A DNA stretch of 64,000 bases from Begonia masoniana (taxonomy: Eukaryota; Streptophyta; Magnoliopsida; Cucurbitales; Begoniaceae), in the NCBI GenBank assembly GCA_022432975.1, contig CM039502.1:21229228-21293227 (forward strand). Reading direction: 5' to 3'. Within the stretch, counting starts at the first letter, position 1. Every line of letters begins with the position of its first letter. The translations under genes and the position numbers were made by a program. Shown piece by piece: positions 1 to 64,000 of the stretch. The notes beneath the pieces are model-generated. The model had not been told where the DNA came from, did not search any database, and was given only the letters and a program-made list of their open reading frames with translations.

Positions 1-743
1 GGGTATAATATCATTCCAAAGGGTGGTCACCACGATGAAGTAAGTGGTATGGATTTATTTGTTCTGTTTTCCCTTTATCAAAAGACCCCCTTTGATATGA
101 GCTTTATTGTTTTACAGAGGATGGTACAGAGTGTCTCCTCCAGGTCTACCTCCCTTCCTTATAATCTCCTACTCATGCGACTCTTTGCGCAATTTGAAGT
201 AGAATTTCTAGAGGAAGATGATCCATTCCGATTACAACCTTCCAGCTATTACTCTACCACTACTCTCAACAGAATGGGGATCAAAAGGAATCGCAAAGGA
301 GATTTTGTTTTGGATCAAACCAAGAAAAAGGCTACTAAAGCTAAATCTGTCAAGCTTGGGAAGAGAAAACTTTTCCTGCAAGAGGAATCTGTTCAAGAAG
401 GTATGGATGAGTTTGAGATTCCTGCCTTTGATGACTCACCTTCTGCCTCTCAGGTGTCTTGTTCCCATTCTCCTCGCCTTATCATTCCTCCTTTTGTTCC
501 TAGCCTTCCTCCTACTTCTCTTCCTCCTCCTCCTATACCTCCTACATTAGTGGCACATACCACTCCAATATCTGTGTCTTCTCCACTTCCAGAGTATCCA
601 CCTTCTCCTCCACCCACTATTTTGTTGTCACTCTGCCTGCTCTAGCCCCTACCTCTCCCTCAATTCAATCTGCTCCTACAGTTCCAACTGCTCCTACACT
701 CCCAATTGCTCCTCCAAGTCCAATTGCTTCTCTAAGTCCAATT
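1..743 (+). pseudogene. Envelope-like / putative plant transposon ORF, 5' part (open at the window edge)
   Basis: The reading frame is open from base 1, so the start lies outside the window. It reads on through a first internal Met at 49 to a stop at 643-645. The first ~80 residues have the pattern of the plant transposon-associated domain found in the third ORF of large Ty1/copia (SIRE/Maximus-like) elements: a 'PKGGHHDEVS' start, then 'SLPYNLLLMRLFAQFEVEF'. A basic stretch and a Pro/Ser/Thr-rich tail follow. Near 615-625 the frame slips: the Pro-rich coding continues in another frame up to 743, where a solo LTR interrupts it. Coding resumes at 3276. The polypurine tract and LTR downstream place it at the 3' end of a copia element. 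The role of such ORFs is unproven; 'envelope-like' is a family label only. Broken by a frameshift and an insertion. Confidence 0.6.
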
Positions 744-1315
744 TGTAACGCTTGGATTTTTGGATCTTATGATTTTCTAATTTCTTAGGTTATTTTCGTA
801 AATAGCAAATTAAAGTATTTTCTTGAGAAGGATGTTTCCTTAGAACCCTAGAAATTTATGGGAAATTTTAGAGGAATAAGTGGAATTTTAGAAACCCAAA
901 TCGAAAAGAGTAATGCTAAAGTTCCCGTTTTACCCTTTTAGCATATTAATTCGTAAAAATGACAGAATAAGTCCGTTTTGGAAACGGTGAATTTTGTTAG
1001 AACTCTAAGATTAAATTGGAATATTTGGAGAAATAAGAAAATTACAGAGAAACCGAATCGATAGACTAATTAAAGAAATAGTTGTAGTTTATTATAATTA
1101 TAATAATTATTATTATTATTATTATTATAATTATAATAAAAACAAAAACAAACAACAGAAACGATTCTGTTGTTTGTCGAACCCCGAACGCCGACGCCGA
1201 GAGCGCGCAGGGGAGAAGAGAAGCGCGGCCCCTCCTCCGACGTCCAGCCTCGACGATTTCCGACCAGACGCCGGCGACGTGGTGTTTCCGGCCGATTCCG
1301 CGCGCAACCCGACCG

Positions 1316-2580
1316 GTAAGGCTCGGTTTCCCTTGATTTGGTTCGGTTTTCGGGTTTGTTCATGGCCGACTGTGACGAGCCGGTTTTGGCTCCGATCGCC
1401 GGCCGTTTTAGGTCACTTCCGGCGTGGGTTTGTCCACCCTAGGGCCGGCTATTGTCGATTGGCGGTGGAGCGCTCAATTTGAGCGAAATTCAGTGAATGC
1501 CCGATTAGGGCAATTCGGGTTTGTGGTTTGGAACTTCGATTTTAGGTTAGATTATTCTAATTGGATGTTAGAAGGATAGACTGGTGAAGAAATTGATGAG
1601 TTTTGATGAAAGATCGAAAAAGTGAAATTTTGGGAGAAAGGGCAGTTTCGGGTTTCTGCAAAATTGACCTAGCTCCGGTCATTTGTTTTAAAATTCCTTT
1701 TGGCAGATTAAAATAGGTTATTAGAGGAGTACGTGGCCGCTGGAATCGTTCGATTCCGATAACCGACGCAAAAGTTACGCGCGTTCGAAGTTTAGAGTCG
1801 GTTTTTACCGAACCCGAATTAGTGGCCCGTTTAGTTAGGTCTTAATTGGATTAGGCTAGAAATAGTAATTTGAGAGTAATTGGTGAATGTAGGCTTGATT
1901 TTAATAAAGCTTGAATATTTGTCATAGGTCGAACCATATGTGACGTGATGTGCCAAAAACCAGCAAGCTACGGACGACAGGTAAGTTCTCGTGATTCTTC
2001 TTTGGCCGATTGGCCTACACCGTACGTCGAATGTCGTCTCGAGGAGTTTTGGAGATGCCTTTAGTTAGTTTTGCTCGGTTTGGGTAGCTAGGTCTTAGGA
2101 GTTTATAGTTTATGCTTTTACAGTCTTGATGGTCCATGTTATTGCTTGTTTACTTTATGATAGAGAACTGTCCACGCATCACTTGTTTTAAAGAAAAGCA
2201 TGAAAATGAATTTCCGCACAGAGATTTAAAGAGAACGTAAAGCATAGCATTGGCCTTCGGGCATACAGGCCTTCGGGCATACAGGCCTTCGGGCATACAG
2301 GCCTTCGGGCATATAGTTTACAGGTCACACGAGGTGGGGCTCAGGCACGGCTGTACGTGTTGTAAGCGTGTACCCCCCTCTTCTAGCTGGAAAGAGTAGT
2401 CCGCCCGCTGGATGAGCTCTCTCCGGTTAGAAGGTATAGGATCTCGGTGACACCTATAGTGCATTGCATAGTAAGATAAAAGAAATAAAGCATGGTTTAA
2501 TGAACTCATAGCACAGCATGCATCGCATTTACGTAGAGCTTACTGGGATTTTATCTCATAGTGTATATTGTATGGTGTAG
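1316..2580 (+). other. Putative two-intron leader module of LTR family A
   Basis: Read as RNA: donor 1 is CCG|GTAAGG (1316), acceptor 1 is TCATAG| (1926-1927), a 53-nt exon spans 1928-1980, donor 2 is ACAG|GTAAGT (1981) and acceptor 2 is GGTGTAG|GTGA (AG at 2579-2580). At 2004-2015 lies GGCC-GATT-GGCC, which can fold as a hairpin. The following CTACACCGTAC (2015-2025) can pair with GTATGGTGTAG (2570-2580) over 11 bp with one G-U pair. Splicing is inferred from signals and from the same layout in other families; no transcript data are available. Confidence 0.5.
2253..2316 (+). repeat. Four 16-bp repeats, each a UUCG hairpin
   Basis: The unit GCCTTCGGGCATACAG starts at 2253, 2269, 2285 and 2301 (the last copy ends ATATAG). 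Each holds GCC-TTCG-GGC, a stable tetraloop hairpin type in RNA. The repeat lies inside the putative second leader intron of the solo LTR. Confidence 0.9.
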
Positions 2581-3270
2581 GTGACATAGAGCCAGGTGAG
2601 GACGAGATCCCTCCACCTGAGGAGTGACGGCAGTTGACGGAGGATGGCGTGCGGTGGTGTGTTGCGCAGTCGAGGCTTATTTGACCCGTGGGGACAGTAT
2701 GTATAGATTTTGAGAGTGTGAGACGCGTTTGTATAGAAATTATAGGATGCTTGGATCTGGTTAGGTGTTAGATTCGTATTCGATGTTTTAAACGTTTTCA
2801 TTGGAACCTGTTTTATAAACTGTTTTTGTAAAGTTTTATGGGATTGTTTGATGATAGTTGATAGGTTGGTATTCTGATAGATTGATGTGCAGAGGATTAG
2901 GCAAACTGTTTATAAAGCGTTTTTGTTAATTCAGTTATTTGAATGGTATAGAACTGCTTGGTATTTTCTTTGTAAACAGGAGGATATGTCACACTTTTAA
3001 ACGGAACCATGCAGTTCGTTTTCATGAAAATGTACTTTGTATAGTTGTGTTTCGAGACAGTTTTGAGGTTGTATTTTGTAGGTGTTTGGGTACGTATTGG
3101 TTTAAATAATTGTTTTGTAATTGTTTTAATTTATTTATGTAAGTGATTTTAAATTGTCTTATTAAATTGTTTTCCGCATAAATGTTAAGTTTATAGTTTA
3201 TTAGGATAAAATGAAAAAATTTGTACGGTAAAATAAGGGTAAATAAGGGTACAGTATTAGGGTCGTGACA

Positions 3271-3850
3271 CAATTGCTCCTCCAGTCCACACTACTCTTC
3301 AAGTACATGTTTCCTCCCCACTACCGTCCAATGCTCCTGCAACTCTTCAAACTTATCAAAGGAGATCATTCATTAGTGAGGTCCAGCTCAATGAGTTCAT
3401 GTCACGCCTAGACCGCTTCAACAATGCTCTCTCCACTGTTCAGGACCAGTACACTGATTTGAAGTTGGTGAGGTTGGTGAAGTTGCTCGCCTTATGCCTT
3501 TGGATCTTCAGGAGGCAGAACTACACTTCCCTCCTCCTGTTGCTCCTCCTGTTCCCGAGCCTTCACCTGAGCCAGCAAGTCCAATGGATGCATCTCCTAC
3601 TGGACCCCCTATCGAGCAACCATCCTCTGCTCCTCTACTAGAGCCTCCTACCTGTATGGACTTGGTAGTCTCTCCAGAAGCATCTCCACATCCTCCTCCA
3701 TGTATGCATTTGGTGGTATACCAAGCACCTCTTCCTCTCGATACTGCATCACTTCAAGCCCTTGTGGATGATTATTTCCTTCCGCACCTTGAAGTGCCTT
3801 CTTGGCTTATCCGTGCATTTTGGCAGCAGTTTTTAGATTTCTTTAAATAG
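3271..3850 (+). pseudogene. Envelope-like / putative plant transposon ORF, 3' part
   Basis: This continues the Pro-rich ORF after the solo LTR. The first segment reads on from 3276 in frame with the part before the insertion. Near 3460-3490 the frame shifts again and the ORF ends at 3848-3850 after a Pro/Ser-rich stretch and a conserved-looking end ('LDTASLQALVDDYFLP ... FWQQFLDFFK'). A polypurine tract and LTR follow about 300 bp later, as expected for the last ORF of a SIRE-like element. The function is unknown, and it is inactive because of two frameshifts plus the LTR insertion. Confidence 0.55.
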
Positions 3851-4163
3851 GCGATATTTTTTTTATGTGTCCAATTTTACTGACATTCTAATGTTGTGTA
3901 TTTGACAATCTTTCCCTGAAATGTGTTGAATGTATTGCCTCTTCTGTCTTTCTGCTCAATTTTGATAATGTCAATGAGGGAGAGAGTATTTGATTCATGC
4001 TGATATGAGAAATTAGATTTGTTTTGACAATATTAGTGTGAATGGTTGAAATCTAGTTGTGATTTGAAATTGGATAGAATGCATATACTGTGGGGGAGTT
4101 AGGTTTATGGGGGAGCGTTATCTAATCAAATTTATAGATTGTCATCATCAAAAAAGGGGAGAT
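3851..4163 (+). other. 3' untranslated part of the copia element with polypurine tract
   Basis: No coding is seen. Purine-rich stretches occur at 4090-4115, and the last bases before the LTR, AAAAAAGGGGAGAT (about 4149-4162), preceded by TCATCATC, match the polypurine tract style of plant Ty1/copia elements, where plus-strand DNA synthesis starts. The LTR begins directly after it. Confidence 0.7.
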
Positions 4164-7100
4164 TGTTGACTTATTAAGTGTATAAGTCTAAATATGTTTT
4201 TGATGTTGTATTTATATGTTAAGAAATGTAATTTGATTATGTTTAATATACGAGAATAATGAATTATGCATATGAGTTTAATCTGTTGGAAATGCCCTTA
4301 AAAATGGTATTTTGGTTGTCTAACAAATGTGTTTAAGTGTTCAGGGTTAAATAGTAAAACCAGGGCTGAAAATTGATAAACAAAGTGTTTTATCATCCGC
4401 TGGTGTTTAAAGCGTACATCCACCGGTGAAGTAGAAAAGTTACTCACACCGATCGCTCCTCCACCGATCGCTAAAAGCTTACTCACACCGATTGCTAAAC
4501 GACAAAGAAAAGAGGACTTCCACCGATCGCTAAACGACAAAGAAAAGAGGACTTCCACCGATCGCTAAAAGCTTACTCACACCGATCGCTAAAAGCTTAC
4601 TCACACCGATTGCTAAACGACAAAGAAAAGAGGACTTCCACCGATCGCTAAAAGCTTACTCACACCGATTGCTAAACGACAAAGAAAAGAGGACTTCCAC
4701 CGATCGCTAAACGACAAAGAAAAGAGGACTTCCACCGATCGCTAAAAGCTTACTCACACCGATCGCTAAAAGCTTACTCACACCGATCGCTAAAAGCTTA
4801 CTCACACCGATTGCTAAACGACAAAGAAAAGAGGACTTCCACCGATCGCTAAAAGCTTACTCACACCGATTGCTAAACGACAAAGAAAAGAGGACTTCCA
4901 CCGATCGCTAAAAGCTTACTCACACCGATCGCTAAAAGCTTACTCACACCGATTGCTAAACGACAAAGAAAAGAGGACTTCCACCGATCGCTAAACGACA
5001 AAGAAAAGAGGACTTCCACCGATCGCTAAAAGCTTACTCACACCGATTGCTAAACGACAAAGAAAAGAGGACTTCCACCGATCGCTAAAAGCTTACTCAC
5101 ACCGATCGCTAAAAGCTTACTCACACCGATTGCTAAACGACAAAGAAAAGAGGACTTCCACCGATCGCTAAAAGCTTACTCACACCGATTGCTAAACGAC
5201 AAAGAAAAGAGGACTTCCACCGATCGCTAAAAGCTTACTCACACCGATCGCTAAAAGCTTACTCACACCGATCGCTAAACGACAAAGAAAAGAGGACTTC
5301 CACCGATCGCTAAACGACAAAGAAAAGAGGACTTCCACCGATCGCTAAAAGCTTACTCACACCGATCGCTAAAAGCTTACTCACACCGATCGCTAAAAGC
5401 TTACTCACACCGATCGCTAAAAGCTTACTCACACCGATCGCTAAAAGCTTACTCACACCGATCGCTAAACGACAAAGAAAAGAGGACTTCCACCGATCGC
5501 TAAAAGCTTACTCACACCGATCGCTAAAAGCTTACTCACACCGATCGCTAAAAGCTTACTCACACCGATCGCTAAACGACAAAGAAAAGAGGACTTCCAC
5601 CGATCGCTAAAAGCTTACTCACACCGATCGCTAAACGACAAAGAAAAGAGGACTTCCACCGATCGCTAAAAGCTTACTCACACCGATCGCTAAACGACAA
5701 AGAAAAGAGGACTTCCACCGATCGCTAAAAGCTTACTCACACCGATCGCTAAAAGCTTACTCACACCGATCGCTAAAAGCTTACTCACACCGATCGCTAA
5801 AAGCTTACTCACACCGATCGCTAAAAGCTTACTCACACCGATCGCTAAAAGCTTACTCACACCGATCGCTAAAAGCTTACTCACACCGATCGCTAAACGA
5901 CAAAGAAAAGAGGACTTCCACCGATCGCTAAAAGCTTACTCACACCGATCGCTAAAAGCTTACTCACACCGATCGCTAAACGACAAAGAAAAGAGGACTT
6001 CCACCGATCGCTAAAAGCTTACTCACACCGATCGCTAAAAGCTTACTCACACCGATCGCTAAAAGCTTACTCACACCGATCGCTAAACGACAAAGAAAAG
6101 AGGACTTCCACCGATCGCTAAACGACAAAGAAAAGAGGACTTCCACCGATCGCTAAACGACAAAGAAAAGAGGACTTCCACCGATCGCTAAAAGCTTACT
6201 CACACCGATCGCTAAAAGCTTACTCACACCGATCGCTAAAAGCTTACTCACACCGATCGCTAAAAGCTTACTCACACCGATCGCTAAAAGCTTACTCACA
6301 CCGATCGCTAAACGACAAAGAAAAGAGGACTTCCACCGATCGCTAAAAGCTTACTCACACCGATCGCTAAAAGCTTACTCACACCGATCGCTAAACGACA
6401 AAGAAAAGAGGACTTCCACCGATCGCTAAAAGCTTACTCACACCGATCGCTAAAAGCTTACTCACACCGATCGCTAAAAGCTTACTCACACCGATCGCTA
6501 AAAGCTTACTCACACCGATCGCTAAACGACAAAGAAAAGAGGACTTCCACCGATCGCTAAAAGCTTACTCACACCGATCGCTAAAAGCTTACTCACACCG
6601 ATCGCTAAACGACAAAGAAAAGAGGACTTCCACCGATCGCTAAAAGCTTACTCACACCGATCGCTAAAAGCTTACTCACACCGATCGCTAAACGACAAAG
6701 AAAAGAGGACTTCCACCGATCGCTAAAAGCTTACTCACACCGATCGCTAAAAGCTTACTCACACCGATCGCTAAAAGCTTACTCACACCGATCGCTAAAA
6801 GCTTACTCACACCGATCGCTAAAAGCTTACTCACACCGATCGCTAAAAGCTTACTCACACCGATCGCTAAAAGCTTACTCACACCGATCGCTAAAAGCTT
6901 ACTCACACCGATCGCTAAAAGCTTACTCACACCGATCGCTAAACGACAAAGAAAAGAGGACTTCTGTTGCGAATTTCATTTCTGAGCCCTAACGAGCGAA
7001 ATTTTTGAATACTCTGTATTTTCTACACCTCTCAATTCTGTAACTTGAGATTTTTATCTTTGAGAGAGTGTAGGTTGTGCAAACATTTTACAAACTTAAA

Positions 7101-7424
7101 AGTCTGTAAAAGGCAGTGGATTGTCGCCCGTGAAGAACAATCCAGATCTGTGTAAGGTTGTGGATCGACGCCCGGAAAGTTCGATCGTGTTTTCTCGAGA
7201 GGAGAAGGTTAAGAATCTTCAAGGGGGTGCCTTGGAGCGTGGACGTAGGCAAGTTTAGCCGAACCACGTTAAAAATTCGGGTGTTAATTTCTCTCACTTT
7301 CACTCTATTTTATTTGGTTGTTATTGTTAACTTAGAAGTTTAAGACAAGAGAGAAATCATTTAGATTAATTAATTAAGTTTAAAAGTCCAATTCACCCCC
7401 CTCTTAGACAATCTCGATCCTACA
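4164..7424 (+). mobile_element. 3' LTR of a large Ty1/copia (SIRE/Maximus-like) element
   Basis: It starts TGTTGACTTATTAAG right after the polypurine tract and ends ATTCACCCCCCTCTTAGACAA...CCTACA, the usual end of many plant copia LTRs. It is 3.26 kb, of which about 2.5 kb is a tandem array. The 5' LTR lies outside the window, so the target duplication (AGGTT would be the right side) cannot be checked. Confidence 0.8.
4440..6964 (+). repeat. Two-unit minisatellite array (24-bp and 35-bp units) inside the copia LTR
   Basis: Units share the start ACCGATCGCTAAA. Type A (24 bp) goes on with AGCTTACTCAC. Type B (35 bp) goes on with CGACAAAGAAAAGAGGACTTCC. They are mixed without a fixed period: the array opens A b B A A b A b B A A A b A b, where b is type B with ATTGCT in place of ATCGCT. 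Type b occurs only before about 5210; afterwards only A and B are seen, with runs of up to about ten A. Each A unit has CGATCG and AAGCTT. Runs of A read on the minus strand as an 8-residue repeat (VSKLLAIG), which I regard as accidental. Confidence 0.95.
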
Positions 7425-8590
7425 AGGTTTACATGTTTCATAAAAGAATTCTAACCTCAACAAATTTTAAATTCTAAGAAAGTTAATAATCCAAAAATAA
7501 AGAGTGTGCTGCGCCTACTTTTGAATCGGCAATTGTATATCCTCTTGATTATAACATGAAATATATGTCTTTGAGGTGAGTCGACTAAATTCAGTAGCGA
7601 TAAATCTTACTTTTCAATTTAATGTTCAATTTAACAAATTTATAACAAGTTAAAACCAAAAATAAAATAGAATTACTCATGGTCACCGTGTATATTATAT
7701 GTTATGCAATGTAATGAAAATAATAATATCAAGCAATCGTCAACGCCATATTAAACACTCTGATTAGGTTTAAGGTTTGTTTTACATCAGAGACACGACA
7801 CAGTCAGTTGTCGTTTACTTTAGTTAAAATAGTTTTTCATGAACGATAATTGAAAACGTGCGTAAAATAACTTATGCAATAAGTTGAACCACTACCAAGG
7901 GATTTATCAATTATCAATTATTTTATACATAAAATAATTATTTAAAACGTGTAAAATAAATCCCTATTTCCTGTAGGCCTACCACCGTCTAAAGTCCAAT
8001 ATTATCAAATCTCAAATGCAAGGTTCAAAAATTTATCTCAATAAATTGGTACCTAATTAAAAATAAAATCATTCATTATTTTTGTGCTTTTTTTATTACA
8101 TTTCAATCATCAAAGGGTGGCCCAACGAAACAGCGAGGTTTCTTCTTGCTCCCTCGCAGACGGAGTAGTGAGACGTGGCCTCACTGTCTCTCCATTACGT
8201 CCGCGATAGCTCGCACTCGCCGGACTCCGTCCACGAGTCTGGAAATTCCAAGATGAAATGGGCATTGAAACCTCAACCAAAATTCAGTTTCTATTAGATA
8301 GTCCAACGCAAAACAGGAAATTCAAAGCTTGGATTTATACGTTTTCGATCGACTGAATCTTTTGATCGCCAGAGTTCTAAGTCGTTGCAGCAAGAATCGA
8401 ATTTGATTCCTACAATTTCGCAGTGGAACGTACAATAACACATTGTCAAAAGCCACACATAGTCTTCGGGAAAGAAATAAGGTAAACTGAAATTTCTTGC
8501 TTACCCAGGACTTCGACTTGCTTCGATTTGCTGCGAAGGTTGTTGTTCACCGTTGATTTATTCGTCTGAAGCCCAGTGATTTCTTCCGAG
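7425..8590. other. Intergenic, no gene recognised
   Basis: AT-rich sequence to about 8100, then about 500 bp of mixed composition with scattered splice-like words on both strands. No convincing coding, RNA gene or repeat was seen. The 8110-8240 part is locally GC-richer and could be a transcribed leader, but nothing fixes this. Confidence 0.5.
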
Positions 8591-9745
8591 CTAGAGAAGC
8601 AATTGTGTGAATGATTGAGTGGCAACTATGAAATCGAGAGGAAACAGGGAGGAAATTTTTGACTTACCCCTACACTGTTCTTCACCCGTGCAAATTTCAG
8701 AATTGGACTGCTCCAACGATGAACGAATAATCACCGAAAATAAGTCCAAAGGCAGAGGAAAGAAAATGGTGCTCGTCTTCAGTTTAATTGAGGCAAAGAA
8801 GGGAAGCAATTTTTTTCTTCGCACTCGTAACGGTTCCTTCAAAACAGGTAAGGAAAGAATTCCCAAATCCCACATTAAAGAAACTTTCCTTGGGAAATTT
8901 CCCCACTTGGGAAATTTCCAAATCCACGGCTTACAAATACTTGCAAGTTAGTTGATTTTGGTAACCATCAAAATCATGTTATTTGATGGAGTTGGGAGAA
9001 TACTAGGTACTGTATGACATATTCCTGAGTTGAAAATTTTTTTTTACCTTGGATGCAAAAGAGTACAGTACAACGATGTAAGTGGGGTTGTGAAGATTAA
9101 TAAGAGTGCTCTCATCATGTTAAAGTGACACAAAAAATCTGCAAAATTATACGTGTTAAAGAATTCTACATTGACTTGTAATAAAGTTTTTCAATTTGTG
9201 AATTCACCTTCTTTGAAAAGACTCAGAAGAAGTCAGATTCTCGGATGAAGTTCAAGTTGGGATCTTAGTGTACATTAGAGCTGGTGAGTAAGCCTATTAT
9301 AGATATTCAAGTCACCAATTTCAGTTTCAATTTCACTTCATAGTGGTATTGAGAAAGAAAGAATCAAGTAGAAGATTAAAACTCTAGGACGATATAGTGA
9401 AACTAGTTCAGTGGGTTATGTGTTAAATGTGTTCGAGTGTAACGATTCTAGTGGGGAATCTTCAACACGTTTGCATGCAGTTTGTTGTGACAACTTTGAT
9501 AGCGAAAATGAGCTCTCGAGTATGTCTCTTGAGTTAAAACTTGATTAGTATCAATTGCTGAGTCGACTCATCAGAGGCCTTTGTGGAAGAGAGTGTTATT
9601 TTTAACGGGAGTTTGCAGATTTGTTTCTTTGCACCGAAATTTCTATAAACATAGAAATTGTCAAAGTTTAGTGTTTTGTATTTATTTTGGGTTGGGCCGA
9701 ATAATATCCATTGAATTTTTCATGTAGAATTCGTGTCAAAGTGGA
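8591..9745. other. Unassigned region with a short plus-strand ORF
   Basis: A 110-codon plus-strand ORF (8619-8951) is rich in Lys/Ser and shows no motif I recognise. A donor-like ACAG|GTAAGG occurs at about 8847. The rest (8952-9745) has no long ORF. A purine-rich AAAGTGGAGGT just before 9746 looks like a copia polypurine tract, so this may be the eroded internal part of a small copia-type element. Weak evidence. Confidence 0.3.
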
Positions 9746-10015
9746 GGTTGTTAGAATTCGGTGTAACCCGAATTCTAATTAGGTCAGGTCAGACCTGTAT
9801 ATCAATGTGAGAATTTATATTTTCACTATATATTAATGTTTGAGTCGCAAAACTCAATTGTACCTTGATTTTCTATTAGGAAATCTCTCTTCTACCTGTA
9901 ATTTTTTTCACGAAACTTTTTTTTTTTTTGCGTAAATCTTAATTTCCCTGAATTTTTGCATTTATATATATATATTTTTCTGATTATTGTCGTTTCATTC
10001 TGTACACACCTGATA
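9746..10015 (+). mobile_element. Possible remnant of a copia-type LTR
   Basis: The sequence starts TGTTAGAATTCGGTGTAA right after AAAGTGGAGGT and holds the palindromic pair GAATTC ... GAATTC. A TATA-like TATATATTAATG at about 9828 and T-rich and (TA)n stretches follow. An end near GTACACA (about 10008) is a guess. No second LTR is visible. Confidence 0.35.
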
Positions 10016-10232
10016 GCAACTTACTTCATACAATTAAATTTGGCCTTCTGACTTCGTACAGTTTAAATTTACCCTTCTTTATGGATTATTATGTAGTTAT
10101 GATTTGGACTCGAGGTATATACATTAATATGAACATCTATACAAATTGTTTGAGATTTCAGACATTATTTAGCGTGGGATTTGCACCACCATTGCAGAGA
10201 GAAATGAATCCTATGTCACTGCTACTGAAGAT

Positions 10233-11757
10233 TTAGCACCACAACGATCGGTCTCTGATCGAATATCTGTCTGTTTCGTCCATGATATCAACAGTCCACT
10301 TCTCGAATGTACAATCCGAAATATCGTAATAACCTCCATGAAGAGAGAGCGACCCTTTCCTCACTCTATCTTTGATCCATGGATAACTCAGCAAGTTCTT
10401 TAATGAATCGCAGATTGATTCCTGCAACAGAACCCAATTTTCAGACCGACTTAAAATGGTGAATCAAAGAAGACTCAGCTGAAACTTCAGGCCTGGTGCA
10501 GTAGTTTAATTCAAATTAATTAAAAAATCTGAGTAACTGGTTTAGTCTAAAAAGATCCTCCAAACTAAATGGAATAGGATGGTTTACCTTCTCGCAGAAT
10601 CGACATTGTCTGTCGAAGCTGAGGTGTTTAGCGGCAGCCAGAGTTTTCAATTTGGCAAGTTTTGCATTGAAAACCCAGTCATGAATATAGCTGCTGAAAG
10701 CAGAAATTATAATATTATTAAGAGATTGGTGTTATTTTTCTAAACGAAGACATTTTTGGTCAGAAATAGAACCTGGAAGCAACGTCCTCTTCCATGCTCA
10801 TAAGTGTCTGAATTCCTCCACAGCTACTGTGACCAATTACTAATATATTTTCAACCTATTTTCATCAGAAACTCTTTCAGATTCTAATAGAAAATCTTAG
10901 CAAACGCGAGAAAAAGAGCAGAGGACGTACATTCAGAGTGTTTACTGCAAATTCGAGGGCAGCACCGATCTCGGTCGGTCCGTGCGGCAAATTAAACTGC
11001 AAACCAATGAATTCAATTGGGGTTTGTGAGAATAAATCTAAACTGGAGAAGTCTCGAGAGGCAATACCTTCAATTGTGGGACTATGTTTGCCACGTTTCT
11101 AATCGTAAAAGCTTCACCGGGTTGAAATTTTAGTATGTTAGAGGGGCATACCCTTGAATCTGCACAGGCAATCACCATAAACTGTCCCACAAGTTTCAGA
11201 CAACTACACAAAATATTTTAGACAAACTTGAATGTTTGATGAAATTCAAATCCAGAGTACATATTATCTGATCAAGTCTTAGAAGAATTACTTTTGGTGA
11301 TTGTGCTTGGGCTAGAGCTTGGAAGTGCTTTTGCTCTTCCCTACAAGAAACGCAAAGAATTTCTGACAGACCCATAATTGAGTTCAATCTGAGTAAAATA
11401 ATCAATAGCTACTTACAAATATTCACTCCTCTTAAACTTCAAAAATCTCTGTTTCATTTCATCGAACAGGTTGAGATCATTGTTAGAGGTCACCACACAT
11501 TTTTCTGCAGAACCTGTAATTCCATTACAGGGTCGCAAGGATTTACAGTGTCTTGAAGCCTTCAACCTCCTACAGAAAATTACAAAACCCAGATGGAAAA
11601 AGAAATCAGCAGTGAAAGCCTTCAATGCATTGTTTTCGATGTGAGTTTTAAGCTCAAGAGAAACAGAGACTTACTTTCTCGGCAAGGATACTCCAAAATT
11701 AGCTTCCCCTTTAGATTTCTTCATCAAATTTATAATATCAGAAATTTTGGTAAGCAT
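10233..11757 (-). CDS. Beta-type carbonic anhydrase (eight coding exons)
   Basis: Coding exons, in transcript order on the minus strand: 11757-11675, 11569-11417, 11340-11292, 11181-11068, 10996-10931, 10855-10773, 10693-10588, 10421-10233. All introns are GT-AG, the phases join and the sum is 843 nt, giving 280 residues. The enzyme interconverts CO2 and bicarbonate using zinc. The zinc site is visible: Cys in [11 protein letters not shown] (with the Asp-Arg pair) and His/Cys in [11 protein letters not shown]. Other family marks are [52 protein letters not shown] and FEKWT near the end. It most resembles the plant BCA5/6 group from memory. The first ~50 residues are basic and could be an organelle targeting peptide, but a further upstream exon cannot be excluded: a GTAAGT donor lies in the leader at about 11795. 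The C-terminal tail beyond FEKWT (about 18 residues) is unusual. The neighbouring bHLH gene lies upstream in the same direction. Confidence 0.9.
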
Positions 11758-12060
11758 TGAAAGGAGAAAAGGCGAGGGCGGGAGAACTTACCAGGAAAGA
11801 ACGAGGTCCACTTTGAAGAAAACGAGCAAATATAGGAAAAATACAGAGGAGGAACCCCCCTGCTCTAATGGAGATTTAAGGGTCGCAGTTTTTGAACAAA
11901 TCCTCCGCCAGCGTTCGACTGAGCCTTCAAAACGATTCAAAACAAGCTCGATTAAGATCAGACAATGATTCGGAACTCTATGACTGACGCTAAATCAACG
12001 ACATCGCGTAGCTGAAGAGCAGAAAAACTCGGAATAATTTTAGATGATCGATTGGAATTA
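11758..12060 (-). promoter_or_regulatory. Leader and upstream region of the carbonic anhydrase gene
   Basis: On the minus strand no ATG in frame with the gene precedes 11757 in this stretch. CTG|GTAAGT at about 11795 could be the donor of a leader intron. If it were spliced to the AG at about 11735, the start used here would be removed, so the N-terminus is uncertain. Confidence 0.4.
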
Positions 12061-12503
12061 TACTCACTGATTATCCAAACCATTTCAGTTCTTGCCTGGA
12101 ACCACCGACTTCAAAAGTTGCATTCTTCAGACACAGCTCGAGGCTTTTGGAATAGGAAAGAGAGAGAATTGGGACTGTCTTCAATGGCGTCATGTTTATC
12201 CCATACACGTCAAACGCTTATCCATTGTTTTTGTTACGTGTGGCATTATAACAAGTACGTTGTCCAATTGGACATGATCCTTAAAGATGTGATCAACGTG
12301 TAAACCTTGCCGACAAGCATCCAAACGTAGTACGTCCAAAATAACTGGACGTGTAATCATCATTAGTCATTGAGTCAAACATAACTGGACTTGTAATTAC
12401 CATTAATCACTAGGGATGATTTGTATTTTCCTAAGTAATGATCTCTAATTATAGTATCAGATCTCATTGATTCAGCCATTTGATAATCAATCAAGATTAA
12501 TGG
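12061..12503. other. Spacer between the carbonic anhydrase and bHLH genes
   Basis: No gene seen. Two similar stretches with ATAACTGGAC.TGTAAT and CATTA.TCA form an imperfect direct repeat at about 12335-12412. A CCAATTGG word lies at about 12263. Confidence 0.5.
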
Positions 12504-13297
12504 CTATCCTAAATGCAAATGATGCTCAAGATTAATTGGATTATTAGCCCGAGCCAGTTGGGTCACTCTAGGATCCGAAATCCGGTTGTCTACTACGGCC
12601 TTCAACACCCGCTTCAGAGCGGCAATATTTTCTTCTCCGCCGCATACTCCGCCAGTCCATTTCAACACCACCACGCTTTTTGTCCGGGTACCTACTGTTG
12701 TCATTTCAGCCCGGACCACTCTGGCTTGAACCGACCGGATAGCTTGCGCCAAATCCATGACCAGACCCGGACGGTCCGCGCAGCAGACGATCGCTTTCAT
12801 GAGCTTTCCTTCGTCATCACAGAAACTCAGAGTTGCCTCGTCAAACTCCGTCGGAAACTGCCATGGCTCTAATCCAAGCTCCGGTTCGTCGCTGTTGTTT
12901 CTGCAAAGGTCTCTTCTCAGATTCTTCACGTGGCTCACTACTTCAGCTAGCAGCGACGCCTTATCTGTCTGTTGGATAACAACCGCTTCAATCGCAGTAA
13001 ACGAAAGAGATGATTCAGAGAATATTCATACGTGTATTCTTGGTTTGGAGAAAGAAATACCTTGGTGGTGTTCGGGAGAAGACTCCGTAGGGTGGAGAGA
13101 TGAGCATTGATTCGCTGCCTACGTCTTCTCTCTGCTTCTTTGTGACTCTTGCTGACTTCCGTCGATTTTCTCATATCCATCGAGGTCGAGTTCGAATAAT
13201 CTCCTGCGTCGACTGAGTTGATCGACGTGTTTGTATGTTGAACGTGTTCGTTAAGATTCAACCAGTTCGGATAGGAAGAGCTCTGAAAAGGAAACAT
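12504..13297 (-). CDS. bHLH transcription factor with C-terminal ACT-like domain (two coding exons)
   Basis: Exon 1 spans 13297-13061 (79 codons). A 92-bp GT-AG intron (13060-12969) follows, and exon 2 spans 12968-12504 (154 codons plus stop), giving 233 residues. The DNA-binding region is SHKEAERRRRQRINAHLSTL at residues ~51-70, with the His-Glu-Arg pattern used to bind E-box DNA. The loop and second helix (RSLLPNTTK|TDKASLLAEVVSHVKNL) cross the intron in phase 0, as in the plant bHLH30/51/106/107-like group. Residues ~120-200 look like the ACT-like dimerisation fold (KAIVCCADRPGLVMDLAQAI, then VVRAEMTTVG). It should act in the nucleus as a dimer; the target genes are unknown. I chose the Met at 13297. 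The frame is open further upstream to 13618, but that part is low-complexity and reads like leader. Confidence 0.9.
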
Positions 13298-14063
13298 CCT
13301 TCCCAATACTTGTCTTCTTCGAGTTACCCAGCGTACAGCTAAACAGAGCGAGAGATGAAACGACGATGCAGCCCAATAACCCAACGCAAAACGACGGTGA
13401 GGTAGGAGAAATTGGAGATTATCCAACAATACGGAGAATCGGAAACAGCGTTTAATGAGAATACGAGGAACAAAAAGGTGTGAGAAAAAAGAGAGAGAGA
13501 GAGAGAGAGAATCCGAGTAAGGACTGTGATGGCGTAAGGTGTAAGGCAATGTAGGGCAAAGCAAACGAAGGGAACAATCGTACACTTGTTCAGTTCTTCT
13601 ACCCTCACCACTCTTCACGTCTCCTGAGTTAAAATTTATGAATCAACAGAGTCTATCCCATTACCCAAATTTCATTACACACGACCTGCAAATCTTTAAA
13701 CGAAAGTATGAATTATTTGACCTACCAGTTAAAAGACCTATTTTTGAAGGTCTGACATCTTACCAAAAAAAAAAAAAAAAGAAATAACCAGAAGAAAGCG
13801 CTGGTGAAATGTTGGGTGAGCCCCCACAATGGAGACGTAATTGCAGGAGGTGAGATCAACATCAGATGGGGCAGAGACGAAGCGACAGGAAAGCAGGAAT
13901 GGTGAAGAACATCGCACAAAAATAGGGATCTGCACTACGCACTCTCTCCTTCCTATTTTTAATCCACCCCCAACGGCCAACACCTTCCCAGCGTGGTTAT
14001 TGAAACCAGTCTGTTTATACTCTGATTATTTTATTGTCTAATCTTATAGACTAACACCACGTA
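13298..14063 (-). promoter_or_regulatory. Leader and promoter region of the bHLH gene with a GA/CT tract
   Basis: A run of (GA)n on the plus strand, about 13490-13512 (CT on the transcript strand), lies about 200 bp before the start codon; such tracts are common in plant 5' leaders and bind GAGA-type factors. A poly-A run at 13765-13780 and a TATAAACA word (minus) at about 14012-14019 are further candidates. No coding is supported here. Confidence 0.45.
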
Positions 14064-15094
<1,031 letters not shown>

Positions 15095-15414
15095 AAATAA
15101 ATTATTAATTACATGAATCAGTATCTATCACAAAATAAAAATAGAGTATAATAATAACAGTGTTACTCCCGATATTACTAATAATAAACTAAGTGATTAC
15201 GCACAAAATCTTACATAAACCAATCCGTAAGATATACATATTTTCTTCGATAAATTAATATTAGATAACTAAAAGGAATGAATTTTCATATAATAATGGG
15301 GAATAGAATAATGCAGTAATTGATTCAACTTTAAATTATGAATTTTTTTAAACCATACCCTAACTATCAATCCTAAGAATTAAAATATTAAACTATGAAA
15401 AACCTAACAAATCA
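15095..15414. other. AT-rich intergenic sequence
   Basis: No gene, RNA or repeat recognised. Confidence 0.6.
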
Positions 15415-15976
15415 AACTCTATCGGACAGTCGATCATTGTCCATTCGTTTACTACGGATGGCCGATCTACAAACAACGACCGTCCGTTCGGTACAGTCCT
15501 ACGTGGCATTGGACATGGTGGATCGGCCGGACGATTAGGGGGTGGAGACTGTTTGTTCCGCGTGCGGTGCACGAAACTCCTAAACAAATGTACCGTTCTC
15601 AAAACATTGGTCGTCCGTGCTACAATAATTGTCACGAGTCGGAGACTATTTGGGGGAACAGATGGCAGGTTGACGGAATGGCCGTCTGTTCTCCCAAACA
15701 GTGATCGGCCCGTAACTCAATAATTGTCACGAGCCGGAGACTATTTGGGGGAACATAAGGCCAATTTACGGAATGTCCGTCCGTTCTCCCAAACAGTGAC
15801 CAACTTGTGACTCAATAATTGTCACGAGTCGGACACTATTTGGTTGAACGGACGACCGTTTTATGGAAGGGTCATCCGTTATCCCAATCAGTGTCCGGCT
15901 CATGACAATTATTGAGTCACGGGCTGAACAAGTAACGGACGGTCATTCTCGTGAACGGCCGTCCGTTTTCCTATAC
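15415..15976 (+). repeat. Subterminal repeats with hairpins upstream of the MULE transposase
   Basis: A 95-bp unit beginning CAATAATTGTCACGAG starts at 15623, 15718 and 15813. Within each unit the left part (GGAGACTATTTGGGGGAAC) and the right part (GTTCTCCCAAACAGTGATC) are imperfect reverse complements. At 15890-15935 the motif returns inverted (CCGGCTCATGACAATTATTGAG). Many ACGGACGGTC/GGCCGTCCGTT words surround it. Such repeats are common near the ends of Mutator-like elements and can hold transposase binding sites. No clean terminal inverted repeat was found. Confidence 0.7.
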
Positions 15977-15984
15977 TATATAAG
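15977..15984 (+). promoter_or_regulatory. TATA box of the MULE transposase gene
   Basis: TATATAAG lies between the subterminal repeats and the transposase reading frames, about 170 bp before the first ATG at 16148. Confidence 0.5.
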
Positions 15985-16147
15985 GAGACGACCCTTAATA
16001 CTTAACTCACAGATCTCGAAAACTCTAAAACCTCTAGCGACATTGTATTTCTAACGACGTTTTATTTTTTTTTTATTAGCAACGTTGATGGATTCTGATT
16101 CAAGTAAATAGATTGATGCAGACGAGACAACAAATCAAGCTGCCAAC

Positions 16148-18330
16148 ATGGACTGGTATTCAGACGACATGCCCAGATACAGGGATCTTCGAGCATTCAA
16201 TCACTTAGAAGGTGATGGAGAAATAGGGGTGCATTCAACCTCGCAAACTCTAGACGATGAGCTTCGAACGCCAGTCGAGTCAGAAGACAACGAGACGGAA
16301 AAGCATACCGGTAAGGGAAGAAATTTTTATAGATTTTTTTTGATACACAATATAGTTCTCTATAGGCCATTAGAAAAGAAATAGTCGACTATGCTTTGAA
16401 TAATGGATTTGATATCAAATTTATTAAAAGTGAAACTCGGCGACTCACGGCAGCGTGTGAAGACGAATGTGAATGGCGAATGCATGCTTCGATTATACAA
16501 AATGAACTTACATTCCAAATAAAGAGTTTCACTGCCTCTCACAGTTGTGCAAGGAAAATTGAGAATCATCACGCTACTACAAAATAGGTGGCAAATCATT
16601 ATTTGGATAGGTTCAAAAGTCAAGCTACATGAGAAATTCCTTCTATTATCGAGACGGTGAGGAAGGATTTGAATGTGAACATTATACCCAGTCTTGCCAG
16701 AAGAGCAAGAAGTGATGCTCGAAAACTTAATGACGGGAGGGGCGACGAACAATTCAATCTACTGCATTCATACGCAGCAGAAATATTTAGATCAAATCTG
16801 AGTAGCACAATGAAAATACATGGTTACCTGGTGGGCTCTGGCCAGAATGAGTCATGCGTATTTGAAAGAAATATGGCTGCTTGCAAGGCAGGTTTGCAGC
16901 AGCGTGACAGACTTATTATCTGTTTGGATGGTTGTCATCTGAAAGGCTCTTGCCCCGGCCAATTACTCACAGCCGTTAGTATTGATGGCGACGATGACAT
17001 ATATCCTGTTGTTGTTGCCAATGTGGAGTCAGAGTGCACAGACTTATGGAAGTGGTTTTTGTTAATATTGAAGGAAGACCTAGACACTCCAGATGGATGC
17101 GGATGGACAATTGTATCTGATTTACAAAAGGTACAATTGTGTCGGATCACATTTGCTATTGTTTATCGTACTGCCTATTTAATGGTGTAATTGTACTATG
17201 TAAGAAAATTCTGTCTAGGAGACTAGATTTTAAGTGGGACCGTTTGTGACCCCTCCAGCCTTTCTTGGGAACTTACTTGGAAAGGTAATTTTATCCTGAT
17301 CAGTACTCTCCATGTTGTGATCGTTATATTGTTTTATGTTGATTCTGTTTTTCTTTCACATATTAGGGGTTATCGCGTGCTGTGGAGGGAGAATTAGGTT
17401 TAGCCGAACACCGCTACTACCTCCGGCATATGTACGTAAATTTCAAAAGCCAATTTTGGGGTAGAGCATTCAGAGATGCAATGTGGAATGCGGCCAGACT
17501 AGAGCAACCACAAATTTTCATTTTGAGATAGAAATGAGGAAACTGCATCAGATTAACCCAGATGTCCATGCATGGCTTCGACGAACACTGTCTAGCTATT
17601 GGGCTAGTCATGCATTTTCCTTGATTTCCAAATGCGATATGAGCTTGAATAATTTGTGTGAGTTGTTCAATGCAGTTCTATTGCCGACTAGGGACAAACC
17701 GGTCTTGACCATGTTCGAGATTATTTAAAAGTCCTTGATGACTCGCATTGTAAAAAAATACGAGAAGATGCTCTCATCAACAGACCTCCTGTGTCCTAAG
17801 ATAAAGAAAAAGCTTAGGAAGCTAGAACGTGCAGCTCGAAATTGGAATGTTGTGTTCGCGAGAGGTGCACGATATGAGGTCAGCAACGACAACGAACAAT
17901 ATGTTGTCGACCTGAATGTAGACGCGTGCAACTGTTGTAGGTGGGAGCTTATTGAAATCTCATGTGTCCATTCCATTCTATGCATGCATTTCATGATATT
18001 GGCACCAGAAAATTTCGTTCATCGACATTATCACCGAGCGACATATTTAGAGATGATGTACTCAAACTCCATTCGTCCCATTAGTGGCATGGACATGTGG
18101 CCACCGGTACGCGGAATGAACCTAATCATTCCACCAGAGAAAAGGCACTAACCTGGTAGGCCGAAGAAGAATAGAGTGTGCGATGTCGATAGGTCGTCGA
18201 GGCTGACAATTTCTAAGACGAAATCTACGATGGCGTATTGTGTATGTCGTCATCATAGGCATAGTAGTCACACTTGTCCTCACAGGGGATGCACTTCAGC
18301 TGCTGCTTCCGTTTCTGCTTCCCAAGACAC
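16148..18330 (+). pseudogene. Mutator-like (MULE) transposase, degraded
   Basis: The order of a MULE transposase is visible across several frames. An N-terminal DNA-binding region lies at about 16380-16720 ('FDIKFIKSETRRL', 'CEDECEWRMHA'). The MULE core lies at 16657-17130 ('LIICLDGCHLKGSCPGQLL', 'IYPVVVANVESE', 'GWTIVSDLQK'), with the DDE-type Asp in LDGCH. An intron appears to run from the AAAG|GT at about 17129 to the TTAG| at about 17366, the usual place after 'SDLQK'. Then come 'AEHRYYLRHMYVNF' and a SWIM zinc finger at about 17920-17985 (CNCCRW...CVH...CMH). PGRPKK follows an in-frame stop after 'PPEKRH'. Other stops (16564, 16629, 17726) make it inactive. A second copy of the part from 17462 lies at 42873-44017. 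Confidence 0.85.
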
Positions 18331-18620
18331 ATTTATGAGTTTCCACACATTTGACGTGACACATGTACATTTAAACTCATTTTTCATAAACACACATTCA
18401 TTATTTTTTTAATATAGTTTTCATTATATTCAGGAATGTTTTACACACGGCTATGGACGAAGAAATGTATGACTATATTCGGGCTGTAATTTGTTATATC
18501 AGCTTCTTCGGACCAGAAGTACATCGCAAAGCTTAATGCTTGCAAGGGAGGTTTAAAAAAGTTGTCAAAATAGGTTTCGTTAGATTATAAAAAGAGTGAA
18601 GTACTCAATCACATTGATGG
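18331..18620 (+). other. 3' flank of MULE copy 1, ending at the insertion site of element B
   Basis: No clear ORF. 18534-18620 is the outer half of the left arm of the inverted repeat described at 43926-46608, and ends GATGG, the target duplication of element B. Confidence 0.7.
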
Positions 18621-19032
18621 TGTAACACCCGATTTTACGAGATTTTATTATTCCAATAAATAATGACATTTTTGTAAATATATCAAATTAAGTCTTTTTT
18701 GCGAACGGAAAGTTTTAAAGGAGCCTTAATAATAAATTGGAATTTATGGTGAAATAAGAAAATTTGAAGAAAACAAACTGTTAGCTAAATAACGAAACAA
18801 AGGATGAAACTAATATAAAATCAAAGGAAGGGCAAAATGGTAAATTGATAAGCCAAAATTAATAAAAACATCACAAATCCCCTTCCCCTCCCACGATTTC
18901 TTTTCTGCAAAAAAAAAAATAAAATCACTCCCAGGCGATTTTTGCTTCTCTCACGCGTTTCTTCTTCCAGTGACGAAAGCTCGCTTTTCGGCGATCCATT
19001 CTTCGCGTTTCTTCCTTGTCTTTGCTCCCTAT

Positions 19033-20004
19033 GTAAGAATCTACTGTTTTGGAACGTTAGATTTTGGTTTTCACAAAGTTATACGGTTAGGGTTTCGTTT
19101 AGGGTTTCGTTAAAAACGTGAATTAATGATGGAAATCGATAAGTTACCGTGATTATGGCTCTAATGGGCGTATTTATTATTATTGGTCAGTGTTAGATGA
19201 ATTAATGAGGGTGCTTGAGGTTTTGGGTGGTTGGAGGTTTTAAAAAAACCCCATTAATGGAGGTTTAGAAATTCACGAGCATGAATTGTTCGATAAAATG
19301 CCTCAACGAGTTAAATTAGAGTTTAGAAAATTTCCTTTAGTTAGGAGTTTGTAGTTTTCGAAACTCCATGGTTTAGACTCGATTTTAAATGACGAATGTT
19401 GTGAATTGCCATAGGTGAACAACGCTCGTGGATGGAGCTTAAATTGCAACGGACGCGAGGTAAGTCTTCATGACTTGTTTGGCCAATTGGCCTACTCCGT
19501 AAGAATAGTTGTTGATCGAGGTTTTTGGTGAATTCAGATGCTTCAGGGAGATAGGATGTGTAGTTTAAGTTGATTGTGTATTAGAATGCTTTCCTAGGTT
19601 CTTTTATGCATTGTTCTATGTTTTTACTCGTATTGCACGATCAATGTTCATGCACCAATGTTTTCAAAAAGCATAGAAAATGAATTTTCGCATATGTTTT
19701 CATGAAAAGAAACGCTTAATGAAAAGATATGAAATGTATGTAATCCCGGTCACGTCGGGGTGGGGTTCAGACATGGCTGTCCTGAGAGGAGGAGCATGTT
19801 TTCCCCCTGCAGATGGAAATGGTTATCTAACCGCGAGATGTGTCATCTCTATCTGGTGAGTCAACCCCCAGTGACACCTCCCGCTATGTAACTAAATAAT
19901 GAAAAAGAAATGCATGTTTTTACAAACCCTGCATGCATAACATTCATCTTCATTTACGAGACTTGCTGAGCTCTTTAGCTCAAAGTTTATTTTATATGGT
20001 GTAG
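19033..20004 (+). other. Putative two-intron leader module of LTR family B (L1)
   Basis: Donor 1 is CCCTAT|GTAAGA (19033; the L2 copy has CTAG|GTAAGA). Acceptor 1 is GCCATAG| (19413-19414), the exon is 19415-19459 (45 nt), donor 2 is GCGAG|GTAAGT (19460) and acceptor 2 is TATGGTGTAG| (19995-20004). The hairpin GGCC-AATT-GGCC is at 19481-19492. The next word, CTACTCCGTA, pairs with TATGGTGTAG with one mismatch and one G-U. In L2 the word is CTACACCGTA (42160-42169) and pairs over 10 bp with one G-U. Confidence 0.5.
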
Positions 20005-20539
20005 GTGAACTCGATACAGGTGAGGACGACGTTCCTCCACCCGACGCATGAGCACGTTGATGGAGGATGGCCCGTGGGAGTGTGCTGGCGCAGTCGACGT
20101 GTATTTTGACCCATGGGGACATCACGTAGGTATTTTGGGATTTTTATAGTTAAAAACATAGATAAATGTATAGGGATATTTAATTGGGCTGACGAGTGAT
20201 AGGTTAGAAAACATAAGTGTTTGGATGTTTTGGTGAATTCGTGTAATGAAATTATTTTGCTAAGCTTTTAATTCGGATTATACTGGAATTCTTTGGAATT
20301 ATTTTAGGTTGATCCACGGATATGCTCGAGTTTTAGAGTTATCCACGCAGTTGGATTTTGTGATTTTATGATGATGTGTTTGTTAGGAATGATGTTTAGA
20401 AGTGGGTTGATGAAAGGGAATGGTAGAGGATAGAAATGGTGAAGGAGAAAGGAATGTTAAGTGTGTGTGTGCGTGATGTGCTGGGTGAACGAAGGAAAGA
20501 AGGGAGGAGGAATGAAGAGGGGCAACTTGCTGGAGTTCA

Positions 20540-20770
20540 AACTCTAATAGCCGATCGATCGCAGTGAGTGGGGCGATCGAACGCAGAACTCTCTGGAATT
20601 CCAGAGAGCTTCCCGATCGTTCGCCAGAAAAGGGGCGAACAATCGGCTCTTGAGGCTGCGTTCTGGAAAAAATTCCAGAGCAGCTGCCGATCGATCGCCA
20701 AAAAGGGGGCGATCGATCGGCTGGACAAGGGCCAATCGATCAGCTGTTAAGTGGCCGATCGATCGCCCCT
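20540..20770 (+). repeat. GATCGATCG-rich block and palindrome in LTR L1
   Basis: Several CCGATCGATCG/GGCGATCGATCG words surround the 20-bp perfect palindrome CTCTCTGGAATTCCAGAGAG at about 20589-20608. A related block exists in LTRs of element D (34330-34580, 40000-40270). Confidence 0.85.
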
Positions 20771-20866
20771 TTGTTTCTTCGCCTCAGACGTTTTTGCCCT
20801 CGGTTCAATTGGCCAACTGTTCTTCTTTTGTTTTAATGGTTTTCTTTAGACTTCGATTAATGTTAG

Positions 20867-22145
20867 TGTAACACCCGGTTCTATTAAACCGATTCCTTTT
20901 TTTCTTTTTAAATTAATGGCACACTTTATATGATAATAATAAAGGTAGGGTTAATGGATGTCTAGGCAAGGGCATAAGGGTAATTGGAAATTTGAAAGTG
21001 GATAACGTATTTAAGGAAAGGGGTTTTGGGTTTAATGCACTGTAGCCGCCACTATTTCCTATTGTCCCTCTCGGCCTTCAGCTCTCCAGCAGAAACCTCT
21101 GGGCGATTTCTTTCTTGCTCGACTCTCTTTCAACTTAGGTACATTTTTCCTCATTCTCTTACGTTTTAGCAGTTAGATAACTGAGGGAGTACAATGTGAG
21201 GATTTCAAGGATGCTGTAGATGAGAGTAGGTTCGGGTTTTTAGGGATAAATGGAAATGTGCAAGCAGTAGAGTTCCAAACTGGTTTTCTTGTTCTTCTGG
21301 TTAATTTTTGGTAAAGTTTAATGAAGGTTTGATTGATGTTCTGTTATGAACTTAGGTGAGCGAGCTTCTAAAGTAGCTTACAGCCGAGCGATTTCCAGAA
21401 GAGTCAGGTAAGTAGAGTATGCTTGTGCCTTCGGGCCTACATCACAAAACAGTAGGGTTGTGCATACTTGAATGTGTTTGTATGTCATGCATCATATTTT
21501 GAAAATTATGCGAAAATGAATTTACATGAAATGGCATGGTAAGGAATGAACAGACTGTAACAGTTGTCAAGGGAACTAATTTGTCCCTTAACCAAGAGAG
21601 AGGATGTATGACTTTGGGGAAGTGATCCAAACCCCAATTTCACAGGGGGATCTGAGCAGTTGTTAAGGGAACTAATCTGTCTCTTAATCAAGAGAGAGGA
21701 TGTATGACTTTGGGAGAAGTGATCCAACTCCCGATTTCACAGGGGGATCACATCAGAATGAATGCATATGCAACTGAGATGAGAAAGTAGAAACTGCATG
21801 ATTAGGAATTTATGTTTCAGCATTCCATTTCATTATTGCTTTACTTACTTAGCATTAAGCTAATAGATGAGTTTTGTGATATAGGTGAAGAGGCAACAGA
21901 AGGTGTGTTCTCTGAACATGTTGAGGATTAGGCTGTTGAGGGAGCACTTTAATGCCACGGATTGGTGATTCTGATGAGGCGGTTTAACTGATGTCAGTAG
22001 ATGTGAAGGTTTAGTGAACCATAATTTATTTTAAGCGTTGTTGAGTTTTCTAATAACATAAGTGGTTTTAATGTTTTTGAATACGTTGGTGAGAATTTTC
22101 TGATAATGATACTCTGTTGGATTTAATGGTGGTGTTTACTGAAGG
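20867..22145 (+). mobile_element. 5' LTR of element C, 3' half deleted
   Basis: Colinear with 26297-27448 of the 3' LTR, then broken at about 22145 where gag coding starts. The leader module is present: donor 1 ACTTAG|GTACAT (21139), acceptor ACTTAG| (21354-21355), exon 21356-21407, donor 2 GTCAG|GTAAGT (21408), hairpin GCC-TTCG-GGC (21427-21436), acceptor GATATAG| (21883-21884). A ~96-bp direct duplication lies at 21561-21752. Confidence 0.85.
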
Positions 22146-22146
22146 G

Positions 22147-22737
22147 TGGCTTAGAAAGATTGAGAGTATGTTTAGGTGCGCCAACATTGGGGAAGGAGAC
22201 AAGGTCACGTTGGCCACGTTTCATTTGGCTGGTGATGCTCAACTCTGGTGAGAAACAATAGAGACCACCACTGATGTCTTGGCGATGCCTTGGTCACAAT
22301 TCAAAGACATTTTCTACGAGAAATATTTCAACAGTATTGTCCAAACTGCAAAGAAGTTGGAATTTCTAAACTTGAAGCAGACAGGGTCTGTGGCCGAGTA
22401 CAGTAGGCAGTTCGAGTCCCTATCCAGGTTTGCTGGACATTTTGCTCACAGGGACGAGGATAAGGTGTTCAAATTTATGCATGGACTGAAGCCAGAAATT
22501 TACCGGGGAGTTAAATTTTGTGGTATTAAAGGCTTGTCATTCAGTGAAGTTGTGTCTACTGCTCTGGAAGTGGAAGAAGCTGAAAGGAAGTGTGCTGGAC
22601 CAAAAGAGGTCCCACAAAAGTTGGTCCAGCTACACCATCAAAGGGGAATGAAGAGACCTAGTGAAGGCCAGAGTAGCCAAGGAACAGGGGGGAGATACAG
22701 AATGTCAGGAAATTCCCCTAGTGTCCCAAGTGCTTAA
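22147..22737 (+). pseudogene. Element C gag, N-terminally truncated
   Basis: Reads in one frame from TGG at 22147 as a Retrotrans_gag domain ('WLRKIESMF', 'KVTLATFHLAGDAQLW', 'YEKYFNSIVQTAKKLEFLNL', 'VAEYSRQFESLSRFAGHF'), with a TGA at about 22249 in place of a conserved Trp. The protein would form the capsid of the particle. The start is lost by deletion and the frame is lost near 22737. Confidence 0.85.
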
Positions 22738-22760
22738 AGTACCACCCGGGCGAGTGCAGA

Positions 22761-23051
22761 TTGGTCTTTGGGAAGTGTTTCAACTGTGAGGAGGTTGGAC
22801 ACATGATCAAAGAGTTCCCGAAGCCTAGAATCACCAGATGCTACAATTGTAACAAGATCAGCCATATTTGCAGAGACTGTCCAGCTCCTAAGAGTGGCCC
22901 TGCTATGGTTAAACCGAGGATATTCTCCATGATGGAGTCGGGCGATGATGAACAGCCAGCTGTTGTGTCAGGTACTATACTGGTCAACTCTTTACCCGCT
23001 TTTACATTGATAGATTCTGGTACATTCATTCATAGCATCTACATCTGCTGA
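22761..23051 (+). pseudogene. Element C zinc knuckles and start of protease
   Basis: In a different frame from gag. The first CCHC knuckle, CFNCEEVGHMIKEFP, has lost its last Cys; the second, CYNCNKISHICRDCP, is complete. Then comes a protease-like 'FTLIDSGTF' where DSGATHSF is usual. A frameshift follows and the stop is at 23049-23051. Confidence 0.8.
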
Positions 23052-23085
23052 TAAGTTAGATGTAAAGCTTACCCCTACTGAGCAC

Positions 23086-25287
23086 GTGTTTAACGTCGCA
23101 TTACCCTTTGGTGAACGTATGCACTCTAACCGAGTGATGCTTGATAGTGCTGTATTAGTAGGAAACATGAACCTACCTGCTAACCTCATTATTATGGATA
23201 TAATGGGATTTGATGTAATCCTAGGAATGGACTGGTTGTTTAAGCACCACGCCACAATTGATTGTAGGACAAGAATAGTTAGTTTCCAACCCCCTGGTAG
23301 TTCGAGACATACCTTTCAAGCTTCAAGGAAGAGTAAGGAAATGTCCGTGATGACTTCTATTAATGCTAGACCTTCCCCATATGGAGAGTACCTATGCTTC
23401 TTCGCTAGCAGTTTAGACACACAACTTGTAGGAAGAGCAAGTCCTCAGAATGTCTTAGTTGTCCAAGATTTCCCAGAAGTATTCTTAGATGACCTTCCTG
23501 GTTTGCCGCTAGATAGGGAAATTGATTTTTTTATAGATGTTTATCCCGGCGCTGAGCCTGTGTCTAAAAATCCATATAGATTAGCACCAACCAAACTTAA
23601 AGAATTAAAGAAGCAGTTAGAGGATCTGTTGGAGAAAGGGTTCATACGCCCTAGCTTTTCACCGTGGGGTGCACCTGTTCTTTTTGTCAAAAAGAAAGAT
23701 GGGTCGATGCGTATGTGCATTGATTATAGGGAATTGAATAAGTTAACTGTCAAGAACAAGTATCCATTACCGAGGATTGATGACCTATTTGACCAACTCC
23801 GTGGTGCACGAGTTTTCTCTAAGATTGATTTGAGGTCAGGTTACTACCAACTAAAAGTCAAAACCGAAGATATTCCAAAGACTGCCTTTCGCACAAGGTA
23901 TGGACATTATGAGTTTCTGGTTATGTCCTTTGGATTGACAAATGCACCGGCAGCCTTCATGGATCTTATGCATAGAGTGTTTCACGAGTATTTAGACAAG
24001 TTTGTTATTGTGTTTATAGATGATATTTTAATCTATTCACGTTCTAGTGAAGAACATGCAGAACATTTGAACTTAGTATTGGAGGTGCTAAGGCAGCACC
24101 AACTCTATGCCAAGTTTTCCAAATGTGAGTTTTGGCTGGACAGAGTTCACTTCCTTGGTCATGTGATCTCTGGTGATGGAATATCTGTCGACCCAGCCAA
24201 GGTTCAAGCAGTCAAGGAGTGGCCCCAACCGAAGAATGCTGCAGATATTCAGAGTTTCCTTGGACTTGCAGGATATTACAGGAAGTTTATTGAAGGATTC
24301 TCAAAGATTGCAACACCCCTCACTCGGTTAACTAGGAAAAATATGAAGTATGTGTGGACTGAGGATTGTGAGCATAGTTTTCAGACCTTGAAACAGAAAC
24401 TGACCAATACTCTAATTTTGACCCTTCCTGTTGATGATGGTAAATTTAGCATTTACTGTGATGCATCCAAGATTGGACTTGGCTGTGTCTTGATGCAAGA
24501 GGGAAAGGTAATAGCTTATGCCTCTAGGCAGTTGAAAACACATGAGAAGAATTACCCTACACATGACTTGGAATTAGCTGCAGTTGTATTCGCACTTAAG
24601 ATTTGGAGGCACTACCTATATGGACAAACTTGTGATATATTCTCGGACCATAAAAGTTTGAAATATATCTTCACACAGAAGGAATTAAACATGAGGCAAC
24701 GTCGATGGTTGGAATTTGTAAAGGATTATGATTTTGAGATTAAATATCATCCCGGCAAAGCAAATGTTGTGGCAGATGCCTTGAGTAGAGTGACAACTTC
24801 AGCCTCAGTCTTGATTATTGATGTACCATTAGCCTTAGAGTCTGAATTCCAAAGGTTTAATCTAGAAGCAGTGCATAGTGTGTCAGCCATGCTTACTGCA
24901 ATATCCTTAAGACCTACCATTCTTGAAAGAATAAAGGAAGCCCAGATAAATGATGTAGAGTGCAACAAGTACAAGTTAAGCATGGATTCTATGGACAAAT
25001 CAGATTTTAACTATTCTGCTGATGGAATCCTTAAGTTTAGAAATAGATGGTTTGTCCTTGCTGTTAAAGAACTTCGTGATGAGATTCTTTCTGAAGCACA
25101 CTCTTCCAGGTTCTCTGTTCACCCTGGGAGTACAAGGATGTATAAGGATCTTAAACAGCATTATTTGTGGCCAGGTATGAAACGAAGTGTGGCAGAATAT
25201 GTAGGATTGTGTTTATGTTGTCAACAGATTAAAGCTGAGCATCAGAGACCCTCGGGAACATTACAACCTTTACCAGTTTCTGAATGA
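23086..25287 (+). pseudogene. Element C pol: protease end, reverse transcriptase, RNase H, integrase zinc domain
   Basis: A 733-codon open stretch. The protease end is at ~1-60 ('DVILGMDWL'). The reverse transcriptase is at ~170-380, with '[20 protein letters not shown]' and the catalytic '[10 protein letters not shown]'. RNase H is at ~450-570 ('[13 protein letters not shown]', '[20 protein letters not shown]', 'DHKSLKYIF') and ends at 'VVADALSR'. The H2C2 zinc domain of integrase is near the end ('[20 protein letters not shown]', '[14 protein letters not shown]'). The usual E-W after 'PLPVSE' is a TGA, and the same frame continues beyond it. The RT and RNase H look intact, so decay is recent or light. 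Confidence 0.93.
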
Positions 25288-25305
25288 AAATGGGAACAAA
25301 TAACG

Positions 25306-25875
25306 ATGGACTTTGTTGTGGGGTTGCCTAGAACAGCAAAGGGACATGATGCAATCTGGGTGATAGTTGATCGATTAACTAAATATGTCCACTTTCTGTC
25401 AATGAGAATGACATACTCGATGGATCAGCTTGCTGATTTGTATGTGCAAGAGATTGTTAGGTTACATGGAGTTCCAGGTACCATAGTTTCAGACCAAGAT
25501 TCTCGATTCACATCTAAGTTTTGGAAAAGTTTGCATCAGGCTATGGGAACACAGCTCAACTTTAGCACAGCCTTTCACCCTCAAACAGATGGACAATCCA
25601 AGAGAACTATTCAGACCTTAGAAGATATGCTCCGTGCATGTGTTTTAGATTTTCAAGGATCTTGGAGTAAATATTTGTCATTGGTGGAGTTTTCCTATAA
25701 TAACAGTTTTCAGGCAACAATAGGAATGACACCTTATGAGGCCTTGTATGGGCGAAAATGTAGATCACCTTTGTACTGGGATGAAGTTGGTGAAGCACAG
25801 TTGCTTGGTCCTGACATTGTGCAACAAACTGTTGAGAAGGTTGCCCTCATCCGCCAGCGGATTTTGACAGCTTAG
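25306..25875 (+). pseudogene. Element C integrase catalytic core
   Basis: Same frame as the part before, beyond a TGA at 25285-25287. The integrase core shows the first Asp in 'TMDFVVGLP', the second in '[15 protein letters not shown]' and the Glu region '[20 protein letters not shown]'. '[20 protein letters not shown]' and '[12 protein letters not shown]' follow, all typical of plant gypsy integrase. A TAG at about 25873 ends it. Confidence 0.9.
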
Positions 25876-25891
25876 AGCCGACAGAAAAGCT

Positions 25892-26299
25892 ATGCTGAAT
25901 AAAAGACGCAGAGAACTAGAGTTTGAAGTAGGTAATGAGGTCTTTTTTAAGGTATCACCATTCAAAGGAGTTGTGAGATTTGGTAAGAGAGGCACGTTGA
26001 ACCCCAGATTTATTGGACCCTTTCTGATCTTAAAAAGGATCGGGAAGGTAGCTTACGAGTTACAGCTACCCACCTCTATGGAAGGAATCCACAATGTGTT
26101 CCATGTTTCCATGTTGAAGAAGTGTGTACGGGATCCATCATATATTGTGGAACAGCAGAACATTGAAATTCATCCTACCCTTACCTATGAGGAGAAACCA
26201 GTAAGGATCTTAGACTATGCTGTGAAAGTGTTGCGCAACAAAGAGGTTCCACTAGTGAAAGTCTTATGGCACAACCAGAACATAGAGAAGACAACTTGA
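25892..26299 (+). pseudogene. Element C integrase C-terminus, cut off in the chromodomain-like end
   Basis: Another frame. It has 'RRRELEFEVGNEVFFKVSPF' and 'VFHVSMLKKCV' (the GPY/F-type part), then 'VPLVKVLWHNQNIEKTT'. The expected 'ATWE' ending is replaced by 3' LTR sequence at about 26297 through the deletion. Confidence 0.85.
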
Positions 26300-26711
26300 A
26301 AGTGGATAACGTATTTAAGGAAAGGGGTTTTGGGTTTAATGCACTGTAGCCGCCACTATTTCCTATTTTCCCTCTCGGCCTTCAACTCTCCAGCAGAAAC
26401 CTCTGGGCGATTTCTTTCTTGCTCGACTCTCTTTCAACTTAGGTACGTTTTTCCTCATTCTCTTGCGTTTTAGCAGTTAGATAACTGAGGGAGTACAATG
26501 TGAGGATTTCAAGGATGCTGTAGATGAGAGTAGGTTCGGGTTTTTGGGGATAAATGGAAATGTGCAAGCAGTAAAGTTCCAAACTGGTTTCCTTGTTCTT
26601 CTGGTTAATTTTTGGTAAAGTTTAGTGAAGGTTTGATTGATGTTCTGTTATGAACTTAGGTGAGCGAGCTTCTAAAGTAGCTTACAGCCGAGCGATTTCC
26701 AGGAGAGCCAG

Positions 26712-27190
26712 GTAAGTAGAGTATGTTTGTGCCTTCGGGCCTACATCACAAAACAATAGGGTTGTGCATACTTGAATGTGTTTGTATGTCATGCATCATA
26801 TTTTGAAAATTATGCGAAAATGAATTTACATGAAATTAGCATGGTAAGGAATGAACAGACTGTAACAGTTGTGAAGGAAACTAATCTGCCCCTTAACCAA
26901 GAGAGAGGATGTATGACTTTGGGGGAAGTGATCCAAACCCCAATTTCACAGGGGGATCTGAGCAGTTGTTAAGGGAACTAATCTGCCCCTTAATCAAGAG
27001 AGAGGATGTATGACTTTGGGAGAAGTGATCCAACTCCCAATTTCACAGGGGGATCAGATCAGAACGAATGCATATGCAACTGAGATGAGAAAGTAGAAAC
27101 TGCATGATTAGGAATTTATGTTTCAGCATTCCATTTCATTATTGCTTTACTTACTTAGCATTAGGCTAATAGATAAGTTTTGTGATGTAG
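26712..27190 (+). other. Putative leader intron 2 of family C with a 14-bp end-to-end helix
   Basis: Donor is GCCAG|GTAAGT (26712). The hairpin GCC-TTCG-GGC (26731-26740) is followed directly by CTACATCACAAAAC (26741-26754). This is the exact reverse complement of GTTTTGTGATGTAG (27177-27190), whose last two bases are the acceptor AG before GTGAAGAGG. A ~96-bp duplication lies inside. A branch-like hairpin TTAGC-ATTAG-GCTAA stands about 25 nt before the acceptor. Confidence 0.55.
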
Positions 27191-27594
27191 GTGAAGAGGC
27201 AACAGAAGGTGTGTTCTCTGAACATGTTGAGGATTAGGCTGTTGAGGGAGCACTTCAATGCCACAGGATTGGTGATTCTGATGAGGCGGTTTAACTGATG
27301 TCAGTAGATGTGAAGGTTTAGTGAACCATAATTTATTTTAAACTTTGTTGAGTTTTCTAATAACAGAAGGGGTTTTAATGTTTTTGAATACGTTGGTGAG
27401 ACTTTTCTGATAATGATACTCTGTTGGATTTAATGGTGGTGTTTACTAAAGTTTGGAGTAATACACGGATTTAAATAGTTTGAACGATTTTTAGTAAAAT
27501 GCTCAAATTCTTTTGGTAGTCGGAGTTTTCTTTGTTATAGTGAAAATGTTGCTATGCTGTTTCCGTTGAGTATTTTTTTGATCTACCGGTAGAT

Positions 27595-28150
27595 GAAGTC
27601 TATCGACAGATGTAGGGTTGTTGTTCTGTTGTCTATCGGAAGATGTCTTAGTGAAGTCATCGGATGATGCCTTCAGTAGAAGCCATCAGAAGATATAAGT
27701 AGAAAATTTATCGTTTTGTAACTGGATGTTGTCGAGTATTTTATCCATCGGATGATGATGGTAAAAGTCTTTTGTCGTTTTGTAACCGGATGATGTCGAG
27801 TATTTTATCCATCGGATGATGAAGGTAAAAGTCTTTTGTCATTTTGTAACCGGATGATGTCAAATAATTTATCCATCGGATGATGAAAGTAAAAGTCTTT
27901 TGTTGTTTTGTAACCGGATGATGTCGAGTATTTTATCCATCGGATGATGAAGGTAAAAGTCTTTTGTCATTTTGTAACCGGATGATGTCGAGTATTTTAT
28001 TTATCGGAAGATGCGAGTAAGTGTAATTGTCGTTTTGTGATCGGCAGAGGCTGGATGGATGATTCATCCGGCTGACGTCATCGGTAGATGCAAGTAGCAA
28101 AACTCGTCGTTTTGCGATCGGCTAAAGTTGGAAGAATGATTCCTCCGGCT
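27595..28150 (+). repeat. Tandem repeats with CATCGGATGATG words in the C 3' LTR
   Basis: A 64-bp unit holding CCATCGGATGATGA and AACCGGATGATGTCGAG is repeated about four times at roughly 27749-28005. Looser versions (CATCGGATGATG, CATCGGTAGATG) lie on both sides. Confidence 0.85.
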
Positions 28151-28484
28151 GACGAAGCCTTCAGTTTTATTTCTCCCCTTTTTCGTTGACCATGTTTAGC
28201 GGGAGATGTGTTTGATTTTTTACGAATTTTGAGTATTTTACGCTTAAGCCTTCATCTCTTTTGTCCGGATTAATTCTTAATATCTTAACTGATTATTCGA
28301 ACACTGTTTTATAGCTTTGCTTAACTCTGCTTTGCTCAAAGATTTTCCGCTGCAAGTTTTATGTTTTAACAAACGTTCCAATTTGACTTCCGAGCGAAGT
28401 TTTAAATTTGGTCCAAAATTTCCTAGTTATGTTCGGGTCTATGAGTAACGAACTGAGTTTAGAAACTCGGGGCGTTACAATTAG

Positions 28485-28583
28485 AAAAAGAAAAATTTCA
28501 TGGGAATTTAAGAGTATTAAAATTAGGGAATTTCAAGGGTACAGTATTTAGGGTCGCTACAGTTATGGTATCAGAGCCCCCGG
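28485..28583 (+). mobile_element. End of LTR L1 and primer-binding site of element B
   Basis: 28485-28561 matches the last 77 bp of the solo LTR at 46338 and ends GTCGCTACA. Five bases later TGGTATCAGAGCCCCCGG (28566-28583) matches the start of a primer site for initiator tRNA-Met. A GTAAGT (28649) and TTTTATAG| (28713) frame a possible 65-nt intron before the gag ATG at 28727. Confidence 0.85.
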
Positions 28584-28726
28584 GTTTTAAAATCGGTTTT
28601 GTAGACTCCTCGACTGCACAGCCACTACGCGGACATCCTTCCTTAATTGTAAGTACGTTTAAATGCTTTAGTTGATTTTGATTTCTTAGAATTGTTTGTT
28701 TTAACTTTTATAGGAGTTATAAGAAA

Positions 28727-29575
28727 ATGGTTCGAGCGAGAGACACCAGGGATGAAGCCCGGGATATACTTACTGATTTGCTGGATCGTCAGACCCAGCA
28801 TATGGATAGACAAGCGCAACAGATCGAGAGTTTAGTGAATCGTGAAAATCAGAGAGCCCAAGATATAGTAGTTCCAGACAATCACAGCATGGAGAGGTTC
28901 CAAAAAGCTACGGCCTCTAATATTCAACGGACAATCTACGGACCCCTCTATTGCTGAGGAGTGGGTTCGAACGATGGAGGATATGTTGGCTTATGCCAAA
29001 GTGGAGAATGTTGAGAAGGTCACGTGCGTCACTTTCCACCTGGCATTGGATGCCCGATTTTGGTGGGATTCAATTAAAACGACTACGGACGTGACATTGA
29101 TGAGGTGGGAACGGTTTAAGACCGTGTTCTTTGATAAATACTTTAGTCGTACTGTGAGGGCGGCAAAAAGTGCAGAATTCACGCAGCTGGCATGAATATC
29201 ATAGTATCGGGCATTTTTTATGTGCCCTACGAGGACATCGCAGCGAGAGCCTTAGAGTTCGAGGCTGCGGAATTGACTTGTGTGAAACCAAAGGAGCCTA
29301 CTAGGGGCTTCTTTCGCAAAATTCATCCTCAATCGCAGAATAGAGGTTGGCAACAAAAAGGACAACCACCGGTACAACAACAGAGATGAGTCAAGAGACC
29401 ATTTGAAGGAGGTGATGATCGGGGCAAAGAAAAACAAGTACAAGGGACTACTCAAATGCCTTGGTGCCCTAAATGCCAAAAGGAGCATAGCGGTGAATGT
29501 CGATTGGGCACAGATAGTTGTTTTCGGTGTGAAGAGACGGGCCATTATGTTAAAGATTGCCCGAAGCCGGGCTAA
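28727..29575 (+). pseudogene. Element B gag, broken
   Basis: Starts MVRARDTRDEARD with a Gln/Arg-rich coiled region ('RQTQHMDRQAQQIESL'). A frameshift follows near 28905. 'MEDMLAYAKVENVEKVT...FWWDSIKTTTDV' lies at 28974-29195. Compared with the gag of element D, about 40 residues are deleted at about 29192. The zinc knuckle 'CFRCEETGHYVKDCP' is intact at about 29520-29565. Several stops. It would form the particle shell. Confidence 0.85.
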
Positions 29576-29605
29576 GAACAGCCAGGCAGAGACTAGAGGA
29601 GAGTT

Positions 29606-30226
29606 ATGCCAAGGATCTTCGCCTTTATCGAGCCTGACAACGTCGACGATGAGGCTCAGCCATCTGTTATAGCAGGTACTATCTTAGTCATAGGTGTACC
29701 AGTATTTTCATTGATAGACACGGGAGCTACGCACTCCTTTATTTCAACTGCATGTGTGTCTAAATTGGGGTTAGTACCTGAGTTAGCAGAGTGTGAGTAC
29801 AGAGTGATGCTGCCTTCGAGAGCGCATATGCAGTCTGATCATGTTTTCCAGGGCAATGTCGTCTCGGTGGGGAACAACACACTCTACGCCCGGTAGATAG
29901 TTATGGGCATAGAGCGGTATGATCTGATTTTGGGAATGGACTGGCTGTCACGTCATTTCGCTACCATTGACTGCTGATCCAGGTTAGTAACTTTTTGACC
30001 CCCGGATAAAGAAGAGTTTTCAAATCATGCAATGAATAGGTCGAGTGGGTCACCTACTTCCTATTCCATGAAGGTCCGAAAGCAGTTTAGGGGCGAATGC
30101 TTTGTTTATTTGGCTACAGTGGTCAATACTCAGCTGCTCAAATGGGTAAAACCAGAAGACCTTCTGGTAGTTAGAGAATTCTCTGAGATCTTTCATGACG
30201 ATCTTCCCGAATTACCGCCGGAATAG
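29606..30226 (+). pseudogene. Element B protease and linker to RT
   Basis: 'FSLIDTGATHSFIS' is the aspartic protease active site (29709-29750), intact. 'YDLILGMDWLS' follows after a stop at about 29894. The linker holds 'LLVVREFSEIFHDDLPELPPE', the usual start of the RT region, with stops at about 29976, 29996 and 30224. Confidence 0.85.
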
Positions 30227-30378
30227 GGAGATCGAGTTTACTATTGATGTTTATCCAGGCTCTAGGCCTGTATCGAAGAATTAGTACAGACTGGCACCTG
30301 CTGAACTAAAGGAACTAAAGACTTAGTTAGAAGAGTTGTTAGACAAAGGGTTCATCCGACCCAGCTTTTCTCATTGGG

Positions 30379-31407
30379 GTGCTCCAGTTCTGTTTGTTAA
30401 GAAGAAGGACGGCACTCCGGATGTGCGTCAATTACAGAGAGTTGAATAAGCTAATGGTGAAGAATAAATATCCACTGCCTCGAATAGATGATTTATTTGA
30501 CCAACTGCAAGATGCCCGAGTGTTTTCGAGGATTGACCTACGCTCGGATTATTATCAGTTGAAAGTTCGGAGGGAAGATGTTCAAAAAACTGCATTCCGA
30601 ACGAGGTATGGGCATTACAAATTTCTTGTGATGTCTTTTGGACTTACAAATGCTTCTGCAGCGTTTATGGATTTGATGAACCGTGTTTTTAAGGAGTATC
30701 TGGATAAGTTTGTCGTCGTCTTCATTGATGACATCCTGATATATTCAAAGACAAAGGAGGAGCACGATGAGCACTTGCGAATTGTTCTGAGGATTCTATG
30801 TCAGCACCAATTGTATCCGAAGTTCTCTAAGTGCGAGTTTTGGCTGGACCGAATAAACTTTCTCAGCCATATCATATCTCAGGAGGGAATTTTGGTGGAT
30901 CCGACTAAGATTGAGGTTGTCAAGGATTGGCTGCAGCCTAAGAATGTGCGTGAGGTACGCGGGTTTCTTGGATTAGCTGGATATTACAGGAAGTTTATCG
31001 AGAGATTTTCGAATATCGCAGTCCCTCTTTCACGTTTGACCAGGAAAAATGAAAAGTTTGTATGGTCTGTTGCATGTGAGAAGAGCTTCAATGAGCTGAA
31101 ACAAAACCTGACTACAACACTAGCGTTAACGTTGCCAGTTGAGGGCGATAAGTTCAGTATTTACTGTGATGCTTCAAAGATCGAACTGAGGTGTGTATTG
31201 ATACAGGAGGGCAGAGTCATTGCGTATGCTTCTCGGCAGTTGAAGCCGTATGAGCAAAATTATCCGACACACGATTTTGAGCTTGCAGCGGTTGTCTTTG
31301 CGTTAAAAATCTGGAGACACTATCTGTATGGGCAGCAGTGTGAGGTGTTCTCAGATTACAGGAGTTTAAAATATTTGTTTACGCATAAAGAACTTAATAT
31401 GCGATAG
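30379..31407 (+). pseudogene. Element B reverse transcriptase and RNase H
   Basis: A 342-codon open stretch. It has '[20 protein letters not shown]', the catalytic '[10 protein letters not shown]' and '[16 protein letters not shown]'. RNase H starts at '[13 protein letters not shown]' and runs through '[20 protein letters not shown]' to a stop in 'LNMR*RKWLEF' (CAG/CAA changed to TAG at 31405-31407). The start is uncertain because a frameshift near 30410 separates it from the fingers region. Confidence 0.92.
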
Positions 31408-31416
31408 CGAAAGTGG

Positions 31417-31761
31417 TTGGAGTTCGTTAAAGATTATGATTTTGAAATTAAATACCACCCAGGGAAGGCAAACAAAGTCGCTGATGCCTTGAGCCGAATG
31501 CCCGCTACGAGTCAGCATTCACTTGCAACAATGTCAGTAATGCTAAGGTCTGAGATCAAGAGGTTTGATGTGGAGATCGTGGCCGAATTGTCTACTATGC
31601 TCACGAACATTTCTCTTAGGTCGATAATAATTGACAAACTCCGAGAAGCTCAGAAGGAAGACTTGGAGTGTGAGAGATATCGATTGAGTATGACATCTGA
31701 GGACCCGTCCGATTTCAGCTTGTCGAATGATGGCATATTGAGATTCAGACATAGGTGGTAA
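31417..31761 (+). pseudogene. Element B RNase H end and connection
   Basis: Same frame as the RT part beyond the TAG. '[19 protein letters not shown]' ends RNase H. The linker to integrase follows and stops with a TAA at 31759-31761, where a coding residue is expected after 'RFRHRW'. Confidence 0.9.
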
Positions 31762-32331
31762 GTGCCTAACAATGAGGAGCTGAAGAGAGAGATCTTAACC
31801 GAGGCACACTCCTCGGCATACTCAGTGCATCCAGGGAGCACAAAAATGTATATAGACCTGAAACAACACTTATGGTGGCCGAACATAAAGAGAGAGATTG
31901 CCAGGTATGTGAAAACCTGCTTGGTTTGTCAACAGGTTAAGGCGGAACACCAAAGGCCAGTCGGAACCTTACAGCCACTGCCGATTTCGGAGTGGAAATG
32001 GGAGCAAATCTCCATGGATTTCATAGTTGGACTCCTGAGAACGACGAAGGGGCACGATAGCATCTGGGTGATAGTGGACCGTTTGACAAAATCGGCCCAC
32101 TTTCTATCAGTGAGGATGACCTATTCTATGGATCAGCTTGCCGAGCTGTATGTGCAAGAGATCGTCAAATTACACAAAGTACCTATTTCGATTGTCTCCG
32201 ATAGAAATGCCATGTTTACTTCAAAATTCTAGAAGAGTCGACATAAGGCTATGGCAACTCAGTTGAATTTTAGCACGGTGTTTCATCCTCAGACTGACGG
32301 GCAGGCAGAAAGAACAAATAAGATTCTTAAG
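31762..32331 (+). pseudogene. Element B integrase, N-terminal and core part, cut by element D
   Basis: H2C2 zinc domain ('HPGSTKMYIDLKQHLWWP', 'CLVCQQVKAEHQRP'), then the core with 'SMDFIVGLLRTTKGHDSIWV' and 'SIVSDRNAMFTSKF', a TAG at 32230-32232, and '[18 protein letters not shown]', where element D (TSD GATAT) begins. Coding goes on at 40517. Confidence 0.9.
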
Positions 32332-32908
32332 GATATTGTAATATCCGGTTTTACGGGATATTAATATTTTAATGTATGATGGCATTTTTGTAAATATGTC
32401 AAATCATGTCCGTTTTACGAACGGAAAGCGTCATTAAGATCCTAACGATTAATAGGAATTTTAAGAAATTTACGAGAATTTTCGGAGTAATAACGCTATA
32501 TTTCGAGAAATTACGTTTCTCGTAATATGAATGACGTTTTAGTAAAAATAGTAAACGATGTCCGAATTGTGAACGGATAGTTTTAATAAATCCCAAATAA
32601 GAAGTTGGAGTTATTGACAAAATAAGAGGATTTGGAGAAAGCGAATCGTTGGCTAATTAACGAAACAAAGGACGAAACAAATAGAAATAAGAGCAAAGGG
32701 CATTATAGTAATTTACCAAACCAAATTTATTAAAAAGCCATTTGGCTTCTTCTTCTTCTTCTCCACGCCATTTCCTCTTTCTCTCTGTTTCTTTTCTCTC
32801 CTCCCCGTGGCTTCCTTTTCTCTTCAAGGCGATTCCTCACGTCCGACCACCGTGCTTCCTCCGCTTATCCTCTATTCTTCTTGTTTTCTCTTCCAATTGA
32901 CGCTCTAG

Positions 32909-33841
32909 GTAAGGTTCTATGGTTTTGGATCTTTAGATTTCGATTTAGCGATTTAAGACGATTAGGGTTCGTTTAGGGTTTCGTTAAAAACACGATTTAG
33001 GATTCAAAAATCCATAGGTTTACCATTGTTATCGATATAATGAACGTATTGAGTGTTATTAGACGAAGTTACTTGATTTAGGACGAACGTTAAAGTTTTA
33101 GGATTTTCGAGTTTGTGGAAAATGCTCGTTAATAGAGGTTTTGAAGTATCGAATGTGTAATGTTAGCAAAAATGCGTTAGTAAAGTTAGTTAGAACTCTA
33201 AGGAATTTCCTTAGTTAATGTTTCGTTAACTTTTGACGTTTAATAGTTTAAATTCGTTTTGACGATAATAATGTGAAATTTGCTCTAGGTGAACGCTCGT
33301 GGACGGAGATTGGATTTCATCGGACACGAGGTAAGTTCTCGTGATCTTCTCTGGCCGATTGGCCTACACCATACGTCGAGGTCGTCTCGAGGAGTTTTGG
33401 TGATGCGTTTGTTTAAATTGTTTTGGTTGGGTAATTAGGTTAGTCGTTTATAGGTTATGTTTGTTTATCGTCTTAATGGTACACATGCTGGTTGTTTACT
33501 TTATGCATTTGACTGCTCATGCATCACATCTGTTAAAGCATATGTTTAAGGGAACGAAATGAATCTACGTAATCTGTTATCTGGTCACGGCGAGGTGGTT
33601 TAGACCTCGGTGACATTCTGTTTGCGACCTAATTAAAAAGTAAAATGAACCAACAAAATCTACGTAATCTGTTATCTGGTCACGGCGAGGTGGGTTTAGG
33701 CCTCGGTGACGATCTGCCTGCGACGTAATGAATCTGAATCTGTTATCTGCATGTTTTATGAATGACATAAGCATCTGCACGCATTCTGCATGTACGAGAG
33801 CTTGCTGAGATTTTTATCTCATAGATGTCTGTATGGTGTAG
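32909..33841 (+). other. Putative two-intron leader module of LTR family D
   Basis: Donor 1 is CTCTAG|GTAAGG (32909), acceptor 1 is TGCTCTAG| (33287-33288), the exon is 33289-33330 (42 nt), donor 2 is ACGAG|GTAAGT (33331) and acceptor 2 is GGTGTAG|GTGAC (33840-33841). The hairpin GGCC-GATT-GGCC is at 33353-33364. CTACACCATAC (33364-33374) is the exact reverse complement of GTATGGTGTAG (33831-33841). A stem GAGAT-TTTT-ATCTC stands upstream of the acceptor. The 3' LTR copy has lost the acceptor G (GTGTATGTGAC at about 39507). Confidence 0.5.
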
Positions 33842-34329
33842 GTGACTTCAACATAGGTGAGGACGAGATCCCTCCACCTGAGGAGTGATGCAGTTGACGG
33901 GGATGGTCGCAGGAGTGCGTTGGCGCAGTCGAGGCGTTTCATGACCCGTGGGGATGTAGGTATTTTGGGATGTTTTGAGTAGAAAGCGTACAGATAGAAC
34001 ATTTTAGGGTGTTTGGTTCTGTATAGTGGGTAGGTTACGTTGTGAGTTTTAAAACGTTTCAAAAATGTATTTTGTAAATGTTTGATATTAGGGGAATCGT
34101 TCAGTTTTTAAACCGAACCACGTGGTTTGTTTTTACGAAACTAGGCTATGTTTTAAACGTGTTTGAGTCGCTTATTTGGTCGATGAAATGAAGTGTAATG
34201 TGAAGTGTTTTAGTTGTGTTTTGAGTTTAAATAGGTATTTACGTTAAGTGCATGAATTAAGAGAAGGAAAAGAGTAAAGTAAATGAAGAAAAGGAGAAGA
34301 AGAGAAAGAAGAGGTGAGGAGGCAGCGTG

Positions 34330-34580
34330 GATGGCGACCAATCGCCAAGAGGTGGCGATCGGTTACCAGGAGGAACCACGCTCTGGAAGATTTCCAGAGC
34401 GTGTGGCGATTGATCGCCTGGTTTCTGGCGATCGATCGCCCCTCGATGGTTACATGGTGAGCACGGATCGCCTGGGAGGCGATCGCTAGGCGATCGAGCG
34501 ATCGCCTAAGGGGCGATGGTTCGCCATGCGAAGATCGCTTCTGGCGATCGATCGCCTGTTTTGGGGGATCGATCGTCCAC
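34330..34580 (+). repeat. GCGATCGATCGC-rich block and palindrome in D 5' LTR
   Basis: Repeated GGCGATCGATCGCC-type words and the stem CTCTGG-AAGATT-CCAGAG. The same block in the 3' LTR is at about 40000-40270. Confidence 0.85.
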
Positions 34581-34850
34581 AATGTTTTACACGACTTTTG
34601 CCGTTTTTGCCCCCTTCTCCTCTGCCGATTGTTTTCATTTAATTTTAATGGTTTTATTTAAATTGTTTTAAGTTTAATTTAAATGGTTTAACAACTTAGA
34701 CTTCAACGATTTTAGTTTCAATCCCGATTCCGATTTTAAAATTTTATTTCTGCTCAAACATCAGGTAAAAAGTTTTAAAAAATATATATATATATATATA
34801 TAAATATATGGTACGGAAAATTGGGTACAGGGTTAGGGTAGTTACATTTA

Positions 34851-34868
34851 TGGTATCAGAGCCCCCGG
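34851..34868 (+). other. Primer-binding site of element D
   Basis: TGGTATCAGAGCCCCCGG, four bases after the LTR end, is identical to that of element B. A GTAAGT at 34934 and TATATAG| at 34998 frame a possible 65-nt intron before the gag ATG at 35012. Confidence 0.85.
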
Positions 34869-35011
34869 GTTTTAAAATCGGTTCTGTAGACTGCTCGACT
34901 GCACAGCCACTACGCGGGCATTCTTCATCAACTGTAAGTATGTTTATAGCTTTAATTGATTTCTATTTTCTTAGAGTTGTGTGTTTTAACCTATATAGGA
35001 CTTATAGAACT

Positions 35012-36193
35012 ATGGTGCGTCGAGGAAACGATCGAGATGACCGAGACGATACGATAGATACCCTTAAGGACTTCATTGCTCAACAGACTCAACATATGGA
35101 GCGACAGGCTCAACAGATGGAGAGACAGTCTCAACAGTTGGGCACCCTTATTGACCGAGAGGGCGTTAGAGCTCGGGAGGCACCCATTCCGGGTAATCGT
35201 GGGATGGAGAGATTTCAAAAGCTCCAGCCCGCTATATTTAATGGACAGTCTACGAATCCCTCTTCAGCTGAGGAGTGGATTCGCACCATGGAGGACATGC
35301 TGGCATATGCGAGCATTGAGGACGGAGAGAAGGTGGCGTTGGTGACTTACCACCTAGCGTTAGATACCCGGTTTTGGTGGGATTCCATCAAGACGACCAC
35401 CGATGTGACGGTTATGGGTTGGGAGCGATTCGAGATGTTATTCTATGATAAGTATTTCAGCCATACGGTACGGGAGGCGAAGATGGTGGAATTTATGCAG
35501 TTACGGCAAGTTGGTTCGATTGCCGAGTATGTGAGGAAGTTCGAAGCCCTTTCTCGATTCGCGCCACGTCAGGTCAGCGTTAATGAGGACAAGGTACGCA
35601 GATTTTTACAGGGACTTGGCCAGGAGTTCCGGATGCGTCTTACTATATCTGGGGTACGGAATGTATCCTATGACAAGATTGTGGCTAGAGCGCTTGAGAT
35701 AGAAGCAGTTGATCAGAGTTCTGCCAAACCGAGGGAACCATCTAAGGGCTTCTTTCGAGAGATTCACCCCCAGATCAGGAGTAAGGACTGGCAGCCGAGA
35801 GCACAGCCACAACAACAACAACAGAGAGGCGTTAAGAGGCCTTTAGAGGGAGGCAACGATCGAGGAAAAGGTAAACAGGTACAAGGTGCTTCTCAAATGC
35901 CTTGGTGCCCTAAGTGCCAGAAAGAACACGGTGGTGAGTGCCGGGTTGGCACGAACAAATGTTTTAGGTGTGGTGGAGCTGACCACTTCGTTAAAGACTG
36001 CCCGAAGCCCGGTCGAGATCAGTCAGGCAGTGATCGGAGGAGGATTATGCCGAGGATCTTTGCATTTATCGAGCCTGGTAATGTTAATGACGGGGCCCTG
36101 CCTTCTCTTATTATAGGTACTGTCTTGATTACCCGTATAGCAATCTGTTGGTGGGTAAGAAGAGTTACTAGGCGAACCTCGACGAGAGGATAA
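35012..36193 (+). CDS. Gag polyprotein of element D (intact)
   Basis: 393 residues with no stop. I chose the ATG at 35012, just after a possible leader intron, because the homologous gag of B starts at the matching place; the frame is open further upstream, but that part is LTR and primer site. There is a coiled Gln/Arg-rich start ('DFIAQQTQHMERQAQQMERQ') and a Retrotrans_gag domain at ~90-230 ('AEEWIRTMEDMLAYA', 'FWWDSIKTTTDV', 'YDKYFSHTVREAKMVEFMQL', 'IAEYVRKFEALSRFAP'). The zinc knuckle CFRCGGADHFVKDCP follows at ~325-340. It ends soon after 'MPRIFAFIEPGN', where the protease begins in B, with about 20 unrelated residues. It would form the particle and package RNA. Confidence 0.9.
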   Translation: MVRRGNDRDDRDDTIDTLKDFIAQQTQHMERQAQQMERQSQQLGTLIDREGVRAREAPIPGNRGMERFQKLQPAIFNGQSTNPSSAEEWIRTMEDMLAYASIEDGEKVALVTYHLALDTRFWWDSIKTTTDVTVMGWERFEMLFYDKYFSHTVREAKMVEFMQLRQVGSIAEYVRKFEALSRFAPRQVSVNEDKVRRFLQGLGQEFRMRLTISGVRNVSYDKIVARALEIEAVDQSSAKPREPSKGFFREIHPQIRSKDWQPRAQPQQQQQRGVKRPLEGGNDRGKGKQVQGASQMPWCPKCQKEHGGECRVGTNKCFRCGGADHFVKDCPKPGRDQSGSDRRRIMPRIFAFIEPGNVNDGALPSLIIGTVLITRIAICWWVRRVTRRTSTRG

Positions 36194-38005
36194 TAGACTA
36201 CATATAGGACAATATAGACCTTATAGATATAGAATTATGCATTAGTAGGATTAGCTTGACTTAACCACGTGAGGTGGTGCAACTAAGAATCTAGTTACCA
36301 TTAGAGGAGTATGCTCTAAGCGATATGGCTTTCAATAAGTAGAAATGGAGTTTATTTGGCGATCCCTTGGAGTATTAGAATAAGACTAATCAAGAAAAAT
36401 GGAAGTTTAGATATAAACTTATTGAGGAATACCCTAGATTGTTGTAATACTTAGAGAGTGTTTAAATATAGACGAGGGAGTACCATAGAATTCGTATGTT
36501 GGAGATTCGTGAGAAGTTGAGAGTGTCTAGACGAAGGTAGAATTCAAGAGCTAACGAATAGGAGAAACAAAAGAGTGTGGACCATTAGTAACTTCGAAGA
36601 AAAATCCTTGTGCGATATTGAGAATAATTGAAGGAGATTGTTGGACTAACCGAAGGGTTAAGGTTAGAATAGGTAGTTGGAGCGAATTTACGACAAAACT
36701 TAGTGATTCCATTGTACTTAGGGTTAACAAGGAGTTGAGCTAAACGAATGAGCGTAATGTATATAGTAAGAGGAAAGACATAGCGATAGAATTCATTGAG
36801 GTAGCTTGGAACAATACATGATGTTTGTAACGTTTTAGTTACAAAGGGACCAGGAACCTAAGCGAGTGGTAACCTTATCCCAGATGGATTCGTTGAAACC
36901 TCGGGGCAATCTCGACGAGATGGTTTGTGAAATTAAAGATTTGAATCTTAGTTGAGAATTTTTATTAAGACTCGCGAGGTGCCCAAGGAAGTGTACAATT
37001 TGGATAAGTTCTGTGGGGACATTACTAGAAAAATGTGGATTCGGGTGGTCATAAAAGAGACTAAAGTTAAGGCCAACGAAATTATACGTGAGGCTAGTTT
37101 TACAACTCCGATATTTATATAGAAATTGTTATACCTGATAGGTGGATAAGGACGTAGTGTAATGGAGATTTAGTATTAGAATAAATAATTATGTGTTCTA
37201 TAGACGTAGGATTAATGAAATAGAAACTAAAGGGACATAATTCACGGAGTCGAAGTTGAAAATAAAGAGGAGTTTGGATCGCAACTTGGGTGTTGTTAGG
37301 AGTCCTTGAAAGATTGTTAACGCAAATGACGTCGAAAAGTTAAAGTTATTTCGAGGATTGAGGATAAGAGACAATCTTTAGTAGAAACCAATTAATAAGT
37401 TAGAGAGAGTTTAACGTTTTGGGTGACTAAATGTAAGCCGATGTGTGCTCGAGATGTTAGATGTCGAGTACACAGTTAGAGGTCGTTCAGTTCAGACTTA
37501 TAAATTTGGTAAGATATGATGCGTGAACTGAAAATAAGGACTACGATTAGGAAGCTAATATAGAAATCCGGTTGGTGTGTATCCCGATTGTGAACAGGAT
37601 CGAGGGAATTGCGTTGAAGTATGTGTTGCAGCCCAGAAATTGGATGAAATTGTAGACATTCAGTGTGGTTGGTGTTAGGAAGCTTAGGCACAGCCCTGAC
37701 AAAAAGAGGCATGCGTAGATATTAAAGTGACAATATGTCGTTTGGTTAATTAATTTGAGATTTGAAAGTTGGATTATGCTTAATACTTAAGTAAGAACGT
37801 GTACGATCAAATCAAAGGTAGGGAATACTAATTTAGGGCCGAGGTTGAAGAGTAGGATAGAGAGTTTTGGTTTAAAATCACGAAGTATGACCGTAAGTAC
37901 AGATGATAAATCGAAGTAGAAGGACGCAAGACATGAAACGTTAATATCAAGGACTATAGGCCAGGGCAAATTTTGAGGACAAAATTTTAAATAAGGTGGG
38001 TGGAA
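36194..38005 (+). other. Non-coding internal region of element D, with polypurine tract
   Basis: About 1.8 kb in the place of pol. No long ORF and no RT, RNase H or integrase motif in any frame. The plus strand is rich in A and G and poor in C. The end AAATTTTGAGGACAAAATTT followed by AAATAAGGTGGGTGGAA (to 38005) matches the polypurine tract region of element B. Confidence 0.75.
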
Positions 38006-40516
38006 TGTAATACCCGGCTTTACGGAATATTAATATTTTAATGTATAATGACATTTTTGTAAATATGTCAAATCATATCCGTTTTGCAAACGGAAAGCGT
38101 CATTACGATCCTAACAATTAATAGGAATTTTAAGGAATTTACGAGAATTTTCGGAGTAATAACGCTATATTTCGAGAAATTACGTTTCTCGTAATATGAA
38201 TGACGTTTTAGTAAAAATAGTAAACGAGGTCCGAATTGTGAACGGACAGTTTTAATAAATCCCAAATAAGAAGTTGGAGTTATTGACAAAATAAGAGGAT
38301 TTGGAGAAACCGAATCGTTGGCTAATTAACGAAACGAAGGACGAAACAAATAGAAATAAGAGCAAAGGGCATTATAGTAATTTACCAAACCAAATTTATT
38401 AAAAAGCCATTTGGCTTCTTCTTCTTCTTCTCCACGCCATTTCCTCTTTCTCTCTGTTTCTTTTCTCTCCTCCCCGCGGCTTCCCTTTCTCCTCACGGCG
38501 ATGCCTCACGTCCGACCACCGTGTTTCCTCCGCTCATCCTCCATTCTTCGTGTTTTCTCTTCCAATCGACGCTCTAGGTAAGGTTCTATGGTTTTGGATC
38601 TTTAGATTTGATTTTAGCGATTTAAGACGATTAGGGTTCGTTTAGGGTTTCGTTAAAAACGCGATTTAGGATTCAAAAATCCATAGGTTTACCGTTGTTA
38701 TCGATATAATGAACGTATTGAGTGTTATTGGACGAAGTTACTTGATTTAGGACGAACGTTAAAGTTTTAGGATTTTTGAGTTTGTGGAAAATGCTCGTTA
38801 ATAGAGGTTTTGAAGTATCGAATGTGTAATGTTAGCAAAAATGCGTTAGTAAAGTTAGTTATAACTCTAAGGAATTTCCTTAGTTAATGTTTGTTAACTT
38901 TGGACGTTTAATAGTTTAAATTCGTTTTGACGATAATAATGTGAAATTTGCTCTAGGTGAACGCTCGTGGACAGAGATTGGATTTCATCGGACACGAGGT
39001 AAGTTCTCGTGATCTTCTCTGGCCGATTGGCCTACACCATACGTCGAGGTCGTCTCGAGGAGTTTTGGTGATGCGTTTGTTTAAATTGTTTTGGTTGGGT
39101 AGTTAGGTTAGTCGTTCATAGGTTATGTTTGTTTATCGTCTTGATGGTACACATGCTGGTTGTTTACTTTATGCATTTGACTGCTCATCCATCACATCTG
39201 TTAAAGCATATGTTTAAGGGAACGAAATGAATCTACGTAATCTGTTATCTGGTCACGGCGAGATGGTTTAGACCTCGGTGACATTCTGTCTGCGACCTAA
39301 TTAAAAAGTAAAATGAACCAACAAAATCTACGTAATCTGTTATCTGGTCACGGCGAGGTGGGTTTAGGCCTCGGTGACGATCTGTCTGCGACGTAATGAA
39401 TCTGAATCTGTTATCTGCATGTTTTATGAATGACATAAGCATCTGCACGCATTCTGCATGTACGAGAGCTTGCTGAGATTTTTATCTCATAGCTGTCTGT
39501 ATGGTGTATGTGACTGCAACATAGGTGAGGACGAGATCCCTCCACCTGAGGAGTGATGCAGTTGACGGGGATGGTCGCGGGAGTGCGTTGGTGCAGTTGA
39601 GGCGTTTCATGACCCGTGGGGATGTAGGTATTTTGGGATGTTTTGAGTAGAAAGCGTACAGATAGAACATTTTAGGGTGTTTGGTTCTGTATAGTGGGTA
39701 GGTTACGTTGTGAGTTTTAAAACGTTTCAAAAATGTATTTTGTAAATGTTTGATATTAGGGGAATCGTTCAGTTTTTAAACCGAACCACACGGTTTGTTT
39801 TTACGAAACTAGGCTATGTTTTAAACGTGTTTGAGTCGCTTATTTGGTCGATGAAATGAAGTGTAATGTGAAGTGTTTTAATTGTGTTTTGAGTTTAAAT
39901 AGGTATTTACGTTAAGTGCATGAATTAAGAGAAGGAAAAGAGTAAAGTAAATGAAGAAAAGGAGAAGAAGAGAAAGAAGAGGTGAGGAAGCAGCGTGGAT
40001 GGCGACCAATCACCAGGAGGTGGCGATCGGTTACTAGGAGGAACCACGCTCTGAAAGATTTCCAGAGCGTGTGGCAATCGATCGCCTGGTTTCTGGCGAT
40101 CGATCGCTTGGTTTCTGGCGATCGATCGCCCCTCGATGGTTACACGGCGATCACGGATCGCCTGGGAGGCGATCGCTAGGCAATCGAGTGATTGCCTAAG
40201 GGGCAATGGTTCGCCATGCGAAGATCGCTTCTGGCTATCAATCGCCTGTTTTGGGCGATCAATCGCCACAATGTTTTACACGGCTTTTGCAGTTTTTGCC
40301 CCCTTCTCCTCTGCCGATTGTTTTCATTTAATTTTAATGGTTTTATTTAAATTGTTTTAAGTTTAATTTAAATGGTTTAACAACTTAGACTTCATTGATT
40401 TTAGTTTCAATCCCGATTCCGATTTTAAAGTTTTATTTCCGCTCAAACGTCAGGTAAAAAGTTTTAAATATATAAATATGGTACAGAAAATTGGGTACAG
40501 TGTTAGGGTCGTTACA
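38006..40516 (+). mobile_element. 3' LTR of element D
   Basis: TGTAATACCCGG to GTCGTTACA. Compared with the 5' LTR it has scattered single-base changes, a shorter TA tract and a lost AG at the second leader acceptor. Confidence 0.92.
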
Positions 40517-41239
40517 GATATGCTTAGAGCTTGCGTGCTGGAGTTTCATGGCTCGTGGAGCCGATATTTGCCCCTGATTGAGTTCTCGTACAACAACAGC
40601 TTCCAGGCTACGATTGGCATGGCTCCGTACGAAGCGCTTTATGGTAAAAAATGCAGGTCTCCGCTATATTGGGATGAGGTAGGTGAGGCTAGCGTAGTTG
40701 GCCCAGACATTTTACAGCAAACAGCGGAGAAGATCGTTGTTATCAGACAACGTATCGAGGTAGCACAGAGCCGCCAAAAGATCTTTGCTGACACTAGACG
40801 GAGGGAATTGGAGTTCAATGAAGGCGACGAGGTATATTTGAAGATTTCTCCGTTTAAGGGCGTTATGCAGTTTGGAAGAAGAGGCAAGTTAAACCCTCGT
40901 TATATGGGGCCATTTCCTATTTTGAAGAGGATCGTGACTATGGCGTACAGGTTACAGCTTCCAACGTCCGTAGAAGGTATTCACGATGTGTTTCACGTGT
41001 CCATGCTTAGAAAATATGTGCGTGATCCATCACACGTCATAGAGACAAGAGATATCGAGGTGCAACCAACACTAACCTATGTGGAGAGGCCAGTGCAGAT
41101 TCTAGAGTCCTCTATCAAGGTGTCGCGCAATAAGGAAATCCCGCTGGTAAAGGTCCTGTGGCGGAATCACGATGTAGAGGAAGCTACTTGGGAGAGGCAG
41201 CAGGATATGATGTCTAAGAATCCTGAACTGTTTGTATAA
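40517..41239 (+). pseudogene. Element B integrase, C-terminal part with chromodomain-like end
   Basis: Resumes directly after element D with '[20 protein letters not shown]', then '[20 protein letters not shown]', '[13 protein letters not shown]', 'RRRELEFNEGDEVYLKISPF', 'VFHVSMLRKYV' and 'VPLVKVLWRNHDVEEATWE', with a stop at 41237-41239. This part has no internal stop. The end is the usual plant chromovirus-type ending of pol. Confidence 0.9.
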
Positions 41240-41560
41240 TCAAAATTTGAGGACAAAATTTTAATTAAGGTGGATGGAATGTAACACCCGGTTTTACGGG
41301 ACTTTATTATTCCAATAAATAATGACATTTTTTGTAAATATGTCAAATTAAATCCGTTTTACGAACGGAAAGTTTTAATGGAGCCTATAAATTGGAATTT
41401 ACGGTGAAATAAGAAAATTTGGAGAAAACTAACCGTTAGCTAAATAACGAAACAAAGAATGAAACTAATATAAAATTAAAGGAAGGGCAAAATGGTAAAT
41501 TGATAAGCCAAAATTAATAAAAACATCAAAATCCCCTTCCCCTCCCACGATTTCTTTTCT

Positions 41561-41595
<35 letters not shown>

Positions 41596-42872
41596 CTCCC
41601 AGGTGATTTTTGCTTCTCTCGCGCGTTTCTTCTTCCGGCGACGAAAGCTCACTTTTCGGCGATCCATCCTCCGCGTTTCTTCTTTGTCTTTGCTCCCTAG
41701 GTAAGAATCTACTGTTTTAGAACGTTAGATTTTTGTTTTCGTAGAGTTATACGGTTAGGGTTTCATTCAGGGTTTTGTTAAAAATGTGAATTAAGGTTGG
41801 AAATCGATAGGTTATCGTGATTATAGCTCTAATGGGCGTATTTATTATTATTGGTGAGTGTTAGATGAATTAATGAGGGTGCTTGAGGTTTTGGGTGGTT
41901 GGAGGTTTTAAAAAAACCCCATTAATGGAGGTTTAGAAATTCACGAGCATGAATTGCTCGATAAAATGCCTCAACGAGTTAAATTAGAGTTTAGGAAATT
42001 TCCTTTAGTTAGGAGTTTGTTGTTTTCGAAACTCCATGGTTTAGACTCGATTTTAAATGACGAATGTTGTGAATTGCCATAGGTGAACAACACTCGTGGA
42101 TGGCGCTTAAATTGCAACGGACGCGAGGTAAGTCTTCGTGACTTGTTTGGCCGATTGGCCTACACCGTAAGAATAGTTGTTGATCGAGGTTTTTGGTGAA
42201 TTCAGATGCTTCAGGGAGATAGGATGGATAGTTTAAGTTGATTGTGTATTAGAATGCTTTCCTAGGTTCTTTTATGCATTGTTCTATGTTTTTACTCGTA
42301 TTGCACGATCCATGTTCATACACCATGTTTTCGAAAAGCATAGAAAATGAATTTCCACATATGTTTTCATGAAAAGAAACGCTTAATGAAAATATATGAA
42401 ATGTATGTAATCCCAGTCACGTTGGGGTGGGGTTCAGACATGGCTGTCCTGAGAGGAGGAGCATGTTTTCCCCCTGCAGATGGAAAGAGCTATCTAACCG
42501 CGAGATGTACCCTCTCTATTTGGTGAGTCAACCCCCGGTGACACCTCCCGCTATGTAACTAAATAATGAAAAAGAAATGCATGTTTTTACAAACCCCGCA
42601 TGCATAACATTCATCTTCATTTACGACACTTGCTGAGCTCTTTAGCTCATAGTTTATTTTCTATGGTGTAGGTGAATTCGATACAAGTGAGGATGACGTT
42701 CCTCCACCCGAAGCATGAGCACGTTGATGGAGGATGGCTCGTGGGAGTGTGCTGGCGCAGTCGACACGTATTTTGACCCGTGGGGACATCACGTAGGTAT
42801 TTTGAAATTTTGATAGTTAAAAATATAGATAAATGTAAAGGGATGTTTAATTGGGCTGACAAGTGATAGGTT
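41240..42872 (+). mobile_element. Polypurine tract and right LTR (L2) of element B, truncated
   Basis: AATTTGAGGACAAAATTTTA and AAGGTGGATGGAA precede the LTR start TGTAACACCCGG at 41280. L2 follows L1 up to GATAGGTTAGA (about 42872), then changes to MULE sequence, with TAGA shared by both parents at the join. The last ~730 bp of the LTR are missing. A poly-A tract at about 41562-41590 is longer than in the other copies. Confidence 0.88.
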
Positions 42873-44017
42873 AGAGCATTCAGAGATGCAATGTGGAATG
42901 CGGCCAGACTAGAGCAACCACAAATTTTCATTTTGAGATAGAAATGAGGAAACTGCATCAGATTAACCCAGATGCCCACGCATGGCTTCGACGAACACTG
43001 CCTAGCTATTGGGCTAGTCATGAATTTTCCTTGATTTCCAAATGCGATATGAGCTTGAATAATTTGTGTGAGTTGTTCAATGCAGTTCTATTGCCGACTA
43101 GGGACAAACCGATCTTGACCATGTTCGAGATTATTTAAAAGTCCTTGATAACTCGCATTGTAAAAAAATACGAGAAGATGCTCTCTGTGTCCTAAAGATA
43201 AAGAAAAAGCTTAGGAAGCTAGAACGTGCAGCTCAAAATTGGAATGTTGTGTTCGCGAGAGGTGCACAATATGAGGTCAGCAACGACAACGAACAATATG
43301 TTGTCGACCTGAATGTAGACGCGTGCAACTATTGTAGGTGGGAGCTTATTGAAATCTCATGTGTCCATTCCATTCCATGCATGCATTTCATGATATTGGC
43401 ACCAGAAAATTTCGTTCATCGACATTATCACCGGGCGACATATGTAGAGATGATGTACTCAAACTCCATTCGTCCCATTAGTGGCATGGACATGTGGCCA
43501 CCGGTACGCGGAATGAACCTAATCATTCCACCAGAGAAAAGGCACTAACCTGGTAGGCCGAAGAAGAATAGAGTGTGCGATGTCGATAGGTCGTCGAGGT
43601 TGACAATTTCTAAGAAGAAATCTACGATGGCGTATTGTGTATGTCGTCGTCATAGGCATAGTAGTCACACTTGTCCTCACAGGGGACACTTCAGCCGCTG
43701 CTTCCGTTTCTGTTTCCCAAGACACATTTATGAGTTTCTACACATTTGACGTGACACAGGTACATTTAAACTCATTTTTCATAAACACACATTCATTATT
43801 TTTTTAATATAGTTTTCATTATGTTCAGGAATGTTTTACACACGGCTATGGACGAAGAAACGTATGACTATATTCGGGCTATAATTTGTTATATCGTCTT
43901 CTTCGGACCAGAAGTACATCGCAAAGCTTAATGCTTTCAAGGGAGGTTTAAAAAAGTTGTCAAAATATGTTTCGTTAGATTATAAAAAGAGTGAAGTATG
44001 CAATCACATTGATGGTG
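42873..44017 (+). pseudogene. MULE transposase fragment, second copy
   Basis: Matches 17462-18620 closely, with the same stops, the same SWIM finger region (CNYCRW...CVH...CMH, second Cys changed) and the same flank up to GATGG. It lacks about ten bases near 43184 relative to copy 1. It starts in the middle of the transposase, so it came with a rearrangement rather than by transposition. Confidence 0.9.
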
Positions 44018-46608
44018 TAACACCTGATTTTACGAGATTTTATTATTCCAATAAATAATGACATTTTTGTAAATATATCAAATTAAGTCCGTTTTACGAA
44101 CGGAAAGTTTTAATGGAGCCTTAATAATAAATTAGAATTTATGGTGAAATAAGAAAATTTGGAGAAAACAAACCGTTAGCTAAATAACGAAACAAAGGAT
44201 GAAACTAATATAAAATCAAAGGAAGGGCAAAATGTTAAATTGATAAGCCAAAATTAATAAAAACATCACAAATCCCCTTCCCCTCCCACGATTTCTCTTC
44301 TGCAAAAGAAAAAAAATCACTCCCATGCGATTTTTGCTTCTCTCACGCGTTTCTTCTTCTGGCGACGAAAGCTCGCTTTCCGGCGATCCATCCTTCGCGT
44401 TTCTTCCTTGTCTTTGCTCCCTATGTAAGAATCTACTGTTTTGGAACGTTAGATTTTGGTTTTCACAAAGTTATACGGTTAGGGTTTCGTTTAGGGTTTC
44501 GTTAAAAACGTGAATTAATGATGGAAATCGATAAGTTACCGTGATTATGGCTCTAATGGGCGTATTTATTATTATTGGTCAGTGTTAGATGAATTAATGA
44601 GGGTGCTTGAGGTTTTGGGTGGTTGGAGGTTTTAAAAAAACCCCATTAATGGAGGTTTAGAAATTCACGAGCATGAATTGTTCGATAAAATGCCTCAACG
44701 AGTTAAATTAGAGTTTAGAAAATTTCCTTTAGTTAGGAGTTTGTAGTTTTCGAAACTCCATGGTTTAGACTCGATTTTAAATGACGAATGTTGTGAATTG
44801 CCATAGGTGAACAACGCTCGTGGATGGAGCTTAAATTGCAACGGACGCGAGGTAAGTCCTCATGACTTGTTTGGCCAATTGGCCTACTCCGTAAGAATAG
44901 TTGTTGATCGAGGTTTTTGGTGAATTCAGATGCTTCAGGGAGATAGGATGTGTAGTTTAAGTTGATTGTGTATTAGAATGCTTTCCTAGGTTCTTTTATG
45001 CATTGTTCTATGTTTTTACTCATATTGCACGATCTATGTTCATGCACCAATGTTTTCGAAAAGCATAGAAAATGAATTTTCGCATATGTTTTCATGAAAA
45101 AAAAAAACGCTTAATGAAAAGATATGAAATGTATGTAATCCCGGTCACGTCGGGGTGGGGTTCAAACATGGCTGTGCTGAGAGGAGGAGCATGTTTTCCC
45201 CCTGCAGATGGAAAGGGCTATCTAACCGCGAGATGTGTCCTCTCTATCTCATGAGTCAACCTCCAGTGACACCTCCCGTTATGTAACTAAATAATGAAAA
45301 AGAAATGCATGTTTTTACAAACCCTGCATGCATAACATTCATCTTCATTTACGAGACTTGCTGAGCTCTTTAGCTCAAAGTTTATTTTATATGGTGTAGG
45401 TGAACTCGATACAGGTGAGGACGACGTTCCTCCACCCGACGCATGAGCACGTTGATGGAGGATTGCCCGTGGGAGTGTGCTGGCGCAGTCGACGTGTATT
45501 TTGACCCATGGGGACATCACGTAGGTATTTTGGGATTTTTATAGTTAAAAACATAGATAAATGTATAGGGATATTTAATTGGGCTGACGAGTGATAGGTT
45601 AGAAAACATAAGTGTTTGGATGTTTTGGTGAATTCGTGTAATGAAATTATTTTTCTAAGCTTTTAATTCAGATTATACTGGAATTCTTTGGAATTATTTT
45701 AGGTTGATCCACGGATATGCTCGAGTTTTAGAGCTATCCACGCAGTTGGATTTCGTGATTTTATGATGATCTGTTTGTTAGGAATGATGTTTAGAAGTGG
45801 GTTGATGAAAGGGAATGGTAGAGGATAGAAATGGTGAAGGAGAAAGGAATGTTAAGCGTGTGTGTGCGTGATGTGCTGGGTGAACGAAGCAAAGAAGGGA
45901 GGAGGAATGAAGAGGGGCAACTTGCTGGAGTTCAAACTCTAGGAGCCGATCAATCGCAGACAGTGGGGTTATCGAACACAGAACTCTCTGGAATTCCAGA
46001 GAGCTTCCCGATCGTTCGCCAGAAGAGGGCCGAACGATCGGCTCTTGAGGCTGCGTTCTAGAAGAAATTCCAAAGCAGCAGTCAATCGATGTCCAAAAAT
46101 GGGGCGATCAATCAGCTGGACAAGGGCCGATCGATCGGCTGTCAAGTGGCCGATCGATCGCCCCTTTGTTTCTTCGCCTCGGACGTTTTTTCCCTCGGTT
46201 CAATTGGCCGACTGTTTTTCTTTTGTTTTAATGGTTTTCTTTAGACTTCAATTAATGTTAGAAAAAGAAAAAATTCACGGGAATTTAAGGGTATTGAAAT
46301 TAGAGAATTTAAAGGGTACAGTATTTAGGGTCGCTACAGATGGGTCTTCCGAGATTGATGGAGCGAAACGTATATTAAATGAGATTTGTTCCAAGACAAA
46401 GAGACGATGAACATGCGATAAAGTTAGTTTATGTTTACCTAATGTTCACCGTCTCTTTGTCTTGGAACAAATTTCATTTAATATATTTTTCGCTCCATCA
46501 ATCTCGGAAGATCCATCAATATAATTGAGTACTCCACTCTTTTCATAATCTAACGAAACGTATTTTGACAACTTTTCTAAAGCTGCCTTGCAAGCATTAA
46601 GCATTAAA
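43926..46608. repeat. Long inverted repeat in the MULE tail, left arm split by the solo LTR
   Basis: The left arm is 43926-44017 plus 46344-46414; the right arm is 46442-46608; the loop is about 27 nt (46415-46441). Leaving out the LTR and one target copy, the arms are about 165 bp with only scattered mismatches (for example ..TTGTTCCAAGACAAAGAGAC.. in both). The minus strand of the right arm reads as an open stretch of about 55 codons ('KLSKYVSLDYEKSGVLNYID' ... 'ILNEICSKTKRR' stop) that I do not recognise; the left arm has the same ending with a few changes. Confidence 0.88.
44018..46338 (+). mobile_element. Solo LTR of family B (L3)
   Basis: TGTAACACCTGA to GTCGCTACA, 2,321 bp, flanked by GATGG at 44013-44017 and 46339-46343. 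Its target site is the same MULE position as that of L1. It carries the leader module (hairpin GGCC-AATT-GGCC; acceptor TATGGTGTAG at about 45397) and the GATCGATCG block (about 45940-46160). Confidence 0.95.
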
Positions 46609-46615
46609 CTGCCTT

Positions 46616-47275
46616 CCAATATCGTTTGGTATTTTTTTAAAATAATTTTTTATAATGTGTAATGTACGTGTGTTTTATGATTTAATTAACTAAAATGACA
46701 ATAAATGGTATAAGAGTTAGAAAATCACAAAAATTTATAGATTATCTTCCCATGGTGTGGTCAACATGCGGTCAAATTTTCAAGTAAATCCAATATCGTT
46801 TGATTTTTTTTAAAATTAAATGTTTATAATGTGTAATGTACGCTTGTTTTATGATTTAATTAACCAAAATGACAATATATGGTACAAGTGTTAGAAAATC
46901 TCAAAAATTTATAGATTATCTTCTCATGGAGTGGTTAACATGCGGTCAAATTTTCAAGTAAATCCAATATCTTTTGGTTTTTTTTTAAATTAATTTTTTA
47001 TAATGTGTAATGTACTTGTGTTTTATAATTTAATTAACTAAAATAACAATAACTTGGTACAAATGTTAGAAAATCACGAAAATTTATAGATTATCTTCCC
47101 ATGGTGTACTCAACATGCGGTCAAATTTTCAAGTAAATCCAATATCGTTTAGTTTTTTTTTAAATTAATTTTTTATAATGTGTAATGTTCGTCTATTTTA
47201 TGATTTAATTAACTAAAATGACAATAAATGCTACAAGTGTTAGAAAATCACGAAAATGTATGGTGTGATCAACAT
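46616..47275. repeat. ~174-bp tandem repeat, nearly four copies
   Basis: CCAATATC words recur at 46616, 46790, 46964 and 47139 (steps 174, 174, 175). The units are AT-rich and share TTTTTATAATGTGTAATGT and ATGCGGTCAAATTTTCAAGT. The copies differ by a few bases, so the repeat is not freshly made. Confidence 0.88.
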
Positions 47276-47487
47276 GTGAATCAAATCACATGGTGTAATT
47301 TAGTGAAAAAAATGTAAAAAATTAGACAGAGTTTCCTTTGTTTTATGACTCATCCACAGCTAGTTTCAAACAGTTCATGCATATTCAAATCACCAAATAG
47401 TACCAGAATTTTATAGCATAAATTAAATTACATTAAATCAAATTGCCTTAAACTAAAGTACATAAAATAAAGTACATAACATAAACT
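47276..47487. other. AT-rich end of the MULE region
   Basis: No gene recognised. Short AAATTAAA-type repeats lead up to the AAAGT target of the next element. Confidence 0.5.
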
Positions 47488-48592
47488 AAAGTTGTAACGC
47501 CCCCAAAACTGTCCCGGCTCGGTGCGCTACTTTGCTCAACAATCCCACGTTTAAAACGAAATCTAAAATAATTTTTGATAAAATTTCGACTTGATTTTTG
47601 GATTTTTCGAACACTCAAAAACGGTTAGAAAATTGTCTAAAATACGTGCAAAACGTGTCGAAAAATGTCGGGTTAAAACATATTCGAAAGAGGTAAAATT
47701 TGAAAATTTTTCAAAGAGGGTCACTAAAGGCGCCGCGCGCGCAAAACTTGGTGCGCGCTGCCGCTGCGCGCAGCAGCGCGCCTGCCTGCAATCGATCGGC
47801 ACACAGGGCCGATCGGTCGGCTAGCTCTCGGGTTTGGCCGATCGATCGTCACTGTGCGTCGATCGGTCGGTGTTGGCGGGCCTCGCGTGCCCCAGCATCG
47901 CGCGCCGCGCGCGCCGCTTGCCCAACACCGCGCTAGCCCGTCGCGCGCCACCCTCGGCCACAGCGCACCACCTTCACTTTTTCTCCACTTTCTCCACATT
48001 TTCTCCAACCAAAACACCTAAACTAACCTAAAACTTTTCCAGACATTTCCGACCCCTTGACACAAAAAATCCCAGAAAACTCGACTTTCAAACTTTAGCG
48101 AAAACGTGAAATTGGGTTAAAACAAACATTGTTTACTCTACGAAAAACCGAGCAGCATAAAGACTAAATTTTCTAAAACCAACACCTAAAACTCAAACAT
48201 TTATAAACACTTCCCAAAATAACATTCACCAAAAGTTTTCAAAACCATTATCATTTATAAAAATAAATCCAAATAAAACTACCTATATACAATCCAAAAT
48301 ACAAATCTCATCCATTTCCCAAGAGATCATGGTCGATACGCCCCGACAAGTACCCGCACCGGCATGCCTTTTGCGTCACCGACTGCTCCCTAGTCCTGGG
48401 CTCCCTCATCCAACTCACTTGAGTATACGTCATCACTTATACCACAGAACACAAATTGTAAGCCTAATACTTAGCAAGTAGGAAAAATGAATGCAAACAC
48501 ATACAATGCACATACACACCCTAACATATGCAGTTTCTACTCGTTCTGTTGTTTTTGTTTCATTTTCGTTGCATTTCAATGCTTATCATGCA

Positions 48593-50620
48593 CGTTACGC
48601 GAGACGTCACCTCATGCTACTTGCACGTTAACACGAGCATTACTCTATGCCCGTTACGACGAGCATTCAAACCTCTAGTCAACCCTCTAGTGCTTACTCT
48701 TGCACGTTAACAACGAGGCATTCAACTCTCTAGTGCATGTTCTTGCACGTTAACGACGAGGCGTTCAACCCTCTAGTGCTTACTCTTGCACCTTAACGAC
48801 GAGGCGTTCAACCCTCTAGTGCTTACTCTTGCACCTTAACGACGAGGCGTTCAACCCTCTAGTGCTTACTCTTGCACCTTAACGACGAGGCGTTCAACCC
48901 TCTAGTGCTTACTCTTGCACCTTAACGACGAGGCGTTCAACCCTCTAGTGCTTACTCTTGCACCTTAACGACGAGGCGTTCAACCCTCTAGTGCTTACTC
49001 TTGCACCTTAACGACGAGGCGTTCAACCCTCTAGTGCTTACTCTTGCACCTTAACGACGAGGCGTTCAACCCTCTAGTGCTTACTCTTGCACCTTAACGA
49101 CGAGGCGTTCAACCCTCTAGTGCTTACTCTTGCACCTTAACGACGAGGCGTTCAACCCTCTAGTGCTTACTCTTGCACCTTAACGACGAGGCGTTCAACC
49201 CTCTAGTGCTTACTCTTGCACCTTAACGACGAGGCGTTCAACCCTCTAGTGCTTACTCTTGCACCTTAACGACGAGGCGTTCAACCCTCTAGTGCTTACT
49301 CTTGCACCTTAACGACGAGGCGTTCAACCCTCTAGTGCTTACTCTTGCACCTTAACGACGAGGCGTTCAACCCTCTAGTGCTTACTCTTGCACCTTAACG
49401 ACGAGGCGTTCAACCCTCTAGTGCTTACTCTTGCACCTTAACGACGAGGCGTTCAACCCTCTAGTGCTTACTCTTGCACCTTAACGACGAGGCGTTCAAC
49501 CCTCTAGTGCTTACTCTTGCACCTTAACGACGAGGCGTTCAACCCTCTAGTGCTTACTCTTGCACCTTAACGACGAGGCGTTCAACCCTCTAGTGCTTAC
49601 TCTTGCACCTTAACGACGAGGCGTTCAACCCTCTAGTGCTTACTCTTGCACCTTAACGACGAGGCGTTCAACCCTCTAGTGCTTACTCTTGCACCTTAAC
49701 GACGAGGCGTTCAACCCTCTAGTGCTTACTCTTGCACCTTAACGACGAGGCGTTCAACCCTCTAGTGCTTACTCTTGCACCTTAACGACGAGGCGTTCAA
49801 CCCTCTAGTGCTTACTCTTGCACCTTAACGACGAGGCGTTCAACCCTCTAGTGCTTACTCTTGCACCTTAACGACGAGGCGTTCAACCCTCTAGTGCTTA
49901 CTCTTGCACCTTAACGACGAGGCGTTCAACCCTCTAGTGCTTACTCTTGCACCTTAACGACGAGGCGTTCAACCCTCTAGTGCTTACTCTTGCACCTTAA
50001 CGACGAGGCGTTCAACCCTCTAGTGCTTACTCTTGCACCTTAACGACGAGGCGTTCAACCCTCTAGTGCTTACTCTTGCACCTTAACGACGAGGCGTTCA
50101 ACCCTCTAGTGCTTACTCTTGCACCTTAACGACGAGGCGTTCAACCCTCTAGTGCTTACTCTTGCACCTTAACGACGAGGCGTTCAACCCTCTAGTGCTT
50201 ACTCTTGCACCTTAACGACGAGGCGTTCAACCCTCTAGTGCTTACTCTTGCACCTTAACGACGAGGCGTTCAACCCTCTAGTGCTTACTCTTGCACCTTA
50301 ACGACGAGGCGTTCAACCCTCTAGTGCTTACTCTTGCACCTTAACGACGAGGCGTTCAACCCTCTAGTGCTTACTCTTGCACCTTAACGACGAGGCGTTC
50401 AACCCTCTAGTGCTTACTCTTGCACCTTAACGACGAGGCGTTCAACCCTCTAGTGCTTACTCTTGCACCTTAACGACGAGGCGTTCAACCCTCTAGTGCT
50501 TACTCTTGCACCTTAACGACGAGGCGTTCAACCCTCTAGTGCTTACTCTTGCACCTTAACGACGAGGCGTTCAACCCTCTAGTGCTTACTCTTGCACCTT
50601 AACGACGAGGCGTTCAACCC
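48593..50620 (-). repeat. 43-bp tandem array, about 43 near-perfect copies plus degenerate edge
   Basis: The unit contains CTCTAGTGCTTACTCTTGCA, CCTTAACGACGAGG and CGTTCAAC. From about 48762 to 50620 the copies look identical; at 48593-48760 three or four variant copies are seen (CACGTTAAC instead of CACCTTAAC). The right edge breaks sharply into CCCTGAAATGGCGCC. Confidence 0.95.
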
Positions 50621-50947
50621 CTGAAATGGCGCCTCCAAAATGCTAAGTACCTGCAAACAATAAATCTCAACCAATCCAGAATACTCCTACTCAACTTATC
50701 CAGCATACGAATCACCAAATAGCAGTAAAGAGGGAAACTAAATACTAGCATCCCTAAATGAATGAAAGTCCATAGCATAGAGGCGGACACATCACCTTTA
50801 ACTTAGCTATAACTTTCCACTCATCAACCAAAAAGGGTTATGAATTCCCATCATTTCCATAAATAGAACTCTATAATAAACTACCAAAATACAAAGCCCC
50901 AATATCCCCCGAAGACCATGGTCGAGGCACGACACTCCCGCACCAGC

Positions 50948-52343
<1,396 letters not shown>

Positions 52344-52597
52344 TGACTGGGCGACTCTTCTCGAGTCCCTCGCGGGTGCCACCTTAACACAACCCCACAA
52401 AACCATATTGCCACATTGCCTTTCTACTTATCAGTTTCCGTTTCATACTTACCATTCGAAACCATGCTCCAGATCAATACAATGCTTAACCAACAAAGAA
52501 AGCAAAACAACCAAGCAACAAACAAACAAACAACAAATAGCTTCCTACCATTCCGTGGTGTAGGCCCGAAGGCAACAAAATACACGTCCACTACTTA

Positions 52598-53189
52598 CCT
52601 GATTGCTCAGCTTTCACTAGCTCACTTCTATCGATCAATTCCTTCGTTCGACGACCTAAAATAACGAAAACTTAGCTTGATAAGTTACCAATACATTCTA
52701 AGGAATTCTTAAACCTAAAACTAACCAACAATTAAAACAATCTCACACTTAAACACTTAAACCCGATTTTTATCTAAATTTGACCGTCAAACTTCAAACG
52801 GTCATAACTCTCTTGTTTTTCAACGGATTTCGACGCGCCACCCCAATCCGCGAACCTCTACACGTCTACTATCCATTGAAACACTCAAATCAACCAACCA
52901 AATACATTGGCCAATCCGAATCTCCAAAAACAGAATCGGGCATCAAGTGTTCCTAAACCGGTTTTTGTGTAACACTCCTCCAATCTTCAATCTAACCACT
53001 CAATTAACCTAAACTAACATATCCAAGTGTTAAACGATCAAAAGAGGAAGAAAACCCTCCAGCAGAACCAAATTTTCAGGCTCACCAATTTAGGGTTTTC
53101 AAACCCTCACCAAATTCACCTAAAACACACTAATAACTCCAACAAACTTCACCTAAAGTTATAAGAACCAAAACCCATGTGATTTTACC
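52598..53189 (-). other. Putative leader exon and donors in the minus-strand E LTR
   Basis: Minus strand: donor 1 is TCAAG|GTAAAA (intron from 53188), acceptor 1 is TATTTTAG|, the exon is 52655-52599 (57 nt) and donor 2 is ATCAG|GTAAGT (52598). The hairpin GCC-TTCG-GGC is at 52573-52564, followed by CTACACCAC. The acceptor of intron 2 is unclear: candidates are TTGCAG| at about 50651 and GGTATAAG| at about 48436. The second would put both the poly-C and the 43-bp array inside the intron. Confidence 0.4.
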
Positions 53190-53756
53190 TTGAACTCACT
53201 TGAGAAATTGAAGAACAGGGGAGGAGGAAGGGCAGCTATGGAGGAGAGGGAGAGAGAGCCGATGGAGATGAAGAAGACAAGGAAAAACTTAACATTTATT
53301 ATCACCTTTTTCTCTTTTTATTTTATTCCTTTAATAATCATTTGAAATTACAATTAAATCCCTCCTTTTCTCTCTTAGCAGCCAACGTGAAGTATCCTAA
53401 AATCACCACTTTTTCATACAATTTTTACTAAATTTTGATTGGTTTATGAAGTTTGACTTTTCAAAGGTTTGAATTTTAAACCATGGAATTTTCAAACCTT
53501 ACATAATTGCATTTGAAATTTTAATTTAATCCTCCCTTTTTTCCTTAGCAGTCAACGTGAATCATCCTTCAAACCATCCATTTCTTTTTATAATTTAATC
53601 CATTTCAAGCATTTTATTGGTTGGTAAAACTTTGAATTTTCAACCTAACTCTTTTTGACTTTTCCACCCTTATGTATTATCCTTTCTTATTTCATTATCT
53701 CTTAACACTAAATCACATACAACCTAGCACGTTATTAGAATTTTTCGGGCGTTACA

Positions 53757-54807
53757 CAATAAACCCTACTGTTCCATGGTGTAGGCCTGAAGGCAAACGC
53801 ACACACTCCACTACTTACCTGTTTTCCTGGCACGTGTTCAGTTATGTCAACTAGGCTACCTGCTCGTTCGTCAACCTAAAAATTAGGGCAAACTCACTTA
53901 GTACCAACCAAAGAAATTCTAAAGAATTACCTAAACCAAAACTAACAAAATCTAATCACTTTAAAATCTAAACCCTAAAAACCCAATTTTCCTACAATTT
54001 TAGTGTCCAAATTTCAATCGGCCATAATTTACTCGTTTTTCAACGTATTTAGACGTTCCACCCCATTCCGTCAACCACTACACGTCGACAATCCATTGAA
54101 ACAATCAAACTTAACAACCAAAAAACTTGGCCAATCAGAAATCACCAAAAATAGAATCGGACACTTAGTTCCCAAAACCAATTTTTCACCAATACTCACC
54201 AATTTTCTAATCTAACTACCTAAACACTCTAAACCAACCTATCTAAAGTTTAATCCATCCAATTTATGAAGAAAACTAGCAAAAGAAACCAAAAATTCGG
54301 ACCCCTCATTTAGGGTTTCCCAAACCCAAACCAAACTCACTCAAAACACCCATAAAACACCAAAAATTACTCCTCCATTGCATATCACATAAAATCCATG
54401 CAAAACATACCTAAATCCTTGCCAAAATTGATGGAATGGAGGAGAGGAGAACCCTTCAATGGCTGCCAAGGTTCGTGGGAAGAAAGGAGGAAAAAAGCCA
54501 AATTTTTAACTTTAACCACTTAACCATTCAAATTTATAAACTAACACTTTTCTCACTTTAAACATTTGCCACCAAAATTTCATATTTTTATAAAATAAAC
54601 CTCACCCTTATCTCTCCCTCAATCCAACGTGAATGACACACCATTCACTTCCCTTTTTGACTCTAACTCTTTACTTTTCCTCCCATGGGTTCATAATTCC
54701 AATTGACTTTTCAAACTTATTTTTCTTTTCCTTTATTCACTCTTCACTCCACTCCAAAAGCTTAGAGAAACACTAGAATTAACAGGGAAAAGTTTCCGGG
54801 TGTTACA
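53757..54807 (-). mobile_element. Fragment of the 5' LTR of the E element
   Basis: Homologous to the first ~1.05 kb of the E LTR, ending just after the hairpin region of leader intron 2 (GCC-TTCA-GGC, CTACACCATGG). More diverged from the complete copy than the two complete E copies are in this part, as far as I can judge. Confidence 0.8.
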
Positions 54808-54812
54808 AAAGT

Positions 54813-55432
54813 TACGGCGGTGGAACATATGGTGGGAGATCGTCGTCATCGGTGAACGAAGGTGGGATATCGTCGTCATCGGCCTCCATCCAGTTCATGA
54901 TGATTTACCTCGTATCTCTCTAGTAGTTCATCAACCCGCTAAGGTACTACATCTCTTTTGTATGAGACTATATCTATCTTACTTTGAGCTGGTGGAGTCT
55001 GTCTGTGAGAGCCTCTATCTCCGTCCAACTAGCCCTCTAGGTGGACCCCTGGGGGGACCCCGGCCGTGCCGCGGTTTCCTCCATATGAACATCCCGAGAA
55101 GTGGAGCCTCCTGATCTCCCTTCATAATCCAAATCTGGTCGACTTTAACAAGGCCGAGCCGAATAAAATGAATCTTGCCAAATACGTCGGCGACCCACTG
55201 TGATCTCATCTGCTCTCCAGACGGTAACTGAATCCCAAATTGCCCGATGATCTTATGAATCAACACACCGTAGGATAGATTCTTGTTGCGTATCCGCCTA
55301 ATCTCACCCATGTGAGTTAAAATCACAAAGCCGGAGTCGAACCTCCTCCCGCTGTACTGCTTCTACATGACATAAAGATCCATGCAACTAACGAGATCTC
55401 TATGTCCATGTCGCGGTAGAAGAGTGTGGGAC
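54813..55432 (-). pseudogene. Fragment of a putative plant transposon protein
   Basis: On the minus strand the frame 55326-55015 and its upstream part read like the plant transposon-associated domain ('ILTHMGEIRRIRNKNLSYGV', 'KIIGQFGIQLPSGE'), ending in a Pro/Arg/Gly-rich tail. This is the same general type as the ORF at the window start. Stops lie upstream. It is cut by element F at 55433 and by the E element at 54812. No function can be assigned. Confidence 0.5.
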
Positions 55433-55829
55433 TGTAACGCCCCAATTTAAAAATCTCCAATTTGAAATCGTAATTTTGAAAACATTATAATTTTTTCAAA
55501 ATTAATTTGAAATCGAGCACTAAATCATAATTTGAAAATTTAAATATTAATTGAAAACTTTAATTTCGCGGAAGCTTTGTAATAAATTTGTCAAAATCTT
55601 GAAACTATTGCATAATTAAAACAATTTATGATACTTTATTTAATAATAAAATTCAACATAATTATTCAAGTTTTAAATTGAAATAAAATATTAAATATCG
55701 TTTGAAAATTTAAAGCATACTAATTTAAATCTTTTTCCTCGAACTCAAACATATTTTCTTTTTCTGTATGCTCGCTTGCCACTAGAGGGTTCTCAATCGC
55801 AGCTATTTCTTACTCAGATAAAAATTCAC

Positions 55830-56273
55830 CTACATCACAAGTTAAAAACTATGAAAAAACTCAGTAAGTGAAAATACGTGCAAGTTGCAAAATTTTTACT
55901 TTTGCCGAATCCTGTTAACAATTACACACAGGTTGAAACTCAACCTTTTTTTTAAGACTTAGTCATCTCATGTCTTCGTCATCTTTTACTTTTACTTTTA
56001 ACGTTCAAGCTCTTGCTATCACAAATTTGCCATCAATTCTATCATTTTCATACACATGCAAATGTCTTACCCATTTTATCCTTTAAACAATTCTATGTCA
56101 ATGTCCTAACATTGTGCTCAACCATTGAAAACGTGTGATAAAATAAAATAGTAATAAAGAAAATAATATTTATCATGTGATGTAGGGCCGTAGCCAAAAC
56201 GTTGTATTTACACTTACTTGGATTCCGAGCAATTAGTTTATATCGAGATATTCCAAAACTCCAAAATAACATC
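55830..56273 (-). other. Putative leader exon 2 and intron 2 of LTR family F
   Basis: Minus strand: acceptor 1 TTGAGCAG|, exon 56273-56218 (56 nt), donor 2 TCCAA|GTAAGT (56217), acceptor 2 GATGTAG|GTGAA (last intron base 55830). The hairpin GGC-TACG-GCC is at 56195-56186. The next ten bases, CTACATCACA (56185-56176), are the exact reverse complement of TGTGATGTAG at the intron end (55839-55830). Donor 1 may be CAAC|GTAAGA at about 61749, beyond the E insert. Confidence 0.5.
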
Positions 56274-56815
56274 CTGCTCAATTAAAATCTTTGATATTAA
56301 AATCTTACTTAATAAATCTAATTTCAAAGTAATTTGAGCAGAAATTTCTTACGTTGTATTTGTAACACCCGAGAATTTTCTATAACGCGTATAGGCTTAG
56401 GATTATACGATATGAGAGTTTAGTGTTAAGAGATGATGGAATGAGAAGTAAGTCATGCAAATGGAAGAAGTGAAATTGACAAGTCAAATTAACAAGTGAT
56501 TGGTTGAAAAGTGTAGTTTGAAAAGTTAACTATTAAAGAACCAATAGGAAATTTGTAAGTTAGGAAATAAAAACTTAGAAAAAAGTTAATAAAAAGTGGT
56601 GGGTTTAATGAGTGTTTGGCGTTGGAATTAAAAGAGAAAGGGGGAGGGTGATTTTGCAATTTTAAACACTTTGGAGGAGGAAAATTAAAAGTGAATGGAA
56701 AGTTTGGTTTAAATGGCAATTCTTCCTTCTTTCTCCTTCATTTTCTCACGTTAGCCCTTCCTCCATAGCCGACGCCTCTCCCTCCATTTTCTTCAATTTC
56801 TCAAGGCATTTTAAG

Positions 56816-57440
56816 GTAAAGCTTTATGGGTTTTGGTTTTTATAACTTTGGATGAAGTTTGTGAGTGTTTTTAGTGAGTTTTAAGTGAGTTTAATAAGGT
56901 TTTGAAAACCCTAATTTGGAAATTCCGAATTTTACACTCCCTTGGTTAATTTTCTTCCTCTTTTGATGATTAAAGCCTTGGATATGTTAGTTTAAGTTAA
57001 TTGAGTGGTTAGATTATGGATTGGAATTGATTTACACAAAACCGATTTTTATGCAAAAGTGTACCTGATTCTGTCTCTGGTTTTCGGGTTGGCTAATGTG
57101 TTTGTTTTGGTTGATTTGAGTGTTTCAATGGATAGTAGACGTGTAGAGGTTTCCGAATTGGGGTGGCACGTCGAATTCTGTTGAAAAACGAGGGAGTTGT
57201 GACCGTTTGAAGTTTGACGGTCAATTTGGGGTAAAAATCGGGTTTTGGTGTTTAAGTATGAAATGTGTTTAGTTGTTGGTTAGTTTTAGGTTTAAGAATA
57301 TTTTTAGATTGTATTGATAGCCTATTAAGCTAAGTTTTGTTATTTTAGGTCGTCGGACGAGTTATTTGACCGATAGAAGTGTGCAAGCGATAGCCGAGCC
57401 ATCAGGTAAGTAGTGGATGTTATTCTTTTGCCTTCGGACC
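56816..57440 (+). other. Putative leader intron 1, exon 2 and donor 2 in the plus-strand E LTR
   Basis: Donor 1 is TTAAG|GTAAAG (56816), acceptor 1 is TATTTTAG| (57347-57348), the exon is 57349-57405 (57 nt) and donor 2 is ATCAG|GTAAGT (57406). GCC-TTCG-GAC at 57430-57439 (one mismatch in the stem) is followed by CTACACCAG. The next acceptor may be TGTGCAG| at 61035-61036, beyond the array; this is not certain. Confidence 0.4.
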
Positions 57441-57704
57441 TACACCAGAGAACGGTAGGGTTCTTGTTATTGCTTGCTTCGTGTTACGTTGATTAATTAT
57501 GTTGCTTCGGGATTGCGTGGAGTTGCTTGTCTGGTTGGTTGATTGGTCTTGTGTTGCATGTTTGGCGTGTGGTGTTATGTGGTCGTGTTTGTGTTGTGTC
57601 GTGTTGGTTTGCGTTGAGTCGTCGTGTTGTGTTGTATTGTGGTGTGGTTTGGCCTTGCTGTTGTGTTGTCGTCGTGTGTGTGTGTGTTGTGTGTGTGAAA
57701 AATA

Positions 57705-60642
57705 TGCACTTCGGTGCACGGCAAATTAGCACTTCGGTGCACGGCAATTGGCACTTCGGGCACGGCAAATATGGCACTTCAGTGCACGGCAAAGTGCACT
57801 TCGGTGCACGCAAATATGGCACTCCTGATGCACGGCAAATGGCACTTCGGTGCACGGCAAATGGTCACTTCGGTGCACGGCAAATTGGCACTTCGGTGCA
57901 CGGCAATTGGCACTTCGGTGCACGGCAAATTGGCACTTCGTGCACGGCAAATTGGCACTTCGTGCACGGCAAATTGGCACTTCGTGCACGGCAAATTGGC
58001 ACTTCGGTGCACGGCAAATTGGCACTTCGGTGCACGGCAAATTGGCACTTCGTGCACGGCAAATATGGCACTTCGGTGCACGGCAAATTGGCACTTCGGT
58101 GCACGGCAAATTGGCACTTCGTGCACGGCAAATTGGCACTTCGGTGCACGGCAAATTGCACTTCGGTGCACGGCAATTGGCACTTCGTGCACGGCAAATT
58201 GGCACTTCGGTGCACGGCAAATTGGCACTTCGTGCACGGCAAATATGGCACTTCGGTGCACGGCAAATTGGCACTTCGTGCACGGCAAATATGGCACTTC
58301 GGTGCACGGCAAATTGGCACTTCGTGCACGGCAAATTGGCACTTCGGTGCACGGCAAATTGGCACTTCGGTGCACGGCAAATTGGCACTTCGTGCACGGC
58401 AAATATGGCACTTCGGTGCACGGCAAATTGGCACTTCGGTGCACGGCAAATTGGCACTTCGTGCACGGCAAATTGGCACTTCGGTGCACGGCAAATTGGC
58501 ACTTCGTGCACGGCAAATTGGCACTTCGTGCACGGCAAATTGGCACTTCGGTGCACGGCAAATTGGCACTTCGTGCACGGCAAATATGGCACTTCGGTGC
58601 ACGGCAAATTGGCACTTCGTGCACGGCAAATATGGCACTTCGGTGCACGGCAAATTGGCACTTCGTGCACGGCAAATTGGCACTTCGGTGCACGGCAAAT
58701 TGGCACTTCGGTGCACGGCAAATTGGCACTTCGTGCACGGCAAATATGGCACTTCGGTGCACGGCAAATTGGCACTTCGTGCACGGCAAATTGGCACTTC
58801 GTGCACGGCAAATTGGCACTTCGTGCACGGCAAATATGGCACTTCGGTGCACGGCAAATATGGCACTTCGGTGCACGGCAAATATGGCACTTCGGTGCAC
58901 GGCAAATTGGCACTTCGGTGCACGGCAAATTGGCACTTCGTGCACGGCAAATTGGCACTTCGTGCACGGCAAATATGGCACTTCGGTGCACGGCAAATTG
59001 GCACTTCGGTGCACGGCAAATATGGCACTTCGGTGCACGGCAAATTGGCACTTCGTGCACGGCAAATTGGCACTTCGTGCACGGCAAATTGGCACTTCGG
59101 TGCACGGCAAATTGGCACTTCGTGCACGGCAAATTGGCACTTCGTGCACGGCAAATATGGCACTTCGGTGCACGGCAAATTGGCACTTCGTGCACGGCAA
59201 ATTGGCACTTCGTGCACGGCAAATTGGCACTTCGTGCACGGCAAATTGGCACTTCGGTGCACGGCAAATTGGCACTTCGTGCACGGCAAATATGGCACTT
59301 CGGTGCACGGCAAATTGGCACTTCGTGCACGGCAAATTGGCACTTCGTGCACGGCAAATTGGCACTTCGTGCACGGCAAATTGGCACTTCGTGCACGGCA
59401 AATTGGCACTTCGGTGCACGGCAAATTGGCACTTCGGTGCACGGCAAATATGGCACTTCGGTGCACGGCAAATATGGCACTTCGGTGCACGGCAAATTGG
59501 CACTTCGTGCACGGCAAATTGGCACTTCGGTGCACGGCAAATATGGCACTTCGGTGCACGGCAAATTGGCACTTCGTGCACGGCAAATTGGCACTTCGTG
59601 CACGGCAAATTGGCACTTCGTGCACGGCAAATATGGCACTTCGGTGCACGGCAAATTGGCACTTCGGTGCACGGCAAATTGGCACTTCGTGCACGGCAAA
59701 TTGGCACTTCGTGCACGGCAAATTGGCACTTCGTGCACGGCAAATTGGCACTTCGTGCACGGCAAATTGGCACTTCGTGCACGGCAAATTGGCACTTCGT
59801 GCACGGCAAATTGGCACTTCGTGCACGGCAAATTGGCACTTCGTGCACGGCAAATTGGCACTTCGTGCACGGCAAATTGGCACTTCGTGCACGGCAAATT
59901 GGCACTTCGGTGCACGGCAAATTGGCACTTCGGTGCACGGCAAATTGGCACTTCGTGCACGGCAAATTGGCACTTCGGTGCACGGCAAATTGGCACTTCG
60001 GTGCACGGCAAATTGGCACTTCGTGCACGGCAAATTGGCACTTCGTGCACGGCAAATTGGCACTTCGTGCACGGCAAATTGGCACTTCGTGCACGGCAAA
60101 TTGGCACTTCGTGCACGGCAAATATGGCACTTCGGTGCACGGCAAATTGGCACTTCGTGCACGGCAAATTGGCACTTCGTGCACGGCAAATTGGCACTTC
60201 GGTGCACGGCAAATTGGCACTTCGGTGCACGGCAAATTGGCACTTCGGTGCACGGCAAATATGGCACTTCGGTGCACGGCAAATATGGCACTTCGGTGCA
60301 CGGCAAATATGGCACTTCGGTGCACGGCAAATTGGCACTTCGGTGCACGGCAAATTGGCACTTCGTGCACGGCAAATTGGCACTTCGGTGCACGGCAAAT
60401 TGGCACTTCGGTGCACGGCAAATTGGCACTTCGGTGCACGGCAAATTGGCACTTCGGTGCACGGCAAATTGGCACTTCGTGCACGGCAAATTGGCACTTC
60501 GTGCACGGCAAATTGGCACTTCGTGCACGGCAAATTGGCACTTCGGTGCACGGCAAATTGGCACTTCGGTGCACGGCAAATTGGCACTTCGTGCACGGCA
60601 AATTGGCACTTCGTGCACGGCAAATTGGCACTTCGTGCACGG
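57705..60642 (+). repeat. Array of 22/23/24-bp units with UUCG hairpins, about 128 copies
   Basis: Three unit types differ at two places: CACTTCGGTGCACGGCAAAT or CACTTCGTGCACGGCAAAT, joined by TGG or ATGG. After ATATGG the next unit always has TTCGG among those I checked. CAC-TTCG-GTG is a tetraloop hairpin in RNA. Neither strand of the unit holds a stop triplet in any frame, so frames of 940-1,070 codons are open in all six frames; this is a by-product of the repeat. The left edge has degenerate units and the right edge ends sharply at GGAAGCTTAAGCTTACG. Confidence 0.95.
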
Positions 60643-61288
60643 AAGCTTAAGCTTACGTGTGTCGTGGGTTTCTGTGGGTTGTAGGGCGACTGGAGTCCAG
60701 GTTAGAGCTACGAGAAAATCTGGGTGGGACGCAGTCGTTTGATTTACGCTGTATGCGTTGCGGGCAGTTGTCGGGAGCCTCGACACATGGTCTTCGGGGA
60801 GTGTGGGCTTTGTATTTAATAGTATTGTAAATGTCTGTTTGTGGAATTGTTGGAAATGCGTAATGTTTTTGGTTGACAGTTATGAGATAGCTATATGTCA
60901 GGGTGATGTTTTGCTAGTTAGGAATGTTAGTATTTTATAGTTTCCTACTTACTGTTGTTTGGAGGTTTTTATATGTATGATTGTTGAGTGGATAGTTGAG
61001 GAAGAATATTTTGGTTGGGAATTGGTTTGTGTGCAGGTACCTAGCATTTTGGAGGCGCCATTTTCAGGCGTTACTTTGCCGAAATTTTCGGGAAGAACGC
61101 CGTGGTGCTGAAAGGTTAGGGGTAAGGGAATTGATGTGTCTAGGCAGCTAGGTATGAAGTAAGAGAGTTTCGGGAGTTTAGTTTTAAATTCAGCTGTGTA
61201 AGCTCCTTTTATGTTTGGGAGTCAGTTTTAACGTGGGATTTGTTAGCAAAGTAACGCTCCGACCCAGGGTGGGTTCGGGGGCGTTACA
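60643..61288 (+). other. End of the E solo LTR
   Basis: Non-coding. It contains ATGGTCTTCGGGG and GGAGGCGCCATTTTCAGG, both shared with the minus-strand E copy, and no ORF of note. Confidence 0.6.
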
Positions 61289-61293
61289 GTATT

Positions 61294-62324
61294 CTTAGGT
61301 CGAAACGAATCGGTTGGATCGATTTGAATTAATTCGAACAGTTTTGAAATTTTTCCTGCCTAAGTCAAATATCAATATTAAAATTTCACTTAAATTATTT
61401 CAACTTCAGAAGAATTTAGGTAGAAATTTCTTATCGGTTCAATCTTCGATCGGTCCAGTTTAATCTGGGTGAATAGTATCAGGTCGGATCGGTGAACAGT
61501 GCCGGTTCGGGTTTGGTCAGTGAACAGTACCGGTTGGGTCGATTCGGATGAACAGTGTTGGTTCCGGTCGGTTCACAGTTGGTCCGATTCGATCTAGGTT
61601 GACTTAAGTGAACCGGTTCAGTTTTCTTAAAATTGAACCTTCTTCTTCGTGATTCCTGCCGAGAGAGGGAGAGAGTATCAGAGAGGGAGAGGGAGAGCGT
61701 GACAAAGAGAAATAGAACGAGAGAGGAGGATCGAGAGAAGATTCTTACGTTGAAAGAAAGTTCGCTCGATTGGAAGAAGTCCCCTTTGCTGTTGCGAAAT
61801 GAAACTCGATCGAGGGAAATTTTCTTTGCGTCGGAGGAGACTCGCCGCATCAGAGACCGAGGTAAGATCTTTGCTTGAAGAACTCAGGAGAGAGGGAGCT
61901 GTGGTGTGAATTTTTCACCACCCGAACCCCTCTATTTATAGGTGGGGCGAGCTCGAATTTCTCTGTTGTTACATGATCGGCGCCATATTTCTAGTGGGGA
62001 GAGCATTTGAGTGATTCTGAACGTCTTCCATCCGATAGTCCAGGTTCATCTCAGATTTCCTGTTCAATCCGTCCAAAATCGGATTCTTCAGATGGTAATT
62101 GTGGATATTCGATTTTTGATCTGGTTTTTCTCTTATGTTTTTGGCTAAGTTTTGGGCTAGGTTCATTCTCAAAAGAATCCGTTCAGTTCAGATTTATTGA
62201 GCTAAATCAGAGCATCACCAGATTTCCAGAGAAGGAAATCCTATAATTTACCATGTTTTGATTTTTCTGAACTTAATTGGAAAAATTTTGATTTGAATTA
62301 AAAATTGAACCCTAAGTTGTTACA
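61294..62324 (-). other. First part of the F LTR
   Basis: No coding supported. It is rich in GGTCGGTTC/AACAGT words (61470-61600) and in GAGAGGGAGAG repeats (61655-61700). A CAAC|GTAAGA on the minus strand at about 61749 is a candidate first leader donor. Confidence 0.5.
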
Positions 62325-62362
62325 ATCTCATTTCCTTAAAAGAAATTTCGTCCTCGAAATTT
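62325..62362 (-). other. Polypurine tract region of element F
   Basis: Minus strand: AAATTTCGAGGACGAAATTT followed by CTTTTAAGGAAATGAGAT, directly before the LTR start. This is the typical end of the internal region of plant gypsy elements and fixes the orientation. Confidence 0.8.
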
Positions 62363-62369
62363 AAATTAT

Positions 62370-63663
62370 TACATAAATAACTCTGGGTAGATCTTCCTCA
62401 TGTTATCTTCTCTTTCCCAAGTTGCGTCCTCAATGTTTTGATTCTTCTAAAGCACTCTGACAAGCGAGACCTTCTTATTCCTTAATCCTCTTTCTTCTGT
62501 CTCTAAAATTTGAATCGGAATTTTTTCATATTATAAATTAGGGTTGATTGCGAAGTCTAGAGATGTCAATGGTAAGACATGCGAGGAGTCTGAAACGTAC
62601 TTCTTCAACATCGAGACATGAAAGACATTGTGCACTTGCTTGAATGAATCCGGTAATTCTAATTGGTAGGCAACTTCTCTTATTTTCCTTGAGATTTCAA
62701 ATGGGTCTGTGAATCTTGGGCTCAACTTTCCTTTCTTTCCAAAGCGCATCACACCTCTCATTGACGAGATTTTTAGGAAAACTTGATCTCCCACAACAAA
62801 CTCTAACTTTCTTCTTCTCCTATCAGCATAACTTTTCTGTCTACTCTGAGCCGTAAGAATTCTTTTCCGGATTAATGTAATGATCTCAGCGGTCTACCTC
62901 AAAATATTTGGCCCAACAAGTGCACATTCGCCTACTTCGTCCCAATGCACTAGAGATCTGCATTTTCTACCATATAAAGCTTCATAGTGCGCCATCCCGA
63001 TCGAAGCTTGATAACTGTTGTTGTAGGCGAACTCTACTAATGGTAGGTTCTTACTCCAATTTCCTTGGAAATCGGTAGTACACGCCGTAACATATCCTCC
63101 AGGGTTTGAATCGTCCTTTTCAATTGCCCATCTATCTGAGGGTGGAAAGCTATACTGAAGCTCAACTGAGTACCCATAGCTTTATGTATACTCTTCTAGA
63201 ATTTGGAGGTAAATTGGGGATCTCGATCAGACACGATAGAAACAGGCATACCATGTAATCTGATAATCTCTTGAACATAAAGCTGAGCATACTGATCCAT
63301 GGTATAGGTAGTCTTTTCAGGAAGAAAATACCTTGATTTGGTCAATTGATCAACTATCACCCAAATAGAGTCGTGACCTTTAATTGTCATAGGAAGTCCC
63401 ACTACAAAGTCCATAGTAATATGCTCCCACTTCATTGAGGCACTATGAGTGGTTGCAAGATACCAGCAGGTTTTTGGTGCTCCGCTTTGACTTATTGACA
63501 AGTGAGACACTTCTCCACAAATTTAGCTACGTCCACTTTCAACCCACATCACCAATAATGCTGATTTAAATCTCGATACATTTTTGTTGACCCACGATGT
63601 ACCGAGTAAGGGGTTGAGTGTGCTTCCTCCAATATAGCTCTCTTTAATTCATCTGATTGCGAA
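62370..63663 (-). pseudogene. Element F pol: integrase remnants
   Basis: From right to left on the minus strand: the zinc domain ('HRGSTKMYRDLNQHYW', 'CLTCQ') with stops, then the core at 63510-63196 ('[20 protein letters not shown]', 'SIVSDRDPQFTSKF' and a stop). 'FHPQ' and a decayed stretch with many stops follow. The C-terminal part is at 62794-62531 ('GDQVFLKISSMRGVMRFGKK', 'VFHVSMLKKYV'), and the ending 'DATWEREDNMRKIYPELF' lies at about 62370-62430. At 63663 the homology stops abruptly. Confidence 0.88.
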
Positions 63664-64000
63664 ATTCAAGCAACATGAACCCAGGTCGCGGTCGCGGCAC
63701 ATTTGGTCAGTTAGTTTGGTCACCTTGTGTTGCACCTCCTTGTGACGTTGGCGGTGCCCGTCATTCCGACGGCCCAACTTTTTGCCTAACAATCAATCTC
63801 TCAACCATCTGAGGGCGATTTTTGGAAAAAAAAAAATTGCTAATTTAAGGGCTCGAATTTATCAGATTTTGGTTGAAAATCAATGGAAACACTTGATAAT
63901 GGACAAATCAACAAGGTGGAGCGTAAAATCATCGGATTTTTGAGAAAAAAATGCAAAATGGTCGAGAGAACTTGGGATTTTTCGAAGGTGGTGACAAGTT
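63664..64000. other. Unassigned end of the window
   Basis: Begins with a plus-strand ATGAACCCAGGTCGCGGTCG (about 63677-63696), which would read MNPGRGRGRG and stops after about 50 codons. A poly-A run lies at about 63826-63836. It is not homologous to pol of F, so it marks a deletion or insertion boundary. Function not recognised. Confidence 0.4.

Follow-up and report, generated by a model that had tools for sequence, protein, structure and literature searches.

The LTRs of an abundant group of plant Ty3/gypsy elements contain a segment whose two ends are complementary, and this pairing covaries between families at pairs 6, 9, and 11. In the 64,000-nucleotide stretch of DNA that was analysed (the window), the module occurs nine times: once in element A, three times in B, twice in C, twice in D, and once, on the minus strand, in F. 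The module is probably an intron, and its signals strongly suggest this identity; it would be the second intron of an untranslated leader, in elements that appear to be of chromovirus type where a coding region is present. A small, stable hairpin (hairpin 1) is predicted about 20 nucleotides past the donor. Directly after it, arm 1 would pair with arm 2 in a long-range helix of 10 to 14 bp, arm 2 would end in the acceptor AG, and a second hairpin just inside the helix would contain a branch-point-like word. The structure is well supported, and we infer that it participates in the control of splicing.

In the 3' LTR of C, the putative leader intron 2 (GTAAGT ... GTAG) extends over 479 nucleotides of the plus strand, 26712..27190, and is preceded by a candidate leader exon 2 of 52 nucleotides that runs from acceptor 1 to the donor (26660..26711, plus strand). 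Hairpin 1, GCC-UUCG-GGC (26731..26740), abuts arm 1, CTACATCACAAAAC (26741..26754). The branch-point-like word TTACTTAG and hairpin 2, TTAGC-ATTAG-GCTAA, share positions 27151..27169, and the last bases of arm 2, GTTTTGTGATGTAG (27177..27190), are the acceptor AG; all of these features are on the plus strand. The C 5' LTR copy (21408..21884, plus strand; arms 21437-21450 and 21871-21884) has pair 4 broken (C.A).

The other copies have the same layout. The D 5' LTR copy (33331..33841, plus strand) has arm 1 at 33364-33374, arm 2 at 33831-33841, hairpin 1 at 33354-33363, and hairpin 2 at 33806-33821. In the D 3' LTR copy (38999..39509, plus strand; arms 39032-39042 and 39499-39509), pair 1 is broken and the acceptor AG is changed to AT. 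The A copy is at 1981..2580 of the plus strand (arms 2015-2025 and 2570-2580). The three B copies, also on the plus strand, are L1 (B1; 19460..20004, arms 19492-19501 and 19995-20004), L2 (B2; 42128..42671, arms 42160-42169 and 42662-42671), and L3 (B3; 44852..45399, arms 44884-44893 and 45390-45399), and pair 5 is broken (T.T) in the first and third. The F copy occupies 55830..56217 of the minus strand (arm 1 56185-56176, arm 2 55839-55830), with GGC-UACG-GCC as hairpin 1. Arm 1 starts 29 to 34 nucleotides past the GTAAGT donor in all nine copies, and the 3' end of arm 2 (10 to 14 nucleotides) is the acceptor AG, or AT in the D 3' LTR. When G-U is counted, pairing is unbroken over ten positions in five of the nine, and one pair among the first ten is broken in the remaining four (B1, B3, C 5' LTR, and D 3' LTR). 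The length of the intron varies widely among window and genomic copies.

A preliminary description of this DNA had listed pairings (arm positions as located in the sequence) of 14/14 for C (26741 with 27177), 11/11 for D (33364 with 33831), 10/10 for F on the minus strand (56185 with 55839), 11 pairs including one G-U for A (2015 with 2570), and 10 pairs including one G-U for L2 of B (42160 with 42662), and had reported that pairs 6, 9, and 11 are altered on both sides between D and C. All of these words, positions, and changes are present in the sequence. The list omitted the four copies with one broken pair, and the wider structure with its two hairpins was not described there. The arms do pair as proposed.

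The module lies wholly inside the LTRs of C (20989-22144 and 26293-27451, 96.9% identical) and of D (32337-34852 and 38006-40522, 95.1% identical). B is present as three near-identical copies and A resembles D; A and F are presumed to be LTRs from the module that they share with the others. Coding pieces beside the C, D, and B LTRs have Pfam matches to RT, RNase H, integrase, and chromodomain, the RT-RNaseH-integrase arrangement plus chromodomain of chromovirus Ty3/gypsy elements, and an iMet-type PBS word, TGGTATCAGAGC, is found at 28566 and 34851. These domains and this type of PBS word are common to the window elements and to Tekay/Del chromoviruses, the putative clade of the host elements on the basis of LTR and domain features.

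Among the 120 relatives listed, the named proteins are from flowering plants. Viral contigs held no relative by protein, DNA pattern, or alignment, no relative was found in phages, and plasmids gave three distant RT matches below 60% identity. Genome contigs gave no match to the DNA pattern, and the protein search of genome contigs gave five contaminant-like contigs (L001-L005). These are filed as bacterial (Streptomyces, Microbacteriaceae, Robertmurraya, Labilibacter, and Mangrovicoccus) and encode a window-like Ty3/gypsy pol, which is probably contamination; L005 has only 103 residues of pol on a 1.16-Mb contig.

A GT donor, a branch-point-like word, and an AG acceptor, the signals of U2 spliceosomal introns, are all present in the module. 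T is more frequent in the introns of C and D than in exon 2, though exon 1 also has a high T content. At loci found with an exact arm (L006-L013 and L114-L133), GTAAGT is upstream at 12 of 13 sense arm-1 sites and GTGA comes next at 8 of 13 sense arm-2 sites; in the larger sample described below, GTAAGT was part of the search pattern. The plant-like contig L004 holds the acceptor side only, with TACTGAC, a pyrimidine stretch, and GGTATAG/GTGG ahead of the LTR end and PBS, and the species that it comes from is predicted to carry an arm 1 near CTATACCGCA. In a search for spliced retrocopies, a spliced-type junction word of one family turned up at one place in the 795 Mb; the control had 0, chance alone predicts about 0.4, and a single place is roughly what chance would produce.

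To gauge chance, GGTAAG donors (25 + 11) were combined with AGG acceptors 300-700 nucleotides away on both strands, with arm 1 at an offset of 25-40 and its letters free, for 3776 tests. The scan returned four unbroken 10-bp matches with at most two G-U pairs and seven matches that had no more than one mismatch. Each of the seven is a known module, and the scan gave no other match in the window. F and the D 3' LTR were outside the reach of the scan and are missing from it because F has another donor (AAGTAAGT) and the D 3' LTR has lost its AG. The intron interiors of C, D, and F resemble each other only at the level of shuffles (z 0.0, 0.6, 0.7), those of A-C and B-C are slightly alike (z 3.1, 3.7), and those of A, B, and D are related (z 8.5-13.6). 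By duplex energy, none of 2000 shuffles was as good as the D 5' LTR copy (D5), and 9 to 28 were as good as A, B2, F, and the 3' LTR copies C3 and D3. On duplex energy alone, the pairing is unremarkable in B1, B3, and the C 5' LTR (C5), with 108, 126, and 500 of 2000 shuffles as good. Among 1500 other real window segments, the number with pairing of equal strength ranges from 3 for D5 to 461 for F. A duplex test on energy alone is too blunt.

Hairpin 1 consists of a 3-bp stem and a four-base loop, with arm 1 directly after it. It reads GCC-UUCG-GGC in C, GGC-UACG-GCC in F, and GCC-GAUU-GGC or GCC-AAUU-GGC in A, B, and D, so the loops in C and F are of the UNCG type and adjoin the helix. Hairpin 2 starts inside the branch-point-like word TTRCTKRG, which begins 38-42 nucleotides before the acceptor end in all nine window copies, the word being the search pattern itself. 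In an alignment of the three helices, where the nine copies make eight distinct rows, 94.9% of cells are paired, and slid versions of the alignment reach at most 44.8%. Two-sided changes affect 6 of the 20 pairs (one in hairpin 1, three in the arms, and two in hairpin 2), and the covariation score of 0.279, against 0.133 in shuffled alignments, is reached by none of 500 shuffles. The arm helix alone also scores above all 500 shuffles in the window rows, but its count of two-sided pairs (three) is matched by 305 of the 500. Hairpin 1 and, more weakly, hairpin 2 belong to the structure. In genomic modules, hairpin 2 is present in 92 of 98, with stems that include TGAG/CTCA, TTAGC/GCTAA, TAAGC/GCTTA, and TGAGCT/AGCTCA; it also forms in 42% of shuffled tails.

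RNAalifold, applied to the same 66-column window rows, recovered the long helix and hairpin 1 and paired the base of hairpin 2 slightly differently. When the introns are folded alone, the best structure includes the arm helix in five of nine copies, and the pairing probability of the arms is lowest in C5, at 0.02, and close to 1 in B. When short flanks are added, the arm helix is part of the best fold for C3, D5, and F; in stability, only the C3 fold is unusual (z -2.19), and D5 (-0.69) and F (-0.84) are not. Rfam gave no matches at the gathering score in the window and none to E 1 in 26293-27450. The donor of D is also in the 7-nucleotide loop of a perfect 6-bp hairpin, CACGAG-GTAAGTT-CTCGTG (33325-33343), which inspection by eye did not show in copies A, B, C, and F of the window.

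The module is very abundant in the host genome assembly of 795 Mb. Arm 1 of C, CTACATCACAAAAC, has 13,911 + 13,828 occurrences (control 7 + 4). Both C-type arms, with two free positions per arm, a distance of 400-430 nucleotides between them, and GTG next, are found together in 2,447 + 2,392 places (control 0). The donor with hairpin 1 occurs 8,811 + 8,711 times as GCCTTCGGGC (control 0), 5,167 + 5,104 times as GGCCNATTGGCC (control 0), and 268 + 258 times as GGCTACGGCC (control 2). These donor-plus-hairpin 5' ends sum to 28,319, or about 28,000, possible overlap between patterns included.

For a large sample, modules were taken by donor and hairpin from loci L006-L153 and the window, and the acceptor was chosen by the branch-point word and AG/GTG with pairing ignored. 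This left 103 modules after 41 without the acceptor signature, 5 duplicates, and 2 near an end were dropped. The loci are not random: many were picked for unlike spacers, and L114-L133 were picked because just one exact arm had been listed for them. Among the first ten positions, all ten are paired in 79 modules, nine in 13, and fewer in 11, so that 92 of 103 have at least nine pairs; some modules with fewer than nine are wrongly chosen acceptors. An earlier pass with a slightly different rule found an acceptor for 91 of 118, with ten pairs in 76 of the 91. Within L134-L153, 12 of 20 were without a matching acceptor inside the 0.7 kb fetched. Further families include one at L135, in which CTACACCATAGAAC pairs with GTTCTATGGTGTAG, and one at L089, in which CTACACCACAAAGT pairs with ACTTTGTGGTGTAG. 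The family at L114 and L117 has GGCC-GTA-GGCC or a close variant as hairpin 1 and GTTTTGTGATGTAG as arm 2, and its arm 1 departs from the exact complement of arm 2.

Covariation was analysed in 29 families, defined by flanks grouped at 75% identity. Three rows in which arm 2 does not end in TAG were removed from the family test of positions 4-14, and two further rows were removed from the independent-row-pair and per-pair family tests. Over positions 4-14, Watson-Crick pairs number 243 of 319, against 197.7 when shuffled and 217.7 when shuffled within hairpin class; neither shuffle reached the observed count in 20,000 trials. The signal is carried by pair 6 (Watson-Crick in 28 of 29 families, 14.5 by shuffle; within-class P 0.0002), pair 9 (26 of 29, 14.3 by shuffle; P 0.001), and pair 11 (22 of 29, 10.8 by shuffle; P 0.0002). 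Pair 12 covaries more weakly (P 0.04; within class 0.016), and in the 29 families pair 13 does not exceed the within-class shuffle and pair 14 exceeds neither shuffle. At pairs 1-5, 7, 8, and 10 there is not enough variation for a covariation test.

Tests that consider phylogeny gave less. In an R-scape-like G test of 81 rows against a tree null, the arms are non-significant (E 1.9 for pair 9, 3.5 for pair 6, and 18 for pair 11), as are hairpin 1 (E 0.33) and a column pair of hairpin 2 (E 0.10). A same-branch parsimony test observed 8 changes against 9.8 (P 0.81). Since the tree-based tests are non-significant, independent substitution events are few. Independent row pairs gave 18 against 9.1 over 14 positions (P 0.00015) and a non-significant 3 against 1.8 in the core ten (P 0.22). 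The preliminary description held that complementarity lost in most copies, or no excess of paired substitutions in a large alignment, would count against it. In copies from the same genome, this check did not refute the proposal: pairing is kept in most and the family shuffles show an excess, with the reservation that tests which take phylogeny into account are weak or negative. Both the pairing and its covariation between families are firm, and the proposal of paired segment ends with good intron signals is supported genome-wide.

Exon 3 begins with a short, conserved reading frame. In D (33842..33888, plus strand), the frame G/GT GAx ... would close with an acidic peptide before a stop, and similar starts occur at 2581-2627, at 20005-20051, and in genomic copies, with end peptides such as DFNIGEDEIPPPEE*. 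From the acceptor, 88 of 90 rows keep this frame open over 12 codons or more (45 and 0 in the other frames). The dN/dS of the exon 3 frame, from row pairs that are non-independent, is low in two of three classes, at 0.34 in F (516 row pairs) and 0.38 in A/B/D (63), with an excess at codon position 3; the C/G value, 0.57, does not fall below that of another frame (0.52, 22 pairs). In the same comparison of rows, exon 2 is flat, with no clear coding signal. Unspliced RNA would provide an in-frame ATG before a stop in 18 of 40 (A/B/D), 14 of 22 (C/G), and 2 of 36 (F) rows, and an in-frame ATG lies upstream through exon 2 in 6, 3, and 1 rows, respectively. Because an in-frame ATG is found by either route in part of the rows, the exon 3 frame neither proves nor excludes splicing. 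An ordinary gene made of exons 1-2-3 was considered and rejected: exon 2 is without a clear coding signal, and the 150 nucleotides of exon 1 examined in D contain no in-frame ATG. The arms were likewise rejected as codons, with arm 2 varying by steps that change amino acids and the reading phase of hairpin 2 shifting between families.

The module is most simply read as a mask over the 3' splice site, because the acceptor AG forms the end of the helix and hairpin 2 contains the branch-like word. The helix would close the intron to a short loop and bury the 3' splice site, and the structure would most likely slow use of this site, dividing transcripts between spliced mRNA and intact genomic RNA. 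Under the logic of LTR replication, an intron kept in the LTR means that unspliced RNA is reverse transcribed. Because these LTRs retain the intron, the RNA that was reverse transcribed was unspliced there, and some RNA must escape splicing. In retroviral leaders, RNA structure near splice sites tunes the amounts of spliced and genomic RNA, although the usual retroviral acceptor is downstream of the LTR, unlike that of the LTR module. We see an even chance that the module is an LTR-borne leader intron, with a helix that hides its 3' splice site and sets the balance of spliced and genomic RNA; the direction and purpose of such control are what we infer. One of the main rivals is that the same intron and helix instead aid splicing by bringing a donor and acceptor 400-700 nucleotides apart to within about 30 nucleotides. 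In the window families, arm 1 lies 29-34 nucleotides past the donor and arm 2 is at the acceptor, which fits this idea, as does the wide variation in intron length, but inclusion of the AG in arm 2 and of the branch-point-like word in hairpin 2 should hinder recognition, and we consider such help unlikely. The other main rival, that the structure serves unspliced RNA in packaging, dimerisation, export, or strand transfer in R/U5, is quite unlikely in our judgement: it gives no account of a helix that, in the families observed, stops at the acceptor AG. In its favour, the structure exists in unspliced RNA only, and the hairpins next to the helix in C and F have UNCG-type loops. Such an intron-borne structure would mark genomic RNA, as do retroviral packaging signals located between splice sites.

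Perhaps, instead, the pairing has no function, and arm 2 is kept as splice site or as codons that read on into exon 3 and arm 1 for other reasons, with coincidence and shared descent accounting for the rest. The non-significant tree-aware tests agree with this, and in many copies the open frame of exon 3 extends into arm 2. However, the geometry scan has no other match, the within-class family shuffles are exceeded, and arm 2 varies by amino-acid-changing substitutions, all of which make a functionless pairing very improbable. It is similarly improbable that the arms are relic terminal inverted repeats (TIRs) of an introner-like DNA transposon that brought the intron: arm 1 is 29-34 nucleotides inside the intron, exon ends are related among modules, and relic repeats should decay independently, yet pairs 6, 9, and 11 covary between families. 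Introner families with TIRs are known, as passages of PMC9860276 relate. Returning to masking, a more elaborate form of it is conceivable but somewhat doubtful. Here, tens of thousands of copies in this plant retrotransposon group would be self-contained LTR splice switches, in which a three-helix RNA buries the branch point and acceptor and keeps genomic RNA intact, and, when opened, gives an mRNA whose next exon encodes the conserved acidic peptide.

Passages of PMC12786077 describe plant LTR elements as generally without introns, with Ogre and EVD as exceptions, and passages of PMC3735527 place a BARE1 intron in gag. Ogre, Evade (EVD), and BARE1 have spliced and unspliced RNAs with different fates (PMC12786077, PMC3735527, and PMC6317226, in part), and in the same passages their intron is in or between gag and pol, whereas the donor and acceptor here are both within the LTR. 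The C and D modules are found inside LTRs and not in or between gag and pol, and paired intron ends are a feature of the LTR module, unlike what these passages give for the three elements. Sunflower copia elements are spliced, and no Tekay member is in the expressed set in passages of PMC7730604. In the open-licence literature searched, no LTR intron was found for the Tekay/Del clade or for any plant.

Introners and symmetrical stwintrons are spliceosomal introns with complementary ends and possible double-stranded RNA (passages of PMC8469720 and PMC9860276), and the putative LTR intron is alike in this. According to the same passages, they spread to new gene positions, and stwintron repeats are 45-55 nucleotides, have been suggested to be dispensable for excision, and are degenerate in more divergent copies. 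In contrast, the arms of the LTR module are 10-14 nucleotides, lie 29-34 nucleotides inside the donor, and covary between families. The flanks of the module are related in rows that were found by the module itself.

The balance between translation and reverse transcription of retrotransposon transcripts is called a major question in the abstract of PMC3735527. With a covarying structure that ends at an acceptor and lies within the LTRs of so abundant a group, this question becomes testable. Close to genes, solo LTRs could serve as structured introns that are ready for use.

Other repeats were observed in the window. The interior of intron A (2252-2315) has four tandem 16-nucleotide units similar to GGCCTTCGGGCATACA, in which the C-type hairpin 1 motif recurs, and the D LTR beyond the module (34320-34580 and 40000-40270) has many GGCGATCGATCGCC-like palindromes by eye. 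Long tandem arrays are a CATTCAT heptamer at 14064-15094, a mix of 24/35-nucleotide units at 4462-6943, and a 68-nucleotide unit at 57706-60642. A run of 1394 consecutive C (50950-52343), possibly an assembly artefact, is beside a 43-nucleotide tandem array (48679-50620).
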